This document shows positions 1-64,000 of a stretch of 64,000 nt of DNA, one piece after another. The notes under the pieces are model-generated. The model was not told where the DNA came from and ran no database searches. It was given only the letters and a program-made list of their open reading frames with translations. A program made the position numbers and the translations under genes. The stretch lies in contig JAPLLG010000013.1 in the NCBI GenBank assembly GCA_026387665.1, positions 310,001 to 374,000 of the forward strand, written 5' to 3'. Position 1 is the first letter of the stretch; each line of letters opens with the position of its first letter. This stretch comes from Nitrospirota bacterium (GTDB taxonomy: Bacteria; Nitrospirota; Nitrospiria; Nitrospirales; Nitrospiraceae).

Positions 1-66
1 GCGGAGAAGGCGCATGACGAACTGAACGCGGAACTCGGCAAGAAGGGCCAGTCGTCGGCCCAGTAA
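1..66 (+). CDS. C-terminal end of an unidentified protein (partial)
   Basis: The frame is open from the window edge to a TAA at 64-66 and encodes 21 residues, charged at first and ending GQSSAQ. Too little is present to assign a family. It reads in the same direction as the following lipoprotein gene, about 96 bases away. Confidence 0.5.
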   Translation, partial: AEKAHDELNAELGKKGQSSAQ

Positions 67-162
67 GAGAGCCCTGTCTCCACGCGGCGCACGAAGGCAG
101 GCATTCGGTCATTGAAGATCGTGCTGTCGTCATAATTTGTTCTCGAAGAAGGTGGTGAAGGT

Positions 163-1338
163 ATGCGGGCGTGGAGACGAAACGGAGGTAGTCGGGGTGG
201 GTTGTCGTCCCTCTTATGGGCGTGTCTCCTCATCGTAAGCGCCTGCCAGGCAGTGCCTGGGCCTCAGGCGAAGAACGATGAGCCCAGTTCCTCGCCAAAA
301 GAGGGGATGGCTGTGGCGCAGCGTGAGCTGAACGCTGAGTTGCGCGGGACGACAGGGACCGCATCGCTTGAGGGGCCGCCGCCAAGCCCGGGGCCTGTGG
401 CTCCACTGCTGCAACCGCCAATGTCTTGGCAGAAAGCTCCAGAGCGTTCACCGCAACGTGCGGCCTCCGCCGGATCAATCGGAAGCTCATCCAGCCAGGA
501 GGGCATCAAGGTGCTCCAGCGTGATCCCGCCGGCTGTACCTGGGTCGAAGCGGTCGGGACCGCATCTTTCGGACAGAACGATACTAGGCATCAGGCCAAG
601 GCCCAAGCCGTTTCGGATGCCAGGGCTAAAGCGATCGAGGGGTTTCTTGGCGTCAAGGTGCAGGATCGTTTTATGAATTTCCAGCAGGAAAGCTCCCTCA
701 AGGGACAAGTTCAGCTGACGGAGAGCCTGCTCCGCGTAACCCAACTGGGACGGATCCTCAAGGAGAAAGTATTGCGGTCCGGCCCTCAGGACGTGGGGGA
801 CTGTGCCGGTTGTCAGTTCACCGCCCACATTCAGACCTGTATCGTGCCTCTGTCGGATACCGGCGATAAAAACTTTCAGACCAATCTGACCCTCAATCGT
901 GCGACTTTTGTGGACGGGGACGAAGGTGTAATGCAGGTGACCGTCACCAAAGACGCGTATGTTTATATCTACAGCGTGGAGCTGGATTGGAACGCCGGCT
1001 TGCTGTTCCCTAACGACTATGCGGGCGATAACCACCTCAAGGCCGGTGAGACCTTGACCTTTCCCTCGGAAGAACTCAGGAGGAAGGGGCAAAAGGTCTT
1101 GGCCCGCCTGCCGTCCGGCGCCAAGGTCTCAGCCGAAATGATACGGGTTATTGTTTCCAAGGTTCCGCTTCCTCGCGATCTCTACGATCCGCAGATGCAG
1201 CAGCGCGAGCGAGCTACGGACCGTGCTGTGACGGAAATAGAAGGCACCGGCTCGTTTCTGAATCTGTTGCACAAGTTGCACCGCAGCGACATCGAATGGA
1301 TCGAGGATGCACAGGCCTTTACGATACATCAGCGCTAA
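163..1338 (+). CDS. DUF4384 domain lipoprotein
   Basis: A 391-residue exported protein. The N-terminus has a signal peptide with a lipobox-like VSAC, so it is probably a lipoprotein. Residues about 120-225 contain an Ala/Lys-rich segment (ARAKAIEGFLGVKV) resembling LPP20/FlgT-like modules. Residues about 243-345 match DUF4384, with the DAYVYIYSVE and LLFPNDYAGDN stretches typical of that family. DUF4384 is often fused or adjacent to caspase-fold domains, and a caspase gene follows here. The ATG is preceded by an AAGGTGGTGAAGG purine tract. Function is unknown; a role in the same envelope process as the caspase proteins is inferred from adjacency. Confidence 0.8.
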   Translation: MRAWRRNGGSRGGLSSLLWACLLIVSACQAVPGPQAKNDEPSSSPKEGMAVAQRELNAELRGTTGTASLEGPPPSPGPVAPLLQPPMSWQKAPERSPQRAASAGSIGSSSSQEGIKVLQRDPAGCTWVEAVGTASFGQNDTRHQAKAQAVSDARAKAIEGFLGVKVQDRFMNFQQESSLKGQVQLTESLLRVTQLGRILKEKVLRSGPQDVGDCAGCQFTAHIQTCIVPLSDTGDKNFQTNLTLNRATFVDGDEGVMQVTVTKDAYVYIYSVELDWNAGLLFPNDYAGDNHLKAGETLTFPSEELRRKGQKVLARLPSGAKVSAEMIRVIVSKVPLPRDLYDPQMQQRERATDRAVTEIEGTGSFLNLLHKLHRSDIEWIEDAQAFTIHQR

Positions 1339-1605
1339 ACTCGGGCTATGAGCCTGATGCGGACTTTTCTGTTTTTGACATGTCTGCAGCATAGAGAGTT
1401 AGCGTACGGATATTTCAGGTGCGACGCGCGTCATCATAATGAGCGATAAGGAGGGTGGGTGGGCTGCTGCCGGTTTCAACGGCACCGAGTTAAGTGAGAT
1501 CGAACGTGCAGAGGACTGCAAGCAATGCAACAACGAGCAGCCGCCACAGTTGATGGGCAGTCCCGTGATGCTCGAAAATGGTGGCGGTCGGTTGATGGAG
1601 CTGCG

Positions 1606-3051
1606 ATGAATCGCTTTTCTTTTTTTCCGGTGGTCATGGTGTTACTGCTGCTGTCAGGGTGTATGACGCCTCCTGAACGAGTCGACCCTTTTGCAGATTT
1701 AACCTCAGCGACGTCACCCTATAAAGATTTAACGTTAGGCCTGGTCTTGTCACAGAACACGAAAAGCGCCTCTCGATATGCACAGCAGCTTGATCGCATG
1801 AGAAGTACTTTGAATCCTGGATTTGGCGAAGGATCTGCGGGCCAGAAAGTATTTGAGAATATTGCCGCGCTGTTCAGGAGGAACTTTAAGACCTTTATCA
1901 AGATTGAAACGGCGGCGGATGCCCAAAGAATCAACGCCGATGTGGTAGCAATTTTGGATGTGTACACGCAGCTTCCCAATTCCAACTTCGAAGATGCCAA
2001 AATTGATGTCAGCGTGCTTTTCCTGACGACAGATAACAAGCAAATTGACATGATCCGCGCTGAGGGCAGTGCCGCCGGTGTTGTTTCTCCATTCTCTACT
2101 CCAGCGATCACGGTCGAGAAAGCATCCCGTGACGTTATCAGGAAGCTAGAGTCGGCGATCAACGGTTCGGCGAAATTAGTTGAGTTCAGTAAACAGAGTC
2201 ATGATTCAGGCACGGCTGTCGCCGTTAAACCGCAAACACTGCCGACTGGCATTGCGCCGACCGCGCGGGTGATTCCTTCCGACATTGATGCTCCATTCTT
2301 TGAGGCGACGACAAAGCTTATGGGCGAGAATGATGTTGCGGTGGTGATTGGTGTCGAGAAATATCAGGATCTGCCAGCATCGGATTTCTCTTCTCTCGAT
2401 GCTAAGCTGGTCAAAGAGTATCTGGTGTCGCTGGGCATTCGAGAGCGGAATATCGAGCTGTTGCTGAACGAGCGGGCGACGCAGTCAAGTATCAGGAAAT
2501 CGCTCGAATCGTGGCTCCCCAATCGAGTGAAGAAGGACAGTAAGGTATTCGTCTATTATTCCGGTCATGGCGCGCCCGATCCCGGCAGCGGCGAGGCGTA
2601 TCTCGTGCCGTATGACGGCGATGCGAATTATCTGCCGACCACAGGCTATCCGCTCAAGGGCATGTACGAGAAGCTGGGTACGTTGCAGGCAGCAGAAGTC
2701 GTGGTGGTGTTGGATTCCTGCTTTTCCGGCGCGGGCGGGCGGAGCGTGCTGGCCAAGGGTGCAAGACCTTTGGTCTTTATGAAAGAAGGCCCAGCTCTTG
2801 CGCCCAACATGGCAGTGTTGGCCGCTACGCAGGGAGCGCAGATCAGCACGTCGTCCTCAGAGAAGAGGCATGGCGTGCTGACCTACTATTTTTTGAAGGC
2901 TATCAAGGACGGGAAGAAAGATCTTTCTGAAATTTATAGCGTAATTAAGCCGCTGGTCGAGGACGAAGCCAAGCTTCTGAATGTGGCGCAGACCCCCAGC
3001 TTGACTCCCGATTCTGAGAAGTTGCAAGGCAAGTTTCGTCTGCGGAAGTGA
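1606..3051 (+). CDS. Exported caspase-family (C14) lipoprotein
   Basis: A 481-residue protein starting at the ATG at 1606, which puts a signal peptide and a lipobox ending LSGC at the N-terminus; the frame is open further upstream to 1525. The first 230 residues are not assigned. The C-terminal part is a caspase/metacaspase fold: VAVVIGVEKY opens the domain, the catalytic His lies in YYSGHG (about residue 321) and the catalytic Cys in LDSCFSG (about residue 372). Both dyad residues are present, so activity is plausible. Bacterial caspase homologues are usually cytoplasmic; the predicted outer location is notable. A paralogue lies at 5738-7000. Confidence 0.85.
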   Translation: MNRFSFFPVVMVLLLLSGCMTPPERVDPFADLTSATSPYKDLTLGLVLSQNTKSASRYAQQLDRMRSTLNPGFGEGSAGQKVFENIAALFRRNFKTFIKIETAADAQRINADVVAILDVYTQLPNSNFEDAKIDVSVLFLTTDNKQIDMIRAEGSAAGVVSPFSTPAITVEKASRDVIRKLESAINGSAKLVEFSKQSHDSGTAVAVKPQTLPTGIAPTARVIPSDIDAPFFEATTKLMGENDVAVVIGVEKYQDLPASDFSSLDAKLVKEYLVSLGIRERNIELLLNERATQSSIRKSLESWLPNRVKKDSKVFVYYSGHGAPDPGSGEAYLVPYDGDANYLPTTGYPLKGMYEKLGTLQAAEVVVVLDSCFSGAGGRSVLAKGARPLVFMKEGPALAPNMAVLAATQGAQISTSSSEKRHGVLTYYFLKAIKDGKKDLSEIYSVIKPLVEDEAKLLNVAQTPSLTPDSEKLQGKFRLRK

Positions 3052-3282
3052 CATCATTTCGGAGGCTCGCGGGTGCTGGAGACCTCATGCCCATAATGTG
3101 TTGTTGTGAGGGCGCGGCTGTCAGGACTTGATTGTTTCTATCCGGGTGCCGAGCGCAACGCCACTGTTCTGCCAAGTCCGCTCTGGCGGCTGCTTGACAG
3201 GGCCGGTACTATTCCACAGAATCCTCTGCGCCGTGAACGGACACCAATCCAAAGACTTTACAAGTTAGGGAGAGCTGAAAAG

Positions 3283-3966
3283 ATGAAAAGCGAGATTTTA
3301 TATCCAGGGGCCTTTCCGATGGTGCGAGTGGAATTGACGGCGGGCGAGCATATCAAGGCCGAGTCCGGCGCGATGGTGGCCTGTTCCCCGACCATCGACA
3401 TCGAGAGCAAGATGGAAGGCGGCTTTCTCGGAGCCCTGTCGCGAAAGTTCCTGACGGGCGAGAAATTTTTCTTTCAGACCCTGCGCGCCAGCCGGGGACC
3501 TGGCGAAGCGTTACTGGCCCCGACGGTGCCGGGCGAAATCGTCATCCTGGAACTCGATGGGGTGAACGAGTACATGGTTCAAAAAGATGGTTTCCTCGCT
3601 GGTGCTGACGGGATCGTCATCGAAAGCAAAATGCAGAGCCTGAGCCGTGGATTACTGGGTGGCGAGGGGTTCTTCATCCTGAAGATCAGCGGCAAGGGGA
3701 CGCTCGTCCTGAACAGCTTCGGGGCCATTCATAAAATCGAGTTGAAGCCGGATCAGGAATACATCGTGGACAATAGCCACCTGGTGGCCTGGTCCTCCAC
3801 GACTTCGTACAACATCGAAAAGGCCACCTCCGGCTGGATTGCCAGCGTGACTTCTGGCGAAGGATTTGTCTGCCGGTTCCGCGGGCCTGGTCTCGTGTAC
3901 ATCCAAAGCAGAAACCCGGGAAGTTTTGGGGCGTGGATCAGGCAATTCATCCCCGTCAGCGAGTAA
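3283..3966 (+). CDS. AIM24 / TIGR00266 family protein
   Basis: A 227-residue protein starting at the ATG at 3283, with GGAG about 10 bases upstream; a longer in-frame extension to 3106 has no family support. It begins with a beta-rich segment and carries the family hallmark GEHIKAESGAMVA, followed by GFLGALSRKFLTGEKFFFQ and several Gly-rich strands ending PGLVYIQSRNPGSFGAWI. These proteins form a beta-sandwich of unknown bacterial function; the mitochondrial relative AIM24 affects inner-membrane organisation. There is no signal peptide. The stop codon abuts a dispersed hairpin element that may act as terminator. Confidence 0.88.
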   Translation: MKSEILYPGAFPMVRVELTAGEHIKAESGAMVACSPTIDIESKMEGGFLGALSRKFLTGEKFFFQTLRASRGPGEALLAPTVPGEIVILELDGVNEYMVQKDGFLAGADGIVIESKMQSLSRGLLGGEGFFILKISGKGTLVLNSFGAIHKIELKPDQEYIVDNSHLVAWSSTTSYNIEKATSGWIASVTSGEGFVCRFRGPGLVYIQSRNPGSFGAWIRQFIPVSE

Positions 3967-4088
3967 CGGCTGCTGAAAATGGCCGCCAACTTCGTTCTCA
4001 TCTCGCAGGAAATCCTCAACGTACCGCAAGGGTGCGCCTCCGGTTTCTGCTCGTCTGCGGCCTCGTTCGCGGCCATTTTGAGCAGCCG
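3967..4088. repeat. Dispersed hairpin element, copy 1 (short form, divergent)
   Basis: A sequence of about 122 bp starting with GCTGCTGAAAATGGCCGCC and ending GGCCATTTTGAGCAGC, so the two ends are inverted copies. The centre has the family's CCTCAACGTACCG block. It is the most divergent of eight copies in the window (others begin near 15716, 17627, 22578, 25089, 31866, 44901 and 50548). It starts immediately after the AIM24 stop codon and could terminate that transcript. Confidence 0.85.
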
Positions 4089-4207
4089 TAATTTGGAAAT
4101 GAACGAGGATAGCGGGATAGTGGGGCATGGGGATAAAGGAATGGATGCATGAGTGAGAAAGTACAGACAGCGTTACCCCGTTATCACTATACCCCGGTTG
4201 CCCCGCT

Positions 4208-5341
4208 ATGACTCCCAATGCCCTCTGTTTCGGTCACGATTATCCCGCCAGCGGGGCGCCTTGTTTCGTACAGGTTGATGAGACAGGGTTGGCGATCGCG
4301 TTCGAATCCGAAGGGGGCGATGGAGCACGAGAGGCCGTGCCGTTTGCTGCGCTCAACGTGTCGGCAGGCGGACTCGATCATGACCATCTGGCGGTGAAGT
4401 GGATTGGTGCGCAGGGGGAGCGGACTTTGTATCTCAAAGATCCGGACGCGATTCGAGCCTTTCGCCAAGCGGCTCCCGACCATCTGAGTCTTCCTTTTGC
4501 TCAGGCTGCCGAGTTGGTGCGGCAGGTGCGTCAGCGTCGCCGGCTCGTGTGGGGCCTGGCCCTGGGGATGCTCCTCTCGACGGTGCTGGGTCTCTGGTTC
4601 GGCTCAGATTTGCTGGTTGAGATTGCCGTGAGTCGGATTCCGGTGGAGTGGGAACAAAAACTGGGGGAGTCGGCCTATCGGGACTTTCTGGCTCAGCAGG
4701 AAGTGATCAAAGAGGGGCCGGCGGTGGCCGCGTTGGGTGAGATGACGCAACGGCTGACCGAGCAGATTCCGAACAATCCCTACAAGTTTGAAGTGACGGT
4801 GGTGAAGAGCGATGTCATCAATGCTTTCGCGCTGCCAGGCGGGCATGTGGTGGTGTTCACCGGGCTCATGAAAAAAGCGGACAGCGGCGAAGAGGTGGCG
4901 GGCGTGATGAGCCACGAGCTCAATCATGTGCTGCGGCGGCATGGGCTTGAGCGGATCGTGAAAAGCCTCGGGGTGCTGACGGTGGTGACTATTGTGCTGG
5001 GCGATCAACAGGGCCTCGTGGGGATGATGAAGCAGCTCAGCGTCGAATTGCTCACGTTGAAGTTCGGGCGGGAGCAGGAGACCGAGGCCGACGTGACGGG
5101 ATTACAACTGCTTCAGCGGGCGAAGATCGATCCCTCCGGCATGATCAAGTTCTTCGAGCGGCTCTCGGAGAAAGACGAGGGCCGGATGGAATGGCTCTCG
5201 ACCCATCCGATGAGCACGGCCAGGGCCGAACGATTGAAAGCGGAGCTGGCCGCTCTGCCGAAAAAGTCCCCGGAGCCCTTTACCTTCGATTGGAAACAGG
5301 TGCAGGCGTCGCTCGGCTCCCAGCCGGTCGTTGCTCCGTGA
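4208..5341 (+). CDS. M48 family zinc metallopeptidase
   Basis: A 377-residue membrane-anchored protease. Residues 1-105 form a soluble N-terminal region. One transmembrane helix follows at about 112-132. The M48 peptidase domain then carries the zinc motif HELNH (His236 and His240) and a downstream ETEAD that supplies the third ligand, followed by an STHPMSTARAERL segment typical of the family. M48 proteases of this type (HtpX/BepA/LoiP-like) act in envelope protein quality control; the specific substrate is not known. The gene lies alone between a repeat-containing gap and a long non-coding gap. Confidence 0.9.
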   Translation: MTPNALCFGHDYPASGAPCFVQVDETGLAIAFESEGGDGAREAVPFAALNVSAGGLDHDHLAVKWIGAQGERTLYLKDPDAIRAFRQAAPDHLSLPFAQAAELVRQVRQRRRLVWGLALGMLLSTVLGLWFGSDLLVEIAVSRIPVEWEQKLGESAYRDFLAQQEVIKEGPAVAALGEMTQRLTEQIPNNPYKFEVTVVKSDVINAFALPGGHVVVFTGLMKKADSGEEVAGVMSHELNHVLRRHGLERIVKSLGVLTVVTIVLGDQQGLVGMMKQLSVELLTLKFGREQETEADVTGLQLLQRAKIDPSGMIKFFERLSEKDEGRMEWLSTHPMSTARAERLKAELAALPKKSPEPFTFDWKQVQASLGSQPVVAP

Positions 5342-5737
5342 ATGAGCGGCGAGCCATCCATCTCCGTTATCTGCATCGTTGGTCGACGTATCGTCTAAGA
5401 GGAATGGCTTGGGAAGATGCTGCGCTTCAATCTAGGATTATTAGGGCCGAAGCTGTTCACCTTTCCCACCGTTAATATAGCTGAGGGGCGAGAGTCCTGT
5501 TGGGAGGGCATGTGTTGCAAATTAGACGAGACCTTATCAGCCTTGACAAAAATGATGTCTTAACGCAGCATCGCCCGCTAGTTAGTGGGAATTGTAAGAT
5601 TGCGCCCTAAGTGATGAGTCTATCTAGAAGGATCCCGCGCGATTGTTTTTAATTTATCGGCTTCTTGCCGCACTTCAGCCGCAACTTCCATCCTCTGGAT
5701 GGATTGCAAGCTGTTCGATATTGAGGGGAATATTAAT
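5342..5737. other. Non-coding gap upstream of the second caspase gene
   Basis: About 395 bases without a supported gene. It is more AT-rich than the surrounding genes. A TTGACA at 5543-5548 could be a -35 box, but the expected -10 region is poor. No repeat element or hairpin of the dispersed families is present. Confidence 0.4.
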
Positions 5738-7000
5738 ATGTGCTTAGGCCTAACCATACGGAGCCTGACGGCGGGCTGGTTGCTTATCGGTATCATGGCT
5801 TTCTCGATTGGTGGCTGTGGATCAGGGGTAGGGCAGAGACCAATGTCGTTGTTCCATGGCGATCCCTCCGTACAAGTCGTGGTGAAGACCGAACCGTCAG
5901 GCGCGAAGGTTCTTTTGGATGGCCGTGAATTAGGGCTCAGCCCTGTCACCTTTCATGATCCTTCCGGTGAGCAAAAGACCTTTACCATTGAACTAAGGCG
6001 GGAAGGGTATGAACCGGTGATCAGGGTTATTCCACGGCAGTGGGATTCTATGCGAATGACGTATCGATTGGACCCCGTGTATTTTTATACCCTCGCGCAG
6101 CTTCCAGAAGAAAAAGAAACGATTGTTACTTCACGCCGCGGTGAAGCGAAGCAAGGGGCGCGGGAGCCCTCTAGGAAGATTAGCGAGGTAGATGGGATTC
6201 CGGAATTGAGGAAGTTGGACAAGGGGCGAGATGCCGTTGCGCTTGTTATCGGGATCTCAAAGTATCGGGACGAGGCAATCCCGCAAGTGCGATATGCGAA
6301 ACATGACGCCGAAATCGTGGCTGCGTATCTGGCGGCAGTCGGCGGTATTTCACGGTCGAAAATAAAGGTCCTCACAGATGAGGGCGCGACAAGTAGTGAT
6401 CTTTCGGCATATATTGAGGAATGGCTGCCTCGTCAAGTATCAAAAGACACAACCGTGTTTGTCTATTACGCAGGGCATGGAACTCCCAATCCGGCTACGG
6501 GCAAAGCGTTCCTTCTTCCCTATGATGGCCACCCTGACTTTCAAAGCAAACTTTATCCTCTCGACAGGCTTTATGAGCATCTCGAACGGTTGTCCGCCAA
6601 GGAAGTGGTTGTGATGCTTGACTCCTGTTTCTCCGGGGCTTCGGGCAGATCCGTGCTTCCTGCAGGCACACGACCGATGGTGATTGCGATTGAAAACCCA
6701 GTGCTGGTATCTGGCAAGCTTGCCATTCTCTCCGCTGCAACAGGTACGCAGGTCAGTTCCGATTACGACAAGGAGCAGCATGGCCTCTTTACGTATTATC
6801 TGCTAAAGGGGCTACGGGGGGAGGCGGATAGCGATAAAAATGGCACGGTGGAAGTCGATGAATTATTTCAATATGTGCGGAACGGGGTCGCGTCGGTCGC
6901 ATCAGAAGAACTCAATCGAGATCAAACTCCCCTCCTGCAGCCTTCGCTTGAGCAAATTGGCAAGAGGGGGAAAATCCATGTGACGGTAGTCGGGCGGTAG
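5738..7000 (+). CDS. PEGA-domain caspase-family lipoprotein
   Basis: A 420-residue protein; the ATG at 5738 is chosen because it directly precedes a signal peptide with lipobox IGGC, while the frame extends to 5699. Residues about 45-105 form a PEGA domain (VKTEPSGAKVLLDGRELG), an envelope-associated beta module. The caspase domain follows: ALVIGISKYRDE, catalytic His in YYAGHG (about residue 247) and Cys in LDSCFSG (about residue 297). It is related to the caspase at 1606-3051 through the whole catalytic domain but has a different N-terminal half. Near the C-terminus DSDKNGTVEVDELF resembles an EF-hand loop, suggesting calcium binding. Confidence 0.87.
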   Translation: MCLGLTIRSLTAGWLLIGIMAFSIGGCGSGVGQRPMSLFHGDPSVQVVVKTEPSGAKVLLDGRELGLSPVTFHDPSGEQKTFTIELRREGYEPVIRVIPRQWDSMRMTYRLDPVYFYTLAQLPEEKETIVTSRRGEAKQGAREPSRKISEVDGIPELRKLDKGRDAVALVIGISKYRDEAIPQVRYAKHDAEIVAAYLAAVGGISRSKIKVLTDEGATSSDLSAYIEEWLPRQVSKDTTVFVYYAGHGTPNPATGKAFLLPYDGHPDFQSKLYPLDRLYEHLERLSAKEVVVMLDSCFSGASGRSVLPAGTRPMVIAIENPVLVSGKLAILSAATGTQVSSDYDKEQHGLFTYYLLKGLRGEADSDKNGTVEVDELFQYVRNGVASVASEELNRDQTPLLQPSLEQIGKRGKIHVTVVGR

Positions 7001-7046
7001 TTCGGTCGAGCAGGACCGTGCACCATTTTCAACGTAAGGAGGAGCT

Positions 7047-7409
7047 ATGCAGCTAGGTAGAGGGGTGAAGCGCTCTGTTGTGGTTTTGTTTATAGGGTGT
7101 TTGCTGGGGGGCTGCTCGATGAGGCTTGGCGACTTTACGGTGGGTAGCTCAAAGAACATTGGCCAGTTCTCTCAGAAGGGAGAGAAGGTTGAAGGGGAAG
7201 ATTGCTCTACCAGTTTTTTCATGTTTCCGATTTCTGGTCCTACGGTGCCTAGTTTTAAGACCGCCGTCGACAAGGCGCTAGAGCGAGCTAAGGGTGACGT
7301 GCTGGCAGACGTAGTTTTGTGGCAAAGCGATATCGTTACCATGATCTTCAACCAACATTGTTTTAAGGTTGAGGGGAGAGTTGCTCGGGCTGAGCTTGGG
7401 AAGAAATAA
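7047..7409 (+). CDS. Small lipoprotein, first of a tandem pair
   Basis: A 120-residue exported protein with a strong AAGGAGGAG ribosome site. The signal peptide ends in a lipobox LLGGC, followed by SMRLGDFTVGSSKNI. The mature part contains GEDC, a KTAVDKALERAKGDVLADVV segment and a late Cys (NQHC). The next gene encodes a clear paralogue with the same order of motifs, so they arose by duplication. The pattern is reminiscent of TRL-like small lipoproteins, but I cannot confirm that. Function unknown. The two conserved Cys of the mature protein could form a disulfide. Confidence 0.75.
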   Translation: MQLGRGVKRSVVVLFIGCLLGGCSMRLGDFTVGSSKNIGQFSQKGEKVEGEDCSTSFFMFPISGPTVPSFKTAVDKALERAKGDVLADVVLWQSDIVTMIFNQHCFKVEGRVARAELGKK

Positions 7410-7471
7410 TGATGCGAGCACGTCGAATTAATCCACAACCTGAAGCCTATTCGCATGCAAAAGGGGGAGCC

Positions 7472-7837
7472 ATGGAAATGTTGAGAAGCCGCACAATGTT
7501 AGCGGCGGTACTTTGTGCAGGCATGTTCATAATGACTGGGTGCACCACCCGCCTGGGAGACTTTACGATTTTAAGCACTAAGAATGTGGATGTTTCTGGC
7601 GTAAAGCTGGGCGATCGTCAGTCAGGAGAGGATTGCGTCAATATGCTTTTTGGCATGATCCCAATGGGCGAAGTAAACTGGAAAAATGCAATGGATCAGG
7701 CCTTGGAGCGAGGGAAGGGGGATGTGATGGTTGACGTCGTGCTAACAGCTAAGGGCTGGGTGATTCCCTATATTTTTGGGCAGCAATGCATGGAGATAAC
7801 CGGCACGATTGCTCAAACTGCTTCCTATCGACACTAA
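7472..7837 (+). CDS. Small lipoprotein, second of a tandem pair
   Basis: A 121-residue protein; the ATG at 7472 follows a GGGGGAG site and gives a signal peptide with lipobox MTGC. An extension back to 7409 is open but lacks a signal. The mature sequence repeats the motifs of the preceding gene: TTRLGDFTILSTKNVD, GEDC, MDQALERGKGDVMVDVV and a late GQQC. The 62-base gap and shared direction indicate one transcript, ending in the hairpin at 7861. Function unknown. Confidence 0.75.
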   Translation: MEMLRSRTMLAAVLCAGMFIMTGCTTRLGDFTILSTKNVDVSGVKLGDRQSGEDCVNMLFGMIPMGEVNWKNAMDQALERGKGDVMVDVVLTAKGWVIPYIFGQQCMEITGTIAQTASYRH

Positions 7838-7860
7838 GCGCACGCGCGAGTTGTTTTTCA

Positions 7861-7903
7861 GCGGGCCGTGGCTGTCGTTAGCCACGGCCCGCTTCTTTTT
7901 ATT
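7861..7903 (+). terminator. Rho-independent terminator
   Basis: A perfect 12-bp stem GCGGGCCGTGGC / GCCACGGCCCGC with an 8-base loop, followed by TTCTTTTTATTT. It closes the small lipoprotein transcript. Confidence 0.9.
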
Positions 7904-8009
7904 TAAATTAGACGGCCTCAACAGTTGCGATGGGGCATGTTATACTTCGAGCATGTTTTGGATTCCGGGGAACTTCTCGGAAACAAGGGAGATAACGGAA
8001 GGTTCAGCA

Positions 8010-8513
8010 ATGAAGAAACAGATTTTCGTATTGTTCGTTGTGTTTTTCATCTGCTTACCCGTGAACTTCACATTGGCTGCATCCAATCCGGATACTGGCC
8101 CTGGCTGTGGGCTTGGCAAGAAGTTGTGGGAGGATTGGAAGGGGCAAAAGCAAATCGCACCACAGATGTTCATGGCTACCACTAATGTGACCGGTAGTCA
8201 TTCGTTTGCCGTTGCTTCTGGTACATCGGGCTGCAGTAATGACGGCAGAATCTGGGATAGCGAGAGGGCGAGTCTATTCATTGGAATCAATTACGCGAGC
8301 CTTTCAGAGGATATGGCTCGTGGGGGTGGCGAGCACCTCGCGTCGCTGGCCACTCTCATGCACGTGCCATTGGAAGAGCAACCTGAGTTTTTCGCGATGG
8401 CCCAAGAACGTTATGCTTCGTTGGCTCTGCCGGGAGAAGACGATCCAATTATGGTCCAGCAGGCGCTGCGAGAGGCGATAGTGGTTCGTCCTGTCCTCGC
8501 AGAGAGTAAGTAG
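8010..8513 (+). CDS. DUF3015 family exported protein, copy 1
   Basis: A 167-residue protein; the ATG at 8010 begins a typical signal peptide (MKKQIFVLFVVFF, cut after LAA), and GGAAGG lies 10-15 bases upstream. The mature part starts NPDTGPGCGLGKKLWEDW, the DUF3015 hallmark, continues with MFMATTNVTGSHSFAVASGTSGC and ends with GGGEHLASLATLMHVP and a periodic QERYASL segment. Members are periplasmic proteins of unknown function. A second copy follows at 8676. Confidence 0.88.
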   Translation: MKKQIFVLFVVFFICLPVNFTLAASNPDTGPGCGLGKKLWEDWKGQKQIAPQMFMATTNVTGSHSFAVASGTSGCSNDGRIWDSERASLFIGINYASLSEDMARGGGEHLASLATLMHVPLEEQPEFFAMAQERYASLALPGEDDPIMVQQALREAIVVRPVLAESK

Positions 8514-8675
8514 TCGCTAGTCCGCGCTACTCAGCCAATTAGGCCGTGTTTTGCATTGTCGGGTAGTGTGCGGAACCTACTTCTCCTGGTCTTGCCTGTT
8601 TTTTTATTGTATATAACGCAATAAATGTTTGGATGATGGGGCCTTTCTCATATCCACGTGTAAAGGGGGATTTAT

Positions 8676-9194
8676 ATGCGCAAGGGACTTTTTGCTGCAT
8701 CGGTTGTCGTGGCACTCATTGGATCACAGGCCGGCGTGGCGCTGGCTACAGGGATTGGCGACACTGGCCCAGGATGCGGATTAGGAAAAGAGATATGGAA
8801 GAATGAGTCGAACACGGACACCATCGGGAAACAGTTGTTCATCTCCACGACCAATAACCCAATAATTCCTTTGCAGGCGGGTGGCATCACCTCAGGTACA
8901 TGGGGGTGCAAGAACAACGGGAAGCTATGGACGGAGCAAAAGGCCACGATGTTCGCGAAGGTGAACTTTGAGAGTCTGGCGCAAGAGATGGCGCAGGGCC
9001 AAGGTGAGCATCTAGCCTCGCTGGCGACTCTCATGGGTGTGCCGGTTGAACATCAGGGTGATTTTTTCGCCCTGACTCAGGAGCGCCATGCTAACCTTGT
9101 GAAGGCTGGCGAGGATTCCCCTGTGACATTGGTGGCGGCGCTTAATGATGCGATCGCGACTCATCCCGTTCTTTCCCAGGTTGTTGTCCGCTAA
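8676..9194 (+). CDS. DUF3015 family exported protein, copy 2
   Basis: A 172-residue protein with a signal peptide ending ALA and the DUF3015 hallmark DTGPGCGLGKEIW. The rest aligns with copy 1: FISTTNNPIIP, SGTWGCKNNGKLW and GQGEHLASLATLMGVP. The two genes are a tandem duplication separated by 160 bases of AT-rich sequence, which may hold a separate promoter. A strong terminator lies 10 bases after the stop. Confidence 0.88.
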   Translation: MRKGLFAASVVVALIGSQAGVALATGIGDTGPGCGLGKEIWKNESNTDTIGKQLFISTTNNPIIPLQAGGITSGTWGCKNNGKLWTEQKATMFAKVNFESLAQEMAQGQGEHLASLATLMGVPVEHQGDFFALTQERHANLVKAGEDSPVTLVAALNDAIATHPVLSQVVVR

Positions 9195-11142
9195 AACCTC
9201 ACGAGGGCTCCGGCTTCATAGTCGGAGCCCTTTTTGGCTTCTCGTTCTCCATCTCACGCTGCTCTTTTTCCCACACACGTCTCTTGTTAGTGCCGCCGGG
9301 CTCTCCGATCCTCCCTATCTCGTCGAGCTTCTTGGGTCGGCCATGAAATTCCGCCTCGCAGATGAGCGGGAGTGGCATCTCCTGCTGCATTATCGGGAGA
9401 ATCTCCTTGGCGGCTATACGAGCGAAGCGGACGATCCGCAATTCTTTCTCTCCCCCATCGGCAGAACCGACCCGCAGGCTGAGCTGGAAGGCACGATTCG
9501 TTCACTATTTTCTGGAGAACCAGTCGGAAGCTCGAAAGAGCCGGCTCAGTGCTCGTTTATTGCCCGCTATCATTGGCTGAAAGACCGTCTTGCGATCAAT
9601 GAGGCTAAGCTGCCAGTGACTCGTTGTGAACGATTTGACCTATGGGTCCATGAACTCAATGCTGAGTCGGTCACGCTGATTTTTGCTTCAGCCTTCCTCG
9701 ATAACCCGGCCTCGATGTTCGGTCACACGTTTCTTCGGGTCGATCAAAAAGGACAGACCGAACAGACGCGGTTGCTGGCGTACACCATCAACTATGCGGC
9801 AGAGGTCCCTCCCGATGAAGGCGCCCTGTATCCCATCAAAGGAATCTTTGGAGGCTTCAGGGGCTACTTCATGACGCCGCCCTATTACCTCAAGGTGCAG
9901 GAGTATCGGGACATTGAGAATCGGGACATTTGGGAATATCGCTTGAATTTCTCGGAGCATCAAGTGCGGCGGTTGCTTGAACACGTCTGGGAATTAGGCA
10001 CCACGTATTTCGACTATTTTTTCTTCAAGGAGAATTGCTCGTACCACATTCTCTCACTTCTTGAATATGCGGATCCGACTCTTCATTTGACGAACCAATT
10101 CCATGTGTGGACTGTTCCGTCTGACACGGTGCGTTTGATCGCGACAGGCCCACAGCTGGTAAGCGAGACGGTTTTTCGCCCTTCAAGACGGACGACGGTC
10201 CGACGAAAATGGGAACGGCTTTCAACGGGTGAACGATGGATGATGATGGAGCTCGCAAGCGGTCATCCGCTCAGTACCATGGCGGAGTCCAAAGCTCTTT
10301 CGCCTAAACAACAGACGTTTCTTCTGGATGCGGCATCGGACTATCTTCGATATCAGAGTGAGACGGATAGAAAGCACGCTGCTGATTACAAGGAGCGTCA
10401 CCGGAAGGTGTTGGTTGAACGAAGCGCGCTCAGAATACCGTCTGATGACATGAAGATTCTGCCCTTTGCGGATCATCCGGATGCGGGGCACAGCACGTCG
10501 AGGGCGAGTGTAGGTGGTGGATGGCGCAACAATGATACCTTCGAGGAAGTCACCGTCCGTGCGGGGCACCATGATCTCCTGGATCCGGAGATCGGTTATA
10601 CCCCGAACTCGCAACTGGAGCTGGCATCCGTGGCGCTGCGGCATTACAACCGGGCCGATCAGTTCCGGTTGGAACGCGCGACGCTTGCCAATGTCCTGTC
10701 GTTGTCGCCGATGGACGCTCTCTCTCATGCCCCCTCCTGGAAGATCAATGTCGGCATGCAGACGATTCGTCACAATGCCTGCCGCTTGTGTAGCAATGGG
10801 GCGATCAATGGGGGGGTCGGCGCGGCGGTCGAAAGCCATTGGCTGAAGCGCGAGGTCTATTTTGCCTTTGCAGAAGGGGAGGCGAATTATAGTCGCGCCT
10901 ATGAGGAGCGGCATCGCATCGGCGGCGGCGGCACGGCCGGGTTGTTGGCCGATCTCACCGACCGTTGGAAAATGATGGCCACCGGCACCTATCTGAAATA
11001 TGCGTTGGGGGAGAAGTCCGACGATATCCGGTGGTTTGTCGGATCGCGCTATACCCTGACCCAGAATTGGGCTATGAGGCTGGAGTACAATCACCGCGAT
11101 CACGACAACGATGTGGTGCTGTCGGTTCAGGCGTTCTTCTAG
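9145..11142 (+). CDS. DUF4105 domain protein (envelope)
   Basis: A 665-residue protein if read from the ATG at 9145; start uncertain. A hydrophobic signal segment (about residues 30-50) precedes the mature part. The DUF4105 core is seen around LIFASAFLDNPASMFGHTFLRVD and in the ENCSYHILSLLEY stretch, which in this family supplies a conserved Cys/His pair like that of NlpC/P60-type enzymes. The C-terminal 200 residues alternate short strands and end with a terminal Phe (VLSVQAFF), suggesting an outer-membrane beta-barrel. The start region overlaps the DUF3015 gene by 50 bases and contains its terminator. Confidence 0.82.
   Translation: MMRSRLIPFFPRLLSAKTSRGLRLHSRSPFWLLVLHLTLLFFPHTSLVSAAGLSDPPYLVELLGSAMKFRLADEREWHLLLHYRENLLGGYTSEADDPQFFLSPIGRTDPQAELEGTIRSLFSGEPVGSSKEPAQCSFIARYHWLKDRLAINEAKLPVTRCERFDLWVHELNAESVTLIFASAFLDNPASMFGHTFLRVDQKGQTEQTRLLAYTINYAAEVPPDEGALYPIKGIFGGFRGYFMTPPYYLKVQEYRDIENRDIWEYRLNFSEHQVRRLLEHVWELGTTYFDYFFFKENCSYHILSLLEYADPTLHLTNQFHVWTVPSDTVRLIATGPQLVSETVFRPSRRTTVRRKWERLSTGERWMMMELASGHPLSTMAESKALSPKQQTFLLDAASDYLRYQSETDRKHAADYKERHRKVLVERSALRIPSDDMKILPFADHPDAGHSTSRASVGGGWRNNDTFEEVTVRAGHHDLLDPEIGYTPNSQLELASVALRHYNRADQFRLERATLANVLSLSPMDALSHAPSWKINVGMQTIRHNACRLCSNGAINGGVGAAVESHWLKREVYFAFAEGEANYSRAYEERHRIGGGGTAGLLADLTDRWKMMATGTYLKYALGEKSDDIRWFVGSRYTLTQNWAMRLEYNHRDHDNDVVLSVQAFF
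9205..9235 (+). terminator. Rho-independent terminator of the DUF3015 gene
   Basis: Stem GGGCTCCG / CGGAGCCC with a ten-base loop, followed by five T. The same bases lie inside the N-terminal coding region proposed for the following DUF4105 gene. Confidence 0.8.
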
Positions 11143-11159
11143 GTGCAGCGGGAGATCAC

Positions 11160-11921
11160 GTGAGCATCCTCGATCAAATTTTCGTGTTCCATCCAGACCC
11201 CTGGAAGGATCGGGATTGGAAAGCCCTGAGCGGTTTGCCTCTGGAAGAGGTTTGGTTTACATCGGGGGATGGGACGAAGCTGTTCGGCTGGTATGTGGAG
11301 AACCTCGCGACGAACGGTGTGATCCTGTGGTGCCATGGGAACGCGGGCAACATCATCAACCGGCTGGAGAATTTGAAGCTCCTCTCCCAGCTAGGCCTAT
11401 CGGTGTTCCTGTTCGACTATCGCGGCTATGGGCGGAGTCAGGGAAAGCCGTCGGAAGAGGGACTTTACCAGGATGCGCTGGGCGCCTACGATTACCTCAC
11501 GCGAACCAGAATGATTCGCCCTGAACGGCTTGTGCTGTTCGGGCGTTCGCTCGGAGCGGCTGTGGCGGGAGAGCTTGCCTCTCAGAAGCCTGCCGCAGGT
11601 TTGATCCTCGAATCGGCATTCCCGTCGATCGAAGCGGTGGCCAAGTTTCATTACGGCGGGCTGCCGGTCCATCGGCTGCTCGGGGCGGACTTTTCATTGA
11701 TCGATCGCCTGCCGCAGCTCTCTCTGCCAAAACTGATTATTCACGGAGACAAAGACGACATCATTCCGCTTGAACTAGGCCGGCAGATTTTTGAGGCGGC
11801 GAAACCGCCAAAGTCCTTCTACCTCATTGAGGGCGCCGATCATAACAACACGTACCAGATTGGCGGCGCCGCCTATTTCCAGCGATGGATCGAGTTCGTC
11901 CACACCGTCATCCGGTCTTAG
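11160..11921 (+). CDS. Alpha/beta hydrolase
   Basis: A 253-residue serine hydrolase. The GTG at 11160 is chosen because GGGAG lies 6-10 bases upstream and the reading frame before it overlaps the DUF4105 gene. Landmarks: WCHGNAGN (oxyanion region), DYRGYGRSQG, nucleophile elbow GRSLGA, HGDKDDIIP with the acidic residue, and EGADHNN with the catalytic His. This order matches the BEM46/YfhR-type family. No signal peptide; substrate unknown. It follows DUF4105 by 17 bases and may be cotranscribed with it. Confidence 0.87.
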   Translation: MSILDQIFVFHPDPWKDRDWKALSGLPLEEVWFTSGDGTKLFGWYVENLATNGVILWCHGNAGNIINRLENLKLLSQLGLSVFLFDYRGYGRSQGKPSEEGLYQDALGAYDYLTRTRMIRPERLVLFGRSLGAAVAGELASQKPAAGLILESAFPSIEAVAKFHYGGLPVHRLLGADFSLIDRLPQLSLPKLIIHGDKDDIIPLELGRQIFEAAKPPKSFYLIEGADHNNTYQIGGAAYFQRWIEFVHTVIRS

Positions 11922-12141
11922 CCTACGCTCAAGTGAGATGGGCGCGACGGGCGAGCGAAGCGCGATTAGAAGTGTGAAGTCTGGAAAACCTCGAACTTCG
12001 GACTCTTGCGTATGGCGCCCGCCACTCCATAATTTCAGAATGAGTGAAATTGATTGGAGATCGCTTCGATATTTGATACAGTCCGCTTCGGTAAGATCGA
12101 GTGGTTGCTCAGAGCGGCCTGATGGCGGTTGGGTGTGAATA

Positions 12142-13254
12142 ATGGCTAAGGAGGCCGGGGTGGTGATTTCTTCTCGTCTGCTGACGTTCAGTCTGCTGGG
12201 TTTCGTGATGTTGCTTGCGCCAGGCTGTGCGGGGAGAGCCGCCATAGTGCAGTCACAGGAGCGGAGCGACGCGAGTCCGGTCGTGGAGCAGGCCCTTGCA
12301 CCAACCCCCTCGGCGCCACAAGAAGATATTGCTTCGGACAAACTACCTTACAGTTTCGTGAGATCCGATGATAACGATCCCCGGCTTGATCCTTTCGTCA
12401 GGGCCGTCGATCCTTTCGCCAGGGCGAATGAATACTATCCTCTGGAAGCGGAAGAGCAGATTCCTCTATCGGCTTCCATGCTGACCTTTGCGTCGACTTC
12501 TGTGGTGATTCCTGCGTCGACCTCCTCGGTGCCGCAAGATGCGACTCCAGACGAAGCGCTTGATCCTTTTGCCAGGGCCGATGAGGAAGCCGGTGAGGAC
12601 TATGATCCCTGGGAGCCGGTAAACACCCACATCTTCGAATTCAACCGTCAGCTCGATCGATTTGTGCTCAAGCCGGTCGCGAAGGGATATGACTTCCTTA
12701 TGCCGGACTGGGTGCAGGTCAGCATCAAGAATATCTATTATAACCTGCGGTTTCCGCCCCGCCTTTTGAACAATGTATTTCAAGGGAAGTTCAAGGGAGC
12801 CAGTATCGAGGTGGGTCGGTTCCTCGTGAACAGCACGTTAGGCGGAGCGGGGATCGTCGACGTGGCCAAGGACATGGGGCTGGAGACGCCGGAAGAAGAT
12901 GTGGGCCAGACGCTCGGACGGTACGGCGTCAAGCCTGGTCCCTATCTGGTATTGCCGCTGCTTCCTCCCTTTACCGTCAGGGACTTCGTCGGCTTTCTTG
13001 GCGACATTGCCTTGAACCCGATCAACTGGCTGGTCGCTCCGATCGTCGAGGTCAAACACGTTCCTTCAATCATTGCCCACAAGAATCGGATGACATCCAC
13101 GTCGCTCCAACTCGGTGTCCGAATCGAGGAAATGGTGAACGAGCGCTCGATGAACCTTGAGAAATTTCAGGGAGTCGAGGAAGCCACGCTCGATCTTTAT
13201 ACCGCCGTCCGCAACGCCTATTTGCAGAAGCGGGCGAAGGCGATCCGGGAATAG
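12142..13254 (+). CDS. mlaA: MlaA (VacJ) family lipoprotein
   Basis: A 370-residue outer-membrane lipoprotein of the Mla pathway, which removes misplaced phospholipids from the outer leaflet. The signal peptide has a lipobox-like LLAPGC. Residues 30-150 form an unusual extension with degenerate DPFARA-type repeats (DPFVRAVDPFARANE and DPFARADEE). The MlaA domain then begins with YDPWEPVNTHIFEFN and continues through LNNVFQGKFKGA, GRFLVNSTLGGAGIVD and GQTLGRYGVKPGPYLVLPLLPP. No other mla gene is next to it. A palindromic region follows the stop. Confidence 0.92.
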   Translation: MAKEAGVVISSRLLTFSLLGFVMLLAPGCAGRAAIVQSQERSDASPVVEQALAPTPSAPQEDIASDKLPYSFVRSDDNDPRLDPFVRAVDPFARANEYYPLEAEEQIPLSASMLTFASTSVVIPASTSSVPQDATPDEALDPFARADEEAGEDYDPWEPVNTHIFEFNRQLDRFVLKPVAKGYDFLMPDWVQVSIKNIYYNLRFPPRLLNNVFQGKFKGASIEVGRFLVNSTLGGAGIVDVAKDMGLETPEEDVGQTLGRYGVKPGPYLVLPLLPPFTVRDFVGFLGDIALNPINWLVAPIVEVKHVPSIIAHKNRMTSTSLQLGVRIEEMVNERSMNLEKFQGVEEATLDLYTAVRNAYLQKRAKAIRE

Positions 13255-13263
13255 CGCAAAGGA

Positions 13264-13338
13264 GGTCTGTTTGGTCTATCCGGTCTATCTGGAGCAACGA
13301 GATAGACTGAATAGACCGGACAGACCAGATAGACGTTT
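13264..13338. terminator. Imperfect palindrome between convergent genes
   Basis: Repeats of GGTCTATC appear in both orientations, so this can form a long imperfect hairpin. It ends in GTTTTTAT on the plus strand. It sits exactly between mlaA and the converging kbl gene and probably terminates mlaA. Confidence 0.55.
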
Positions 13339-14529
13339 TTATCGGATCACGCCGAGTTCTTTGCCGACCTTCTTGAAGGCGGTGATGGCTCGCTCGAGCT
13401 GTTCTCTCGTATGGGCTGCTGACATCTGCACACGAATCCTGGCTTGTCCTTCCGGTACCACCGGGTAACTGAACCCCACGACATAGATCCCTTCTTCTAG
13501 CAGCCGTTCTGCCATCTTGTTGGCAAGCGACGCGTCACCGAACATGACCGGGATAATGGGATGCTCGCCGGGAATGAGCCGGAATCCGAGCGCGGCGAGT
13601 TGCGCGCGGAAGAAGGTTGCGTTTTCGCACAGCCTGGCCCGTAACTGGTCTCCTTTGGCCACGAGAGTCACGGCCCGTTGCGCCGCCGCGGCGATCACCG
13701 GAGGGAGTGAATTGGAAAAGAGGTAGGGCCGTGATCGTTGCCGCAAGAGCTCGACGATTTCTTTTCGTCCTGACGTAAACCCGCCCGTCGCGCCGCCCAA
13801 TGTTTTCCCCAGCGTGCTGGTGACCATCTCGATCTTGTCCGCGACGCCGAAATGGTCTGGTGTGCCTCGCCCGTTGCGTCCGAGCACCCCGGTCGCGTGG
13901 CTGTCGTCCACGATCACCGCTGCATCGTATCGCTCCGCCAGTTCGACGATGCGATCGAGTTTTGCGAGATCCCCATCCATGGAAAATACCCCGTCCGTCG
14001 CGATGAGGCGAAGCCGGCTGGTGGCCGCCTCGCGCAGTTTGGATTCCAGGTCTGCCATGTCGGAATGGGCGTAGCGGAGCCTGGTTGCCTTGCAGAGCCG
14101 GATGCCGTCGATCAGGCTGGCGTGGTTCAAGGCGTCGCTGATGACGGTGTCTTGCTCGCCGAGCAGCACTTCGAACAGTCCGCCGTTCGCGTCAAAGCAG
14201 GAACTATAGAGGATGGTGTCCTCGGTGCCGAGGAAGGAACTGATCGTCTGTTCGAGTTGCTTATGGAGGTCCTGCGTGCCGCAGATGAACCGGACGGAGG
14301 CCATGCCGTAGCCATGCTCGTGCAGTCCTTCGATGGCGGCCTCCCGGATATCCGGGTGGTTGGCGAGGCCTAGATAATTGTTGGCGCAGAGATTGAGGAC
14401 CTCGCCTTGCGCGACACGGATCTCGGCTCCCTGCGGACCGAGGATCTGCCGCTCGGACTTGTAGAGGCCGGCTGAACGGATGTCCACGAGCCGTTCCGCA
14501 AGAGTTTTTTTGAGTGAGTCGTAGGCCAT
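13339..14529 (-). CDS. kbl: Glycine C-acetyltransferase (2-amino-3-ketobutyrate CoA ligase)
   Basis: A 396-residue PLP enzyme of the alpha-oxoamine synthase family; the start at 14529 gives a length like E. coli Kbl (398), and an in-frame ATG lies 7 codons upstream. It splits 2-amino-3-ketobutyrate with CoA to glycine and acetyl-CoA. Landmarks are [39 protein letters not shown] and the PLP lysine in [11 protein letters not shown]. It lies downstream of tdh on the same strand, 110 bases away, so together they form the threonine-to-glycine route. A length-similar biotin synthase (BioF) is less likely given the tdh neighbour. Confidence 0.93.
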
Positions 14530-14545
14530 TTTCTTAGAGCATACA

Positions 14546-14641
14546 GCCATCAGCGATCAGCTGTCAGCGTTAGTCGAAAAACGAAAACGTTCCATTCCGT
14601 TGGGCCTCAAGCTGATCACTGATGGCTGACAGCTGAAGGCT
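14546..14641. repeat. Short inverted GATCAGCTGTCAGC-type repeats
   Basis: Between tdh and kbl two blocks of related sequence face each other: AGCCATCAGCGATCAGCTG on the left and CTGATGGCTGACAGCTG on the right. They can pair as an imperfect hairpin across the 40 bases between them. The last bases overlap the tdh stop codon. Function is unknown; it may attenuate kbl. Confidence 0.6.
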
Positions 14642-15674
14642 ACGGAAAGAGGACCACCTTGCCGCACTGTCCTGAGTTGATCAACTCAAACCCCTGCGCG
14701 AAGTCTTTCATGGGAAAGGTATGGGTGATGATCGGTTTGATGTTGAGTCCGGCCTGGAAGAGACCGGCCAGGCGATACCAGGTTTTAAAGAGTCGGCGGC
14801 CTGTCACGCCGTATACGCGGATGCCCTTGAAGATAATTTCATTCGGCAGATCGAAGGACACGGACCCGGTGGGAATGCCGAAGAGCGTCACGCGGCCTCC
14901 GTTCTTCACGGCGCTGAAGGCTTGGTGCAACGCGGTCGGGTTGCCGGACATTTCGAGGGAGGCATCGACCCCTTCGCCGGCTGTGATCTCGCGAATGGCG
15001 GCGGCGATTTGTTCCGGGGTTTCGGTCTTGGCATTGAGCACGTGATCAACCCCGACTTGCGTGGCCAGGTTGAGACGGTAGGCGCTGACATCCGTGGCGA
15101 TGATCAGGGAGGCGCCGGCTGTTCGTGCGACAGCGGCAGCAAACAATCCGGTCGGGCCACAGCCGGTGATCAGGACGGTCTGCCCCGTGAGATCTTCCAC
15201 GAGGGCGGCATCGACGGCGTTCCCGAGCGGCTCTTGGGCACAGGCCAGTTCCGGTGGAATAGAGAGAGAAGTTTTCCAGAGCACGGCTTCCGGCAAGACC
15301 ACGTATTCCGCGAAGGACCCGTCCAAATCGACTCCCAGGATGCGGTAATTTTTGCAGACATGCGCCTGTCCGGTGCGGCATTGGAAACAGTGGCCACAGG
15401 TTAAGTGCGATTCGGCCGCGACATAGTCCCCCACTTTGACTAAGGTGACCTCGGACCCGACCTCCACCACTTCGCCGCACATTTCGTGACCGATGATCCT
15501 GGGCGGGTGGATGCGGCTATGGGCCCAGGGGTCCCAATTGTAAATGTGGGCATCGGTCCCGCAGAGGGAGGTAGCTTTGACGCGGATAATGGCATCGGTG
15601 CGGCCCGGTTTCGGGTCCGGCCTGTCAGTGGCGGTCAATCCCGGTTGTGCGGATGTCTTGACGAGCGCACGCAT
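14640..15674 (-). CDS. tdh: L-threonine 3-dehydrogenase
   Basis: A 344-residue zinc-dependent MDR dehydrogenase that oxidises L-threonine to 2-amino-3-ketobutyrate with NAD. The catalytic zinc Cys is in LCGTDAHIYNWD, with GHEMCGEVVEVG and the structural zinc cysteines in CGHCFQCRTGQAHVC. The Rossmann motif is TGCGPTGLFAA. Length and motifs match E. coli Tdh (341). It is upstream of kbl in the same orientation. The ATG at 15674 begins MRALVKT, a normal family start. Confidence 0.94.
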   Translation of the reverse strand: MRALVKTSAQPGLTATDRPDPKPGRTDAIIRVKATSLCGTDAHIYNWDPWAHSRIHPPRIIGHEMCGEVVEVGSEVTLVKVGDYVAAESHLTCGHCFQCRTGQAHVCKNYRILGVDLDGSFAEYVVLPEAVLWKTSLSIPPELACAQEPLGNAVDAALVEDLTGQTVLITGCGPTGLFAAAVARTAGASLIIATDVSAYRLNLATQVGVDHVLNAKTETPEQIAAAIREITAGEGVDASLEMSGNPTALHQAFSAVKNGGRVTLFGIPTGSVSFDLPNEIIFKGIRVYGVTGRRLFKTWYRLAGLFQAGLNIKPIITHTFPMKDFAQGFELINSGQCGKVVLFP

Positions 15675-15715
15675 GCCCCCATTGTATACTAGCTGCTCGA
15701 TTCCGCCTACCCCGC

Positions 15716-15841
15716 CAGGATGCTGAAAAAGTCCGCCAGCTTCGTTCTCGGCTCATCGAAATCCTCAACGTACCCTCAGGGGTACGCCTCCGGTGCTTCC
15801 ATCGGCTGCGGCCTTGCTGACGGCCTTTTTGAGCATACTGC
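15716..15841. repeat. Dispersed hairpin element, copy 2 (short form)
   Basis: About 126 bp bounded by CAGGATGCTGAAAAAG on the left and CTTTTTGAGCATACTG on the right. It contains the family core CCTCAACGTACC with a GTACC/GGTAC inner hairpin. It fills the gap between divergent tdh and the TonB-like gene. Confidence 0.92.
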
Positions 15842-15976
15842 GGAGGTGAGCAATTTCTCTCCAAGACGCGTAGGTCTTTGAAGTTCTGCCATGTTGCAAT
15901 ACGTTTTCGTCGTCTGCCAGGGTTGGAGGGACGACGAGGTTGCGCCAGGGTTCGCGAGATCGGTAGGATGCGACCT

Positions 15977-16966
15977 ATGAAGGCGCTGCACCACCGAATC
16001 CTTGTGTTGTTGGCAGGGCTGTGTTGTGTGGCCAGCTCCCTCCTCCTCTCACCAGTTTTTTCAGCCTCCTTGCCGCAGCCTGTTTCTTCGTCCAGCTCTA
16101 TGAAACGGTGGGTGCAGTTCGAGTTGAACCAACCGGAGTCGATGGGGGACCAACAGGCCGGCAAGCCAGTCACGCTGACGATATTTCTTCGTGGGTTGGC
16201 CATTGGGAGGGCTCCGGTGGTCGCGACCTGTGAATCGAAGGTGTTTTATACGCAAACGGTCACGCTTGAGCCGGATGCCGCGTCGCTGGTGTGGAAGGGG
16301 GCGGTCACGCTTGAGCCGATTCCGATGAGCCGGACTTCCGTGTCACCCAAGGCGGCGCGAGTCCAAGTGACCTTCTCGCGATCCCGTTCAGACAAAGCGG
16401 AACGATTTCTCCGGCGGGTGGTCTATGTCACGCTGGATCAGACGGAGCCGATGAGTGAGAAGCGTGAGTCGCTTCCTGTTCAGGGCGAGGCATTGCCGGG
16501 CGAGGGTGTCATTGTGGAGGAAGTGCAGCAGGCTGTGACGCCGGTTGTGGCCCACGCCTTGTTCGAGGAAGATCTAGGCTCGCGCGCCTTATCGGGAGAG
16601 AAGAAGGCTTATTGGCAGCAGGTAAGTCAACTCATCAACCGGAGTTGGGCCCGCCATGTCCGGGGAGTCCGGCATGCCCCTAGCGGCGAAACGGTAAAGG
16701 TCCGTTTCAAATTGTATCCCAACGGTCGGGCGCAGTTGATCGAGGTTGAGAAGGGTTCCGGCGCGCGTGAGATCGATGAAGCCGGAATTCATGCGGTGGT
16801 CCATGCTCAACCGTTTCCCTCATTTTCTGCCGAGCTGGGGGATGGGCCAGTCGATGTGCATGTCCGGATGCGAACCGGCCGTCGGGTCGGGCCCCTTGAA
16901 GTGGAGTCGGTCGGGAGCCCGTTGCAGGGCAAGTCCGATGGGCCGGGACAGCCGTTGAAGAAATAA
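15977..16966 (+). CDS. TonB C-terminal domain protein
   Basis: A 329-residue exported protein. The ATG at 15977 follows AGGA by 8 bases and begins a signal or anchor segment (ILVLLAGLCCVASSLLL). Residues 30-170 are beta-rich and unassigned. Residues about 220-310 are a TonB C-terminal-like domain: YWQQVSQLINRSWARHV, GETVKVRFKLYPNGRAQ, ARE-IDEAGIHAVVHAQPFPSF. Lacking the Pro-rich spacer of true TonB, it may be a TolA- or TonB-like periplasmic adaptor. The nearest gene downstream is YceI, 51 bases away. Confidence 0.75.
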   Translation: MKALHHRILVLLAGLCCVASSLLLSPVFSASLPQPVSSSSSMKRWVQFELNQPESMGDQQAGKPVTLTIFLRGLAIGRAPVVATCESKVFYTQTVTLEPDAASLVWKGAVTLEPIPMSRTSVSPKAARVQVTFSRSRSDKAERFLRRVVYVTLDQTEPMSEKRESLPVQGEALPGEGVIVEEVQQAVTPVVAHALFEEDLGSRALSGEKKAYWQQVSQLINRSWARHVRGVRHAPSGETVKVRFKLYPNGRAQLIEVEKGSGAREIDEAGIHAVVHAQPFPSFSAELGDGPVDVHVRMRTGRRVGPLEVESVGSPLQGKSDGPGQPLKK

Positions 16967-17017
16967 ACCATAACCAGTTCAGGCTCGTAGCCATATATTT
17001 TCCCAAGGAGGAGATCC

Positions 17018-17629
17018 ATGCGGCAGAAGAGAAAAGAGAGTTGGTTCCTGTTCCTGTGGTTCGGAGCGATGGTCTGTTTTCCACTCACAGTTCAGGCAGA
17101 GCCCGCCCGTTGGAACGTAGATCCTGACCATTCGACGGTGGAGTTTCGTGTGGCCCATATGGTCGTCTCCAAGACGACCGGCCGGTTCATGGATTATGCC
17201 GGGTTTATTGATATGGATGCCGAAGCCGGGACCGTGAAAGCGATCGAAGCCACGATCAAGACGTCGTCGGTGAACACGAATCATGAAAAGCGGGATGCGC
17301 ATTTGCGGAATGCCGACTTTTTCGATGTGGAACGGTATCCGACGATGACCTTCAAGATGAAGAGTTACAAGAAAACTGAAGAGGGTTACACGGCGCAGGG
17401 AGACCTCACGCTGCATGGGGTGACGAAAGAGATTACACTTGCCGGCCATTATAATGGGGCGACTAAAGATCCTTGGGGCAATACCAGGGCCGGGTTCAGC
17501 GCAGAGGGAAAGCTCAATCGCAAAGACTTCGGCATGGTCTGGAATAAGACGTTAGATAGCGGCGGGCTCGTCGTCGGCGACGAGGTCCAGGTCCGGCTCG
17601 ATATAGAATGTATCAAGGCGAAGCCATAG
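17018..17629 (+). CDS. YceI family periplasmic protein
   Basis: A 203-residue protein with a strong AAGGAGGAG ribosome site and a signal peptide ending VQAEPA. The mature part is a lipocalin-like YceI barrel: RWNVDPDHSTVEFRVAHM at the start, ATIKTSSVNTNHEKRDAHL, and DLTLHGVTKEITL near the end. Members bind isoprenoid lipids. The TAG stop at 17627-17629 is the first three bases of a dispersed repeat element, so the repeat defines the end of the protein. Confidence 0.93.
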   Translation: MRQKRKESWFLFLWFGAMVCFPLTVQAEPARWNVDPDHSTVEFRVAHMVVSKTTGRFMDYAGFIDMDAEAGTVKAIEATIKTSSVNTNHEKRDAHLRNADFFDVERYPTMTFKMKSYKKTEEGYTAQGDLTLHGVTKEITLAGHYNGATKDPWGNTRAGFSAEGKLNRKDFGMVWNKTLDSGGLVVGDEVQVRLDIECIKAKP

Positions 17630-17755
17630 CAGGACGCTGAAAAAGTCCGCCAGCGTCGTTCTCGCCTCGAAAGCATCCTCAACGTAGCCAGGGGCTACGC
17701 CTCCGGTGCTTCCGTCGGCTGCGGCCTTGCTGGACGGCCTTTTTGAGCGTCCTGC
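17627..17755. repeat. Dispersed hairpin element, copy 3 (short form)
   Basis: About 129 bp from TAGCAGGACGCTGAAAAAG to CTTTTTGAGCGTCCTGC. Paired changes at both ends (GACGC against GCGTC) keep the terminal stem intact, which supports a selected or recently copied hairpin. Its TAG is the YceI stop codon. Confidence 0.93.
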
Positions 17756-17819
17756 AGGGCTTTGGCCTGCTCGCACGTTGTTGTTGGTCGGTGGTTCATC
17801 TTTCCGAGGGCGATCAATC

Positions 17820-18821
17820 ATGAAGGCGATGGTCTTGGCGCGCACAGCGGAGGTGGAAACTGCCCCGCTGCAGCTTCGCGAGCTTCCCATGCCTGAGCCT
17901 GGCCCTGGGGAGGTTTTGGTTCGTCTCACTGTTTGCGGGGTCTGCCGGACGGATCTTCACGTCATCGAAGGCGAGTTGGCCAACCCCAGGCTTCCGCTCG
18001 TTCCCGGCCATCAAGCAGTCGGGATCGTGAGCCAGGTTGGCGCCGGCGTGAGTGAACGGAGGGTCGGGGAGCGGGTCGGCATCGCCTGGCTCCAGCAGAC
18101 ATGCGGCACCTGTGAATTTTGCACGAGCGGGCGTGAGAACCTCTGCGAACGCGCCAGGTTTACCGGCTATCAGGTCGATGGAGGCTACGCAGAGTATGCG
18201 CTCGCCCCGGCGGCATTTGTCTACCCGATTCCACCGGTCTTCAGTGATGAAGAGGCGGCTCCGCTCCTCTGTGCCGGGATCATTGGCTACCGTGCCTTGC
18301 GCCTGAGCGGCATTCAGCCGGGACAACGGCTCGGCCTCTATGGGTTTGGAGCCTCCGCTCACATTGCCATTCAGATTGCTCGTCATTGGGACTGTCAGGT
18401 CTATGTCAGCTCGGTGAAGCCGGAGCATCAACGGCTCGCCCGTGAGCTGGGTGCCGCCTGGGTAGGCGGGGTGACCGACAGGCCGCCGGACAAGCTCCAC
18501 GGTTCGATCATCTTTGCGCCAGCCGGCGAATTGGTTCCGCCTGCGTTGCGATCACTGGAACGAGGCGGTACGCTCGCCCTCGCTGGCATTCACATGACGC
18601 CGATTCCCTCGTTGGATTACGACCGCGAGGTCTTTGGAGAGAAGGTTATTCGAAGCGTCACGGCCAATACGAGGCAGGACGGGCTCGATCTCCTGCGTGA
18701 GGCTGCGGCGATTCCGATCAAACCCAGGACCCTGTCCTTTCCCCTCGCCGAGGCCAACCGCGCCTTGCAAGAGTTGAAGGCCGGACGTTATTCGGGAGCC
18801 GGCGTGCTCATCCTCTCGTAA
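17820..18821 (+). CDS. Zinc-dependent alcohol dehydrogenase family protein
   Basis: A 333-residue MDR oxidoreductase; the ATG at 17820 starts MKAMVLARTAEVE. The catalytic zinc site is in CGVCRTDLHVIEGEL with GHQAVGIV, and the structural zinc cysteines are in CGTCEFCTSGRENLC. The nucleotide-binding motif is LYGFGASAHIAIQ. It resembles AdhP/AdhA-like zinc alcohol dehydrogenases; the substrate cannot be assigned. It is 64 bases downstream of a dispersed hairpin element and 29 bases upstream of the next gene. Confidence 0.9.
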   Translation: MKAMVLARTAEVETAPLQLRELPMPEPGPGEVLVRLTVCGVCRTDLHVIEGELANPRLPLVPGHQAVGIVSQVGAGVSERRVGERVGIAWLQQTCGTCEFCTSGRENLCERARFTGYQVDGGYAEYALAPAAFVYPIPPVFSDEEAAPLLCAGIIGYRALRLSGIQPGQRLGLYGFGASAHIAIQIARHWDCQVYVSSVKPEHQRLARELGAAWVGGVTDRPPDKLHGSIIFAPAGELVPPALRSLERGGTLALAGIHMTPIPSLDYDREVFGEKVIRSVTANTRQDGLDLLREAAAIPIKPRTLSFPLAEANRALQELKAGRYSGAGVLILS

Positions 18822-18850
18822 CCAATCCAGCAGAAAGTAAGAAGAGGTCT

Positions 18851-19462
18851 ATGATAGGATTTCCCGCCATGCGTCAGACCTGTCTCACTTTCTTAATTGC
18901 CTGTAGCCTGTTGCTCGCCGGCCTGCCGGCCTGGGCGTTGGAGTTTACTGCCGATCAGGTCACCAAGATCGATGGCCGAACGCATAAGGCTATCATCTAT
19001 TACCGCGATCAGATGTGGCGGATCGAGCACCATACGATGGGGCCGGTGAACGTCAGTATCGTGCGGAAGGACAAGCAGGTCGTCTGGCTGCTGCTCTCGC
19101 GGATGAAACATTTCAAGACGCTGCCCTATAGTCCTGAGCAGGACCTCAGAGTCAGTGAACAGCTGGAGGGAGAAGTCTCGCGGCAGGAGATCGGCACGGA
19201 AGTGCGCGAGGGGCATCCGACGATTCTGTATGAAGTGACGACGAAGCAGGGGGAGTTGGTCGAGGCGTACTATCAGTGGGTGGCCACGGACATTCATTTC
19301 CCGATGAAGCTGGCAAGGAAAGACGGGAGCTGGATCGTGGAGTATCAGCATGTGAAGCTGCGGTCCGTGTCGGACTATCTTTTCAACCTTCCGCTCAATT
19401 TTCATCCGTTGGAAGATTTTAAGAAGCAAGAAACGCCGGAGCCTGTCGGGCCCGGCATGTAA
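18851..19462 (+). CDS. Exported LolA-like protein of unknown function
   Basis: A 203-residue protein with a signal peptide ending WALEF and an AGAGG site upstream of the ATG. The mature sequence is rich in alternating strands (KAIIYYRDQMWRIEH, VSIVRKDKQVVWLLL) and resembles LolA/DUF4412-like outer-membrane lipoprotein-carrier folds. It lies between an alcohol dehydrogenase and an FGE-like gene on the same strand. Its fold is an inference; no catalytic motif is apparent. Confidence 0.65.
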   Translation: MIGFPAMRQTCLTFLIACSLLLAGLPAWALEFTADQVTKIDGRTHKAIIYYRDQMWRIEHHTMGPVNVSIVRKDKQVVWLLLSRMKHFKTLPYSPEQDLRVSEQLEGEVSRQEIGTEVREGHPTILYEVTTKQGELVEAYYQWVATDIHFPMKLARKDGSWIVEYQHVKLRSVSDYLFNLPLNFHPLEDFKKQETPEPVGPGM

Positions 19463-19482
19463 CGTAGCAAGGAGGCTGGATC

Positions 19483-20379
19483 GTGCGAGCATTAGGAATC
19501 ATCGTCAGTGTTGTGATTGCAGGAGTAATCGGAATCAGCGGATCGGCCCATGCGTTGGATGTGTCCGATGTCGTTCGGGAATGGACTCCCGAGGGCAAGA
19601 AGCTCGCGATCGAGCGGGCGAAGTTGCCGGCTCATGACGAGATGGTCCGGATTCCCGCCGGGCCCTTTCTGATGGGGAGCGACAGGAAGGTAGACCGCAA
19701 TGCCTACTCGGCAGAGCTCCCTCAGCGGACAATCCATCTCGACGCATACGAGATCGACAAGTTTGAAGTGACCACGTTGCAATATTTGAAGTACATCCTG
19801 GCCAAGGATCTGCCTCCGCTTATCGATTGGCAGTACGACGGTGGCAATTTCCAGGAGACGATGGCCAGCCATCCTGTGATGCATGTGTCCTGGGCCGATG
19901 CCGATACTTACTGCAAGTGGGCGGGCAAACGCCTCCCGACGGAGGCGGAATGGGAAAAGGCGGCGCGCGGCGAAGACGGGCGCATTTACCCTTGGGGCAA
20001 TCAGCCGGCCGGCTTATCCCGTGCGAACTTCGGTCGAACCGGTTTGTCCGGTCCGGTGCGCGATCGTCCTGAGCGGCTGCTGCTCTATCCGCCGATCATT
20101 TCCGTGGACAAATACGACAATGCCGTCGGTCCCTATGGCACGTTCCAGATGGCGGGGAACGTGGCCGAGTGGGTGGCGGACTGGTACGACAAGGAATATT
20201 ACAAGACCGCGCCGGATCGAAATCCCAAGGGGCCTGAGAAGGGCACCCAGAAGAGCTTCCGTGGCGGAGGCTGGATCGACAGCACGCCCAGCGTGCGGGG
20301 CGCGCAACGGAACGGAACGGAACCCAATACCAAAATGAACTGGATGGGTTTTCGCTGCGCGAAAGACGTAAAGGAATAG
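19483..20379 (+). CDS. SUMF1/FGE-fold exported protein, copy 1
   Basis: A 298-residue exported protein starting at GTG with AGGAGG upstream; signal peptide ends AHALDV. The SUMF1/EgtB-type domain (C-type lectin-like) runs from MVRIPAGPFLMGSD to GFRCAKDVKE. Landmarks: FEVTTLQYLKYI, MHVSWADADTYCKWAGKRLPTEAEWEKAARG, YPWGNQ and GNVAEWVADWYD. At the position where formylglycine-generating enzymes have SYxCxxxxC, this protein has GGGWIDSTPSVRG with no Cys, so it should not be a sulfatase activator. Role unknown. A paralogue is on the opposite strand at 21669-22505. Confidence 0.88.
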   Translation: MRALGIIVSVVIAGVIGISGSAHALDVSDVVREWTPEGKKLAIERAKLPAHDEMVRIPAGPFLMGSDRKVDRNAYSAELPQRTIHLDAYEIDKFEVTTLQYLKYILAKDLPPLIDWQYDGGNFQETMASHPVMHVSWADADTYCKWAGKRLPTEAEWEKAARGEDGRIYPWGNQPAGLSRANFGRTGLSGPVRDRPERLLLYPPIISVDKYDNAVGPYGTFQMAGNVAEWVADWYDKEYYKTAPDRNPKGPEKGTQKSFRGGGWIDSTPSVRGAQRNGTEPNTKMNWMGFRCAKDVKE

Positions 20380-20391
20380 CGACGCGCAGGT

Positions 20392-21237
20392 CTAGGCTGA
20401 TTGCTTTTGCTGAAGAAGAGCCTGGGCCTGCTCGCTGGCTTCTTTGACCAGGATGCCCATTTTCGAGTGGGAGGGTTCGAAGTCGACGGGGAGATGGTAA
20501 TGGCGGAGGCGTTCGCTGGCGGTGGGGCCAATGGACGCCACGACCATTTTTCTGCAGGCTTCTGTGAACTGTGCGATGGCGCCGTCCTGTTCGAGTAACT
20601 GCATCACATGATCGATCTGCGCGGCGTTGGTGATCAACATCACGTGAACCTGTCCCGCAAGAATCTCGCCGAGCACCTGCCTTAACGGGCCCCTGTCTTC
20701 CGGGAGCGTCCAACGGTAAATGGGCACGGGAAAGACGTCTGCTCCACGCTGCTTCAGGGATTCCACGAGCTCAGGGTTGGATATGCCATATTCTTGCACC
20801 GCGACGCGCAGGCCCTTGAGGGGCCGGTAGGAGTCCAGCGTAGCGAGCACTTCCACCCAGGTATTCGGTTCCGGCACGGTGAGTGTCGGGGTGATGCCAT
20901 GGGCCTTGAGTGCCGCAGCAGGCTTGGGGCCGCGAGCGACGGTTATCGTCCGCTTGAGCCCATCCAGGATCGACGGCAGGGGATGGCGCGATTGGAGAAT
21001 GTCGAGGAGGGCGGTGGCGCCGACTCCCGTCATGAGGATCAGGAGATCGATCTGTCCGCCGATCAATTCGTCGCCCAAGCGCAAGGCGGCGGGATTATCC
21101 TGAATCGGAATTTCCTGGAGGGCAGGAGCCACGAGAGGCCGTCCGCCACAATGTTCGATCAGCCGGGCCATCTCCTTGGCCATACGGCTTTCGAATGATG
21201 CGACGCTAATTCCAGCAAAGCCTGTTTCTTTGGTCAT
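20392..21237 (-). CDS. hemD: Uroporphyrinogen-III synthase-like protein
   Basis: A 281-residue two-lobed protein of the HemD family, which closes and inverts the hydroxymethylbilane ring in tetrapyrrole synthesis. Landmarks: ISVASFESRMAKEMARLIE at the start, LILMTGVGATALLD, ARGPKPAAALKAHGI, VAVQEYGISNPELVESLKQRGADV, HVMLITNAAQIDHV and VASIGPTASERLRHYHLPVDF. HemD is poorly conserved, but the alternating-lobe pattern fits. It is not next to other hem genes here. It is the last gene of a minus-strand group after the four-helix-bundle gene. Confidence 0.85.
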   Translation of the reverse strand: MTKETGFAGISVASFESRMAKEMARLIEHCGGRPLVAPALQEIPIQDNPAALRLGDELIGGQIDLLILMTGVGATALLDILQSRHPLPSILDGLKRTITVARGPKPAAALKAHGITPTLTVPEPNTWVEVLATLDSYRPLKGLRVAVQEYGISNPELVESLKQRGADVFPVPIYRWTLPEDRGPLRQVLGEILAGQVHVMLITNAAQIDHVMQLLEQDGAIAQFTEACRKMVVASIGPTASERLRHYHLPVDFEPSHSKMGILVKEASEQAQALLQQKQSA

Positions 21238-21248
21238 AGCTGCGAATT

Positions 21249-21283
21249 AGAAATGCAAAATTAAAAATGCAAAAAGTGAAAAG
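21249..21283. repeat. A-rich ATGCAAAA repeat, left flank of the four-helix-bundle gene
   Basis: Two ATGCAAAA units (starting 21253 and 21267) lie between the hemD start and the four-helix-bundle stop. A matching block in inverted orientation lies at 21651-21690. The pair brackets the small gene precisely. Confidence 0.75.
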
Positions 21284-21285
21284 AA

Positions 21286-21666
21286 CTAGGCTCTGGATGT
21301 CTTCTTTACTTTTGAGATGATCGCTCCAAGGATCTTGGCGAGTTCCGAAGCTTCTTGCTCCAGAAGCTCTAATGAATCGGTTGTCGCAATGCCGGATTCG
21401 CGAATCAATCTAAGCCAGTAGCCCGTTTCGCGCGCTTTCTTGAGCGCGATGGCCATTTTACTCACGAAGTCGGCTTTACTCTGACCGGCTTGAGCTTCTT
21501 CAACGTTAGCCCCGATCGAGGTTCCGGATCGCAGGAGTTGGAGAGACAGACTCCTTGATGCGCCAGAAGTTCGCTCGAGGCCTCTGCACAGTTTGACGAT
21601 TTGTAGGGCGAACGAGAACGTGCGTTCGACGATGTCCGCTCGGCCCCCTACTTTTTCATTTTGCAT
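21286..21666 (-). CDS. Four-helix-bundle protein (S23 / 23S rRNA intervening-sequence family)
   Basis: A 126-residue helical protein of the four-helix-bundle (IVP/S23) family. The ATG at 21666 gives the usual start MQNEKVGGRADIVERTFSF; longer frames upstream run into the FGE-like gene. Family landmarks: RSGTSIGANVEEAQAGQSKADFVSKM and KARETGYWLRLI. The family was first seen in intervening sequences of 23S rRNA and is also scattered singly in genomes; Avd of diversity-generating retroelements is a structural relative. Here it is between two genes and is flanked by inverted ATGCAAAA repeats that also supply the ending of the upstream FGE-like gene. Molecular role unknown. Confidence 0.9.
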   Translation of the reverse strand: MQNEKVGGRADIVERTFSFALQIVKLCRGLERTSGASRSLSLQLLRSGTSIGANVEEAQAGQSKADFVSKMAIALKKARETGYWLRLIRESGIATTDSLELLEQEASELAKILGAIISKVKKTSRA

Positions 21667-21690
21667 TGTTACTTTTGCATTGTGGCATCC
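21651..21690. repeat. A-rich ATGCAAAA repeat, right flank of the four-helix-bundle gene
   Basis: On the minus strand this block reads two ATGCAAAA-type units. One supplies the last codons and TAA stop of the FGE-like gene (21669-21671); the next is the start codon of the four-helix-bundle gene (21664-21666). It is the inverted counterpart of 21249-21283. Confidence 0.75.
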
Positions 21691-22505
21691 AGCGCGCAGC
21701 GGAATCCCGTGGACTCGTTGCGGATCGTCGGATCGCTGTCCACGCGGGTGAAGATGCGGACTGTCGGGGTCTCGTTCTGCCAGCCTGCTCCCCGAATGAC
21801 TTTCTTGATTCCGCTGTCCGGCCCTTGGGGGTTCTTTGCCGGGCTCTTCTCGTAGTATCGGGCGTCGTACCAGTCGTTGACCCATTCCCAGACGTTGCCG
21901 GCCATGTCGTAGGCGCCGAAGGGGCTCTTGCCCAATTCATAGCTGCCGACCGGCATCAAGGTTTTTTCGCCGGTCCATTGCTGATTGAAGTTCAGATGTT
22001 TGTTCGTGGGCTCGACATTGCCCCAGGGGAATCGCCGGTCGGCTATGCCCTTGGCCGCCTTTTCCCATTCCGCTTCGGTCGGGAGGCGTTTGCCCGCCCA
22101 CTTGCAGTAGGCTTCCGCGTCGAACCAATCCACATTGATGACGGGCCGGTCGGTCATCGTGTCGGTGATGGCCTCGCCCTGCCAGAGATTTCTCGTCGGA
22201 TTTTTAGGGTTCTGCGGGCCGCGATGGCCTGTGGCTTTGACGAACCCCAGATAGCGGCCGTTGGTCACTTCGAATTTATCGATAAAGAAGGTGTCCACAA
22301 ACACGTCATGGCGCGGATACTCATCGCGCCCGCCATCCCGGTCCCCATGCGGGACCCCCATGGGAAAGGAGCCGGCCTGGACCTCGACCATCGGCGCGCC
22401 GTCTTTACCCGTCGGGGTCTTGGTCGGTTGGTCGGCGGCGAAGAGCGGGGATTGGTTCATCGAGAGGCAGAGCAGGGTCGCAACAAGAATCAATCGAAAA
22501 GACAT
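21669..22505 (-). CDS. SUMF1/FGE-fold exported protein, copy 2
   Basis: A 278-residue protein; the ATG at 22505 follows an AAGGAG site and starts a signal peptide (ILVATLLCLSMNQSPLFA). The FGE-type domain runs from MVEVQAGSFPMGVP to GFRCALD, with FEVTNGRYLGFVK, INVDWFDAEAYCKWAGKRLPTEAEWEKAAKG, FPWGN and GNVWEWVNDWYD. The region equivalent to the active-site cysteines reads IRGAGWQNETPTVR and has none, as in copy 1. The last residues (ATMQK) come from the A-rich repeat, so the original C-terminus may have been replaced. Role unknown. Confidence 0.88.
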   Translation of the reverse strand: MSFRLILVATLLCLSMNQSPLFAADQPTKTPTGKDGAPMVEVQAGSFPMGVPHGDRDGGRDEYPRHDVFVDTFFIDKFEVTNGRYLGFVKATGHRGPQNPKNPTRNLWQGEAITDTMTDRPVINVDWFDAEAYCKWAGKRLPTEAEWEKAAKGIADRRFPWGNVEPTNKHLNFNQQWTGEKTLMPVGSYELGKSPFGAYDMAGNVWEWVNDWYDARYYEKSPAKNPQGPDSGIKKVIRGAGWQNETPTVRIFTRVDSDPTIRNESTGFRCALDATMQK

Positions 22506-22577
22506 GGCGGTGAACTCCTTGTTCAAGATCGAAAGCGGCCTCATCGTACCATAGCGGGAAGCGGAAGCGCAGCAGCC

Positions 22578-22782
22578 TAGCAGGATGCTGAAAAAGACCG
22601 CCAGCTTCGTTCTCGCTTCGCTCAGACCCTCAACGTACCCTCCGGGTACGATTCGGCCCTTCGCTCGCTGCGGCCTTGCTGGACGGCCTTTTTGAGCATC
22701 CTGTGGCGATTGCGGTTCCAGCACTGCGCGAAATATTTTCGCTATATTCCCCGCGCACACCGAGTTTTTCCGCAGCCTGCTA
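22578..22782. repeat. Dispersed hairpin element, copy 4 (long form)
   Basis: A 205-bp copy from TAGCAGGATGCTGAAAAAG to GAGTTTTTCCGCAGCCTGCTA. The first 126 bp are the short form; the remaining 79 bp are shared with copies 5 and 6. Outer ends are inverted (TAGCAGGATGCTGAAAAA against TAGCAGGCTGCGGAAAAA) and both are flanked by C/G to give CTAG. It lies between the divergent FGE-like and VOC genes. Confidence 0.92.
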
Positions 22783-22888
22783 GACGGTGCAGAGAGTCCA
22801 ATGGTCCTCCTCGTCCCCCTTGGGTTTTTAATTGACGGAGCCGAGGTGGCTCCCTACTATACGGGCACGATTACAATAGGGGTTAGCC

Positions 22889-23329
22889 ATGGCTGTTCCG
22901 CTTCATCGAGGATTACGACATGTGGCGCTACGCGTCACGAATCTTGCTCGTTCCCGCACGTTCTACGAACAGTTGTTGGAGATGCAGGTGGTGTGGGAGC
23001 CGGACCAGGACAATGTCTATTTCAGCTCCGGCTCGGACAATTTCGCCTTACACCAGATTCCACCATCAGAGCTGGCGGCCTATCAACCGCTGAAGGGGCA
23101 ATTGCTGGATCATGTTGGCGTCATTCTTGAAAGTCCCGAGGCAGTCGATCGGATGTATCGGGAGATTGAACCGCGCCTGCCGCAGCTGGGCGGACTGGTC
23201 GTGAAGCAGCCGAAGCAGCATCGAGACGGCAGCTATTCGTTTTATTTTTCCGACCCGGACGGGAACGTTATCCAGGCCCTGTATGAACCGAACATCAGCA
23301 AGCTGGAATGGGTAAAGGGTAAAACGTGA
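22889..23329 (+). CDS. VOC (glyoxalase/dioxygenase superfamily) protein
   Basis: A 146-residue single VOC unit with two beta-alpha-beta-beta-beta repeats: GLRHVALRVTNLARSRTFYEQLL at the start and GQLLDHVGVILESPEAVDRMY in the middle. The metal ligand positions are His in LRHVALRV, His in LDHVGVIL and Glu in IQALYEPN near the end, as in glyoxalase I-type enzymes. The substrate is not predictable. AGGGG precedes the ATG by 7-11 bases. The MBL-fold gene follows 52 bases later. Confidence 0.85.
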   Translation: MAVPLHRGLRHVALRVTNLARSRTFYEQLLEMQVVWEPDQDNVYFSSGSDNFALHQIPPSELAAYQPLKGQLLDHVGVILESPEAVDRMYREIEPRLPQLGGLVVKQPKQHRDGSYSFYFSDPDGNVIQALYEPNISKLEWVKGKT

Positions 23330-23381
23330 AATGTAATTCAGCCGCACACCTTTCACGTCTCACGCTTCACATTTCGCGATC

Positions 23382-25013
23382 ATGAAAATCTGGGACAGCC
23401 TGCCGAAACATCAGTATCTCAGTCTGGCGCCCTGGTCCTGGGTGCAATTGGAGAGCGCCGAGGCTCCTGGGCCCTTTCCCTTTGTCGCAGGGGTGGCGCC
23501 GGAAGTCGTTGCCAGTCTCCAGGAAGCCCACAGCCTTCTCTCCAGCTCGATTGATACGGCCATTAGCGATGTCTTTTCCAAACGGGCTCCGGTGGACGAT
23601 CCGGATCGCCAGAGACGATTGGAAGATGCCTATGCGGAAGTGATCAGCACTCGCCCCTATCTGCAACAGCATATTCGCTGCGGGCGAAAGCCTGACGGTA
23701 CCTTTCAATGGGAGTTTCCGACCGACCCCACCAAATCCGCCACGGTCACCAACGGCGGGCTCAGGATTTTCCATTCCGTCAAGCGGCAGGCCATTCCGAT
23801 CGGGTTCGATCAGCGCCAGTTGGGGCCGTTGGTGGGAAAGGTGTTGGGGTTGCTGGACGGCACGCATCAGACCGACGAAATTCGAACAGTGGTGGCGACT
23901 TCGGGGCGGGATGGAGAACGAGTCCTCACGCGACTGATGGAAGCGCTGCACCAGCATGAATGTTTGGTCAGCGCGGACACCTCTTCCGTCCGGTCCCGCT
24001 GGTTCGAGACCCTGCAAGATAAAGATATGCTCCATCTTGGGCATGCCGCATTGCTGTATCGGCAACGGGACCAAGCCTTGCTGTTCGATCCCTGGCTGCT
24101 TCCCTGGTTTGCAGAGTCTTCCATCCCCTCGCTCTGGGGATCGCTGCTGCCCAAGCCAGCTGCCGTATTTTTGACCCATGATCACGACGACCACGTGGAC
24201 CCTCGCACGCTCTTACACCTGCCTAAAGAGACGCCCATCATCGTGCCGAGCCGAAGGAATCGCCGCATTCTGTCCTATGATTATCTGTCGCTCTTGCGAG
24301 AGTTGGGATTCGGCAATGTGATTGAATTGGCGCATGGGGAGAGTTGGGCCTTCGAGGGAGGGGCGGTCTACTCCGTGCCCTTCTACGGCGAAGACCCCTG
24401 CGACCTGGAAATGCCGCGCAACTGTTATCTCATTGCCGACCGGGGCTACAACGTGCTCGTGCATGCGGACAGCGGCCCAACGAACAGCGGCAAGTCCGCG
24501 CTCAAGGACGGAGTGATCCAGGCGCTCGTGCAGAAACATGGGCCGATTTCTCTGGTGCTTGCCTCGCAACAACAGTTGCTCGAAGTCCGTGGCCATGCGG
24601 CTCACGCGCCTCTGTCCCATCCAGGCAAATGGCTCGACGTGGGAGAAAACGGCTATCTCACGAACTCGTACCTGGCCGAGGTCTGTGCTGCGGCGAAGGC
24701 CACACTCTTCGTGTCCTATGCCACAGGCGGCGCAGACTGGTATCCAGATCATCTCTCGTTCATGTTCAGTAAACGAAATCCCGCCCGCACGGCCTTGTTG
24801 ACGGCCCACTGGGAACGGCCGGAAGCGCTCAAGGATCTTCTTGCTCCCAAGGGATGCGGGTATCATTGCGGTCAGGCTCTGGATCTGTTTCGCGGCACGG
24901 CCGACGGGCTGGTGATGCCGATGAAGACCGGGGAGGCTTTGACGCCTCTGTCCCTCTACCGGCTCGACCATGGCGACCCTCCCTTCATGAAGGCCGGCAG
25001 CCCATATCGCTAG
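23382..25013 (+). CDS. MBL-fold metallohydrolase with an N-terminal winged-helix-like domain
   Basis: A 543-residue protein. Residues about 240-480 form a metallo-beta-lactamase fold with the zinc motif HDHDDHVD (in AVFLTHDHDDHVD) and later His residues in LVHADSG and HGPISLVL. Residues about 130-205 (IGFDQRQLGPLVGKVLGLLDG, RVLTRLMEALHQHECLV) resemble the small winged-helix PqqD/RRE-type or regulatory domain seen in some peptide-modifying proteins. The combination is not one I recognise. No signal peptide. The TAG stop at 25011-25013 is the end of a repeat element. Confidence 0.72.
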   Translation: MKIWDSLPKHQYLSLAPWSWVQLESAEAPGPFPFVAGVAPEVVASLQEAHSLLSSSIDTAISDVFSKRAPVDDPDRQRRLEDAYAEVISTRPYLQQHIRCGRKPDGTFQWEFPTDPTKSATVTNGGLRIFHSVKRQAIPIGFDQRQLGPLVGKVLGLLDGTHQTDEIRTVVATSGRDGERVLTRLMEALHQHECLVSADTSSVRSRWFETLQDKDMLHLGHAALLYRQRDQALLFDPWLLPWFAESSIPSLWGSLLPKPAAVFLTHDHDDHVDPRTLLHLPKETPIIVPSRRNRRILSYDYLSLLRELGFGNVIELAHGESWAFEGGAVYSVPFYGEDPCDLEMPRNCYLIADRGYNVLVHADSGPTNSGKSALKDGVIQALVQKHGPISLVLASQQQLLEVRGHAAHAPLSHPGKWLDVGENGYLTNSYLAEVCAAAKATLFVSYATGGADWYPDHLSFMFSKRNPARTALLTAHWERPEALKDLLAPKGCGYHCGQALDLFRGTADGLVMPMKTGEALTPLSLYRLDHGDPPFMKAGSPYR

Positions 25014-25216
25014 CAGGCTGAGGGAGACTCGGTATACGCAAAAGGCTGGGTAGAAATATTTCATTTGGCGTTGAAGCCAGAATAACCACAGGATGCTCAA
25101 AATGGCCGTCCAGCAAGGCCGCAGTCGATGAAAGCACCGGAGGCGTAGCCCCTGGCTACGTTGAGGATGCTTTCGAGGCGAGAACGACGCTGGCGGACTT
25201 TTTCAGCATCCTGTTA
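25011..25216. repeat. Dispersed hairpin element, copy 5 (long form, reverse orientation)
   Basis: A 206-bp copy. It begins TAGCAGGCTGAGGGAGACTCGG (a worn long-form end), has CAGGATGCTCAAAATGGCC at 25089 where the short form starts, and ends CTTTTTCAGCATCCTGTTA. Its first TAG is the stop codon of the MBL-fold gene. The epimerase gene begins 18 bases beyond. Confidence 0.92.
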
Positions 25217-25234
25217 GATCGATAAGGATTGATT

Positions 25235-26266
25235 ATGGCCATACGCAAGACAGAACAAGCTCCGATCCTCGTGACCGGCGTTGCAGGATTTATCGGTTTT
25301 CATACGGCGATCAGATTGTTGGAGCGAGGCGAGAAGGTGATCGGGCTCGACAACGTCAATGACTACTATGACGTGAGACTGAAGAAGGCGCGGCTGACGA
25401 AGCTGAAGCCCTTCAAACAGTTCACCTTCACCAAGACGGATCTGGCGAACCGGGTGAAGATGCGGAAGCTCTTTGCCGAACAGCCGATTGCGAAGGTGGT
25501 CCATCTGGCGGCGCAAGCCGGCGTGCGTTATTCGTTGGTGAACCCCCATGCCTATACGGACAGCAACATCGAAGGGTTTTTGAATGTTCTGGAAGGCTGC
25601 CGTCACGCGAAGGTGCAGCACCTTGTCTATGCCTCGTCGAGTTCCGTCTACGGCGGCAATACCCAGATGCCCTTTTCCATTCATGACAATGTGGATCATC
25701 CGGTCTCGCTCTATGCGGCCAGCAAGAAGGCCAATGAACTCATGGCCCATTGCTACGCGCATCTCTATCGGATCCCCTGCACGGGCTTGCGGTTCTTTAC
25801 GGTCTATGGACCCTGGGGTCGGCCCGATATGGCTCTCTTCATTTTCACGAAGGCGATTCTGGAAGGGAAGACAATCGAGGTCTACAACCACGGAAAGATG
25901 CGCCGCGACTTTACCTATGTCGATGACATTGTCGAGGGGGTGATCAGGACCCTCGACCATCCGGCCAAGCCGAACCCTGCCTGGTCCGGCGATAAGCCCG
26001 ATCCGGGAACCAGTTCAGCGCCGGCTAGGATCTACAATATCGGCAATCACCAGCCGGTTGAGCTGCTGCGCTTTATCGAGGTGTTGGAGCAGACGATCGG
26101 GAAAAAGGCGAAGAAGAAACTGTTGCCGATTCAGCCCGGTGATGTGCCCGCGACGTACGCCGATATCGAAGACTTGTCGCGGGATGTCGGATTCAAGCCA
26201 GCCACACCTATCGAGGTGGGGATTCCCCGTTTCGTGCAGTGGTATCGGGAGTTCTATAAGGTATAA
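25235..26266 (+). CDS. NAD-dependent UDP-sugar 4-epimerase (UDP-glucuronate type)
   Basis: A 343-residue extended SDR protein; the ATG at 25235 follows AAGGA and gives [15 protein letters not shown]. Landmarks: [18 protein letters not shown] (NAD motif), [32 protein letters not shown] and the catalytic YAASKKANE. The [12 protein letters not shown] stretch is typical of UDP-glucuronate 4-epimerases, which supply UDP-galacturonate for surface polysaccharide. The matching supplier, UDP-glucose dehydrogenase, is at 54397-55722. Not in an evident polysaccharide cluster. Confidence 0.92.
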
Positions 26267-26344
26267 GAGGCGCCAAGTCTCTTTCACCTCCTGCCAGAGC
26301 GACCTCAGCGTGAAAAAATCCTGATGATAGGATGCCGCTCCTGC

Positions 26345-26707
26345 TCAATGGGGCACGGCCTGCCCCCTGCTTGCCATGCCCCGTTGATGACGATCAGAGG
26401 ATGAAGGAGCGTCGTAGCGCGGCGCCGTCATCATGCTGGGGCGATAGATCGGCATGCCGCTCAGCGACGGCACAACCGACAGAGGCTTGAGGGTCATCAG
26501 GGTACAGCCTGGCAGCTTCTTATTGGTGTACAACGGGACCCCGTCCGTTGGAGGGCATTCGCGCATCTGCGAGGGATCCGAGGCAATCGTGGTGTCGGAG
26601 AATGCCGCGGTCGCAGAGAGGAGCAGGAGCGTCGCCGCGATGGCGAGCTGAGGGATGAGTCGTTGCGCGCCGGTTGCGTGAAGTGGTTGGGCTGCCGGAG
26701 TTTGCAT
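26345..26707 (-). CDS. Small exported protein of unknown function
   Basis: A 120-residue protein with a signal segment (LIPQLAIAATLLLLSATAAFS) after a 15-residue Gln/Pro-rich lead. The mature part has two Cys (RECPPTDG and PGCTLMTL) and a Pro/Ser-rich tail ending RGQAVPH. No family was recognised. A GC-rich minus-strand frame with a weak AAAGG site; the signal peptide is the main support for it being real. Confidence 0.55.
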   Translation of the reverse strand: MQTPAAQPLHATGAQRLIPQLAIAATLLLLSATAAFSDTTIASDPSQMRECPPTDGVPLYTNKKLPGCTLMTLKPLSVVPSLSGMPIYRPSMMTAPRYDAPSSSDRHQRGMASRGQAVPH

Positions 26708-26801
26708 GGTCGTTCGCCTTTCTTTCTGTACACACCAAGAGTGTTCACAGGCTATTCCAGCGGACGCAAGGCCGTCTATTCACCTTTCGAGGGGGAGTCT
26801 G

Positions 26802-27530
26802 CTACCGATGGGGGAGGGGGCGAGACGGCTCAGATGGCCGATTTTCCGGGAGTCGCGATGCAAGCGATTCGGGCAGGAGTCCTTCGAGGTTCGGTAGGAC
26901 GAGATCGGCTTCGGTCAGTTGTCCTGGAGGATAGGTGGTGGCGAGGGCGAGGACCTTCATGCCGGCGGCCTTGGCGGAGCGGATGCCGGCCAGGGAATCT
27001 TCGATCACGAGACATTGGGCGGCGGTGATCAGCGGGGGGCGGGGCTCTGCTGCATTCAGCCGTTTCAGGGCCGCCTGGTAGATCGCCGGGTCCGGCTTGC
27101 CAGTGGCCACGTCGTCCGCCGACACAATGACTAAGAAGTCCCGCTCGATGGCCGTCTCGCGCAGTGCCTGGTCGATTTGTTCCCGGCTGCCTCCCGTGGC
27201 AATGGCCAATCGATACTGAGATGTGGCGCGTTGCACAAACTCGACGACGCCGGGGAAGAGGGATGGCTTGTGGAGGGCTGTGTGGTTCCGGAAGAGCGTC
27301 GCTTTCCGATCCATGATGGTCCGTAGCAGATCCCGGTCACAGGCGCCATGTCGCGCAGTGAGGAGCGCTGCGGCGCAGGTGCGCTCATCCATGCCCAGGT
27401 AGGTGTCGTAGTAGTCTTCCTTCGTCAGCGAGAGGCCACGCTCGGTCAATGCTTGCTGGAAGCAATGGAGGTGGGGCGTTTCGTCGTCGGCAATGACACC
27501 GTTGAAATCGAAAATGATGGCGCGAATCAT
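26802..27530 (-). CDS. HAD-family phosphatase (beta-phosphoglucomutase-like)
   Basis: A 242-residue HAD hydrolase. The ATG at 27530 gives MIRAIIFDFNGVIADDE, in which the DxN (rather than DxD) motif I is seen. The cap domain follows (YLGMDERTCAAAL). Motif II is LAIATGGSREQ, and motif III/IV is GKPDPAIYQAAL with VIEDSLAGIRSAKAAGM. This set fits the PGM/phosphatase-like subfamily. The D-F-N in motif I replaces the general-acid Asp by Asn, suggesting altered activity. Substrate unknown. Confidence 0.87.
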   Translation of the reverse strand: MIRAIIFDFNGVIADDETPHLHCFQQALTERGLSLTKEDYYDTYLGMDERTCAAALLTARHGACDRDLLRTIMDRKATLFRNHTALHKPSLFPGVVEFVQRATSQYRLAIATGGSREQIDQALRETAIERDFLVIVSADDVATGKPDPAIYQAALKRLNAAEPRPPLITAAQCLVIEDSLAGIRSAKAAGMKVLALATTYPPGQLTEADLVLPNLEGLLPESLASRLPENRPSEPSRPLPHR

Positions 27531-27725
27531 CGTTGGGCCTCGCTGGGTCGTCTCGTGGCGCCACTGTAGCGAAATGGCTTGCGTGGGACAAGCAGCTTTG
27601 CCTTGTTCCCTGCCCACTACTAAGGTATTCTCCCTTTTGAGTTGGTGAAACGTGAGCGGGAAACGTGAAACGTTCGAAGAGCCTCCCCCGGTTCCCCCAC
27701 TTCTGATATCCGGAACATTTTTCGT

Positions 27726-29732
27726 ATGACTGACTACGGCGTGCTGGCAAATCTGCTCGTGATTTTTACGGTGTCGATTGCCGTCGTTTTCGTGTTTCAC
27801 AAATTCCGGCTTCCTTCAATCGCGGGCTTCCTGGTCGCCGGCGCGCTCATTGGTCCCCACGGGTTGAACCTCATCTCGGACATGGGCACGGTCCAAGTGC
27901 TGGCGGAGATCGGGGTCGTCCTGCTCCTCTTCACCATCGGTATCGAGTTTTCGCTGGCGCAATTGGCTTCCATGCGCCGCCTCATGTTTCTGGCCGCACC
28001 GCTCCAAGTCGGCGGCGTGCTGTTGATCGCCTGGCTGGGGGCGACGCTCGTCGGACTGTCCTGGCGGCAGGGGCTGTTCTGGGGCTTTCTGTTCTCCTTG
28101 AGCAGCACGGCGATTGTCCTCAAGACCTTGGCCGAACGGGGAGACAGCGACTCGATCCATGGCCGGGCCACGATCGGCATTCTCGTGTTTCAGGATTTGG
28201 CCGTTGTCCCCATGATGCTGTTGACGCCGATTCTTGCCAGCCAATCGGATGGAGGAGGGCTGGCGATTCTGCTCACCTTGGGGAAGTCGATCCTTGTCAT
28301 CGTGCTGGTCATCGCCGCTGCCTGGTATCTGGTCCCCAAGCTGTTGGAACATATCGTGCGTAGCCGTAGCCGCGAATTGTTTCTGTTGACGATCATCGTT
28401 CTCTGTCTCGGCATCGCCTGGCTTACGTCGCTCGGAGGCCTGTCGTTGGCCTTGGGCGCGTTCATCGCCGGGCTGGTCATTTCCGAGTCCGAATACAGCC
28501 ACCAGGCCATGGCCGAAGTGTTGCCGTTCCGCGACAGTTTCAACAGTCTCTTCTTCGTGTCGGTCGGCATCCTCATGGATTGGCGGGTGCTATTCGAGCA
28601 TCCGTTGCCGGTGGCGGGTTTGCTGATGACGGTGTTGTTGGTGAAGTTTGTCGCAGGGGCCGGCGCAGTTTTGTTGGCGGAGGTTCCTCCCCGTTCGGCG
28701 ATCATGGTGGGCATCGCCCTGGCCCAGGTCGGCGAGTTCAGTTTCCTGCTGGCGCAGCAGGGGCAAGAGAGCGGCTTTTTGCAGCGTGATCCCTATCAGA
28801 TCTTTCTTGCGGTCTCGGTGCTCTCGATGATCGCCACCCCCTTTCTCATGCAGTGGTCGCCGAACTTGGCCCGCCGCGCGGAGGCCTGGCAGCGGCTTCG
28901 TCATTGGCTGCCCAGTCGCACCACCGCCCACGTTCTGCATGCCGAGGGCAAGCAGATCCGGATGAAGGACCACGTCATTATCGTGGGGTACGGATTGAAC
29001 GGGAGAAATCTTGCCCGTGTCCTCGGCGATACGGAGATCCCGTACCTGGCCCTGGATCTCGACGGCGATATTGTCAGCCGTGAAGCGAGTCACGGAGTGC
29101 CGGTCTACTATGGCGATGCTACGAATCCGAACGTGTTGCGGCACATGAAGATCGAGGATGCGAAAGTGATGGTGGTCGCCATTTCCGATCCGTTCATCAC
29201 CAGGCGGGCCGTGCAGGTGGCCAAGGGGCTTAATCCAAAGCTGCACGTCGTCGTGCGGACCCGCTATCTGCGCGAATTGGAGGAGCTGCACCAGCTCGGC
29301 GCGGATGATGTGGTGCCGGAAGAATTCGAAACCTCCATCGAGATTTTCGCCCTGGTGCTCCGCACCTACAAATTGCCGCAGGAATTTGTGACGCAAAAGG
29401 CCGAGCAGGTTCGCCGTGAGGGCTATGCCTTGCTTCGACGGAGTGAATTGCCGGAACTGGCGCATCATCTTCGTGGCGGGACCTTGACCGATACGGAAGT
29501 CGAAACCTGTCGCATCGACGACGATTCGCCCGCGCAGGGAAAGACGCTGACCGAGATTTCTCTCCGTCCACGCACGGGCGCGTCGGTGATAGCCTGGACG
29601 CGAGCCGGTGTGACGCAGTCGAATCCGTCGGAGAAGACCCGGTTGCTGGCGGGGGATATCGTGGTGTTGCTCGGGTCGCGCGCGCAGATCAGGCAGGCGA
29701 TGGGGCTGCTCGTGCGGATGGGCGCGGAGTAA
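27726..29732 (+). CDS. CPA2-family cation:proton antiporter (KefB/YbaL-like)
   Basis: A 668-residue inner-membrane transporter. Residues 1-385 hold about 12 membrane helices with GTVQVLAEIGVVLLLFTIGIEFSL and SLGGLSLALGAFIAGLVISESEYS, typical of the Na+/H+ exchanger domain. A TrkA-N (RCK) domain follows at about 415-530 (VIIVGYGLNGRNLARVLG, motif for NAD binding). A TrkA-C domain is at about 580-665. Such proteins exchange K+ or Na+ for H+ and are gated by nucleotides or glutathione adducts. It is alone on its strand. Confidence 0.93.
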   Translation: MTDYGVLANLLVIFTVSIAVVFVFHKFRLPSIAGFLVAGALIGPHGLNLISDMGTVQVLAEIGVVLLLFTIGIEFSLAQLASMRRLMFLAAPLQVGGVLLIAWLGATLVGLSWRQGLFWGFLFSLSSTAIVLKTLAERGDSDSIHGRATIGILVFQDLAVVPMMLLTPILASQSDGGGLAILLTLGKSILVIVLVIAAAWYLVPKLLEHIVRSRSRELFLLTIIVLCLGIAWLTSLGGLSLALGAFIAGLVISESEYSHQAMAEVLPFRDSFNSLFFVSVGILMDWRVLFEHPLPVAGLLMTVLLVKFVAGAGAVLLAEVPPRSAIMVGIALAQVGEFSFLLAQQGQESGFLQRDPYQIFLAVSVLSMIATPFLMQWSPNLARRAEAWQRLRHWLPSRTTAHVLHAEGKQIRMKDHVIIVGYGLNGRNLARVLGDTEIPYLALDLDGDIVSREASHGVPVYYGDATNPNVLRHMKIEDAKVMVVAISDPFITRRAVQVAKGLNPKLHVVVRTRYLRELEELHQLGADDVVPEEFETSIEIFALVLRTYKLPQEFVTQKAEQVRREGYALLRRSELPELAHHLRGGTLTDTEVETCRIDDDSPAQGKTLTEISLRPRTGASVIAWTRAGVTQSNPSEKTRLLAGDIVVLLGSRAQIRQAMGLLVRMGAE

Positions 29733-29743
29733 GCCGCCGCCGG

Positions 29744-30832
29744 TTAACTCTTCCAGCGAAGCGTGACCCGCTCCTTGAGCGGATGGTCGAGGGGCTGTCC
29801 TGTCTGCACCGACGCGAGATGCGCCGCTTTCAACTTGTAGTACCACTTGGCCGGCTTATCGGCATCGTCGATGAGCATCAAGGACGGCTTGTAGCGTAAG
29901 CCCACCGTTTGGCGCTCCATCGCCTCCCGATCCTGCCTCATGAACACGTTGGCGAAATAGCGAAAGATGGTTTTGGAAAACGGCAGCCAGCCGAGGCAGT
30001 TCCAGGCTGCGGTGAAGTCGATGCGGCATTGCTGGTCCGTGATCGGCGTGACCGTGGCGCGGGTGGAGACGAAGAGCGATCCACATTGGACGAACTCGAA
30101 CCGCTGGTTGGGCAACACAAAGTCGATGGTCGTCGTGAGCGGCGCGCCGTACAGCATATTAAAGAGCTTATAGGGTCCGCTGTTTTTGGACGGGGCGTGC
30201 GGCGACATGCGGAAGCCGTTGGGAATCGGTTCGAAGGCCTTGGCCTTTTCGTGCATGCTTGCTTGGGTGCGCCACCAGGAGCTTTGATGGACGAAGGGGC
30301 CATGGGCCGGGTCCATCAAGCCGACGATGCCGTCGTCGATGGTGCAATCCAAGAGCGTCGAGATATGAATCATCCGATAGGGAGCCGAGGGGAGCGGCAG
30401 CGGCGGCACCTCCGGCACGACCTGGTTCGGTTGTTGAGGGTCGGGAATGAACACCCACACGTAGCCGTCTCGCTCGTGGCAGGCGTAGGTCGTGATGCCG
30501 ATTTTGCCGGCTTGAATGGGGGAGTCTGCGACCAGCGCAGGAATTCCCTGGCAACGGCCGGCCTGATCGAACCGCCACCCATGGTAGGCGCATTCGACGC
30601 AGTCGCCTTTCATTTTGCCAAACGATAACGGCATCGCGCGATGGGGGCAAATATCTCGCATGGCTGCGACGGCCCCCTTTGAGGTTTTGCAGACAAGGAT
30701 CGGGAGGCCCAGCAGGACGGTCCCTTTCAGACTGTCGGGAGCGAGGTCGCTGCTGAGGCAAGCGGGATACCAGAAGCCGAATAGTGGCGCGTTCTTGGAG
30801 TGCTTAATTTCTGTAATGAGATCGCTATTCAT
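29744..30832 (-). CDS. Rieske-type ring-hydroxylating oxygenase
   Basis: A 362-residue oxygenase with a Rieske [2Fe-2S] domain at about residues 20-120: CPHRAMPLSFGKMKGD then CAYHGWRFD, so the two Cys and two His ligands are present. The mononuclear iron site has MDPAHGPFVHQS, matching D-x2-H-x4-H with Asp as the bridging residue. Size fits the alpha-subunit family near pheophorbide or vanillate oxygenases. No reductase gene is adjacent; a Rieske ferredoxin at 60056 could serve. Substrate unknown. The ATG has no clear Shine-Dalgarno site. Confidence 0.85.
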   Translation of the reverse strand: MNSDLITEIKHSKNAPLFGFWYPACLSSDLAPDSLKGTVLLGLPILVCKTSKGAVAAMRDICPHRAMPLSFGKMKGDCVECAYHGWRFDQAGRCQGIPALVADSPIQAGKIGITTYACHERDGYVWVFIPDPQQPNQVVPEVPPLPLPSAPYRMIHISTLLDCTIDDGIVGLMDPAHGPFVHQSSWWRTQASMHEKAKAFEPIPNGFRMSPHAPSKNSGPYKLFNMLYGAPLTTTIDFVLPNQRFEFVQCGSLFVSTRATVTPITDQQCRIDFTAAWNCLGWLPFSKTIFRYFANVFMRQDREAMERQTVGLRYKPSLMLIDDADKPAKWYYKLKAAHLASVQTGQPLDHPLKERVTLRWKS

Positions 30833-31258
30833 GGAAAAAGGAGGGACGCACGTGAGAGGACCAGCCTGGCTGTGAATATAGCGAGCAGGTCATAGAACGT
30901 CAAGCCAGCTGGCGAGCGGTCGTCTGCCCAGTCTTCCATTACGCGCGTCCCAACCCCATCCTCCACTCCATTTTTTAGGCCAGGTTGCCTGGGTGGTCTC
31001 AACTGTGCGCCTCGCAGGACTGCATTTTTGCTTTCCATCTTGCGCGATCCTTTGCGTCTTTTGGCGGGGTGGCCTGCTGGTCTCCCATTGCGCGCGTCCA
31101 ACGAGGGCCTTCTGAGGCCGCGCGTTGCGCGAGCACAGGAGACCAGCAGGCTACCCCGCTCCCTTCCCTTCCTTGACAAGAAAAAGAAGCGGAGACTATA
31201 GTCAAAACATCATTGAAACCGCTGTATTCACGCGAGTCTGACTGAAAAAGAGGGCGTT
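30833..31258. other. Non-coding gap with a palindromic repeat
   Basis: About 425 bases between the Rieske oxygenase and the DsrE-like gene. It holds a palindrome of about 99 bp at 31063-31161 and a partial relative at about 30980-31020. No protein was supported; several open frames cross it only because it is GC-rich. Confidence 0.5.
31063..31161. repeat. Palindromic repeat, family B copy 1
   Basis: A long inverted repeat with arms GCGGGGTGGCCTGCTGGTC and GACCAGCAGGCTACCCCGC. The reverse complement of its centre matches the centre of 39033-39123 with few differences (CTCGCGCAACGCGCG, CTCAGAAGG, CTCGTTGGACGCGCGCA). It lies in the gap after the Rieske oxygenase. Confidence 0.85.
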
Positions 31259-31789
31259 ATGACAATTGCGCAGATGGATCCATCCGTGGCCTTGGCAGAT
31301 CTACAAGCTTCCAAGCCTGAGAGGGTGACGATCGTGCTGCTGAGCGGCGACATGGATCGAGCGATGGCGGCGTTCATCATCGCTACAGGGGCCGCAGCCA
31401 TGGGGATGCAGGTCACGGTCTTTTTCACCTTCTGGGGTCTCAATGCCATTCGCCGGAAAGGCGCGGCCAGCTCTGCGAAGGATTGGCTCCGTCGGATGTT
31501 CGGCCTGCTGAACAAAGGGGGCGCGGATAGCCTGCCCCTCTCGCGGTTCCATTTTGGAGGGCTGGGCACGACGATGATGAAAAAAGTTATGAAGCAGAAC
31601 CGGATGCCCGGTGTGCCTGAGCTCATGGAGACGGCGTTGGAGCTGGGGGTTCGCTTCATTGCCTGCACGACGACCATGGGGTTGATGGGCATTACGAAAG
31701 ATACCCTCATCGAGGGCATCGATCAGTTCGCGGGGGTGACGACCTATCTCGCGGAAGCCAAGCAGGGCAGCGTGAATTTGTTTATCTAG
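31259..31789 (+). CDS. DsrE/DsrF/DrsH-like family protein
   Basis: A 176-residue protein of the DsrE/F/H-like fold. It contains VTIVLLSGDMDRAMAAFIIATGAAAMGMQVTVFFTFWGLNAIR, then a variable Lys/Gly-rich middle, and a FIACTTTMGLMGI segment carrying Cys in the position of the sulfur-binding residue. This family works in sulfur transfer together with TusA-like proteins, and a TusA gene lies just downstream past a repeat. The TAG stop is the end of a long repeat element. Confidence 0.87.
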   Translation: MTIAQMDPSVALADLQASKPERVTIVLLSGDMDRAMAAFIIATGAAAMGMQVTVFFTFWGLNAIRRKGAASSAKDWLRRMFGLLNKGGADSLPLSRFHFGGLGTTMMKKVMKQNRMPGVPELMETALELGVRFIACTTTMGLMGITKDTLIEGIDQFAGVTTYLAEAKQGSVNLFI

Positions 31790-31990
31790 CAGGCTGCGGA
31801 AAAACTCGGTTGATACGGAAAGTATAGCCAAAATATTCCATACGGTGTTGGGGCCAGAATAACCTCAGGATGCTCAAAACGGCTGTCCAGCAAGGCCGCA
31901 GCAAGCGAAGAGGCGAGGCGTACTCTTCGGTACGTTGAGCCTCTGAGCGACGCGAGAACGCCGCTGGCGGACTTTTTCAGCATCCTGCTA
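31787..31990. repeat. Dispersed hairpin element, copy 6 (long form, reverse orientation)
   Basis: A 204-bp copy from TAGCAGGCTGCGGAAAAACT to CTTTTTCAGCATCCTGCTA, flanked by CTAG at both ends. It is the best-preserved long copy. Its first TAG (31787-31789) is the stop codon of the DsrE-like gene. It separates that gene from tusA by 230 bases. Confidence 0.93.
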
Positions 31991-32019
31991 GACGCGAGTG
32001 CTGACATGGAGAGGAACGC

Positions 32020-32265
32020 ATGATTCAAGCCGATGTGAAACTCGATACGCTGGGGTACTTTTGCCCGATGCCGATTATCATGACCTTGAAGAAGATCAAG
32101 GAGCTGACGGTGGGTCAGGTCCTGGAAGTCGTGTCAGACGACGAAGGCATCAAGAAAGATATGCCGGCCTGGTGCGACACGACCGGTCATCAGATGGTCG
32201 GGCTCGAAGAAGAACAGGCGAACTCGGGCATGATCTATAAAGCCTTTGTGAAAAAGACGAAGTAA
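32020..32265 (+). CDS. tusA: TusA-family sulfurtransferase
   Basis: An 81-residue protein with the family's Cys-Pro-x-Pro motif (DTLGYFCPMPIIMTLKKIKELTVGQVLEV), in which the Cys carries persulfide sulfur. It has the EVVSDDEGIKKDMPAWCDTTGH stretch typical of TusA/SirA, including a second Cys. GGAGAGGA lies 5-12 bases before the ATG. Adjacent DsrE-family genes (31259 and 34982) suggest a sulfur-relay function, in tRNA thiolation or in sulfur metabolism. A terminator follows. Confidence 0.92.
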   Translation: MIQADVKLDTLGYFCPMPIIMTLKKIKELTVGQVLEVVSDDEGIKKDMPAWCDTTGHQMVGLEEEQANSGMIYKAFVKKTK

Positions 32266-32293
32266 TCGCATAGGCGGGGACTGAGTGAGAGAG

Positions 32294-32334
32294 AAGCCGG
32301 AGGGATGATGATCAGACCTCCGGCTTTGTTGTTT
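32294..32334 (+). terminator. Rho-independent terminator of tusA
   Basis: Stem AAGCCGGAGG / CCTCCGGCTT around a 13-base loop, followed by TGTTGTTT. It lies just before the FTCD start and shows that the frame upstream of 32356 is not coding. Confidence 0.85.
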
Positions 32335-32355
32335 CAATGCCGGGTGGGGTCGGGC

Positions 32356-34035
32356 GTGGATCGCATCGTCGAATGTGTGCCGAACTTCAGTGAGGGGCGA
32401 AGCCGGACGACAGTCCGCGCGCTGGTGGACGCGGTGGAATCCGTGCCGGGGGTCTGGCTGTTGGACCAGACGATGGATCGGGATCACCATCGCTCCGTCT
32501 TGAGCTTTGCCGGCGAGCCGGATGCCGTCGCGGAAGCGGCCTTTCGCGCCATTCGCGTCGCGACCGATCTTATCGATCTTCGAAAGCATGAGGGCGTTCA
32601 TCCACGGGTGGGGGCGACGGATGTCGTGCCCTTCGTGCCGGTGCATGGTGTGGCGATGCAGGACTGTATCCGTCTGGCGAAGCGGTTGGGGAAACGGGTG
32701 GGGACTGAGCTGGAGATTCCGGTGTTCCTGTACGAGCAAGCAGCCACGCACCGCGATCATGCTCCGCTGGAATCGGTCCGCCGCGGAGGGTTGCAGGGTC
32801 TGGCCTTCCGTATGGCTTCCGATCCGGACTGGACACCGGATTTTGGGCCTCCGCACCTCCACAAGACGGCCGGAGCCATGGTGATCGGCGCGCGACCTCC
32901 CTTGATTGCCTTCAATGTCAATCTCCGCTCAACGGATCTGGCTTTGGCCCGCTCCATCGCGAAGGACATTCGCCAATCGAACGGCGGTTTGCCCCATCTC
33001 AAGGCGATCGGGGTGGAGTTGGCCAGCCGTCGCATGGTGCAGGTGGCGATGAATCTCACCGATCACGTCATCACGCCGATCCATGTCGCATTCGAAGCGG
33101 TCCGGTCCCGCGCAGCCGAGCAAGGCGTGGCGGTCGCGGGAAGCGAAGTGATCGGACTGGTGCCGCAAGCGGCGCTGGTTCAGGTCGCCGCTCATAGTGT
33201 GGCGCTCGAACAGTTTGATGCCACGCAGGTGTTGGAGGCAAGGGTAGAGGCTCGGCTGTTTGGTAAGCCGGCAGAGCAGGCCTCGTTGCGCAAACAGGAG
33301 CCGGTCGATGTGCCGGAGCAATCGCTCGCGGATTTCCTGGAGTCTGTGGCAGCGGCGACTCCGATTCCGGCCGGCGGCACGGTTGCGGCTTTGGTAGGAG
33401 CCCTCGCGGCTTCGCTGGGAGTCATGGGGGCGAGGCTCAGCAAGCAACGGACAGTCGAACGTCGGCTGAGTGAGATTAGCCTGCGGCTGCGCGAGCTGAT
33501 GCAAGCGGATGGCGAGGCCTATCAGCGATTTGTCCAGGCCACGAAGCTTGCGAAGACAGACAAGACTCGTCCTTCCACCTTGTCTGCGGCGCTCCATCTT
33601 GCGACGGAGATCCCGCTCGAAATCGCTGAACAGGCGACGGAGGCGGGGGCTCTGCTCCATGCCTGTTCGGCAGGGGTGAAGCCCCGCGTCCAGTCTGACC
33701 TGACGGTTGGATTACTGCTTGCGATTGCCGCAGCGGATGCGGGGCGCCACACAGTCGCAGGAAACATAAAAATACAACACAATCAACGGCTTAAACTGTC
33801 TCTTCTTGGCCGAATGCAAGAAATGACAAAGCGTCTTGAGGAACTGAGGGGGCTATGCTACACTGCGCCTCTTAGTCAGGGACGGGTTCGCACGAGGAAA
33901 AAACCTGTACAGGCATCGCCTGGGAAAGTAAATAGACGGGAAGAATGGAAATCAAAGTCTTCAATAATAACGTTGAAAAAGCCCTCAAAGTTGCCAAAAA
34001 GAAACTCGCGGGGGAAGGCCTCTTCCGAGAACTGA
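32356..34035 (+). CDS. ftcD: Bifunctional glutamate formimidoyltransferase / formimidoyl-THF cyclodeaminase
   Basis: A 559-residue fusion enzyme of histidine-derived one-carbon metabolism. The GTG at 32356 (DRIVECVPNFSEGR) aligns with the first residues of human FTCD; the frame before it runs through a terminator. The transferase half (1-330) has HPRVGATDVVPFVPV and LPHLKAIGVELASRRMVQVAMN. The cyclodeaminase half starts near SLADFLESVAAATPIPAGG, with MGARLSK and ALHLATEIPLEIAEQ. The last 30 codons overlap rpsU in another frame, giving a Lys/Ser-rich tail that is not family-like. No hut genes are nearby, so a general folate role is likely. Confidence 0.88.
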   Translation: MDRIVECVPNFSEGRSRTTVRALVDAVESVPGVWLLDQTMDRDHHRSVLSFAGEPDAVAEAAFRAIRVATDLIDLRKHEGVHPRVGATDVVPFVPVHGVAMQDCIRLAKRLGKRVGTELEIPVFLYEQAATHRDHAPLESVRRGGLQGLAFRMASDPDWTPDFGPPHLHKTAGAMVIGARPPLIAFNVNLRSTDLALARSIAKDIRQSNGGLPHLKAIGVELASRRMVQVAMNLTDHVITPIHVAFEAVRSRAAEQGVAVAGSEVIGLVPQAALVQVAAHSVALEQFDATQVLEARVEARLFGKPAEQASLRKQEPVDVPEQSLADFLESVAAATPIPAGGTVAALVGALAASLGVMGARLSKQRTVERRLSEISLRLRELMQADGEAYQRFVQATKLAKTDKTRPSTLSAALHLATEIPLEIAEQATEAGALLHACSAGVKPRVQSDLTVGLLLAIAAADAGRHTVAGNIKIQHNQRLKLSLLGRMQEMTKRLEELRGLCYTAPLSQGRVRTRKKPVQASPGKVNRREEWKSKSSIITLKKPSKLPKRNSRGKASSEN

Positions 34036-34139
34036 AGCGTCGGCGGTTTTATGAGAAGCCGAGCGTCAGGAAGAAAGCCAAGGAACGCGAAGCGCAGCGT
34101 CGTCGTCAAAAGTGGTTGGCGAAGCGTAAGCCAGAGTAA
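33945..34139 (+). CDS. rpsU: 30S ribosomal protein S21
   Basis: A 64-residue basic protein of the small ribosomal subunit. The start MEIKVFNNNVEKALKVAKK and the FRELKRRRFYEKPSVRKK stretch identify S21. A GGGAAG site precedes the ATG. The gene begins inside the 3' end of ftcD, in a different frame, with an overlap of 91 bases. Confidence 0.96.
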   Translation: MEIKVFNNNVEKALKVAKKKLAGEGLFRELKRRRFYEKPSVRKKAKEREAQRRRQKWLAKRKPE

Positions 34140-34210
34140 GCGTCTGTTCGCGGGCTTGCCCGTTCGGTTGATCGCATTCCTCCCAAGGCCTCCGTACTCA
34201 CTTCTAGTCC

Positions 34211-34870
34211 ATGCGCCAGGATCAGATCACGGCTGCGCTTCGAGTCGTGAAGCGCGAGATTCGGCAGTGGGAGGAACCGGTCCTCGGCGTGGTGTCACGC
34301 GAGTCGAACCGCGACCCCTTCCGCATCCTCATTGCCTGTCTCCTCAGCCTCAGGACTAAAGATAAAACAACCGGTGAAGCCAGTGGCAGACTCTTCGCCC
34401 TGGCGCATCAGCCTGCCTCGATGCTGGCTCTTCCGCTTCAGAAGATCGAACAAGCCATCTATCCCGTCTGTTTCTACCGGACCAAAGCCAAATCGATCCA
34501 TGCGATTTGCCGCCGCCTGCTGAGCGACTATGGCGGCGCAGTGCCCGATTCCATCGAGGAATTGGTTACGCTGTCCGGGGTCGGCAGGAAAACGGCGAAT
34601 TTGGTGGTGACGGTCGCATTCGGCAAGCCCGGTATCTGCGTGGATATCCACGTGCATCGCATCAGCAATCGCTGGGGCTATGTAAAGACGAAGACGCCGG
34701 AGGAAACGGAAGAAGCCCTACGACGGAAGTTGCCGAAGCCTCACTGGATCACGTTCAACGATCTGCTCGTCCCCTACGGCCAACATCTCTGCCAGCCGGT
34801 CTCGCCCTTTTGTAGCCAGTGCAAACTTACTGAATATTGCGATCGAGTTGGAGTAACGCGCTCGCGCTGA
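34211..34870 (+). CDS. nth: Endonuclease III
   Basis: A 219-residue base-excision DNA glycosylase/AP lyase for oxidised pyrimidines. The helix-hairpin-helix with the catalytic Lys is LSGVGRKTANLV, and the catalytic Asp is in ICVDIHVHR. The [4Fe-4S] cysteine pattern C-x6-C-x2-C-x5-C closes the protein (LCQPVSPFCSQCKLTEYC). Length matches E. coli Nth (211). The gene lies 71 bases after rpsU. Confidence 0.95.
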   Translation: MRQDQITAALRVVKREIRQWEEPVLGVVSRESNRDPFRILIACLLSLRTKDKTTGEASGRLFALAHQPASMLALPLQKIEQAIYPVCFYRTKAKSIHAICRRLLSDYGGAVPDSIEELVTLSGVGRKTANLVVTVAFGKPGICVDIHVHRISNRWGYVKTKTPEETEEALRRKLPKPHWITFNDLLVPYGQHLCQPVSPFCSQCKLTEYCDRVGVTRSR

Positions 34871-34980
34871 GCGAGCGCGAGCGAGACGCGCAGGACGGGT
34901 GCGAAAAGCGGGACAAGCAGAATCAGGGTTTGCTCGTCGCGCTTGTCTCGCTTTTCACGCGAGTCTTGCGCTAGCGTTTC
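34871..34980. terminator. Long imperfect inverted repeat between convergent genes
   Basis: Arms such as GCGAAAAGCGGGACAAGC and GCTTGTCTCGCTTTTC can pair, extended by GAGACGCGCAGGAC against GTCTTGCGCTAGCGTTTC. It is a plausible bidirectional terminator between nth and the converging DsrE gene. No T-run. Confidence 0.6.
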
Positions 34981-34981
34981 G

Positions 34982-35401
34982 CTAGATGAAGAGTTTGGTT
35001 TCTGCGTCCGAGGTGAGCGCAATAATGGCGGGGAGTCCCATGACTTCGTCCACGTTCTTTGTTACGACAGCAGGGTCAACGCCCATGTATTCCAGTCCCG
35101 CGCTACAGGCAATGAGCCGGAATCGGCCGACCAGCTTCGCATCCTGAAACATTTCTGAAATCTTCGGGACTTTCTTTTCTTTCAGCAGTCGAGTCACTTC
35201 CTCCGCCGATGAAGCATATTCCGGTGGAAAGTCGATCACGTCGATCTTTCCCTCGGCCAGCTTCTTGATCGTCCAGAATAAGAGGATCACGATCACGTCT
35301 TTCCCCATCGCGGCAGCCGTGAGGCCCAGGGTCGCAACCTGGTGCAGGGTATCGTAGGTGGCGTGGTGGGCGAAGATGACGAACTTGGGTTGAGGCGGCA
35401 T
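34982..35401 (-). CDS. DsrE family protein
   Basis: A 139-residue protein of the DsrE/YchN fold: KFVIFAHHATYDTLHQVATLGLTAAAMGKDVIVILLFWTIKKL, a variable acidic middle, and FRLIACSAGLEYMGVDP with a Cys at the usual sulfur-binding place. It ends LTSDAETKLFI. It probably takes part in sulfur transfer or sulfur sensing, like the related gene at 31259. It follows a small exported-protein gene on the minus strand by 9 bases. Confidence 0.87.
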   Translation of the reverse strand: MPPQPKFVIFAHHATYDTLHQVATLGLTAAAMGKDVIVILLFWTIKKLAEGKIDVIDFPPEYASSAEEVTRLLKEKKVPKISEMFQDAKLVGRFRLIACSAGLEYMGVDPAVVTKNVDEVMGLPAIIALTSDAETKLFI

Positions 35402-35410
35402 AGGCGGCGG

Positions 35411-35764
35411 CTACTTCTTGGTGGCGCGTGCTTTGACGCTATTGATGTAATCAGTGATGGCCGCATCGACTTCGCCCGTGGTCATGGGGCGGTCATGCGT
35501 TTCACTCTCGTCGACAAGGTACTTGTCCTGGTCTTTTTCCTGCCGCAGGACCACCGAATTCTCCGGTGTCACCTCGATCAGCATGAACCATTCGCGCACC
35601 CCCTGCGTGATGACGACCTCTTTGCCCAGGCCTTTTTTCGTAATCTCGATATGAAGATCCTCGGATGCGCCGACGGAGGAGGGCATCGTCAAAAGACCCA
35701 GGCCCAGGACCGCAATCAAGATCCAGACGCTGATTCGACCTATGCAGAGAGACCGGCTCGACAT
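35411..35764 (-). CDS. Small exported protein of unknown function
   Basis: A 117-residue protein with a signal segment (VWILIAVLGLGLLTMPSSVGAS). The mature part is short and charged (LHIEITKKGLGKEVVI, EWFMLIEVTPENSVV, QDKYLVDESETHD) and ends with a Lys-rich tail. No family was recognised. Nine bases separate it from the DsrE gene, so the two are probably one operon, and it may hold an envelope part of the same function. Confidence 0.65.
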   Translation of the reverse strand: MSSRSLCIGRISVWILIAVLGLGLLTMPSSVGASEDLHIEITKKGLGKEVVITQGVREWFMLIEVTPENSVVLRQEKDQDKYLVDESETHDRPMTTGEVDAAITDYINSVKARATKK

Positions 35765-35866
35765 AATATCGCGATTATAGCCCGCTCAGAAACCTGCCGC
35801 AAACCCTCGCGGCCGCTTGGTTGTTGGCTTGAGTGCTCCCAGGTCGCATGCTAGGATGCGCGTCCC

Positions 35867-36298
35867 ATGGATAGCCTACTCGCAACAATTCAGCAATGGA
35901 TTCCGGTCGATGTGCTCATCGGTCTCACCGTGGCCTCGGTCATTGGTTTTATCGGATCGCTGATTGCCATCCCGCTGATTCTGGTCCGTCTGCCTGCCGA
36001 CTATTTCGATACGCGCACGCCCCGCCATTGGATGAAAGACCATCATCCTTTGCTGCGCCTGCTGGGGCTGGTCGTGAAGAATATCGTGGGCGCGGTGTTT
36101 TTTTTGGCCGGGTTTGCCATGCTCTTTTTGCCGGGGCAGGGCCTGCTGACGATGTTGATCGGGGTGTCGCTCATGGACTTCCCCAGAAAGCGCGAGCTGG
36201 AGGCCAAAATGGTCGGCCAGCCGACCCTGTTGGGCGTCATCAATACGATGCGCCAGAAGTTTCATAAACCACCGCTGACCCTGGCTCCAGACCCCTAA
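35867..36298 (+). CDS. PGPGW-like membrane protein
   Basis: A 143-residue protein with two main membrane segments at about 15-40 (VDVLIGLTVASVIGFIGSLIAIPLILV) and 65-100 (VVKNIVGAVFFLAGFAMLFLPGQGLLTMLIGVSLM). The LFLPGQGLLT motif resembles the PGPGW motif of that small transmembrane family, and a PRKREL basic segment follows. Function unknown. It ends six bases before the polA start and may be cotranscribed with polA. Confidence 0.8.
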   Translation: MDSLLATIQQWIPVDVLIGLTVASVIGFIGSLIAIPLILVRLPADYFDTRTPRHWMKDHHPLLRLLGLVVKNIVGAVFFLAGFAMLFLPGQGLLTMLIGVSLMDFPRKRELEAKMVGQPTLLGVINTMRQKFHKPPLTLAPDP

Positions 36299-36303
36299 AC
36301 CCC

Positions 36304-38964
36304 ATGCCAAGCACCGATTCCAGCCGCAAGACGCTCTATCTGATCGATGGGAGCGCCTACATCTATCGTGCCTTCTTCGCCCTGCCGGCGATGAATAATT
36401 CCAAAGGTCTTCAGACCAACGCCATCCTCGGCTTCACGACGATGTTGCTGAAGATTATTCGCGAGAAGAAGCCGGATGGGATCGTCGTGGCGTTCGACGA
36501 AAAGGGGCCGACCCTGCGCCACGCGGAGTTCAAGGACTATAAAGCGCAGCGGCCGCCGATGCCGGACGGGATGAGCGCCCAGATTCCCTATATCCATCGC
36601 ATCGTGGATGCCCTCAACATTCCCGCAGTCCGGCAGTCCGGTCATGAGGCGGACGATTTGATCGGTACCCTCGCGCACCAGGCGGAGCAGCATGGGTACG
36701 ATGTCGTCATCGTCACTGGCGACAAGGATATGTTCCAGCTCCTGACTCCCCACGTGCGCATCTACGATCCGGTAAAAGACAAATGGCTTGGTGAAGCGGA
36801 ATGTGTTGAGCGTTTCGGCGTGGAGCCGGCGCGCGTCGTGGAGATCATGGGGCTCATGGGCGATGCGTCGGACAATATTCCCGGTGTGAAGGGCATCGGT
36901 GAGAAGACGGCGATGAAGCTGATCGCTCAGTTCGGCACGATCGAAGAACTCTTGCGCCGCGTCGAAGAAGTCACGCCGCCCAGGATCAAGGCCCTCCTGA
37001 TCGACCAGGCCGAGAACGCTCGTCTCAGCCGGAGGCTGGTGACCATCCAGCTGGATAGCCCCATCCCCTTCGAGCCAGAGACCTATCACATCAAGCCGCC
37101 GCATCAGGACCAGCTCACCGATTTGTTGCGAGAGCTGGGATTTACCTCATTGCTCAAATCCTTTCAGTCCTCGTTCACACAAGCTGAGAAAGAAGTGGTG
37201 GAGACGGAGTTCGTGCAGGATGAATCCACCGCGCAGCGATTTGTGGAGGGCTTGCCGCAGGGAGGCGTGCTTGGCCTGCAATGTCTGCTGTCCTCTGGAA
37301 CCGGCGCCGCGTCAGATGTGCAGGGGATCGCGCTCTCCACGGGAGAGAGGACTGCGTTCATTCCGCTCGACGTCCATGCCTACATGCGGCCGATCATCGC
37401 GCTGCTGCATGACTCCACGAGAACCAAGGTGGTTCATGATCTGAAAGCGACCCTATTGGTCTTTCACCGGATCGGCGTGACCCTCGCAGGTCCCTATCTG
37501 GACACGATGGTGGCGGACTATCTCCTCAATCCCAACCGCCGCGATCACCAGCTTGAGACGATTGCGCTGGAACTGCTGGACCATCGGCTGGGGACAGGGA
37601 AGAAGGAGAAGGCCGCGCCGAAATCCCTCTTCGATGAGGAGGATACAGGGTCACGAGAGGAAGCGACGGAGGCTGCATCTGTGCTGGCCAGGCTCGCCCA
37701 GCCCTTGACGGAACGGCTGGCGGAGCAGGGCAGCCTTACGCTCTTCAACGATGTGGAGATGCCGCTCATCCCAGTATTGGCCGAGATCGAGCGGAACGGA
37801 TTCTTATTGGATGTCGAAGGTCTGCACAAGCTCAGCAAAGAACTGGAGCATGATCTCGATAAGATGATCGAAACGATCCAGGGCATGGCAGGCGGCGAGT
37901 TCAACATCAATTCGCCCAAGCAGCTCGCCACAGTGCTCTTCGAGAAGCTTGGGCTCAAACCGATCCGGAAAACCAAGACCGGCTACTCGACCGATGAAGA
38001 CACGCTGGCGCAGCTTGCCGCACAACATGAATTGCCCGCGCAGATCGTGAACTACCGGAGCCTCAGTAAGCTCAAGTCCACCTATGTGGACGCCTTGCCT
38101 GAAATGGTGAATCCTGAGACCAAGCGGCTCCATACCTCGCTTAATCAGACCGTCGCGGCCACCGGACGGCTTTCCTCCACCGAGCCGAACTTGCAAAATA
38201 TTCCGGTGAAGGGCGAGTACGGACTACGAATCAGAGAAGCCTTCATTGCGCCTCCCGGCCATACCCTGCTCTGCGCCGACTATAGCCAGATCGAGCCTCG
38301 CATCCTCGCGCACCTGTCGCAAGATCCTCGCTTGCTCGCCGTCTTTGCGAAGGGGGAGGACATCCACATGGCGACGGCCATGGAGATTTTCGGCTTGCCC
38401 TCTAGCCAGATCACGCGAGACATGCGGCGCGTGGCCAAGACGGTCGTCTTCGGGATTGTGTATGGGATCAGTCCCTTCGGCCTGGCTTCAAACATTGGCG
38501 TGACGCAGGCAGAGGCGAAGAAGTACATCGAGACCTTCTTCGAGAAGTTTTCGGCCGTGCGCGCCTTGATGGACCGGAATATCGAAGAAGGCAAAACGAA
38601 GGGTTACACGACCACGATCCTCGGGAGGCGGCGTCCGATTCCCGAGTTGCAAAGCGGCGATCCCGCGCAGCGTGGCTTCGGCGAACGGATGGCGGTGAAC
38701 AGTCCGATTCAGGGCTCAGCGGCAGACCTCATCAAGGTGGCGATGATCAACGTGAGCCGGTTGCTGCATCATGAGCTGCCCCATACCAAGATGATCCTCC
38801 AGGTCCATGACGAGTTGATCTTCGAGGTGCCGGAAAAAGACTTGGAAGAGGTGAAGCAGCTCGTGAAGCAGGAGATGGAAGGGACGGGGAAGAAGCTGGG
38901 GCTGTCGGTGCCGCTGAAAGTGGATATGGGTACGGGCCATAACTGGCGAGTGGCGCATCCATGA
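36304..38964 (+). CDS. polA: DNA polymerase I
   Basis: An 886-residue repair and replication polymerase. Residues 1-295 hold the 5'-3' nuclease (YLIDGSAYIYRAFFALP, VVAFDEKGPTLRHAEF, YDVVIVTGDKDMFQL). Residues about 310-470 occupy the proofreading-exonuclease place but lack its metal-binding acids (see findings). The polymerase half has motif A (CADYSQIEPRILAHLS), the O-helix motif B (RRVAKTVVFGIVYG) and motif C (LQVHDELIFE). The gene is complete and of standard length. A palindrome of family B follows. Confidence 0.97.
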   Translation: MPSTDSSRKTLYLIDGSAYIYRAFFALPAMNNSKGLQTNAILGFTTMLLKIIREKKPDGIVVAFDEKGPTLRHAEFKDYKAQRPPMPDGMSAQIPYIHRIVDALNIPAVRQSGHEADDLIGTLAHQAEQHGYDVVIVTGDKDMFQLLTPHVRIYDPVKDKWLGEAECVERFGVEPARVVEIMGLMGDASDNIPGVKGIGEKTAMKLIAQFGTIEELLRRVEEVTPPRIKALLIDQAENARLSRRLVTIQLDSPIPFEPETYHIKPPHQDQLTDLLRELGFTSLLKSFQSSFTQAEKEVVETEFVQDESTAQRFVEGLPQGGVLGLQCLLSSGTGAASDVQGIALSTGERTAFIPLDVHAYMRPIIALLHDSTRTKVVHDLKATLLVFHRIGVTLAGPYLDTMVADYLLNPNRRDHQLETIALELLDHRLGTGKKEKAAPKSLFDEEDTGSREEATEAASVLARLAQPLTERLAEQGSLTLFNDVEMPLIPVLAEIERNGFLLDVEGLHKLSKELEHDLDKMIETIQGMAGGEFNINSPKQLATVLFEKLGLKPIRKTKTGYSTDEDTLAQLAAQHELPAQIVNYRSLSKLKSTYVDALPEMVNPETKRLHTSLNQTVAATGRLSSTEPNLQNIPVKGEYGLRIREAFIAPPGHTLLCADYSQIEPRILAHLSQDPRLLAVFAKGEDIHMATAMEIFGLPSSQITRDMRRVAKTVVFGIVYGISPFGLASNIGVTQAEAKKYIETFFEKFSAVRALMDRNIEEGKTKGYTTTILGRRRPIPELQSGDPAQRGFGERMAVNSPIQGSAADLIKVAMINVSRLLHHELPHTKMILQVHDELIFEVPEKDLEEVKQLVKQEMEGTGKKLGLSVPLKVDMGTGHNWRVAHP

Positions 38965-39032
38965 GCGAAGAGCGGGTCCTGTCGTCAACCAGCCCGACCG
39001 TCCTCGCACCCCGCCCGGTGTAGGAGAAGAGG

Positions 39033-39123
39033 GGGTGGCCCGTTAGTCTCCCTTGCTCGCGCAACGCGCGCCCTCAGAAGGACCTCGTTGGACGCGCGCA
39101 GTTGGAGGCTAAACGGGCCACCC
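39033..39123. repeat. Palindromic repeat, family B copy 2 (possible polA terminator)
   Basis: A 91-bp inverted repeat with arms GGGTGGCCCGTTAGTCTCC and GGAGGCTAAACGGGCCACCC. The centre matches 31063-31161 in opposite orientation, while the outer arms differ but keep pairing. It lies 68 bases after polA and 100 bases before the NTPase gene. Confidence 0.85.
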
Positions 39124-39223
39124 TTTAGGGATGAAACTCCAAGCGGTCTGGCTCCCAGGTCAAGGCCATCCTGAGGGAAATGGGCATGCCCATTATCGAT
39201 ATACCCTGTAGCAGGCTAATCAC

Positions 39224-42200
39224 ATGAGCGATGCTCATTTTCAGTGGAAACGTTTTTGGTATCCAAGAGGCTCTAGTCTCAACCTGGCAGATGCTGGGTA
39301 CCTTCCTGATCCTGATTCCCAATCAAGCCAATTCTGGAACAAGGACGTCGTATCTTTCGAAGAAATATCCGGTGTGAGAGCACTTGTTTTGCTCGGCGAT
39401 CCTGGCATGGGGAAATCCACAATTCTGTCGGAGCAGGAGTCTGTTTGGGGAGAAAGGCAACATGATTCAAGTGGGAAGTCTCTCTTTGTAAATCTCCGCT
39501 CCTATCAATCAGAGAGCCGACTAGCGGCTCATCTTTTTGAAAGCCCTATTTTTAAGGAGTGGTTAGCGGGCACGCATGCTTTGCATCTTTTCTTGGACAG
39601 CTTGGACGAAGGCTTGTTATCGATCAGAGTTCTAGCCGCTTGCCTGGTAGATGAGTTCAAGAAACTACCGTTTGAACGCCTTTACCTCAGAATTGCTTGT
39701 AGAACGGTAGAGTGGCCGGATCTTCTTGAGAAGGGCCTCGCAGATTGGTTTGGCAAAGAAGTCGTCCAACATTATGTGCTCGCACCTCTGAGAAAAAAAG
39801 ATGTCGAAGAAGCGGCCCGCGTTTCCGGTTTGGATGCAAAGCTTTTTCTTGGACAAGTCGAATCTTCAGCCGTCGTCCCATTTGCCATCAAGCCCATCAC
39901 CTTGAAATTTCTGCTATCGGTGTATCGGAAGCAGGGAGGTCTGCCCAGTTCCCAGTCAGCCCTCTATCTGGAAGGATGTCAATTGCTTGCTGCCGAGACA
40001 AGCGAAAGTCGGGGTACAGCTGGATACAGAGGAGAGCTTACCGCAGAGCAACGGCTGGCGGTGGCAGCTCGAATTGCAGCTAGCATGATATTTGGGAATC
40101 GAAATGCTGTCTATTCAGGCACAAATCCATCTGAGGCTTCCGATGAAGACGTCACAATTCGTGAATTATCAGGGGGGACCGAGTCAGACAACAAAGATCG
40201 GTTTAACGTAGGAGAAAAAGAGATTGGGGAAGCTCTTGGCACCGGTCTTTTTTCAACTCGCGGTCCGAATCGGATCGGTTGGGGGCATCAGACCTATGCT
40301 GAATTTCTGGCTGCATGGTATCTGAAGAAGCATGATGTTTCGATTTCTAAAATCAAGAGCCTAATCACTCATCCAGATGATCCAAACAAGAAGATCATTC
40401 CACAATTGGGTGAGACTGCTGCATGGCTGGCTGGAATGATTCCAGAGATATTTCAGTCTATTGTACGGGCTGAGCCGGATCTGCTGTTGAGAAGTGAGGT
40501 AGCTACAGGAGATTCTCCACGGCGGGCTGCCTTGGTCGAGGCGTTGTTGCAGCTCTACGAGGATGAACACGCCTATGATCGCGACCGTCAGCACTACAAG
40601 AATCTGGCACACCCTGGTCTAGGAGACCAACTTCGTCCTTATATTACTGATAAGACAAAGGGGGTAATAGTACGGCGTGTGGCGATCGACATAACAGAAT
40701 CTTGCAACATCCAAGATCTGAACGATGTCTTAGTGAAAGTGGCTCTTGATACGTCAGACAACCTGGCGTCACGAATACAAGCTGCTTCTGCAATCTGGAG
40801 AATAGGCGACGATCAAACAAAGAAAAGGCTCAAACCTCTAGCTTTTTCAGATGATGCCGATGACCTCCGCGATGAACTCAAGGGCAGTGTTCTCAGGGCC
40901 TTGTGGCCTTCTCATATCACGGCAATAGAATTATTCCCTCTTCTAAAGCAGCCAAAAAGTGATGGATTCATTGGTGTTTACCGGATTTTCCTTTCATCGG
41001 AGCTCGTTAAAGATCTGGCCCCACAGGACTTAATCCCAGCTCTCGAATTCGTGACCAGTTTGCCACAACCACGCCACAAGATGGGCTTATCTATGGAATC
41101 TCTCATGGATGGGGTTGTAATGAAGGCATGGGAAAACATGGATGTGCCAGGAGTGACTGATGCACTCGCCAAATTTGTGGCGTCGCGGTTGAGGCATCAC
41201 GATGAATTAATAAAAGGCGGACTCGACAAAACCGACCATCTCACCTTTTTGCAAGATGAAGATAAAAGGCGTCGGTTGCTTAAGGCAGTCCTTTCAGCCG
41301 TTGCGGAGGGTCCTGATAGTGAAGGCTCATGGCTCTTATTCACTCACACACTAATCGTGCGGTCAGGGGATTTCGCTTGGCTCATTTCATACCTTGACCA
41401 AAATCAGAAGCAAGACATTCAGAACGTTGTGGTCGATCTCCTTGTGAGACTGTTCAATAGTTTTCCTGAACACAGATCTCCAGAATACTTGGATGCAATT
41501 CATGAGGCTTGCAAGAGACATCCACTGGTTGCGGACAGGTTCAAATGGGTTTGGGAACCGATAAGTTTAGATTCCGCGCAAGCTCAACAACTCAAGACCC
41601 GATATGAGGAAGAAGAGTCATGGAAACGACGAATAAATAAGCCTCCACTCAACCCGTCTCCCGATGAAAGACTGGCTAGAGCCCTTCAGGAGTGTGAGGA
41701 TCGTAATCCCACGGCGTGGTGGAGCGTTACTCGCGAGCTGACTCTAGAACCAACCAGCACTGGCTACGATTCGGGTTTTGAATGGGACGTGATGAAACTG
41801 CCGGGCTGGCTGTCGGCCGATGAAGCAACCCGAGAAAGAATCGTTCGCGTGGCAGAGAAGTATGTTCAATCTGATATTCCCGCTGCATCCAATTGGCTTG
41901 GGACGGGGCAATGGAGTCGGTCGGTAATGTCGCAGTGGAGCGCCGTAGCTTTACTCCAAAAGGTTAGGCCCATGGTCATGCAAAGCTTGTCGGCCGATCA
42001 GATTGGAAGATGGTGCCCAATTATTCTTGCCTTCCCATTTCTGAATAACGACAGCGATCGATCCGTTAAGAAAGAATTGCTCAAGCTCGCCTACCGCAAA
42101 TCTCCACTCGCCGTGCTTGATACAGCAAAGGTCTTGATAGAAAAGGAAATTGAAAAGGGAGAGAGGATAAGCACTGCAACAGAACTGAATGGAATCTGGA

Positions 42201-43426
42201 ATGAGGAAATCGCCAAGTTGCTCTTGGGCTATGCCAAGGCCAGCGCGACTACCCCGAAATCCATGAGCTCTTTGCTCAGTGTATTATTTGCTCATGACGA
42301 CTTGGAGGCACAGTCATTTGCTTCTGCTTTGATTCCGACGCCACCACCTTCGGGCGATCCAGAGAGAGCGAGGGCAGTTGCCGCTGCGCAAACCTTAATG
42401 CTCGACACCAAAGATGTCGGCTGGTCGATAGTGTGGCCCGCAATGCAGGCGGATGAAGACTTTGGCGAGCAAGTCATTCTCGGAGTTTGCGTAGATGATT
42501 ATGGATCTATTGGGCTTAGATTGAACGAAGATCAACTTGCGGATCTTTACGTGTGGCTCACACGTCATTTTGAATCTCCTAAGCACTCAGATGGGAAAGC
42601 TCATTGGGTTGGGCCTCTTGAATATGTAGACCTGTGGCGAAACGCTATCATTCAACTATTGACACATCGAGGAAGCATTCGCGCATGTGAGGCAATTAAA
42701 CGACTTCAGCGAGAACTTCCAGAGCTAGACTGGCTCAAGTGGGTGCTTGTGGATGCGCAAGCACAGACTCGTAGGGCTACGTGGGTTCCAGCTCGACCAC
42801 TGGACATTGTGAAGCTCGCCACTAACCGTGAGTCGCGTTTAGTCCAGAGCGGGGATCACTTGATTCAGGTGCTGGTTGAGTCATTAGGACGGCTTCAAGC
42901 TCAGTTGCAGGGAGAGACACCAGAGGCTCAATTTCTCTGGGACAATGTTTCAAGGTCTGACGCCAGGCCCAAAGATGAGGACACTTTCTCTGATTATGTA
43001 AAGATCTATCTGGAGAAGGATTTAAACCAAAAAGGTATTGTGCTGAACAGAGAAGTCCGCATTCATCGGGGAGAACGAACTGATATCCATGTGAATGCTA
43101 TCATTCATGCCGCCTCAACAGAGTCGTATGATTCGATCACTGTAATTATTGAATGCAAAGGCTGTTGGAACCCTGGAGTGCACGATGCGATGCGAGATCA
43201 GTTGGTCGGCAGATATCTTAAAGATAACCGTTGCCAACATGGTCTCTACTTAGTGGGCTGGTTTAATTGTGCGAAGTGGTCTGGTCAGGATGGGCGGAAA
43301 AATCAGGCTTTTAGGCTCTGCCCTAATATTGATGACACAAGACATAAGTTAACCGCTTCCGCCGCGGACCTTTCACAGGATTCAATCAGAGTAAAGTCTG
43401 TTGTGCTTGATGCCTCTTTACGTTAG
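39224..43426 (+). CDS. STAND/NACHT-like NTPase with C-terminal PD-(D/E)xK-like nuclease signature
   Basis: A 1400-residue protein. After a 57-residue head (RFWYPRGSSLNLADAGYLPDP) comes a P-loop, GDPGMGKST at 58-66, and a Walker B with adjoining acids, LFLDSLDE at 122-129, then LRIACRTVEW as a sensor-like strand. This fits the NACHT/STAND branch. Residues about 450-1200 are mainly alpha-helical and resemble a solenoid, the usual sensor part. The end has D1287 (GERTDIHV) and E1310-x-K1312 (VIIECKGCWN), the spacing of a PD-(D/E)xK nuclease. STAND NTPases with nuclease effectors are antiphage proteins (Avs, bNACHT), so defence is the inferred role. By eye it is AT-richer than its neighbours. Start and ribosome site are weak. 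Confidence 0.8.
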   Translation: MSDAHFQWKRFWYPRGSSLNLADAGYLPDPDSQSSQFWNKDVVSFEEISGVRALVLLGDPGMGKSTILSEQESVWGERQHDSSGKSLFVNLRSYQSESRLAAHLFESPIFKEWLAGTHALHLFLDSLDEGLLSIRVLAACLVDEFKKLPFERLYLRIACRTVEWPDLLEKGLADWFGKEVVQHYVLAPLRKKDVEEAARVSGLDAKLFLGQVESSAVVPFAIKPITLKFLLSVYRKQGGLPSSQSALYLEGCQLLAAETSESRGTAGYRGELTAEQRLAVAARIAASMIFGNRNAVYSGTNPSEASDEDVTIRELSGGTESDNKDRFNVGEKEIGEALGTGLFSTRGPNRIGWGHQTYAEFLAAWYLKKHDVSISKIKSLITHPDDPNKKIIPQLGETAAWLAGMIPEIFQSIVRAEPDLLLRSEVATGDSPRRAALVEALLQLYEDEHAYDRDRQHYKNLAHPGLGDQLRPYITDKTKGVIVRRVAIDITESCNIQDLNDVLVKVALDTSDNLASRIQAASAIWRIGDDQTKKRLKPLAFSDDADDLRDELKGSVLRALWPSHITAIELFPLLKQPKSDGFIGVYRIFLSSELVKDLAPQDLIPALEFVTSLPQPRHKMGLSMESLMDGVVMKAWENMDVPGVTDALAKFVASRLRHHDELIKGGLDKTDHLTFLQDEDKRRRLLKAVLSAVAEGPDSEGSWLLFTHTLIVRSGDFAWLISYLDQNQKQDIQNVVVDLLVRLFNSFPEHRSPEYLDAIHEACKRHPLVADRFKWVWEPISLDSAQAQQLKTRYEEEESWKRRINKPPLNPSPDERLARALQECEDRNPTAWWSVTRELTLEPTSTGYDSGFEWDVMKLPGWLSADEATRERIVRVAEKYVQSDIPAASNWLGTGQWSRSVMSQWSAVALLQKVRPMVMQSLSADQIGRWCPIILAFPFLNNDSDRSVKKELLKLAYRKSPLAVLDTAKVLIEKEIEKGERISTATELNGIWNEEIAKLLLGYAKASATTPKSMSSLLSVLFAHDDLEAQSFASALIPTPPPSGDPERARAVAAAQTLMLDTKDVGWSIVWPAMQADEDFGEQVILGVCVDDYGSIGLRLNEDQLADLYVWLTRHFESPKHSDGKAHWVGPLEYVDLWRNAIIQLLTHRGSIRACEAIKRLQRELPELDWLKWVLVDAQAQTRRATWVPARPLDIVKLATNRESRLVQSGDHLIQVLVESLGRLQAQLQGETPEAQFLWDNVSRSDARPKDEDTFSDYVKIYLEKDLNQKGIVLNREVRIHRGERTDIHVNAIIHAASTESYDSITVIIECKGCWNPGVHDAMRDQLVGRYLKDNRCQHGLYLVGWFNCAKWSGQDGRKNQAFRLCPNIDDTRHKLTASAADLSQDSIRVKSVVLDASLR

Positions 43427-43581
43427 AGCTGCTTATTCTCAGCCTCTACTGTATCAATCGGTTGGCATTCAGGCAGGTGTAGAGGGATCTGGCTGATTTA
43501 GCGTCTCCCGCATTGTTTGAATTGTTGTGCAGTTTTAGTGCAATTGCGTGAAGAATGACGGGGAGTGTGGGGGCGCGAATG

Positions 43582-44853
43582 TTACGGAGCTGGGTAGAAC
43601 GCCCGCGTGATTTCTGTCGTGTTGAAGAGCATGGTGTTGAGGCGGGTATAGGCTGCGTGGCCGAAGTAGTGGTCGCGCACGTTGGTTGACCCGGTGGAGT
43701 CTTTGTAGTCTACGAGCATGCCCAGCCCCTCGCTCGGGATGCGGACGGCGCGGCGGGCACATTCGAGCCAGCGTTCGAATCCGTCGAAGGGTTCGACGAT
43801 TTCCCACACGGCTTTATTGGCGGTTTTCGCCGCTTCGGTCTCCGGCACGGCATCGCTGCCTGCCACGGCCATCTCCTGGACATAGTCTCCGCCCCAGGCA
43901 ATCGGCATTTCCATCGTGATCTGTGGCAATTCCATCTTCGCGAGCCAGGTCTTGCCATCGGTCCTAAGATTTCGATGGTTGACGATATGCAGCAGCTTGC
44001 CCAATCCTGACAGGTCCCACCCGTAACGGACTGGCATGCCGAAGGTGACGACGTCCAGCGTCGCTCCATTCAGGAGGGTGCCCTCCGACAGGAAGGGAGC
44101 GATCCGTTGGATGGTCGCGGCGATGTCCGGTCGATTGGTTTGAGCAGTGAAAGCCGAAAGGAGATCGAACAGTCTCGCCCTGCTGCTGGATGCGGATGCA
44201 CATAAGAGGTTCGAGACGAGGGCGAGGACGAGGCCTGCTTGTCCATGGGCCTGTACGAGGATTCGGTCTCCCTGGCCCAACTTGTGGGTTTCGGTCCAGT
44301 CGCGTAGCCGTCCGAGCAGTGAGATGGCAGCAAGAGCACGGCCCAGATGATGGTGTTCGCAGGACCAGAGTTCGCGGAGGCAATGGATCGGACGGTCCAG
44401 GCCCTTGTTGAGGGACTGTTTCATCTGCTCCACGTAAGCATTGGTGAAATTGCCTGCATCCCCGATCTGCTCATCGAGTAGCCGCTTCGTGGCGTCATCG
44501 TTCGGGAGCGGTGGCTTTAGGCCTCCCGGCAGAGAGGAGATGCCATTGCTGCCGTCGCGCAGCAGAGCCAGGAGGGCATCGAGTCCCGCCACGCCGCGTG
44601 AGTAGCCTCGTTTGAGCCCTCCCAGGTCATCCAGTCGCTGAGCCCCGAAGAGGTCGGTTCCCATGATGGAGCCATGCAGCAGGAGGATTAGGCGGACGCC
44701 CGCTTGCGACAGGCGCTTGCCGGCTGCGGCCATGGCCTCCTGTCCGGACGGCGATTCTTGCAGGGTTGCCAGGGTAGCCTCACGAATGGTGAGTCGTTCG
44801 CCGGGATTTTTCCGGGACATCTCGTCATGTTGGAAATTATTTTCGATCGGCAT
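43582..44853 (-). CDS. Large protein of unknown function, possibly alpha/beta-hydrolase-like
   Basis: A 423-residue protein without a signal peptide. It has LILLLHGSIMGTDLFG near residue 55, as in a hydrolase oxyanion loop, and RILVQAHGQAGLVLALVSN near residue 197, where an elbow with nucleophile Ser would be expected but Gln is found. Further on are VTFGMPVRYGWDL, LLHIVNHRN and DHYFGHAAYTRLN, which could hold other active-site residues. I do not recognise the family; a degenerate lipase-like fold is a guess. It follows the NTPase gene tail to tail, and could be unrelated. Confidence 0.55.
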   Translation of the reverse strand: MPIENNFQHDEMSRKNPGERLTIREATLATLQESPSGQEAMAAAGKRLSQAGVRLILLLHGSIMGTDLFGAQRLDDLGGLKRGYSRGVAGLDALLALLRDGSNGISSLPGGLKPPLPNDDATKRLLDEQIGDAGNFTNAYVEQMKQSLNKGLDRPIHCLRELWSCEHHHLGRALAAISLLGRLRDWTETHKLGQGDRILVQAHGQAGLVLALVSNLLCASASSSRARLFDLLSAFTAQTNRPDIAATIQRIAPFLSEGTLLNGATLDVVTFGMPVRYGWDLSGLGKLLHIVNHRNLRTDGKTWLAKMELPQITMEMPIAWGGDYVQEMAVAGSDAVPETEAAKTANKAVWEIVEPFDGFERWLECARRAVRIPSEGLGMLVDYKDSTGSTNVRDHYFGHAAYTRLNTMLFNTTEITRAFYPAP

Positions 44854-44900
44854 GGAGAGTTACATACCCGATGTTGGTCGTGGACTGCAACGTAAGATAA

Positions 44901-45024
44901 GCAGGATGCTGAAAAAGCCCGCCAGCATCGTTCTCGCTTCGCTCAGAGGCTCAACGTACCGCAAGGGTACGCCTCGCCTCTTCGCTCGCTGCGGCCTTGC
45001 TGACGGGTTTTTTGAGCATCCTGC
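44901..45024. repeat. Dispersed hairpin element, copy 7 (short form)
   Basis: A 124-bp copy from GCAGGATGCTGAAAAAG to TTTTTGAGCATCCTGC with a perfect outer 10-bp stem. It lies between the 423-residue gene and the small exported protein, both on the minus strand. Confidence 0.93.
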
Positions 45025-45133
45025 GAGGGACGGCTTATGAGAGGAGATTGCTTATTGACCGGCAGTGGGGCTGGGCAGGCTTCGGTTCTTGTGTCTCCTG
45101 CCATTTAAGGCGAGCAACAAGTACCTGCGTCGA

Positions 45134-45535
45134 TCATTTCTTCTTGCACGCAATCCTCCACCAGGTTTCCTGCACGCTGTCAGGGATAATAGGTGCCCAC
45201 TTGCCGGGGTCTGTGCTTGAGACGACGATGTCGCCCTTACCCATCAGTCCTGCGTACCAAAAGGATGCTACTAGTCGGTGCTTCTCATCACGACAGTCAA
45301 ACTCAAGTCGCACCTTCTTTGATCGAAACGGCCTTCCATTGTTTGCCGAAGCCTGTGAAGCCGCAAAGTTCTGTAATACCCACATCTTTGCCACATGTCC
45401 TGCGCGTCGTATTGTGCCACGGTCCACATAGTGGGTGAGGATGCCGTCCGCATTTCCCCCGCTCTGCGTCCATTCTGCCCATGCGTCGCTAGTCATCAAT
45501 AATACACACAGAGTGATTAGGATAAATCGAGTCAT
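45134..45535 (-). CDS. Surface-adhesin protein E-like exported protein
   Basis: A 133-residue protein with signal peptide ending DAWAEWTQ. The mature part fits the small beta-rich Adhesin_E fold: YVDRGTIRRAGHVAKMWVLQNF, SKKVRLEFDCRDEKHRLVASFWYAGLMGKGDIV, and a final WWRIACKKK with the second Cys to make a disulfide. Members are periplasmic or surface proteins, often of unknown function. Single gene between a repeat and an empty gap. Confidence 0.8.
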   Translation of the reverse strand: MTRFILITLCVLLMTSDAWAEWTQSGGNADGILTHYVDRGTIRRAGHVAKMWVLQNFAASQASANNGRPFRSKKVRLEFDCRDEKHRLVASFWYAGLMGKGDIVVSSTDPGKWAPIIPDSVQETWWRIACKKK

Positions 45536-45745
45536 CGGAACGACCTCCTGGACTGATTACGGTAGGGCGACTGTCGCTTGATTTGTCGCTTTTTTCAAGA
45601 CGAAAATGTTCGCGCGCTGGGCTTTGCGTGGAAGGTGCGACGGGTGACGGTGATGGTCTCGGTTGCAGAGTGCGTAGGCGCTAAACGGTTTACCGCATTG
45701 TTGCTGCAGCGTTCGTGCGAGTTGCGCCGTTAGAGGAGAGCTTGT

Positions 45746-46321
45746 TTATCGAACGGCTGTCGGGGTGGATTCCTGATGGTCTGCGGCTGGTTTGGGCTGG
45801 ATCTGGCTCTTGAGCATGACGGCGGTGGCCGTGCAGATTTTTTTCTCTTCGTCCATCTGGCGGTCCACGATTTTCACACCTTGAAGATATTCCTGGACGA
45901 TTTCTTCCCTGGTGAGTTCGATGTCCTGTTCCGCTTCTCGGCCGGTCCTCTCGCGAATCCGGTCGATCATATGTTCCTTGACCATCACACGGATTTGTTT
46001 CGCGAGATCTGTTCTGGCTGAGAGTTCCGAGACCCGCTGGCAAACCATTCTGCCTTTATTCAGATCTCCCTGGCCTTTCCCGATGAGGTACTGGTCCGCG
46101 TCATAGCGGCCAGCGCTTTCTGTGACAGTAGCCCTGGCGCCTGCCTGCTCGTGTGTCTTGCCGCCTTGCTCAATCTGCTGCAGCTGTTGGAATGACCGCT
46201 CAGCCTGTTGGCTGACCGGAGGCGCAAGGCCCGGCTCAGCCGATGTGGCCAGTCCTGTCCAGGAACAGATTAGGGCAACCAGGCCACAACAGACGGATTT
46301 GAAAGCCACTCGATTATTCAT
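45746..46321 (-). CDS. Exported helical protein of unknown function
   Basis: A 191-residue protein with a signal segment (VCCGLVALICSWTGLATSA). The mature part is strongly helical and charged: QQAERSFQQLQQIEQGG, YDADQYLIGKGQGDLNKG, TDLAKQIRVMVKEHMIDRIRERTG and DIELTREEIVQEYLQGVKIVDRQ. The stretch resembles LPP20-like lipoprotein modules, as in the 163-1338 gene, but that is tentative. It lies immediately downstream of the coiled-coil protein gene (three bases), so they are cotranscribed. Confidence 0.6.
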   Translation of the reverse strand: MNNRVAFKSVCCGLVALICSWTGLATSAEPGLAPPVSQQAERSFQQLQQIEQGGKTHEQAGARATVTESAGRYDADQYLIGKGQGDLNKGRMVCQRVSELSARTDLAKQIRVMVKEHMIDRIRERTGREAEQDIELTREEIVQEYLQGVKIVDRQMDEEKKICTATAVMLKSQIQPKPAADHQESTPTAVR

Positions 46322-46324
46322 GCG

Positions 46325-47446
46325 CTATCGTTCCCTTCCTCTGCCATTTCTAGGACCGCTCCCTCTGCCACTGTTCTGCCCGCTGCTGTCCCTCGTGCGA
46401 GGCGCCATCTGATGCGGGGCCCGCGGGATCTGGTGCAGCGCCGGCGGATAGGCGTGGTTGCCAGTCGGGGGAAGCCGCCTGGTGATTGGAGGCTGTCCTG
46501 CTTGCGACTGGCGTTGCATCGATTGCTGATGTGCCGGCGCAGCTTTATAGGTAATTTCGTTCAACCGTAACAGGCCCCGTTGCGATCCAGCCTGATGGGG
46601 CACGAGCTGGTAGCTTGGCATGGTCGATGGCCTCATGCCCGGCGCCGGGGGAGCGGGCGGTTGTGGCGGCGACGATGGCTGTTTCGCGGTCATGACTTGC
46701 TGGGCTGCCTGGACATGCCGGCTCGCGGGATAGAGACTCCGCGCCAGGTTCAGGAGCGCCTGGGTCTGGGCCAGCCCTGTTCCGGGAGAAACGGGCGGCG
46801 CAGCGAGGGCCCAATCGGTCCAGGCCTGCGAGACCATGGCGTTCGACTGAGTCTGATTCAAGATGTCCTGGCGTTGCTGGGCTGCTTGTTGTGTCTGCTC
46901 TGCGGTCGAGGCCTTGGCCAGGGCCTGATTCGCCGCGTCGAGGTTTTGCTGGAGTTGATCGTTTTCCTGCCGCAGGGCGAGGAGTTGGTGTTTGGCGTCC
47001 TCGTTCTCCCGCAAGGCCTTGATGGCATGGCTCACTTCGTCCGTATCGATTTGGGCGACCAGATAGGTTTTAACCACGATGGCGTCGCCATCGAGCTGTA
47101 GATCCGTGTTTTGCTCCAGGACCAGGACCAAGCCGGCTGTATAGGTGCGAATTTCGTCTTTCGTCACATCCATGTTGTTCACGACGGTGACGCTTTCGAG
47201 ATAGACGGCGACTTCTTCCAGGGCCTGCTGTTTGGCCGCTTCGGTAGCCAGGCGGATGGCGTCTTCTCTGGTGTCGCGGTCTCCCATCCGGTGCTCACCC
47301 TGCGCAGTCACAACCCGGATCTCCGCCCTCGTTACGGGCGGCCAGAGGAACAGGATGAGTAAGAGGGCGAAGAGGCTCAGGGAGGGTGGTGCAATGTGAG
47401 GCAGCGCCCAGCGAGCTGGCGCCTGCGGAGCACAGATATCCGGCAT
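46325..47446 (-). CDS. Exported coiled-coil protein with LPP20/FlgT-like N-terminal module
   Basis: A 373-residue protein; the ATG at 47446 starts a signal segment (SLSLFALLLILFLWPPVTRA), while the open frame extends to 47590 without support. The first mature module (EIRVVTAQGEHRMGD, TREDAIRLATEAAKQQALEEVAVYLESVTVV) resembles LPP20/FlgT-like domains. A Gln-rich coiled coil follows at about 160-230 (LLALRQENDQLQQNLDAANQ), then a Pro/Gln/Arg-rich unstructured C-terminal region. Function unknown. Operon with the preceding exported helical protein. Confidence 0.65.
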   Translation of the reverse strand: MPDICAPQAPARWALPHIAPPSLSLFALLLILFLWPPVTRAEIRVVTAQGEHRMGDRDTREDAIRLATEAAKQQALEEVAVYLESVTVVNNMDVTKDEIRTYTAGLVLVLEQNTDLQLDGDAIVVKTYLVAQIDTDEVSHAIKALRENEDAKHQLLALRQENDQLQQNLDAANQALAKASTAEQTQQAAQQRQDILNQTQSNAMVSQAWTDWALAAPPVSPGTGLAQTQALLNLARSLYPASRHVQAAQQVMTAKQPSSPPQPPAPPAPGMRPSTMPSYQLVPHQAGSQRGLLRLNEITYKAAPAHQQSMQRQSQAGQPPITRRLPPTGNHAYPPALHQIPRAPHQMAPRTRDSSGQNSGRGSGPRNGRGRER

Positions 47447-47674
47447 TTCCCTCACCTTCCTAGATTGGGACTGAGGCCTCAGGGGCCGGCTCTTTGCCAG
47501 CCGCGAGGCCATTATAAGCATAGCACCGACATCGACTCTTGACCATTCTGCCGGGAGGCATCCCCGGCCGCATGAACCCTGGTGAATCATGCCTGCGGGG
47601 CCCCTGCCTCCCTTGCCTTGGCGGAAAACGCCATGATAGCTTAAGCGTCCCCTTGGAATAGAAAGGACTGGTCT

Positions 47675-48697
47675 GTGGATATGTTACGTCGCCTCAATCG
47701 CGGATGGTCGTTTCGAATACTTGCCACATCGTGTTTTTCTCTTGGTTTGTTGCTTCAGCATGGCGCGGCGGTGGCTGCTCCATCGGTGGCGGCCGCTCCT
47801 GCTTCAACGGTTCAGACTGAGCATGTGATTCTTTTCGTCCTGGAAGGGTTTAGCCAGGGCTCCCTGAAGGGCGGCACGATGCCGACCCTCAGCCGGTTGG
47901 TGAAGGACGGGTCTGTCACCTGGTCTGCCACGGCGGTGAAGCCGGCCTTGCGGCTCCCGACGATGGCGTCGTTGATTACGGGGATGCCGGTCGAAAAGCA
48001 CGGCATTACCTGGAACGTCTTTGAATTCAGCCGTGGCTATCCACGCGCCCCGAGCGTGTTCGACTATCTCGACTTGAGCGGGGGACGCGACAGCGCGATT
48101 TTCCTCATGGACGAATCTCTCTATCAGCTGGCGAGACCGGAGCCCTACACCGACTATCAGATGTGCGGGCCTCTGAAGCCTGAATGCAGCACGGACCGCA
48201 TCGTGTCCTACATCCGTCAATATTTCAAGAAAGCGACCAGCGGGCATGGTTACGGCCATGCCATCCCTGCCTTGCCGCATTTCCTGGTCGTGCATCTTCC
48301 TGAGGCTGGTCGCGCCGGTGCGGCTCATGGCTGGACCTCGAAGGAGTATCGCGACGCCCTGCGCTCGGTGGATAAGGCGATCAACTCCGTATTGGATCTC
48401 TATAAAGAAAAGGGGCTGATCAAAGGGACGACCCTGTTCGTGACCTCGCTCAGCGCTGAAGGCCGAGATCCGGGCCAGGACCAGGCTGACGCAGCGGTGC
48501 CGATGGTGCCTTGGATTGCCTCGGGGGTGGGGATCAAACATGGTTATGTGATCCACCAGCCTGTCTCAATTTTAGATACGGGCGCAACTGTGATGCGGAC
48601 GCTGGGGTTGCAGACCCATACAGAATGGGAAAGCCATGCCGTGGAAGAAATCTTCCAGGCTGACTTTGTCGCCGCCCCAAAAGTATCCCTGGAATAG
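47675..48697 (+). CDS. Alkaline-phosphatase-fold protein with degenerate active site
   Basis: A 340-residue exported protein starting at GTG with GAAAGGA upstream; the signal segment is ILATSCFSLGLLLQHGAAVAA. The sequence follows the type I phosphodiesterase/nucleotide pyrophosphatase pattern (HVILFVLEGFS, TMPTLSRLVKDG, LPTMASLITGMPVEKHGITWN). The positions of the metal and nucleophile residues are changed: Glu for the first Asp, Arg for the Thr nucleophile (PALRLPTM), and no DHG motif (VTSLSAEGRDP). It is probably a non-catalytic binding protein. First gene of the HEAT operon. Confidence 0.78.
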   Translation: MDMLRRLNRGWSFRILATSCFSLGLLLQHGAAVAAPSVAAAPASTVQTEHVILFVLEGFSQGSLKGGTMPTLSRLVKDGSVTWSATAVKPALRLPTMASLITGMPVEKHGITWNVFEFSRGYPRAPSVFDYLDLSGGRDSAIFLMDESLYQLARPEPYTDYQMCGPLKPECSTDRIVSYIRQYFKKATSGHGYGHAIPALPHFLVVHLPEAGRAGAAHGWTSKEYRDALRSVDKAINSVLDLYKEKGLIKGTTLFVTSLSAEGRDPGQDQADAAVPMVPWIASGVGIKHGYVIHQPVSILDTGATVMRTLGLQTHTEWESHAVEEIFQADFVAAPKVSLE

Positions 48698-48705
48698 GTC
48701 ACAGA

Positions 48706-49140
48706 ATGCAGAATGTGAAACGGTACATGATGGGTTGTCTGGTGGGAGGGTTGCTGGGCTCCGCGACGGTCCTGTCGGCAATCGCGGCCGGTCCTCCTGC
48801 TGCCTATACGCAGGAACATATCATCACCGTCGACGCCACGAAGATTAATCCTCAGACCTGGTGGTACGTGCCAGGCGTCACTCCGCCCATCCAGGCCTCG
48901 GACCCTGAGTCCATGGATGCCTATAGGACGACCGAGTCCCGCGCGCTCAAACTGAAGCCGGGCAAGTATAAGTTCATCAGCTTCACCTTCGATTTTCCCT
49001 TCACGGTAAATCTGGAGGGAAAGTTGGAAATTGCCCAGTCCCTCGACCAATGTGTGGAGGGGCGAGGGACTCAGACCTTAACCATCCGTTGCAGCCGGAC
49101 CTATCCGCACGGCGGCCAGCGCGATAACTACTATCCGTAG
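48706..49140 (+). CDS. Small exported protein of unknown function in the HEAT operon
   Basis: A 144-residue protein starting eight bases after the phosphatase-fold gene. The signal segment is YMMGCLVGGLLGSATVLSAIAA. The mature part begins EHIITVDATKINPQTWWYV and includes ALKLKPGKYKFISFTFDFPFTVNLEGKLEIAQSLDQC with a second Cys (RCSRTYPHGG). The beta pattern resembles a cupredoxin-like or Ig-like sandwich but no ligand set is seen. 13 bases separate it from the first HEAT gene. Confidence 0.68.
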   Translation: MQNVKRYMMGCLVGGLLGSATVLSAIAAGPPAAYTQEHIITVDATKINPQTWWYVPGVTPPIQASDPESMDAYRTTESRALKLKPGKYKFISFTFDFPFTVNLEGKLEIAQSLDQCVEGRGTQTLTIRCSRTYPHGGQRDNYYP

Positions 49141-49153
49141 AGGAGCGGCACCC

Positions 49154-50518
49154 ATGGCCCATGCGCTTGATGATCTCTTAGAAGCACTCGAGGATGCCGA
49201 CGATGCCACCCGCGAAGATGCGGCCAAGGCCCTCGCCGAACTCGCCGATCCCACCACCTTGGACGCGCTGGTTGGCGCCTGCGGGGACGAGTATTGGACC
49301 GTGCGAGCCCATGCGGGCCGTGGCGTGGCCAAGATCGGCGGGCCGAAAGCCGTGGAAGCGCTCATCGTTCTGTTCAACGACTCCACCATGGATGTGCGGA
49401 ACGATGCCGTCGAGGCTATGGCCTCGATGGGAGCCGTGACGGTCGATCGCCTGATCGCTGCATTGAAGGACGAGCGGTGGCGCGTTCGCGAACATGCCGC
49501 GAAAACCTGTGGCGAAATCAAAGACCCGAAAGCGGTCGAGGCTCTCATGCTCGTCTGTCGCGATCGCGATGGCGCCGTGAAGAGCGCGGCAGCAGAGGCG
49601 CTGGGCAAGATCCGCGATCCCAAAGCAATCCCGGCCCTGACCAAACTATTCCGCGACCCCTCGAAAACCGTGCGAGAAACGGCCGGGACTGCTCTCATCT
49701 CGATCGGCCAGCCTTCCGTCGATCCGCTGATGGAATGTCTCACGGATAAAGATTTTATCGTCCGGTGCCACGCAGCCCGCGCACTCGGCGGGATGACCAC
49801 CGACTATCAAATCGGCCGGACCTGGGTGCGGGACTCCAAGGTTGTCGACATTCTGATTGCCACGTTGAAAGATCCGGACCGGGCCGTTCGCGAAGATGCC
49901 ACGATCGCCCTGGGCCAGATCGGCGATCCACGGGCCATCGATGCGTTGATTGAAGCGATGAAGGACGGGGTCGTGAAGCGGCATGCCATTGCGTCGCTCG
50001 GCATGATCGGCGATCCTCGCGCCCTGCCTCCGGTGCTGGATGCGTTGAAGGGGAAGGGCATTCGCCAGGACGGAACCCCGACTCCCGGTTGCATCGTCAG
50101 CGAAGACGCCTTCATCAAGGAAGCGGCGGCGACGGCGCTGGGCCAGTTCCGCGATCCGCGCGTCATTCCCGATTTGATCATGCTGCTGAAGGACGGCGTC
50201 TTGCGTGAAAAGGCCAGCGCCGCTTTGGCGACCATCGGCGATACGGCCATCGAGCCGCTGATTGCCTTTTTGTATGACCCGAAAGCTTCTGAAGTGATTA
50301 AAGAAGGAGAGCGGGTGCTCTCTTACGCGTCGGTCCGACTCACGGCGAAAGATGCCCTGCGGCAATTGACGCTGGAGACGCTTGAGAAATTGGGCTGGAT
50401 GCCGGCGCCGGAAGACATCACTGTCAATTCGAGCGTGGTCGACAATGCCCGGGTGGACATGCCCCTCGGCGATACGGGCCGATTCGGCCCCTCTGGTGAT
50501 TTTGCCCAAAGAGGTTAG
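49154..50518 (+). CDS. HEAT-repeat protein 1
   Basis: A 454-residue soluble protein made almost wholly of HEAT/PBS-lyase-like repeats of about 31 residues, ten or more: for example DERWRVREHAAKTCGEIKDPKAVEALM, DGAVKSAAAEALGKIRDPKAIPAL and DPDRAVREDATIALGQIGDPRAIDALI. Repeats of this kind form protein-binding superhelices. The last 90 residues leave the repeat pattern and include MPAPEDITVNSSVVDNARVDMP. No enzyme motif. Binding partner unknown. GGAGCGG precedes the ATG. Confidence 0.9.
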   Translation: MAHALDDLLEALEDADDATREDAAKALAELADPTTLDALVGACGDEYWTVRAHAGRGVAKIGGPKAVEALIVLFNDSTMDVRNDAVEAMASMGAVTVDRLIAALKDERWRVREHAAKTCGEIKDPKAVEALMLVCRDRDGAVKSAAAEALGKIRDPKAIPALTKLFRDPSKTVRETAGTALISIGQPSVDPLMECLTDKDFIVRCHAARALGGMTTDYQIGRTWVRDSKVVDILIATLKDPDRAVREDATIALGQIGDPRAIDALIEAMKDGVVKRHAIASLGMIGDPRALPPVLDALKGKGIRQDGTPTPGCIVSEDAFIKEAAATALGQFRDPRVIPDLIMLLKDGVLREKASAALATIGDTAIEPLIAFLYDPKASEVIKEGERVLSYASVRLTAKDALRQLTLETLEKLGWMPAPEDITVNSSVVDNARVDMPLGDTGRFGPSGDFAQRG

Positions 50519-50547
50519 TAGGCTTCTGGGAAGCTATGGCGTGCCAC

Positions 50548-50672
50548 GCAGGATGCTCAAAAAAGGCCGTTCAGCAAGGCCGCAGGCGAGTCGAAACAGG
50601 AGGCGTACCCTCTGGGGTACGTTGAGGATTTCGATGAGCTGAGAACGAAGCTGGCGGACTTTTTCAGCATCC
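50548..50672. repeat. Dispersed hairpin element, copy 8 (short form, reverse orientation)
   Basis: A 125-bp copy from GCAGGATGCTCAAAAAAGG to CTTTTTCAGCATCC, lying between HEAT genes 1 and 2 within one operon. It leaves only 18 bases to the next ATG. Strong pairing could terminate or attenuate the downstream genes. Confidence 0.92.
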
Positions 50673-50690
50673 GTTGAATTGAGGTCGGGC

Positions 50691-51773
50691 ATGGCAGACG
50701 CAGTAGCCGAACAGATCGCGGCGCTCAAGGACGAAGATTGGGCGATTCGTGAAGAGGCCGCCACGATCCTGGGCACGCTTCGGGATCCGAGGGCGGTGGC
50801 GCCGCTGGTCTCTGTGTTGCGTGACGGTGATCGCGCGGTGCGCGATGCGGCGACCGGCGCCCTCTTGGCTATCGGAGAGCCGGCCGTGACGACGTTGGGG
50901 GCTTGCCTCTCCGATCCGGTGCTCACGGTTCAGGAGTTGGCCTCGTCGGTGTTGGCCGCCATTGCCGATGTGCGGGTGCTCGCGCCACTCATCAAGGCGC
51001 TGAAGAGTCCCGACTGGATCGTGCGGATGCATGCGGCCAAGGCGTTGGGTCGGATTCAAGATCCTGGATCGGTGGCGCCGCTGGTGCCGTTGTTACAGGA
51101 CAAGGTGAAGGCCGTGCGCGAGGAAACCTCGACGGCCCTTGCGGCGATCGGGGAGGCGGCCCTCTCGTCGTTGCTCGACGCGCTGACTCATACGGAATGG
51201 CTGGTGCGGCTGCATGCGGTCGAGGCTTTGGGGAAAACCAGGTCGCCGGAGGCGGTGGACCCTCTGCTATCGGTGCTCTTCAACGATCGGGACCGGGCAG
51301 TTCGCGAGGATGCAGTCCGCGCATTGGGTCAGATCGGGGATGTGCGAGCTATCGAGTTCCTCGTGACGGCGATGAAAACAACTGGGCTGCGGCCTCTGGC
51401 GGTTGAGGCGTTGGGCAAGATCGGTGATCGTTCTGCGGTGCCCATGTTGATTGCGGTCATCGAGCGAGTGGACCAACCGGAGGCCGCGCGCCCGATCGAT
51501 GGCTGTGGCGATCAGTGGGATGAAGAGATACTGACGATGGGCGCGGCAGTCAGGGCTTTGGGCGCGATCCAGGACGAAGCGGCCATCCCGTCGCTCATGA
51601 AGGCGCTTCGCTATACGGTGACGCGGGCGGAAGCAGCTGAGGCGCTGACCCGATTTGGAGGCGCCGTGATTGCGCCGTTGTTGGCGGTGCTGGCGCGCGA
51701 GTCGGATGACAATATTCTGTACCATGTCAAAGATACCCTGGCCAGAGTAGGCTGGCGGGCCGGGCGGGTGTAG
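50691..51773 (+). CDS. HEAT-repeat protein 2
   Basis: A 360-residue protein of HEAT/PBS-lyase repeats. The ATG at 50691 follows GAGGT; a TTG at 50679 is an alternative. Repeats include DEDWAIREEAATILGTLRDPRAV, SPDWIVRMHAAKALGRIQDPGSV and DRDRAVREDAVRALGQIGDVRAI. A helical C-terminal part (EAAIPSLMKALRYTVTRAEA) ends the protein. No catalytic residues. Similar to HEAT genes 1 and 4 in repeat sequence, so the group arose by duplication. Confidence 0.9.
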   Translation: MADAVAEQIAALKDEDWAIREEAATILGTLRDPRAVAPLVSVLRDGDRAVRDAATGALLAIGEPAVTTLGACLSDPVLTVQELASSVLAAIADVRVLAPLIKALKSPDWIVRMHAAKALGRIQDPGSVAPLVPLLQDKVKAVREETSTALAAIGEAALSSLLDALTHTEWLVRLHAVEALGKTRSPEAVDPLLSVLFNDRDRAVREDAVRALGQIGDVRAIEFLVTAMKTTGLRPLAVEALGKIGDRSAVPMLIAVIERVDQPEAARPIDGCGDQWDEEILTMGAAVRALGAIQDEAAIPSLMKALRYTVTRAEAAEALTRFGGAVIAPLLAVLARESDDNILYHVKDTLARVGWRAGRV

Positions 51774-51790
51774 CGGGCCGCAGAAACATT

Positions 51791-52891
51791 ATGGCGAAAG
51801 AAACGATTGAAACGCTGGTATCCGAGCTCGTCCATGAAGAGGATTGGCGACGGATGAGAGCGACGGCGGCCTGCCTCTCCGGCGGGCCCCGCGCAGTGCA
51901 GGCATTGGTCGAGGTGCTGGCGACCGGTGCTCCGGCGCTGAAAGCCGAGGCGGCTGCCATGTTGGCTCGCGTGAACGATCCGCAAGCCGGTGTGCCCCTG
52001 GTCGGTTTGCTCCGCGATGAGGATGCAGCGGTCCGCAAGGCCGGTGCGTCAGCCTTGGAACATATGGCCGGGGTGCTGGACGAGACGACCGCCGCGGCGT
52101 TGACCTCGCTGCTCTATGAATCGAAAGACGAAGAGACTCGCCTGGTGGCCTCGCAGTTGTTGGGGGTCATCCCCAACGCCATCGCCCCGTTGAGCGAGAT
52201 GTTGATCCACCCCGACCCGGAAGCGCAGATTATGGCCGCGACGATGTTGGAGCGTTTGCTCGACCCCCGGTCGTCGGATGCCTTTATCACGGCCATGGGG
52301 CAGCCGGCTATTCGCGACATTGCCGTGCGGACGCTCAAGAAGTTGACCGCCATTCGTGAGCGGATCAACGAAGTGTTCGACAATCTTCGCGAGATTGAAG
52401 AATTGAGCGAACGGGAAGAGGCTCGCATGAGCACCGTGATCAATCTGCTGGCTATCGGCCGTCCGAGCGTGGAGATCTTAATCGAGTATCTTGAGGACGA
52501 TGATTGGGTCATCCGTGAAGCTGCGGCCGACTTGCTGGGCAAGATCGGCGATGTGCGCGCGGTGGAGCCCTTGATGGAGCGGCTACGGATCGATAAGGAT
52601 ACGGGCGTGAAGGAACTGGCGATGAAGTCGCTGGGGTTGATCGGCGATGCCAGGCCAGCGCAGCTCTATATCGAAGCCATTCCCATTCGCCCCCTGCGGG
52701 TCTTTGCCATGGAAGCCTTGGCCAAAGTGAAGGATGTGGAAGTGTTGCGTCCGTACAAAGAATTGTTCGACCGGTTGAGGACAGACCGGGATGGCCTTGT
52801 CGCGTACAATTCAGGCTTGATTGCCGATAAACTGGAAGCGCTCGACGGGACGCCTGTCGGGAGTCAGGGAGGGCAGGACGACGATGAGTGA
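51791..52891 (+). CDS. HEAT-repeat protein 3
   Basis: A 366-residue protein of HEAT-like repeats, more divergent than its neighbours. Some repeats are clear: DEDAAVRKAGASALEHMAGVL, DDDWVIREAAADLLGKIGDVRAVEPLM and DTGVKELAMKSLGLIGDARPAQ. A charged stretch (NEVFDNLREIEELSEREEARMS) interrupts the middle. Ends in an acidic tail (GGQDDDE). The stop overlaps the start of HEAT gene 4 by eight bases, so translation may be coupled. Confidence 0.88.
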   Translation: MAKETIETLVSELVHEEDWRRMRATAACLSGGPRAVQALVEVLATGAPALKAEAAAMLARVNDPQAGVPLVGLLRDEDAAVRKAGASALEHMAGVLDETTAAALTSLLYESKDEETRLVASQLLGVIPNAIAPLSEMLIHPDPEAQIMAATMLERLLDPRSSDAFITAMGQPAIRDIAVRTLKKLTAIRERINEVFDNLREIEELSEREEARMSTVINLLAIGRPSVEILIEYLEDDDWVIREAAADLLGKIGDVRAVEPLMERLRIDKDTGVKELAMKSLGLIGDARPAQLYIEAIPIRPLRVFAMEALAKVKDVEVLRPYKELFDRLRTDRDGLVAYNSGLIADKLEALDGTPVGSQGGQDDDE

Positions 52892-53648
52892 CAATGTGCA
52901 GGCGGAACGGATCGAGCAACTGATCGGAGCTCTGCGGGACGACAATGAAGCGCTCCGCGACCATGCGATTGCCAGTTTGAGTCAGGTGGGCGAGGATGCG
53001 GTGGGGCCGCTGATCGCGCTCATGGCGGACGAAGATGTGTTGATCAGGGAAGCGGCGACCAGCGCCATTGTGCGGATCGGTCCCACCGTCGTCGATCCCT
53101 TGATCGAGGCGCTGACGGACGATGAATGGGCGATTCGCGAACAGGCGGCGGCTGGGTTGGGGAAGCTCAAGGACCAGCGGGGCATCGATCCCCTTGTGAA
53201 GGCGCTCAAGGACAAAGATGGCGCGGTACGGACTGCCGCCGTGTGGGCGTTGGAGCGCATCGGCGATCCGCGTGCGGTGCCGGGGCTGGTCGAAGCGCTG
53301 ACCGACAACACGGTGCGCGAGGACGTGGCGCGGGTGCTGAAAAAGATCGGCGATGCGCGGGCCGTGGATGCCTTGATCGAGGGACTCTTGGGCAATAATT
53401 GGATGGTGCGGCGCCATGCGGCCGAAGCCCTGGGCAAGATCGGCGATGCGCGCGGAGTCGGCCCCTTGATCGAATCGCTCAAGGATGAAGATTGGCTCGT
53501 GCGGCGGAATGCGGCGGAGTCGCTTGCGCGGCTCGGGGCGAAGGAAGCGATCGATCCGTTGCTCCCGCTGCTCGAAGATGAGAACACAATGGTGCAGGAA
53601 ACGGTCGAGGGGGTCTTGGCGAGTTTCGGGTGGAAAGCAAAGCCGTAA
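52884..53648 (+). CDS. HEAT-repeat protein 4
   Basis: A 254-residue protein with about eight regular HEAT/PBS-lyase repeats, from DNEALRDHAIASLSQVGED to ENTMVQETVEGVLASFGW. The start at 52884 lies inside the stop region of HEAT gene 3, in another frame, which fits translational coupling; a longer frame to 52821 would overlap more. The regular DEDWLVRRNAAESLARLGAKEA-type repeats are the cleanest of the group. Confidence 0.88.
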   Translation: MSDNVQAERIEQLIGALRDDNEALRDHAIASLSQVGEDAVGPLIALMADEDVLIREAATSAIVRIGPTVVDPLIEALTDDEWAIREQAAAGLGKLKDQRGIDPLVKALKDKDGAVRTAAVWALERIGDPRAVPGLVEALTDNTVREDVARVLKKIGDARAVDALIEGLLGNNWMVRRHAAEALGKIGDARGVGPLIESLKDEDWLVRRNAAESLARLGAKEAIDPLLPLLEDENTMVQETVEGVLASFGWKAKP

Positions 53649-53677
53649 TTTTTATTTCGAGGTAAAGGATATACATC

Positions 53678-54388
53678 ATGGCGGATGAAGCTCCTCCAAA
53701 GTTGATTCAGATCGGTCCGAAGGGCGGCGCAAAGAAGGACGGGTTTAACCTCGTGACGGAACGGGTCGTCGCGGTGAACCCTGAGACGAAACAGATCGAA
53801 GTTGAACTGTTGGCCTACGACGGCAAGACGGTTGTGCTGGATGTGGACGACGAGGCGCTTGAAGAGCTGAAGAAGCTCAAGGTCGGGGATGGCGCCACGA
53901 TCCGCGTCGTCGAAGAAGGCGGGAAGCGGGTCGCCAAGAGTTTCCGGATTCGCGCGAAGGACCCCAATGCGGCGCGTGCTGACGCGATGCTCCTGGACCT
54001 GAAAGACAGCCATTGGCTCAATCGGAAGTATGCGGCGGAAGTGTTGGGTGAACTGAAAGAGGTGCGCGCCGTGCGGCCCTTGGTCGATGCCTTGGCGGAT
54101 GAAGTCGGCGATGTCCGGCAGCGCGCCTATGATTCGTTGATCAAGATCGGCGGGCCGGCTGTATCCTCGCTCGTGCCCCTGCTGGTGTCGGAGGAAGATG
54201 AGCTTCGGCAATCCGTGACGGAAATCATCCGGAAGATCGGCAAGCCTGCCGTCGAGCCGCTGGCCACCGCGCTGGCCGATGCAGACGATCGCTTGAAGAC
54301 GCGGGTGATGAAGGTCTTGGACCGGATGGGCTACAAGCCGAAAACGAAAGAGGAAGCCAGGGCAGCCGAAGCGCCGCGACTGACCTAA
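53678..54388 (+). CDS. HEAT-repeat protein 5 with N-terminal beta domain
   Basis: A 236-residue protein. Residues 1-95 form a different, beta-rich module (NLVTERVVAVNPETKQIEVELLAYDG, KLKVGDGATIRVVEEGGKRVAKSFRI), OB- or barrel-like. Residues 100-225 contain about four HEAT repeats (DSHWLNRKYAAEVLGELKEVRAVRPLV, DEVGDVRQRAYDSLIKIGGPAV). It is the last gene of the operon, 29 bases after HEAT gene 4. The two-module form suggests an adaptor; the ligand is unknown. Confidence 0.87.
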   Translation: MADEAPPKLIQIGPKGGAKKDGFNLVTERVVAVNPETKQIEVELLAYDGKTVVLDVDDEALEELKKLKVGDGATIRVVEEGGKRVAKSFRIRAKDPNAARADAMLLDLKDSHWLNRKYAAEVLGELKEVRAVRPLVDALADEVGDVRQRAYDSLIKIGGPAVSSLVPLLVSEEDELRQSVTEIIRKIGKPAVEPLATALADADDRLKTRVMKVLDRMGYKPKTKEEARAAEAPRLT

Positions 54389-54396
54389 CGCAATTG

Positions 54397-55722
54397 TTAC
54401 TTGGCCTGCGAAGGCGCCTTGCTGGGTCTCCCGACCGAAATATGCCGGAAGCCGAAGCCTGCGATTCGGTCGGGATCGTAGACATTGCGCAGGTCGAAGA
54501 AGAGAGGCTGCCGCAAGAGGGTCTTTAGTCTGTCGAAATCGAGGGTTCGGAACTGATTCCATTCGGTCATGAGAATCAGGGCATCCGCTCCCTCTGCTGT
54601 CTCGTAGGCGTCTTTGCAAGGAACGAGTCCTGGCACGATCTGACAGGCTTCCTCCAGCGCGGCAGGATCGTAGGCGCGAACCGTGGCGCCCTGCTTGATG
54701 AGTTCCTGCGCAATGGCCAAGGCCGGCGCATCCCGTAGATCGTTGGTGTTGGGCTTGAAGGAGAGGCCCAACATCGCGAAGGTTTTGCCCTTGAGTCCCC
54801 CCGCTTCCTTCGTAATCTTTTCAATCATCCGGGTCCGCTGTTGCTCGTTGACGAGGGCTGCGGCTCCTGCGATCTGCATAGGATAGCCGACTCGCTCGCC
54901 CGTCTGGACGAGCGCGGCTAGATCTTTTGGAAAACAGGATCCACCGAATCCCGGTCCCGCATGGAGAAACTTCGACCCGATCCGGTTGTCGAGTCCCATC
55001 CCCTTCGCCACCATCTGCACGTCGGCGCCCACCCGTTCACAGACGGTGGCGATTTCGTTGATGAAGGAAATTTTGGTGGCGAGGAAGGCGTTGGAGGCGT
55101 ACTTGATCATTTCGGCCGTCGGGATATCGGTCACGACGAAGGGCGTTTCGATGAGGTAGAGCGGACGATAGAGATCTTTCATGATCGCAATGGCCTGTTC
55201 GCTGTCTGCGCCGATGACGACCCGGTTCGGCCTCATGAAGTCTTCGATGGCGGACCCTTCGCGAAGGAACTCCGGGTTGGAGACGATGTCGAAGCGGAAC
55301 TTGCCCGATTGGTTGGCGTTGATCACCTCGCGCAGCTTTTCCCCTGTTCCCACCGGGACGGTCGACTTCGTGACGATGACTTTGTAGCCGGTCATGGTTC
55401 GGGCGATGCCGCGGCCCACTTCTTCGACGTAGGAGAGATCGGCTGATCCGTCTGTTCGCGGCGGGGTGCCGACCGCAATGAAGATGACGAGGGCCTTGTC
55501 GACGGCCTTGGCGACGTCGGTGGTGAAGCTGATCCGGTTCTCTCTGATGCCTTTGGCGACGAGTTCCGAGATCCCCGGTTCATAGAAGGGCACATCGCCC
55601 TTCTCCAGCCGGGCGATCCGTTTGGCATCTGTGTCCATGCAGGTTACGGTGACGCCGAACTCCGAAAAACAGGCTCCTGTGACCAGCCCGACATAGCCGG
55701 TTCCAATGACACTGATATGCAT
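54397..55722 (-). CDS. ugd: UDP-glucose 6-dehydrogenase
   Basis: A 441-residue NAD enzyme that oxidises UDP-glucose to UDP-glucuronate for surface polysaccharides. The ATG at 55722 has AGGAGG about 11 bases upstream and starts MHISVIGTGYVGLVTGACF. Landmarks: TKSTVPVGTGEKLREVI, NPEFLREGSAIEDFMRPNRVVIG and the catalytic Cys in LHAGPGFGGSCFPKDL. It converges on the HEAT operon with a gap of eight bases. A UDP-glucuronate epimerase-like gene is at 25235. Confidence 0.94.
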   Translation of the reverse strand: MHISVIGTGYVGLVTGACFSEFGVTVTCMDTDAKRIARLEKGDVPFYEPGISELVAKGIRENRISFTTDVAKAVDKALVIFIAVGTPPRTDGSADLSYVEEVGRGIARTMTGYKVIVTKSTVPVGTGEKLREVINANQSGKFRFDIVSNPEFLREGSAIEDFMRPNRVVIGADSEQAIAIMKDLYRPLYLIETPFVVTDIPTAEMIKYASNAFLATKISFINEIATVCERVGADVQMVAKGMGLDNRIGSKFLHAGPGFGGSCFPKDLAALVQTGERVGYPMQIAGAAALVNEQQRTRMIEKITKEAGGLKGKTFAMLGLSFKPNTNDLRDAPALAIAQELIKQGATVRAYDPAALEEACQIVPGLVPCKDAYETAEGADALILMTEWNQFRTLDFDRLKTLLRQPLFFDLRNVYDPDRIAGFGFRHISVGRPSKAPSQAK

Positions 55723-55888
55723 GGGGTGCGGTCCTCCTGTAACCACGAACGGTCGGGGCGAGTATAGCAATGGGATCGGGGCCGAGCAACGACGTTATTG
55801 CCAGTTCCGCCCATCGGGAGGAACCGTTCGTTGACAGCTGTTCGGGGGCTGAGTACTATTTGCCCCCTCAACCGGATGGACCAATCGT

Positions 55889-56299
55889 ATGGCGAATCAG
55901 AACGGACCGTTGCAGCGACCTCTTGCCGTGATGATGTGCAGGACATTGCGCACGATCGGTCCTGATGCGACCCTGCTGGAGGCGGCTCGGGCGATGCGTG
56001 AGGCGAAGGTTGGCGCCTTGTTGGTGTACGAGGCAGGCCGGTACAGTGGTCTGGTCAGTGAGTCTGACTTGGTTCGCAAGGGGATGGCCGAGGCACAGTC
56101 GGCAGAGCAGACGCTGGTTCGTGCCGTGATGAGCCGCCCGCTGCTGTCGATCGATAGTGCCAGTTCGGCCCATGAGGCGAGTGAAATCATGGCGGAGCAG
56201 GGGATTCGGCATCTGGCAGTTTCCGACGAGGGGCAGATCGTCGGGATCATCTCGATCCGCGATCTGTTGCGGTATTTTAAGAACTGGGGCGGTCTGTGA
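55889..56299 (+). CDS. CBS-domain pair protein
   Basis: A 136-residue protein consisting of two CBS motifs: VMMCRTLRTIGPDATLLEAARAMREAKVGALLV with SGLVSESDLVRKGMA, and AVMSRPLLSIDSASSAHEASEIMAEQGIRHLAV with VGIISIRDLLRYF. Pairs of this kind bind adenine nucleotides and act as regulators. No attached enzyme. It lies 49 bases before the spermidine-synthase-like gene. Target unknown. Confidence 0.9.
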   Translation: MANQNGPLQRPLAVMMCRTLRTIGPDATLLEAARAMREAKVGALLVYEAGRYSGLVSESDLVRKGMAEAQSAEQTLVRAVMSRPLLSIDSASSAHEASEIMAEQGIRHLAVSDEGQIVGIISIRDLLRYFKNWGGL

Positions 56300-56348
56300 C
56301 CGCGCCGGAGTATGTTCTTTTCTCATCTGTTCGTTCTATGTGAGGCCT

Positions 56349-57911
56349 ATGAATCGATCCACGCACATTCCTCGTTGGCTTCTGCTGACCACGGCATTGG
56401 TGACCGGCGCCGTCGTCATGGCGCTCGAAATCTTAGGCAGCCGACTTTTGGCACCGGTCTTCGGAAATTCACTGTTCGTCTGGGGGGCCTTGATCGGAGT
56501 GATTCTTGCCGCGATGAGCGGCGGCTATGCCTTTGGCGGCTGGGTGTCCGATCGCTATCACGGAGCGCAAGTGCTGGCAGCCCTGTTGTTGTTCTCCGGA
56601 GCCTGGACCTTTCTGATCGCCTGGCTCGGTCAGCCGGTACTCTTTGCTGTGGCGGCGGCCATTGAGGATCCTCGTTGGGGTCCCTGTGTGGCTGCGGCTC
56701 TGCTGCTGGGGCCGCCGGCCTTCGGCCTGAGCGGTGTGCTGCCGGCCATGTTGCGATTGGCCGTGTCGGACCTTGAATATTTTGGCCGGCATACAGGCCG
56801 GATGATCGCGCTCTCGACGATGGGGAGTTTGCTGGGAACCTGGGGAACGGCATTTTTCTTTCTGTCCTGGATCGGCAGCCAGGCGCTGGTTGCATGGCTC
56901 GGGGCCATTCAAGTGGGGCTCGGTCTCTGGTGGTTGATCCGGGGGACGACTACCCGGCCTATCGTGATCGGTCTGCTCGTCCTCTGTGTCGGAGGCTTGG
57001 GAGCCGGGGCCCTGTCGCCGATTCAGAAGTTGAAGCAGCCGGTCTATCAGGAAGACAGTCCCTATCAGCAAGTCAGAATCCGCGAGGACGATCTGTTCCG
57101 CTATCTCGTCCTGGATCGGACGTTCCATGCGGTCATGTGGAAGGCGGATTCGGTCACGTTGTTTCTCCCCTACAGCCAGTTGATGGTCGCGTCGCTGGCC
57201 TTGGTGCCGGAGCCGAAGCAGGGCTTGATCCTGGGCCATGGAGGCGGATCGTTGGCCAAGTGGCTTGCCCAACGGTGGCCTGAACTGGAAATGGATGTGG
57301 TCGAATTCGACCCCGTGGTCGTCCGCATGGCCGAAGAGTATTTTTCCTATCAGCCCCCTCCACAGCACCACGTGCATGTCCGGGACGCCAGGGTCTTCCT
57401 GAATTCCACGGCGAGGACCTACGATTTTATTTGGGTCGATGCCTTCGCGCGCCACATGATTCCCTTCCATCTGACCACCGTGGAGTTCTTCGCTGAGCTG
57501 CGCGCCCATCTGACGCCGAACGGAATTCTGGCGGTGAATCTGGCGTCATCCGGTGAGGGGGGAGATCTCTTGCGGGCCAATGCAGTCGTGCAGACGATGA
57601 GACGGTCGTTTCCCCATATCGAGTCTTTTGCCGTCAAGGGGCCCTGGAAGTCTGCTCAGACGAAATCCGAGAATCTGATTTTTTTTGCCGGTGCAGCACT
57701 CGAACCGCACAACCTCACCACCATTGCGGATCAGGTGAACCGATTGGTTGAGCAGCAGCGGCTTCCGTTCGAGGCTCTTGCTTTGTTGAGTGGTCATCGC
57801 GCGCAGCCCTGGGGGGCGGGCATCGTGCTCACTGACAACTATGCGCCGTACGATCTCTTGATGGGGTCCGCAGTTCAAGAAGCGCTTCCTGAAGTAGGGG
57901 CTGTGAACTAA
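56349..57911 (+). CDS. Membrane-fused spermidine synthase-like protein
   Basis: A 520-residue protein. The ATG at 56349 gives MNRSTHIPRWLLLTTALVTGAVVMALEILGSRLLAPVFG, typical of the membrane part; the open frame upstream overlaps the CBS gene. Residues 1-230 hold about seven membrane helices. Residues 250-510 are a SpeE-like methyltransferase-fold domain: GLILGHGGGSLAKWLAQ (nucleotide/SAM site), DVVEFDPVVVRMAEEYF, HVHVRDARVFLNS and IWVDAFARHMIP. These two-domain proteins are of uncertain substrate; polyamine aminopropyl transfer is possible but not shown. Confidence 0.86.
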   Translation: MNRSTHIPRWLLLTTALVTGAVVMALEILGSRLLAPVFGNSLFVWGALIGVILAAMSGGYAFGGWVSDRYHGAQVLAALLLFSGAWTFLIAWLGQPVLFAVAAAIEDPRWGPCVAAALLLGPPAFGLSGVLPAMLRLAVSDLEYFGRHTGRMIALSTMGSLLGTWGTAFFFLSWIGSQALVAWLGAIQVGLGLWWLIRGTTTRPIVIGLLVLCVGGLGAGALSPIQKLKQPVYQEDSPYQQVRIREDDLFRYLVLDRTFHAVMWKADSVTLFLPYSQLMVASLALVPEPKQGLILGHGGGSLAKWLAQRWPELEMDVVEFDPVVVRMAEEYFSYQPPPQHHVHVRDARVFLNSTARTYDFIWVDAFARHMIPFHLTTVEFFAELRAHLTPNGILAVNLASSGEGGDLLRANAVVQTMRRSFPHIESFAVKGPWKSAQTKSENLIFFAGAALEPHNLTTIADQVNRLVEQQRLPFEALALLSGHRAQPWGAGIVLTDNYAPYDLLMGSAVQEALPEVGAVN

Positions 57912-58109
57912 GCTGTTGAAATGGCGCAAAATATTTACTTATTCGAGCGTTTCTGTTGAGGAGAGGCCTTTCAGAAATAGCCAGATTAACCTTCTTGCTT
58001 CCGTTTTCGTCGCTGTGCTATAAGGTTGCCTCTCGACGAGCGCAGAAGCGGGTACGAGAATGATTCGTAAATGCAGATAAGTCGTTGTCAGCAAGGTCAA
58101 GGCTACGTG

Positions 58110-58136
58110 GGCTTGGCGGTAGGTATTTACCAAGCC
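58110..58136 (+). promoter_or_regulatory. Small hairpin in the leader of the cupredoxin gene
   Basis: GGCTTGG and CCAAGCC pair around a 13-base loop about 36 bases before the cupredoxin start codon. It has no T-run, so it may protect or regulate the leader RNA. An AAGGAGGT ribosome site follows at 58160. Confidence 0.45.
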
Positions 58137-58172
58137 TAATCACTCTCTTCTTCTTTCTTAAGGAGGTAGGTC

Positions 58173-58652
58173 ATGGGCAAGACGATGTTAGGGGTCTTCT
58201 TCGGCCTCGTGATGGTTGCGGCTGGGGCATCCACAGCGTTTGCGCTCCAGGCGGGTGGAGTCGAGGTCGGGGATCTGGAGACTGGCTCCGTTGTCGGTCA
58301 GTCGTTCAAGGAGCTGGACGTCGATGCCCAGCTGTTCGCAATCGAGATCGGAAACTTGAAGACGTGGTACCCGCCCGTCACGATTATCGATTTCAAAGTT
58401 CGGCCTGGTCGTCCGGTCCTGCTCAAGGTGACGAACAATTCCACCGCTGACCATGGATTTCAGATGACCGATGCCCCGAACGCCGGTTCGCCGTTTGTGA
58501 TGAAGGCCGAAGTGGTGCTCAAACCTGGCGAAACGAAGTACATCGGTATTCCGACGAGCGACATGTTCTATGCCACGCAAGGGAATACCCTGATCTATCG
58601 CTGTCACCTGCATGCAGGGCATGTCGGCGGCAAGCTTCTCATGCTTAAGTAG
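58173..58652 (+). CDS. Cupredoxin-domain (blue-copper-like) exported protein
   Basis: A 159-residue protein with an optimal AAGGAGGT site and a signal peptide ending AFALQ. The mature C-terminal domain is a cupredoxin: PVLLKVTNNSTADHGFQM holds the first His, and YRCHLHAGHVGGKLLM holds Cys, His and Met, so a type 1 copper site is likely. Residues 30-65 are an N-terminal extension. An electron-carrier role in the periplasm is inferred; a nitrosocyanin-like red copper site is less likely because the ligand set differs. The strong ribosome site and terminator suggest high expression. Confidence 0.85.
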   Translation: MGKTMLGVFFGLVMVAAGASTAFALQAGGVEVGDLETGSVVGQSFKELDVDAQLFAIEIGNLKTWYPPVTIIDFKVRPGRPVLLKVTNNSTADHGFQMTDAPNAGSPFVMKAEVVLKPGETKYIGIPTSDMFYATQGNTLIYRCHLHAGHVGGKLLMLK

Positions 58653-58677
58653 TAGTTTCTGGTAGCTGATTCATGAG

Positions 58678-58720
58678 CATCGCCCGCTCCGCGACAACGC
58701 GGAGCGGGCGATGGCTTTTT
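58678..58720 (+). terminator. Rho-independent terminator of the cupredoxin gene
   Basis: A perfect 16-bp stem CATCGCCCGCTCCGCG / CGCGGAGCGGGCGATG with a four-base loop, followed by GCTTTTTG. Confidence 0.93.
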
Positions 58721-58889
58721 GCGGCACTTAGACGTCTTCTTCAGCGCGGCAGCCGGCGCCCGGTTCGAGTGGAATATTCTGAATTCCCCTGATTTCTCCT
58801 GCCACGATCAATAGCAAGAAATGGTTTACGGTGGATTCTGTTTTGCGAGGCTGGCTCACGGCGGTTTCGGGCGGGATCTATCACAATAG

Positions 58890-58925
58890 AAGGGCCCTGC
58901 TTCTCAGGAGAAAAGCAGGGCCCTT
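58890..58925 (-). terminator. Rho-independent terminator of the ferredoxin gene
   Basis: Stem AAGGGCCCTGC / GCAGGGCCCTT around a 14-base loop; it can act in both directions. It is 23 bases past the ferredoxin stop on the minus strand. Confidence 0.82.
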
Positions 58926-58947
58926 GCGATTGAACGATGAGCGATGA

Positions 58948-59295
58948 TTAGTTGCGCACGCCGCTCCAGATTTTCGTCGGATCGATCGTCTTGTCAGGAT
59001 TCAGTGCCTTCACCTTCTCCAGCAGGACTTCCGTCGTTTCCGGATAGAGCGGATCGGCAATGCAGCAATTATCGACCGGGCACACGGCGGCGCACTGCGG
59101 TTCGTCGAAGTGTCCGACGCACTCGGTGCAGCGGTCGTGCGTAATGATATAAATACTATCGCCGACTCCCTGGCCGTCGCCGACATGGTTGCCCTTCGCT
59201 TCCGCGTCGCTGCGAGTTTCAAAAATCGCCTCGTTCGGACATTCGGGCAGGCAAGCTCCACAAGAGATACATTCATCGGTAATCAGCAGCGCCAT
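58948..59295 (-). CDS. Two-cluster 4Fe-4S ferredoxin (YfhL/Allochromatium type)
   Basis: A 115-residue ferredoxin starting at the ATG at 59295. Cluster I ligands lie in CISCGACLPECPNEAIF. Cluster II has the insertion seen in YfhL-type ferredoxins, CTECVGHFDEPQCAAVCPVDNC. The C-terminal tail is longer than in the simplest 8Fe ferredoxins (ETTEVLLEKVKALNPDKTIDP). It carries low-potential electrons; the partner is not shown by the neighbours. The frame extends upstream without homology. Confidence 0.93.
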   Translation of the reverse strand: MALLITDECISCGACLPECPNEAIFETRSDAEAKGNHVGDGQGVGDSIYIITHDRCTECVGHFDEPQCAAVCPVDNCCIADPLYPETTEVLLEKVKALNPDKTIDPTKIWSGVRN

Positions 59296-59516
59296 GACCC
59301 TCGCCTCCTTCTCACCACAATGAGACACAGATGGTTGACAAGCCCGTCTTGCCACGACATAGTGCGTGACGCGACGTGAGGCCCATTCTAGTCCGTCGCT
59401 CTTTTCTAAGTCAACAGAACGGCCCTTGCTCAGAAGGCCTAGACGACCTGTATTATGGGCCGTTTTATGGGCCTTTGGGCCCAGTGAACCATTACGAGTC
59501 GTGAGAGAGAATATCT

Positions 59517-60011
59517 ATGGCCATTCCATCGGTCAGCGATCGGGAGCAGAAGAAGAAGCGCATTATTACGCTCGTCCTTATGGCGATTTTTCTGATGAGC
59601 GCCTCGTTTTTTCTGATCGATCGCAAAGACGAGACCATCATCGTCGTGTCCTTTCCAAACGGCCGTACGCTCGAGACGGAGGTGGCGGATACGCCGGAGA
59701 AGCTGCTCTTCGGTCTCGCCTTTCGAGAGACGTTGCCGGCGAACAGTGGAATGCTTTATATCTTTGAGTCGACCGGCCAGAACCATGTCTGGACGAGGGG
59801 ATATCGGTTCCCGGTGGACATGATATGGATCGATGAAAGTCATCATATCGTGGGGCTGAAAGAGCATGTCGCGCCCTGCGTGGAAGATGTTTGTCCTCAA
59901 TATAGTTCCGCTCCGGATGCGGTCCGTTACGCGATTCAAACGGAAGCCGGCTTCATCGAGCGGGAAGGGATCACGGTCGGGCTGGAGTTGAAATATACGC
60001 TGCGGATGTAA
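59517..60011 (+). CDS. DUF192 domain protein with membrane anchor
   Basis: A 164-residue protein with one membrane helix (IITLVLMAIFLMSASFFLI) and a periplasmic DUF192 domain: LETEVADTPEKLLFGLAFRETLPANSGMLYIFE, WTRGYRFPVDMIWID and PCVEDVCPQYSS. The family is of unknown function, beta-rich, and seen in many diderms. The SSAPDAVRYAIQTEAGFIE end is standard. It lies upstream of the Rieske ferredoxin by 44 bases on the same strand. Confidence 0.9.
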   Translation: MAIPSVSDREQKKKRIITLVLMAIFLMSASFFLIDRKDETIIVVSFPNGRTLETEVADTPEKLLFGLAFRETLPANSGMLYIFESTGQNHVWTRGYRFPVDMIWIDESHHIVGLKEHVAPCVEDVCPQYSSAPDAVRYAIQTEAGFIEREGITVGLELKYTLRM

Positions 60012-60055
60012 GGTCTGCGGCTTGGAGAAGGTCAGGAAAGAGGAGTCGGTGCAGC

Positions 60056-60376
60056 ATGTTAGAGGGATTTCAATCCGTCGCCCGCGTTGAAGAGCTACAG
60101 CCCGGGCAATCAAAAGTCGTGACGGTACAGAATCGCGAGCTCGCCCTGTTTAATATCCAGGGGACCTATTTTGCGATTCATAACCTCTGCCCCCACGAGG
60201 GCGGTCCTTTGAGCGAAGGGCGCGTGAAGGGGTTTGTCGTGGCCTGTCCCTGGCACGATCTGGCCTTCGATATTCGAAACGGGCAAGGAACGGACGGGGG
60301 CGGGTATTGTGTGGGCAGTTATGATGTGCGGGTGGAGGGCGCGGAGATTTTCGTCGGGCCCCGGAAGAAAACATAG
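60056..60376 (+). CDS. Rieske [2Fe-2S] ferredoxin
   Basis: A 106-residue soluble Rieske protein with both ligand boxes: CPHEGGPLSEG and CPWHDLAFD. It matches the ferredoxin components of ring-hydroxylating and similar oxygenases, or NirD-like proteins. It could supply electrons to the Rieske oxygenase at 29744, which is distant, so this is only a possibility. A GAGGAG lies 12-17 bases before the ATG. Confidence 0.9.
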   Translation: MLEGFQSVARVEELQPGQSKVVTVQNRELALFNIQGTYFAIHNLCPHEGGPLSEGRVKGFVVACPWHDLAFDIRNGQGTDGGGYCVGSYDVRVEGAEIFVGPRKKT

Positions 60377-60420
60377 AAGATGATAAGGCAGAGAGGGAGC
60401 GGATTGCCGCGTAATTCACG

Positions 60421-60777
60421 ATGAGCATGACGTCCAGCCACGACCATGACGGCCTCAAGTTATCAGACGGGGTCAAGGTGATTCAGGCGACTCTTGAGCA
60501 GCCCATCCAGATTCACCTCTGGGAAGATCGGACGAGAGGGGAGCTCTGGGTTCCAACCTACGATCCGGCGGGGCTGTCGATGTTGGCAGACGATTACCTG
60601 CGCATTGCCGGGAATAATGCCGTGGACAATGGACGGCGAACCTTTGAGTTTCAGGCGATCAAGCCGGGAACCTATCGGGTGTTGTTTGAAAAACGCATGG
60701 GGTGGAAATTCACCGCCGAAGATCGGCGCGTCTTCGAGGTGACGGTTTCCGATTCCTCGTCCTGCGGGAGTGCGTAA
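60421..60777 (+). CDS. Chagasin-like (I42) cysteine-protease inhibitor fold, tentative
   Basis: A 118-residue protein without signal peptide. The order of loops resembles chagasin: LWEDRTRGELWVPTYDP in the place of the NPTTGYxW loop, then FEFQAIKPGTYRVLFEKRMGWKF as the PG and RPW loops. The family-defining residues are only partly kept, so inhibitory activity is uncertain. It ends DSSSCGSA. The aminotransferase start follows two bases after the stop. The caspases at 1.6 and 5.7 kb are in another protease clan. Confidence 0.6.
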   Translation: MSMTSSHDHDGLKLSDGVKVIQATLEQPIQIHLWEDRTRGELWVPTYDPAGLSMLADDYLRIAGNNAVDNGRRTFEFQAIKPGTYRVLFEKRMGWKFTAEDRRVFEVTVSDSSSCGSA

Positions 60778-60779
60778 CC

Positions 60780-61619
60780 GTGCCGGATGTGGCGTTCGTC
60801 AATGGAGCGTTTGTGCCGCCGGCCGACGCCAAGGTTTCGATCGACGATCGAGGCTTTCAGTTCGGCGACGGTATCTATGAAGTGATCCGCACGTATGGGG
60901 GGCAGCCCTTCGAACTCGAAGCCCACCTGGCTCGTCTTGACCGTAGCGCTGCGGCGCTCGATCTGATTCAGCCCTATTCCCGCACCGAGTGGACCAATCA
61001 TATCCTGGAAGGGATCAGGCGGGCGGCCTATCCTGAGGCCAAAATTTATCTTCAAGTCACCAGGGGGGTCGCGCCCCGTGACCATGCCTACTCGGCTGAC
61101 ATGGCGCCCACGGTCGTCATGACGGTTCGCGAGCTTCATCCGCTCAGTCGATCGGTGCAGGAGGCCGGCGTCGAGGCGATGACGATCGAGGACATCCGGT
61201 GGGGCCGTTGCGACATTAAGAGCGTGAATCTGTTGGGCAATGTGCTCGCGCGTCAGCAGGCCAAGCGGGCCCAGGTCTTCGAAGCTATTTTACTCAAAGA
61301 GGGCTCGGTCACTGAGGGGGCCGTCAGCAACGTGATGGTGGTCCGTGGAGGCACGGTGATGACCGCTCCTGAGGGGCCGCGGATTTTGTCCGGGGTCACG
61401 AGGGCCGTCGTGTTAGGGCTGGCCCGGAAGGCAGGGCTACCGGTTCAGGAACGTTGCATCGCTCAGGCGGACCTCTATAGCGCGGACGAGGTGTTCCTCA
61501 CCGGGACTACCGTCGAGGTGTTAGCCGTCGTTCGGGTGGACGGAAAGGTCATTAAGGATGGGCGTCCCGGACCGATTACCCAACGACTTGCCGCAGGCTT
61601 TACGGGCTTGGTTGGCTAG
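60780..61619 (+). CDS. Class IV aminotransferase (D-alanine/branched-chain type)
   Basis: A 279-residue PLP enzyme. The GTG at 60780 gives PDVAFVNGAFVPPADAKVSIDDRGFQFGDGIYEVIRTY, the standard family start, two bases after the chagasin-like stop. The PLP Lys lies in RCDIKSVNLLGNVLAR, and the cofactor phosphate loop in GAVSNVMVV. Length and the DRGFQFGDGIYE motif favour D-amino acid transaminase (Dat) over IlvE, but substrate cannot be settled. A terminator follows. Confidence 0.9.
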   Translation: MPDVAFVNGAFVPPADAKVSIDDRGFQFGDGIYEVIRTYGGQPFELEAHLARLDRSAAALDLIQPYSRTEWTNHILEGIRRAAYPEAKIYLQVTRGVAPRDHAYSADMAPTVVMTVRELHPLSRSVQEAGVEAMTIEDIRWGRCDIKSVNLLGNVLARQQAKRAQVFEAILLKEGSVTEGAVSNVMVVRGGTVMTAPEGPRILSGVTRAVVLGLARKAGLPVQERCIAQADLYSADEVFLTGTTVEVLAVVRVDGKVIKDGRPGPITQRLAAGFTGLVG

Positions 61620-61667
61620 CCCTCCCCTTGCTTTGGCATAGGGGGCATGCTATGGTTCCGCTATTGG

Positions 61668-61692
61668 AAGTGGGCTCAGGCCCACTTTTTTG
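61668..61692 (+). terminator. Rho-independent terminator before rimP
   Basis: Stem AGTGGGC / GCCCACT with a TCAG loop, followed by a T-run. It separates the aminotransferase gene from the rimP-nusA-infB operon and shows that the rimP frame before about 61700 is not coding. Confidence 0.82.
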
Positions 61693-61740
61693 TTTGATCA
61701 CTTGAATGTGTTATCCAAAGAAGCAGGGCTAGGAGTGCCG

Positions 61741-62217
61741 GTGAAGGAGTCCCGACCGGTCGTCGACCGCATCAGCGAGGTAGTATCGCCTATCCTGTGG
61801 GCCTTGGGCTTGGAATTGGTCGACGTTGTCTGTGTGGGGCAAGGTCCACGGTCAGTCGTGCGCGTGTATATCGATAAGCCGGACGGCGTGACGGTAGAAG
61901 ATTGCGGGCGTGCCCATCTCGCGATCAGTCCGGCCTTGGATGTGGCTGATCCCTTTCCCCATGCCTATACGCTGGAAGTCTCTTCGCCTGGTCTGGATCG
62001 GGCCTTCAGACGAATTCAGGATTATCGCCGGGCCGTGGGGAAGCAAGTGAGCGTGAAGCTCCGGCAGCCGATTGACGGGCAGTGGCGTGTGGTCGGGCTG
62101 TTGACGGAAGTGAATGAGCAGGGAGTGACGGTCGTGGTGAGCGATCCGCGCCCTGAGCGGACGGTTATCCTGGGGTTCGACTCGATCGCTGAAGCGCGTC
62201 GCGTCGTCACGTTTTAG
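61741..62217 (+). CDS. rimP: Ribosome maturation factor RimP
   Basis: A 158-residue protein needed for 30S subunit maturation. Start taken at GTG 61741, five bases after AGGAG; earlier in-frame starts run into the terminator. Landmarks: VVSPILWALGLELVDVV, VRVYIDKPDGVTVEDCGRAHLAISPALDV and YTLEVSSPGLDRAFRRIQDYRRAVG. It is the first gene of the rimP-nusA-infB operon. Confidence 0.92.
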   Translation: MKESRPVVDRISEVVSPILWALGLELVDVVCVGQGPRSVVRVYIDKPDGVTVEDCGRAHLAISPALDVADPFPHAYTLEVSSPGLDRAFRRIQDYRRAVGKQVSVKLRQPIDGQWRVVGLLTEVNEQGVTVVVSDPRPERTVILGFDSIAEARRVVTF

Positions 62218-62300
62218 GCCGTACCGAAGTCGATCACCGCGGTAGCAGCCTACCGCCGCATTGGAGGGTGGCTGCAGGGGCAGTCGCCGGAGAGTGAACT

Positions 62301-63464
62301 ATGAATCGTGAATTAATTTCCGTCATCGACGAACTTGGCCGGTCAAAGGGCATCGAGAAAAGCCGCGTGATCGGCGCGATCGAAGCCGCCCTTCTCATGG
62401 CTGCCAAGAAGCGTTTCGGGCAGGCTGAGAATATTCAGGTCGAGATTGACTCCAAGACCGGTGAGATTTCTGTCGTCTCGAAGAAGACCATCGTCGATAC
62501 GGTCACTAATCCCAAAACCGAGGTGTCCCTTCAGGAAGCGCGCCAGTTCGACAGCGAGGCGGAGGTCGGGGATGAAATCGGGTCGCTGATCGAGATGAAC
62601 GACTTGGGTCGGATTGCCGCCCAAACTGCCAAGCAGGTGATTTTCCAGAAGGTCCGTGAGGCCGAGTGGGAAGCGGTTCAAAAAGAATATTCGACGAGGC
62701 AGGGCGATCTGGTCAACGGCATCATTCTCGGAATGGAGCGCCGGAACTACCTGGTGGATCTGGGTAAGACTGAGGCGGTCCTGCCGGTTCAGGAGCAGAT
62801 CCCGCGGGAAACCTATCGTCGCGGCGACCGGGTCAAGGCCATGCTCCTGGAAGTACGCCGGACCCCGAAGGATGTGCAGGTTATTTTGACGCGGAGCCAT
62901 CCGCAATTTGTCGCGAAGCTGTTTGAGCTGGAAGTGCCGGAAGTGCTCGAAAAGATCGTCGAGATCAAGTCCATTGTGCGGGAGCCTGGCGATCGGACGA
63001 AGATTGCCGTGACGTCGCGCGAGAAAGCGGTCGATCCGGTCGGGGCCTGCGTGGGAATCAAGGGGTCACGGGTTCAGGCGGTCGTTCGTGAGCTGCGCGG
63101 AGAGAAAATCGACATCATTACCTGGACCTCCGACCCGCGCGTCTTCATCGCGGAAGCTTTGAACCCTGCGAGTATTGAGAAGGTCGGCGTCGATGAAGAG
63201 AAGAAATCGGCGTTGGTCGTGGTGGCGGATTCCCAGCTGTCGCTCGCGATCGGGAAGAACGGCCAGAACGTGCGGTTGGCAGCCCGTCTGACCGGTTGGA
63301 AGATCGACATCATCAGCGCGACGGAATACGAAAAAGAAAAAGCCGAGCGGGATAAAGATATCAAGGCGGCGTTTGCAGAGGAAGCCGAGGCGCTGCACCA
63401 GCAACAAGAAGCCCGGGAACAGGAATTACAGGCCCGGGCAGAGTCGGAGTCGGATGCCGGGTAA
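62301..63464 (+). CDS. nusA: Transcription termination/antitermination factor NusA
   Basis: A 387-residue RNA-polymerase-binding protein. The N-terminal domain (MNRELISVIDELGRSKGIEKSRVIGAIEAALLMAAKKRFG) is followed by an S1 domain near 135-200 (QGDLVNGIILGMERRNYLVDLG) and two KH domains (VGACVGIKGSRVQAVVRELRGEKID and LSLAIGKNGQNVRLAARLTGWKIDI). The C-terminal acidic repeats of E. coli NusA (495 residues) are absent; instead there is a Glu-rich tail. 83 bases separate it from rimP. Confidence 0.96.
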   Translation: MNRELISVIDELGRSKGIEKSRVIGAIEAALLMAAKKRFGQAENIQVEIDSKTGEISVVSKKTIVDTVTNPKTEVSLQEARQFDSEAEVGDEIGSLIEMNDLGRIAAQTAKQVIFQKVREAEWEAVQKEYSTRQGDLVNGIILGMERRNYLVDLGKTEAVLPVQEQIPRETYRRGDRVKAMLLEVRRTPKDVQVILTRSHPQFVAKLFELEVPEVLEKIVEIKSIVREPGDRTKIAVTSREKAVDPVGACVGIKGSRVQAVVRELRGEKIDIITWTSDPRVFIAEALNPASIEKVGVDEEKKSALVVVADSQLSLAIGKNGQNVRLAARLTGWKIDIISATEYEKEKAERDKDIKAAFAEEAEALHQQQEAREQELQARAESESDAG

Positions 63465-63487
63465 AGAAGAACAGGTGTCAAATCCTC

Positions 63488-64000
63488 ATGCGCGTTTACG
63501 AATTGGCTAAGCAGCTCGGGATGGAAAATCGCGAACTCATTCCGGAATTGAAGCGGATGGGTGTCGCCGTCACATCGCACAGCAGTGCGTTGGATGACGA
63601 CGTGGTGCAAAAGGCGCTGGCGAAGCTCAGCTCGAAAGCGAAGGCTCCCGCGAAAGCGACGGGTAAGGCCACGGCGGGAGGCAAGGCTGGGGCGACCCAT
63701 GCCGCTCCGGTGGTTGAGGATGCCAAGGCCGATAAGCGCCGCATTCTGATCAAGCGCAAGCGTGACGATGAGGCTCCAGCCGAAGAGCCTGCATCCCTGC
63801 CCGCAGCGGAAACGGCCGAGACGAGTGGAGCGGTTGTCGATGCCCTTCACGTCAGCCCGCCTTCCGCGCATCCGGAAGTTGAGGCCCAGCGCGCGCCGCA
63901 TCCTGAACTGACGGTTATGTCGGAGCCGGTGCCTTTCGTCGGGACTGCGACCGTTCCGCCCCCACTGACTGCCGCCAAGCCCGCCATCGCGCCCAGCATC
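63488..64000 (+). CDS. infB: Translation initiation factor IF-2, N-terminal part (cut by window edge)
   Basis: The first 171 codons of IF-2. The opening MRVYELAKQLGMENRELIPELKRMGV is the IF-2 N-terminal helical subdomain, and it is followed by an Ala/Pro/Lys-rich linker containing KADKRRILIKRKRDDE. The GTPase domain would lie beyond the window. It begins 23 bases after nusA in the order normal for this operon. Confidence 0.95.
   Translation, partial: MRVYELAKQLGMENRELIPELKRMGVAVTSHSSALDDDVVQKALAKLSSKAKAPAKATGKATAGGKAGATHAAPVVEDAKADKRRILIKRKRDDEAPAEEPASLPAAETAETSGAVVDALHVSPPSAHPEVEAQRAPHPELTVMSEPVPFVGTATVPPPLTAAKPAIAPSI

Follow-up and report, generated by a model that had tools for sequence, protein, structure and literature searches.

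Genes of the PF05635 family encode the "23S rRNA intervening-sequence protein" (IVP), a four-helix bundle. REP hairpins and their RAYT (TnpA-REP) transposases combine a small gene with cognate palindromic repeats that are also dispersed without the gene, and cyanobacteria carry STRR, heptamer repeats of unknown origin. No established function of a PF05635 protein was found in the literature. In the 23S rRNA intervening sequence (IVS) of Coxiella, three tandem GACAGAT heptamers stand just before the S23p ORF (PMC4990558). The homology of Avd to PF05635 has been noted (PMC10053308), and the family is listed in DGR and CRISPR screens (PMC10053308, PMC10910872). Tandem heptamers have also been described as TAACTGA in Beggiatoaceae (PMC4679880) and as GGGAATC in Xanthomonas and GGGGATT in Nostoc, with 70 convergent pairs in one Xanthomonas genome (PMC4692102); in the available sections of both papers their spread is left unexplained. 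Our search, which covered few subscription journals and preprints, returned no paper tying PF05635 genes generally to heptamer arrays. The nearest precedent is the set of Coxiella IVS heptamers, which the available part of that report does not generalise (PMC4990558).

The window locus

The window, a 64,000-nt stretch of a Nitrospirota genome, contains the following features.
21286..21666, minus strand: IVP gene, PF05635/TIGR02436 four-helix bundle, 126 aa (profile match, AlphaFold model, PDB match 2RLD)
21653..21681, minus strand: upstream (5') arm, AATGCAAAAGTAACAATGCAAAATGAAAA in gene sense, containing the FGE stop and the IVP start codon
21252..21282, plus strand: downstream (3') arm, the other half of the inverted repeat (predicted RNA fold pairs both arms)
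21669..22508, minus strand: FGE-sulfatase-domain host gene (PF03781), whose 3' end bears the insertion (stop codon 21669-21671 within the arm)
20392..21237, minus strand: hemD (PF02602), downstream neighbour of the insertion
14544..14628, unstranded: gene-less heptamer hairpin of TCAGCNN type between two genes (lag-7 self-match 0.69 and 0.58)
23320..23375, unstranded: gene-less heptamer hairpin, GTGAAAN-like (by eye; outside the 14 hits of the window scan)

An earlier note on this DNA had described two oppositely oriented A-rich blocks with two ATGCAAAA units each around the small gene, and the positions were confirmed: 21253-21260 and 21267-21274 on the plus strand, 21659-21666 and 21673-21680 on the minus strand, plus two stray sites. 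The resulting count of six in the window compares with 1.93 expected and was reached in 2 of 100 shuffles. Together the two blocks form the best inverted repeat of such geometry in the window, scoring 41 against 30 for the runner-up elsewhere (1263 positions scanned), and both the inverted-repeat scan and the predicted RNA fold describe them as complementary ends forming a stem. The right block does supply the FGE stop and the start of the small gene, as the note had said: the IVP ATG (21664-21666) lies two bases from the FGE stop, and both codons are inside the block. The FGE C-terminus reads RCALDATMQK* here and RCALTPAAQ* at an empty site in a relative (L176). The protein matches PF05635 at 77 bits (cut-off 33.8) and TIGR02436 at 96.3 (cut-off 24); the ORF of the element gave PF05635 alone at E <= 0.001, with no known nuclease or transposase domain, and window positions 12000-26000 gave no Rfam match.

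Other hairpins occur in the window. The left array of the one at 23320-23375 contains the stop codon of a glyoxalase-like gene (22889-23329). A gene-less hairpin at 13264-13326, between convergent genes, has a unit of roughly 9 nt (GGTCTATCC) and is possibly of a related type that differs in period. Another hairpin, about 120-160 nt long (GCAGGATGCTGAAAAAGNCCGCCAGC ... GCTGGACGGCCTTTTTGAGCATCCTGC), is dispersed in at least six copies, at 3966-4089, 15709-15847, 17621-17762, 22563-22719, 25088-25214, and 44901-45024; it is not heptameric and forms a repeat family of its own. Two long hairpins at 31064-31159 and 39033-39123 have common GTTGCGCGAGC/GCGCGTCCAACG-like arms.

Empty and occupied FGE-hemD spacers in relatives

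The note had read the locus as a compact unit inserted at the end of the FGE-like gene and had proposed comparing the FGE and hemD loci of relatives. We searched 32 genus genomes for hemD, obtained matches in 30 at E 0.001, and retrieved 30 loci (L172-L201), of which 27 were usable after exclusion of one without a hemD match on recheck (L201) and two with missing upstream sequence (L190, L200). The arrangement was not identical in all relatives: at seven loci (L174, L176-L180, L188) the small gene is absent and FGE is followed directly by hemD, with a stop-to-start spacer of 8 nt. An IVP gene of the same type, 61-100% identical, occupies the spacer at four loci (our own, L173, L175, L182), and a different subfamily (40-43% identity) with different arms occupies it at three (L181, L183, L199). 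At L191 an IVP gene adjoins hemD and the FGE match is absent. At L189 an FGE gene and an IVP-like stretch, recognised by eye and possibly in the same reading frame, precede hemD; the stretch appears to lie inside a 426-aa hemD reading frame and is possibly a domesticated or decayed copy. The other 11 loci lack an upstream FGE match over 60%, and three of them (L194, L195, L197) show by eye a gene-less TTTGGTT-type hairpin. The spacer is thus a repeatedly hit target. At this exact site insertion is more likely than loss, since the seven relatives without the gene keep an identical 8-nt spacer. The insertion claim of the note is thus backed by these empty sites as well as by the general layout across loci described below.

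A normal gene under vertical inheritance, flanked by A-rich sequence only by chance, would agree with the orthologue common to our genome, L173, and L175 at 95-100%. The seven empty sites, together with the inverted-arm and lag-7 statistics across loci, rule out this reading, to which we give practically no weight.

The IVP protein and its structural relatives

An alignment of 147 family proteins revealed invariant S41, E48, and E71 (147/147; L012 numbering), along with Q34 and N45 in 146 and R37 in 144; the divergent window protein retains all six. Its AlphaFold model shows four helices (pLDDT 89). The closest solved structures are 2RLD, the best match, and 2GSC, each with five chains, and Avd follows, alone and in the DGR RNA-protein complex, at a Z of about 15, while unrelated bundles reach up to 12.8. 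By analogy with 2RLD, 2GSC, and Avd, the window protein is probably pentameric. The DivGenRetAVD profile was not listed for it, and the IVPs of L017 and L083 scored 29.7-29.8 bits against a cut-off of 80. A single-query search for IVP genes in phages gave no match.

The Avd fold brings up a retroelement-like explanation, in which IVP would act as Avd with a reverse transcriptase in trans and the hairpin RNA would be copied to DNA. The sense orientation of the elements (below) and the related elements known in rRNA (PMC4990558) also speak for it. However, our genome (99.8% complete) gave no PF00078 match to a reverse transcriptase, although a close relative lacks its element, and we regard this explanation as very unlikely.

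Inverted arrays around PF05635 genes

The genome under study holds five PF05635 copies, and such genes were present in 116 of the 147 genomes of its family. To each locus we assigned an arm score, the best inverted repeat between 300 nt upstream and 300 nt downstream of the IVP gene. The family set comprised 75 loci, namely our five and the best-scoring ones from 116 hit-bearing genomes, and was thus not random; 65 of the 75 scored at least 27 and 56 at least 30, compared with 2.2% and 0.6% of 695 controls of the same geometry. A wide set took the best 80 of 588 loci and spanned many bacterial phyla as well as some archaea; of its 78 usable loci, 67 reached 27 and 63 reached 30 (controls: 2.4% and 1.3% of 1554). 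Loci below 27 numbered 10 of 75 in the family set and 11 of 78 in the wide set, the clear failures in the latter including L099, L116, L124, L131, L151, and L167. All 12 plasmid loci, taken from 36 hit-bearing plasmid records, scored at least 29; two of them represent the same site, and this group had no control set. After removal of one plasmid duplicate, the pooled set held 164 loci (L072 and L092 were both kept, though apparently the same element), and 143 of them, from Nitrospiraceae-type genomes, cyanobacterial plasmids, and many phyla, passed 27.

Most of the other four-helix-bundle genes covered, among which the note had suggested looking for the same flanks, share the inverted arrays and not their sequence: ATGCAAAA is not shared, and each gene has its own repeat. 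As an element signature, ATGCAAAA was rejected, with IVP subfamilies carrying their own repeats. The note had also reasoned that its repeats at many loci without the gene would speak against a cassette. Pairs of ATGCAAAA do occur at two further places in the genome, both of them gene-less hairpins, and because these have the same layout they modify the cassette claim rather than refute it.

Within the 143 passing loci, self-match of the arms was 0.50-0.60 at lags 7 and 14, compared with about 0.24-0.31 in controls, and at lag 7 taken singly 0.53-0.60 against 0.26-0.31; it was 0.29-0.40 at lag 8, where some arms matched best, and hardly any was seen at other lags. Arms mostly have 3-6 units, with a mode of 4-5, and a period mostly of 7 and sometimes of 8. 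In 124 of 143 upstream arms, G outnumbers C on the sense strand. Arms match better in register (0.85) than with units shuffled (0.76), so hairpin pairing itself may matter.

After pairs with homologous flanks had been dropped, 4-mer similarity of the arms rose with protein identity from about 0.10 at 40-50% to 0.23 at 60-70% (332 pairs) and 0.47 at 70-80% (17 pairs). The correlation (r = 0.145) was reached in none of 2000 permutations, whose maximum was 0.074, and the reverse-strand control was flat and low. For example, a verrucomicrobial element (L156) and two on cyanobacterial plasmids (L083, L087), with proteins 72-76% alike, have a common CAGGAGT-like unit. The defining feature is an inverted array of about 7-nt units, the sequence of which tracks the protein subfamily despite unrelated flanking DNA.

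Gene-less arrays

Three successive TCAGCNN units gave 1935 matches in 126 of the 147 genomes, compared with two matches in total for the reversed pattern, and three GTGAAAN units gave 263 matches in 67 genomes. Of the facing TCAGC pairs among the matches listed, 19 of 20 had the polarity of gene-bearing elements. Genomes with a TCAGC-type IVP (at least 60% identity, n = 13) held more TCAGC matches (p = 4e-5), and those with a GTGAAA-type IVP (at least 70% identity, n = 8) held more GTGAAA matches (p = 9e-4), while comparisons of each IVP type with the non-cognate repeat were not significant overall. The TCAGC link held outside our genus (p = 1.5e-4) and the GTGAAA link within it (p = 0.0036); within the genus, TCAGC copy number was unrelated to the presence of a TCAGC-type IVP (p = 0.47). 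Repeat-protein specificity is imperfect within the genus, because genomes with a TCAGC-type IVP are also richer in GTGAAA matches there (p = 0.027). Our own genome has 20 TCAGC matches, yet no TCAGC-type IVP match at E 1e-20.

The loops of the retrieved gene-less hairpins are mostly unrelated (5.62 versus 5.34 shuffled; 171 pairs), and MITE-like copying of one master hairpin is for this reason unsupported. Six TCAGC gene-less hairpins of one genome (G016; L217-L222) have unrelated loops, with TCAGCGATCAGC as the first core pair in five; simple master copying is hard to square with them. One pair (L232/L234) has by eye a common but different C/G-rich hairpin.

Hairpins that move alone or by a host enzyme, or that grow by slippage, with the IVP gene as a passenger in some, would be in keeping with these unrelated loops and with gene-less arrays outnumbering IVP genes. 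A passenger, however, need not match its repeat, yet protein and repeat covary strand-specifically amid unrelated flanks, and the IVP gene recurs within such arms across phyla, which makes this explanation distinctly improbable.

Plasmid sites, landing position, and orientation

Nostoc-type plasmids offered filled and empty versions of the same sites. At site A, Trichormus carries the element (L083), and N. linckia and N. carneum, with flanks 97-98% alike, have an empty site (L202, L203); Nostoc C052 retains an internally deleted version (L204), and Brasilonema has a heptamer hairpin that lacks the gene (L205). Site B is filled in L086 and L212, empty in L206 and L207, and gene-less in L208, and site C is filled in L087 and empty in L209 and L210. 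At sites A and C, a 5-8-nt sequence including the stop codon of the upstream gene was seen by eye on both sides; a general target-site duplication was not found across 129 loci (mean 4.10 versus 4.02 by chance). In L081, L085, and L089, IVP elements lie within CRISPR-cas operons of cyanobacterial plasmids, between cas6 and cas4 or between cas10 and a cmr3-family gene, and such insertion may explain the "CRISPR-linked" label of IVP.

With neighbours called mechanically at 133 loci, both have the direction of the IVP gene in 95 and both the opposite one in 3. At 121 of the 133 the upstream neighbour runs in sense, its stop at a median of +1 nt of the arm, and at 97 of these 121 the stop lies 10 nt or less before the arm start, or later. 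In 38% of upstream arms each of the three frames contains a sense stop (12% in shuffles, 20% on the other strand), which is a tendency only.

These positions raise the question of a self-regulating unit, in which IVP would bind the array in its own mRNA for translation control or transcript protection, the unit being spread by ordinary recombination and horizontal transfer. TRAP, which binds spaced triplets, is a known protein of comparable habit. The arrays abut start and stop codons, their orientation is strongly sense, the repeats are protein-specific, and Avd-type pentamers occur in an RNA-protein complex (8UB7 and related entries, by title), all in agreement with such a role. It leaves unexplained the many gene-less facing arrays of the same polarity, as well as the filled, gene-less, and decayed versions of one site. 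We consider it a real possibility, though an unlikely one.

Proposed explanation and its meaning

The explanation that we favour, and hold to be probable, is a mobile element of minimal size, about 0.4-0.5 kb, in which a single IVP gene is flanked by inverted arrays of about 4-5 units each, heptamers or sometimes octamers, and an Avd-like pentamer would recognise its own arms. The data are consistent with a protein that keeps the unit mobile and has its own repeated word as recognition sequence; both the recognition of the array and the part of IVP in movement are what we infer from them. The pentamer would bind successive units of its array, as single-stranded or hairpin nucleic acid, with one subunit per repeat unit, and this binding would serve to insert or copy the hairpin at the 3' ends of genes. 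IVP may also move gene-less hairpins in trans. Neither 7 nor 8 is divisible by 3, so a stop-containing array would end the upstream reading frame in any phase, making insertion at gene ends tolerable. Counting against this explanation are the negative duplication test, the mostly unrelated loops, the TCAGC copy number that does not track the cognate IVP within the genus, the lack of a known nuclease or transposase domain, the loci scoring below 27, and the better match of arms in register.

More tentatively, and with somewhat less than even confidence, we suggest a separate class of prokaryotic mobile elements that have neither a known transposase nor a reverse transcriptase. Their Avd-like protein, a pentamer, would read its own 7-8-nt word, one per subfamily, and write arrays at gene ends. 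Such a class would be the source of many orphan bacterial and archaeal heptamers, with the rRNA IVS as a special case.

IVP thereby gains a testable candidate ligand, its own heptamer array, together with a natural specificity panel, and the old idea of the 23S rRNA IVS as a mobile element becomes open to experiment. The heptamers known from Beggiatoaceae, Xanthomonas, and Nostoc acquire a possible source. The element may also account for the surfacing of PF05635 in CRISPR-linked and DGR-linked gene screens.

Comparison with known systems

The ORF-bearing 23S rRNA IVS of Coxiella and Leptospira resembles the window element in its protein family, its stem-forming complementary ends, and its length of about 430 nt. 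The window element differs in lying in the FGE-hemD spacer at a stop codon rather than in an rRNA helix, in a heptamer identity that tracks the protein subfamily, and in gene-less forms dispersed in the genome; on the favoured reading it generalises the IVS layout to operon spacers. DGR Avd (PDB 4DWL, 8UB7) is similar in its four-helix fold (Z about 15), whereas IVPs reach about 30 of the 80 bits set for DivGenRetAVD (L017/L083) and our genome has no reverse transcriptase hit. With REP-RAYT systems the element has in common a small gene with cognate repeats that are also dispersed alone, but IVP has no reported Y1/HUH transposase domain, and heptamer arrays take the place of a single palindrome. 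Insertion sequences likewise have terminal inverted repeats, as the window element does, while a known transposase is absent from it. The orphan heptamers (STRR, TAACTGA, GGGAATC, GGGGATT) are, like the IVP arrays, intergenic, tandem, and near gene ends; unlike them, TAACTGA, GGGAATC, and GGGGATT are linked to no protein in the available sections of their reports (PMC4679880, PMC4692102). The IVP structure 2GSC comes from Xanthomonas campestris, and we propose a possible link through IVP for the orphan heptamers, those of Xanthomonas and Beggiatoaceae among them.
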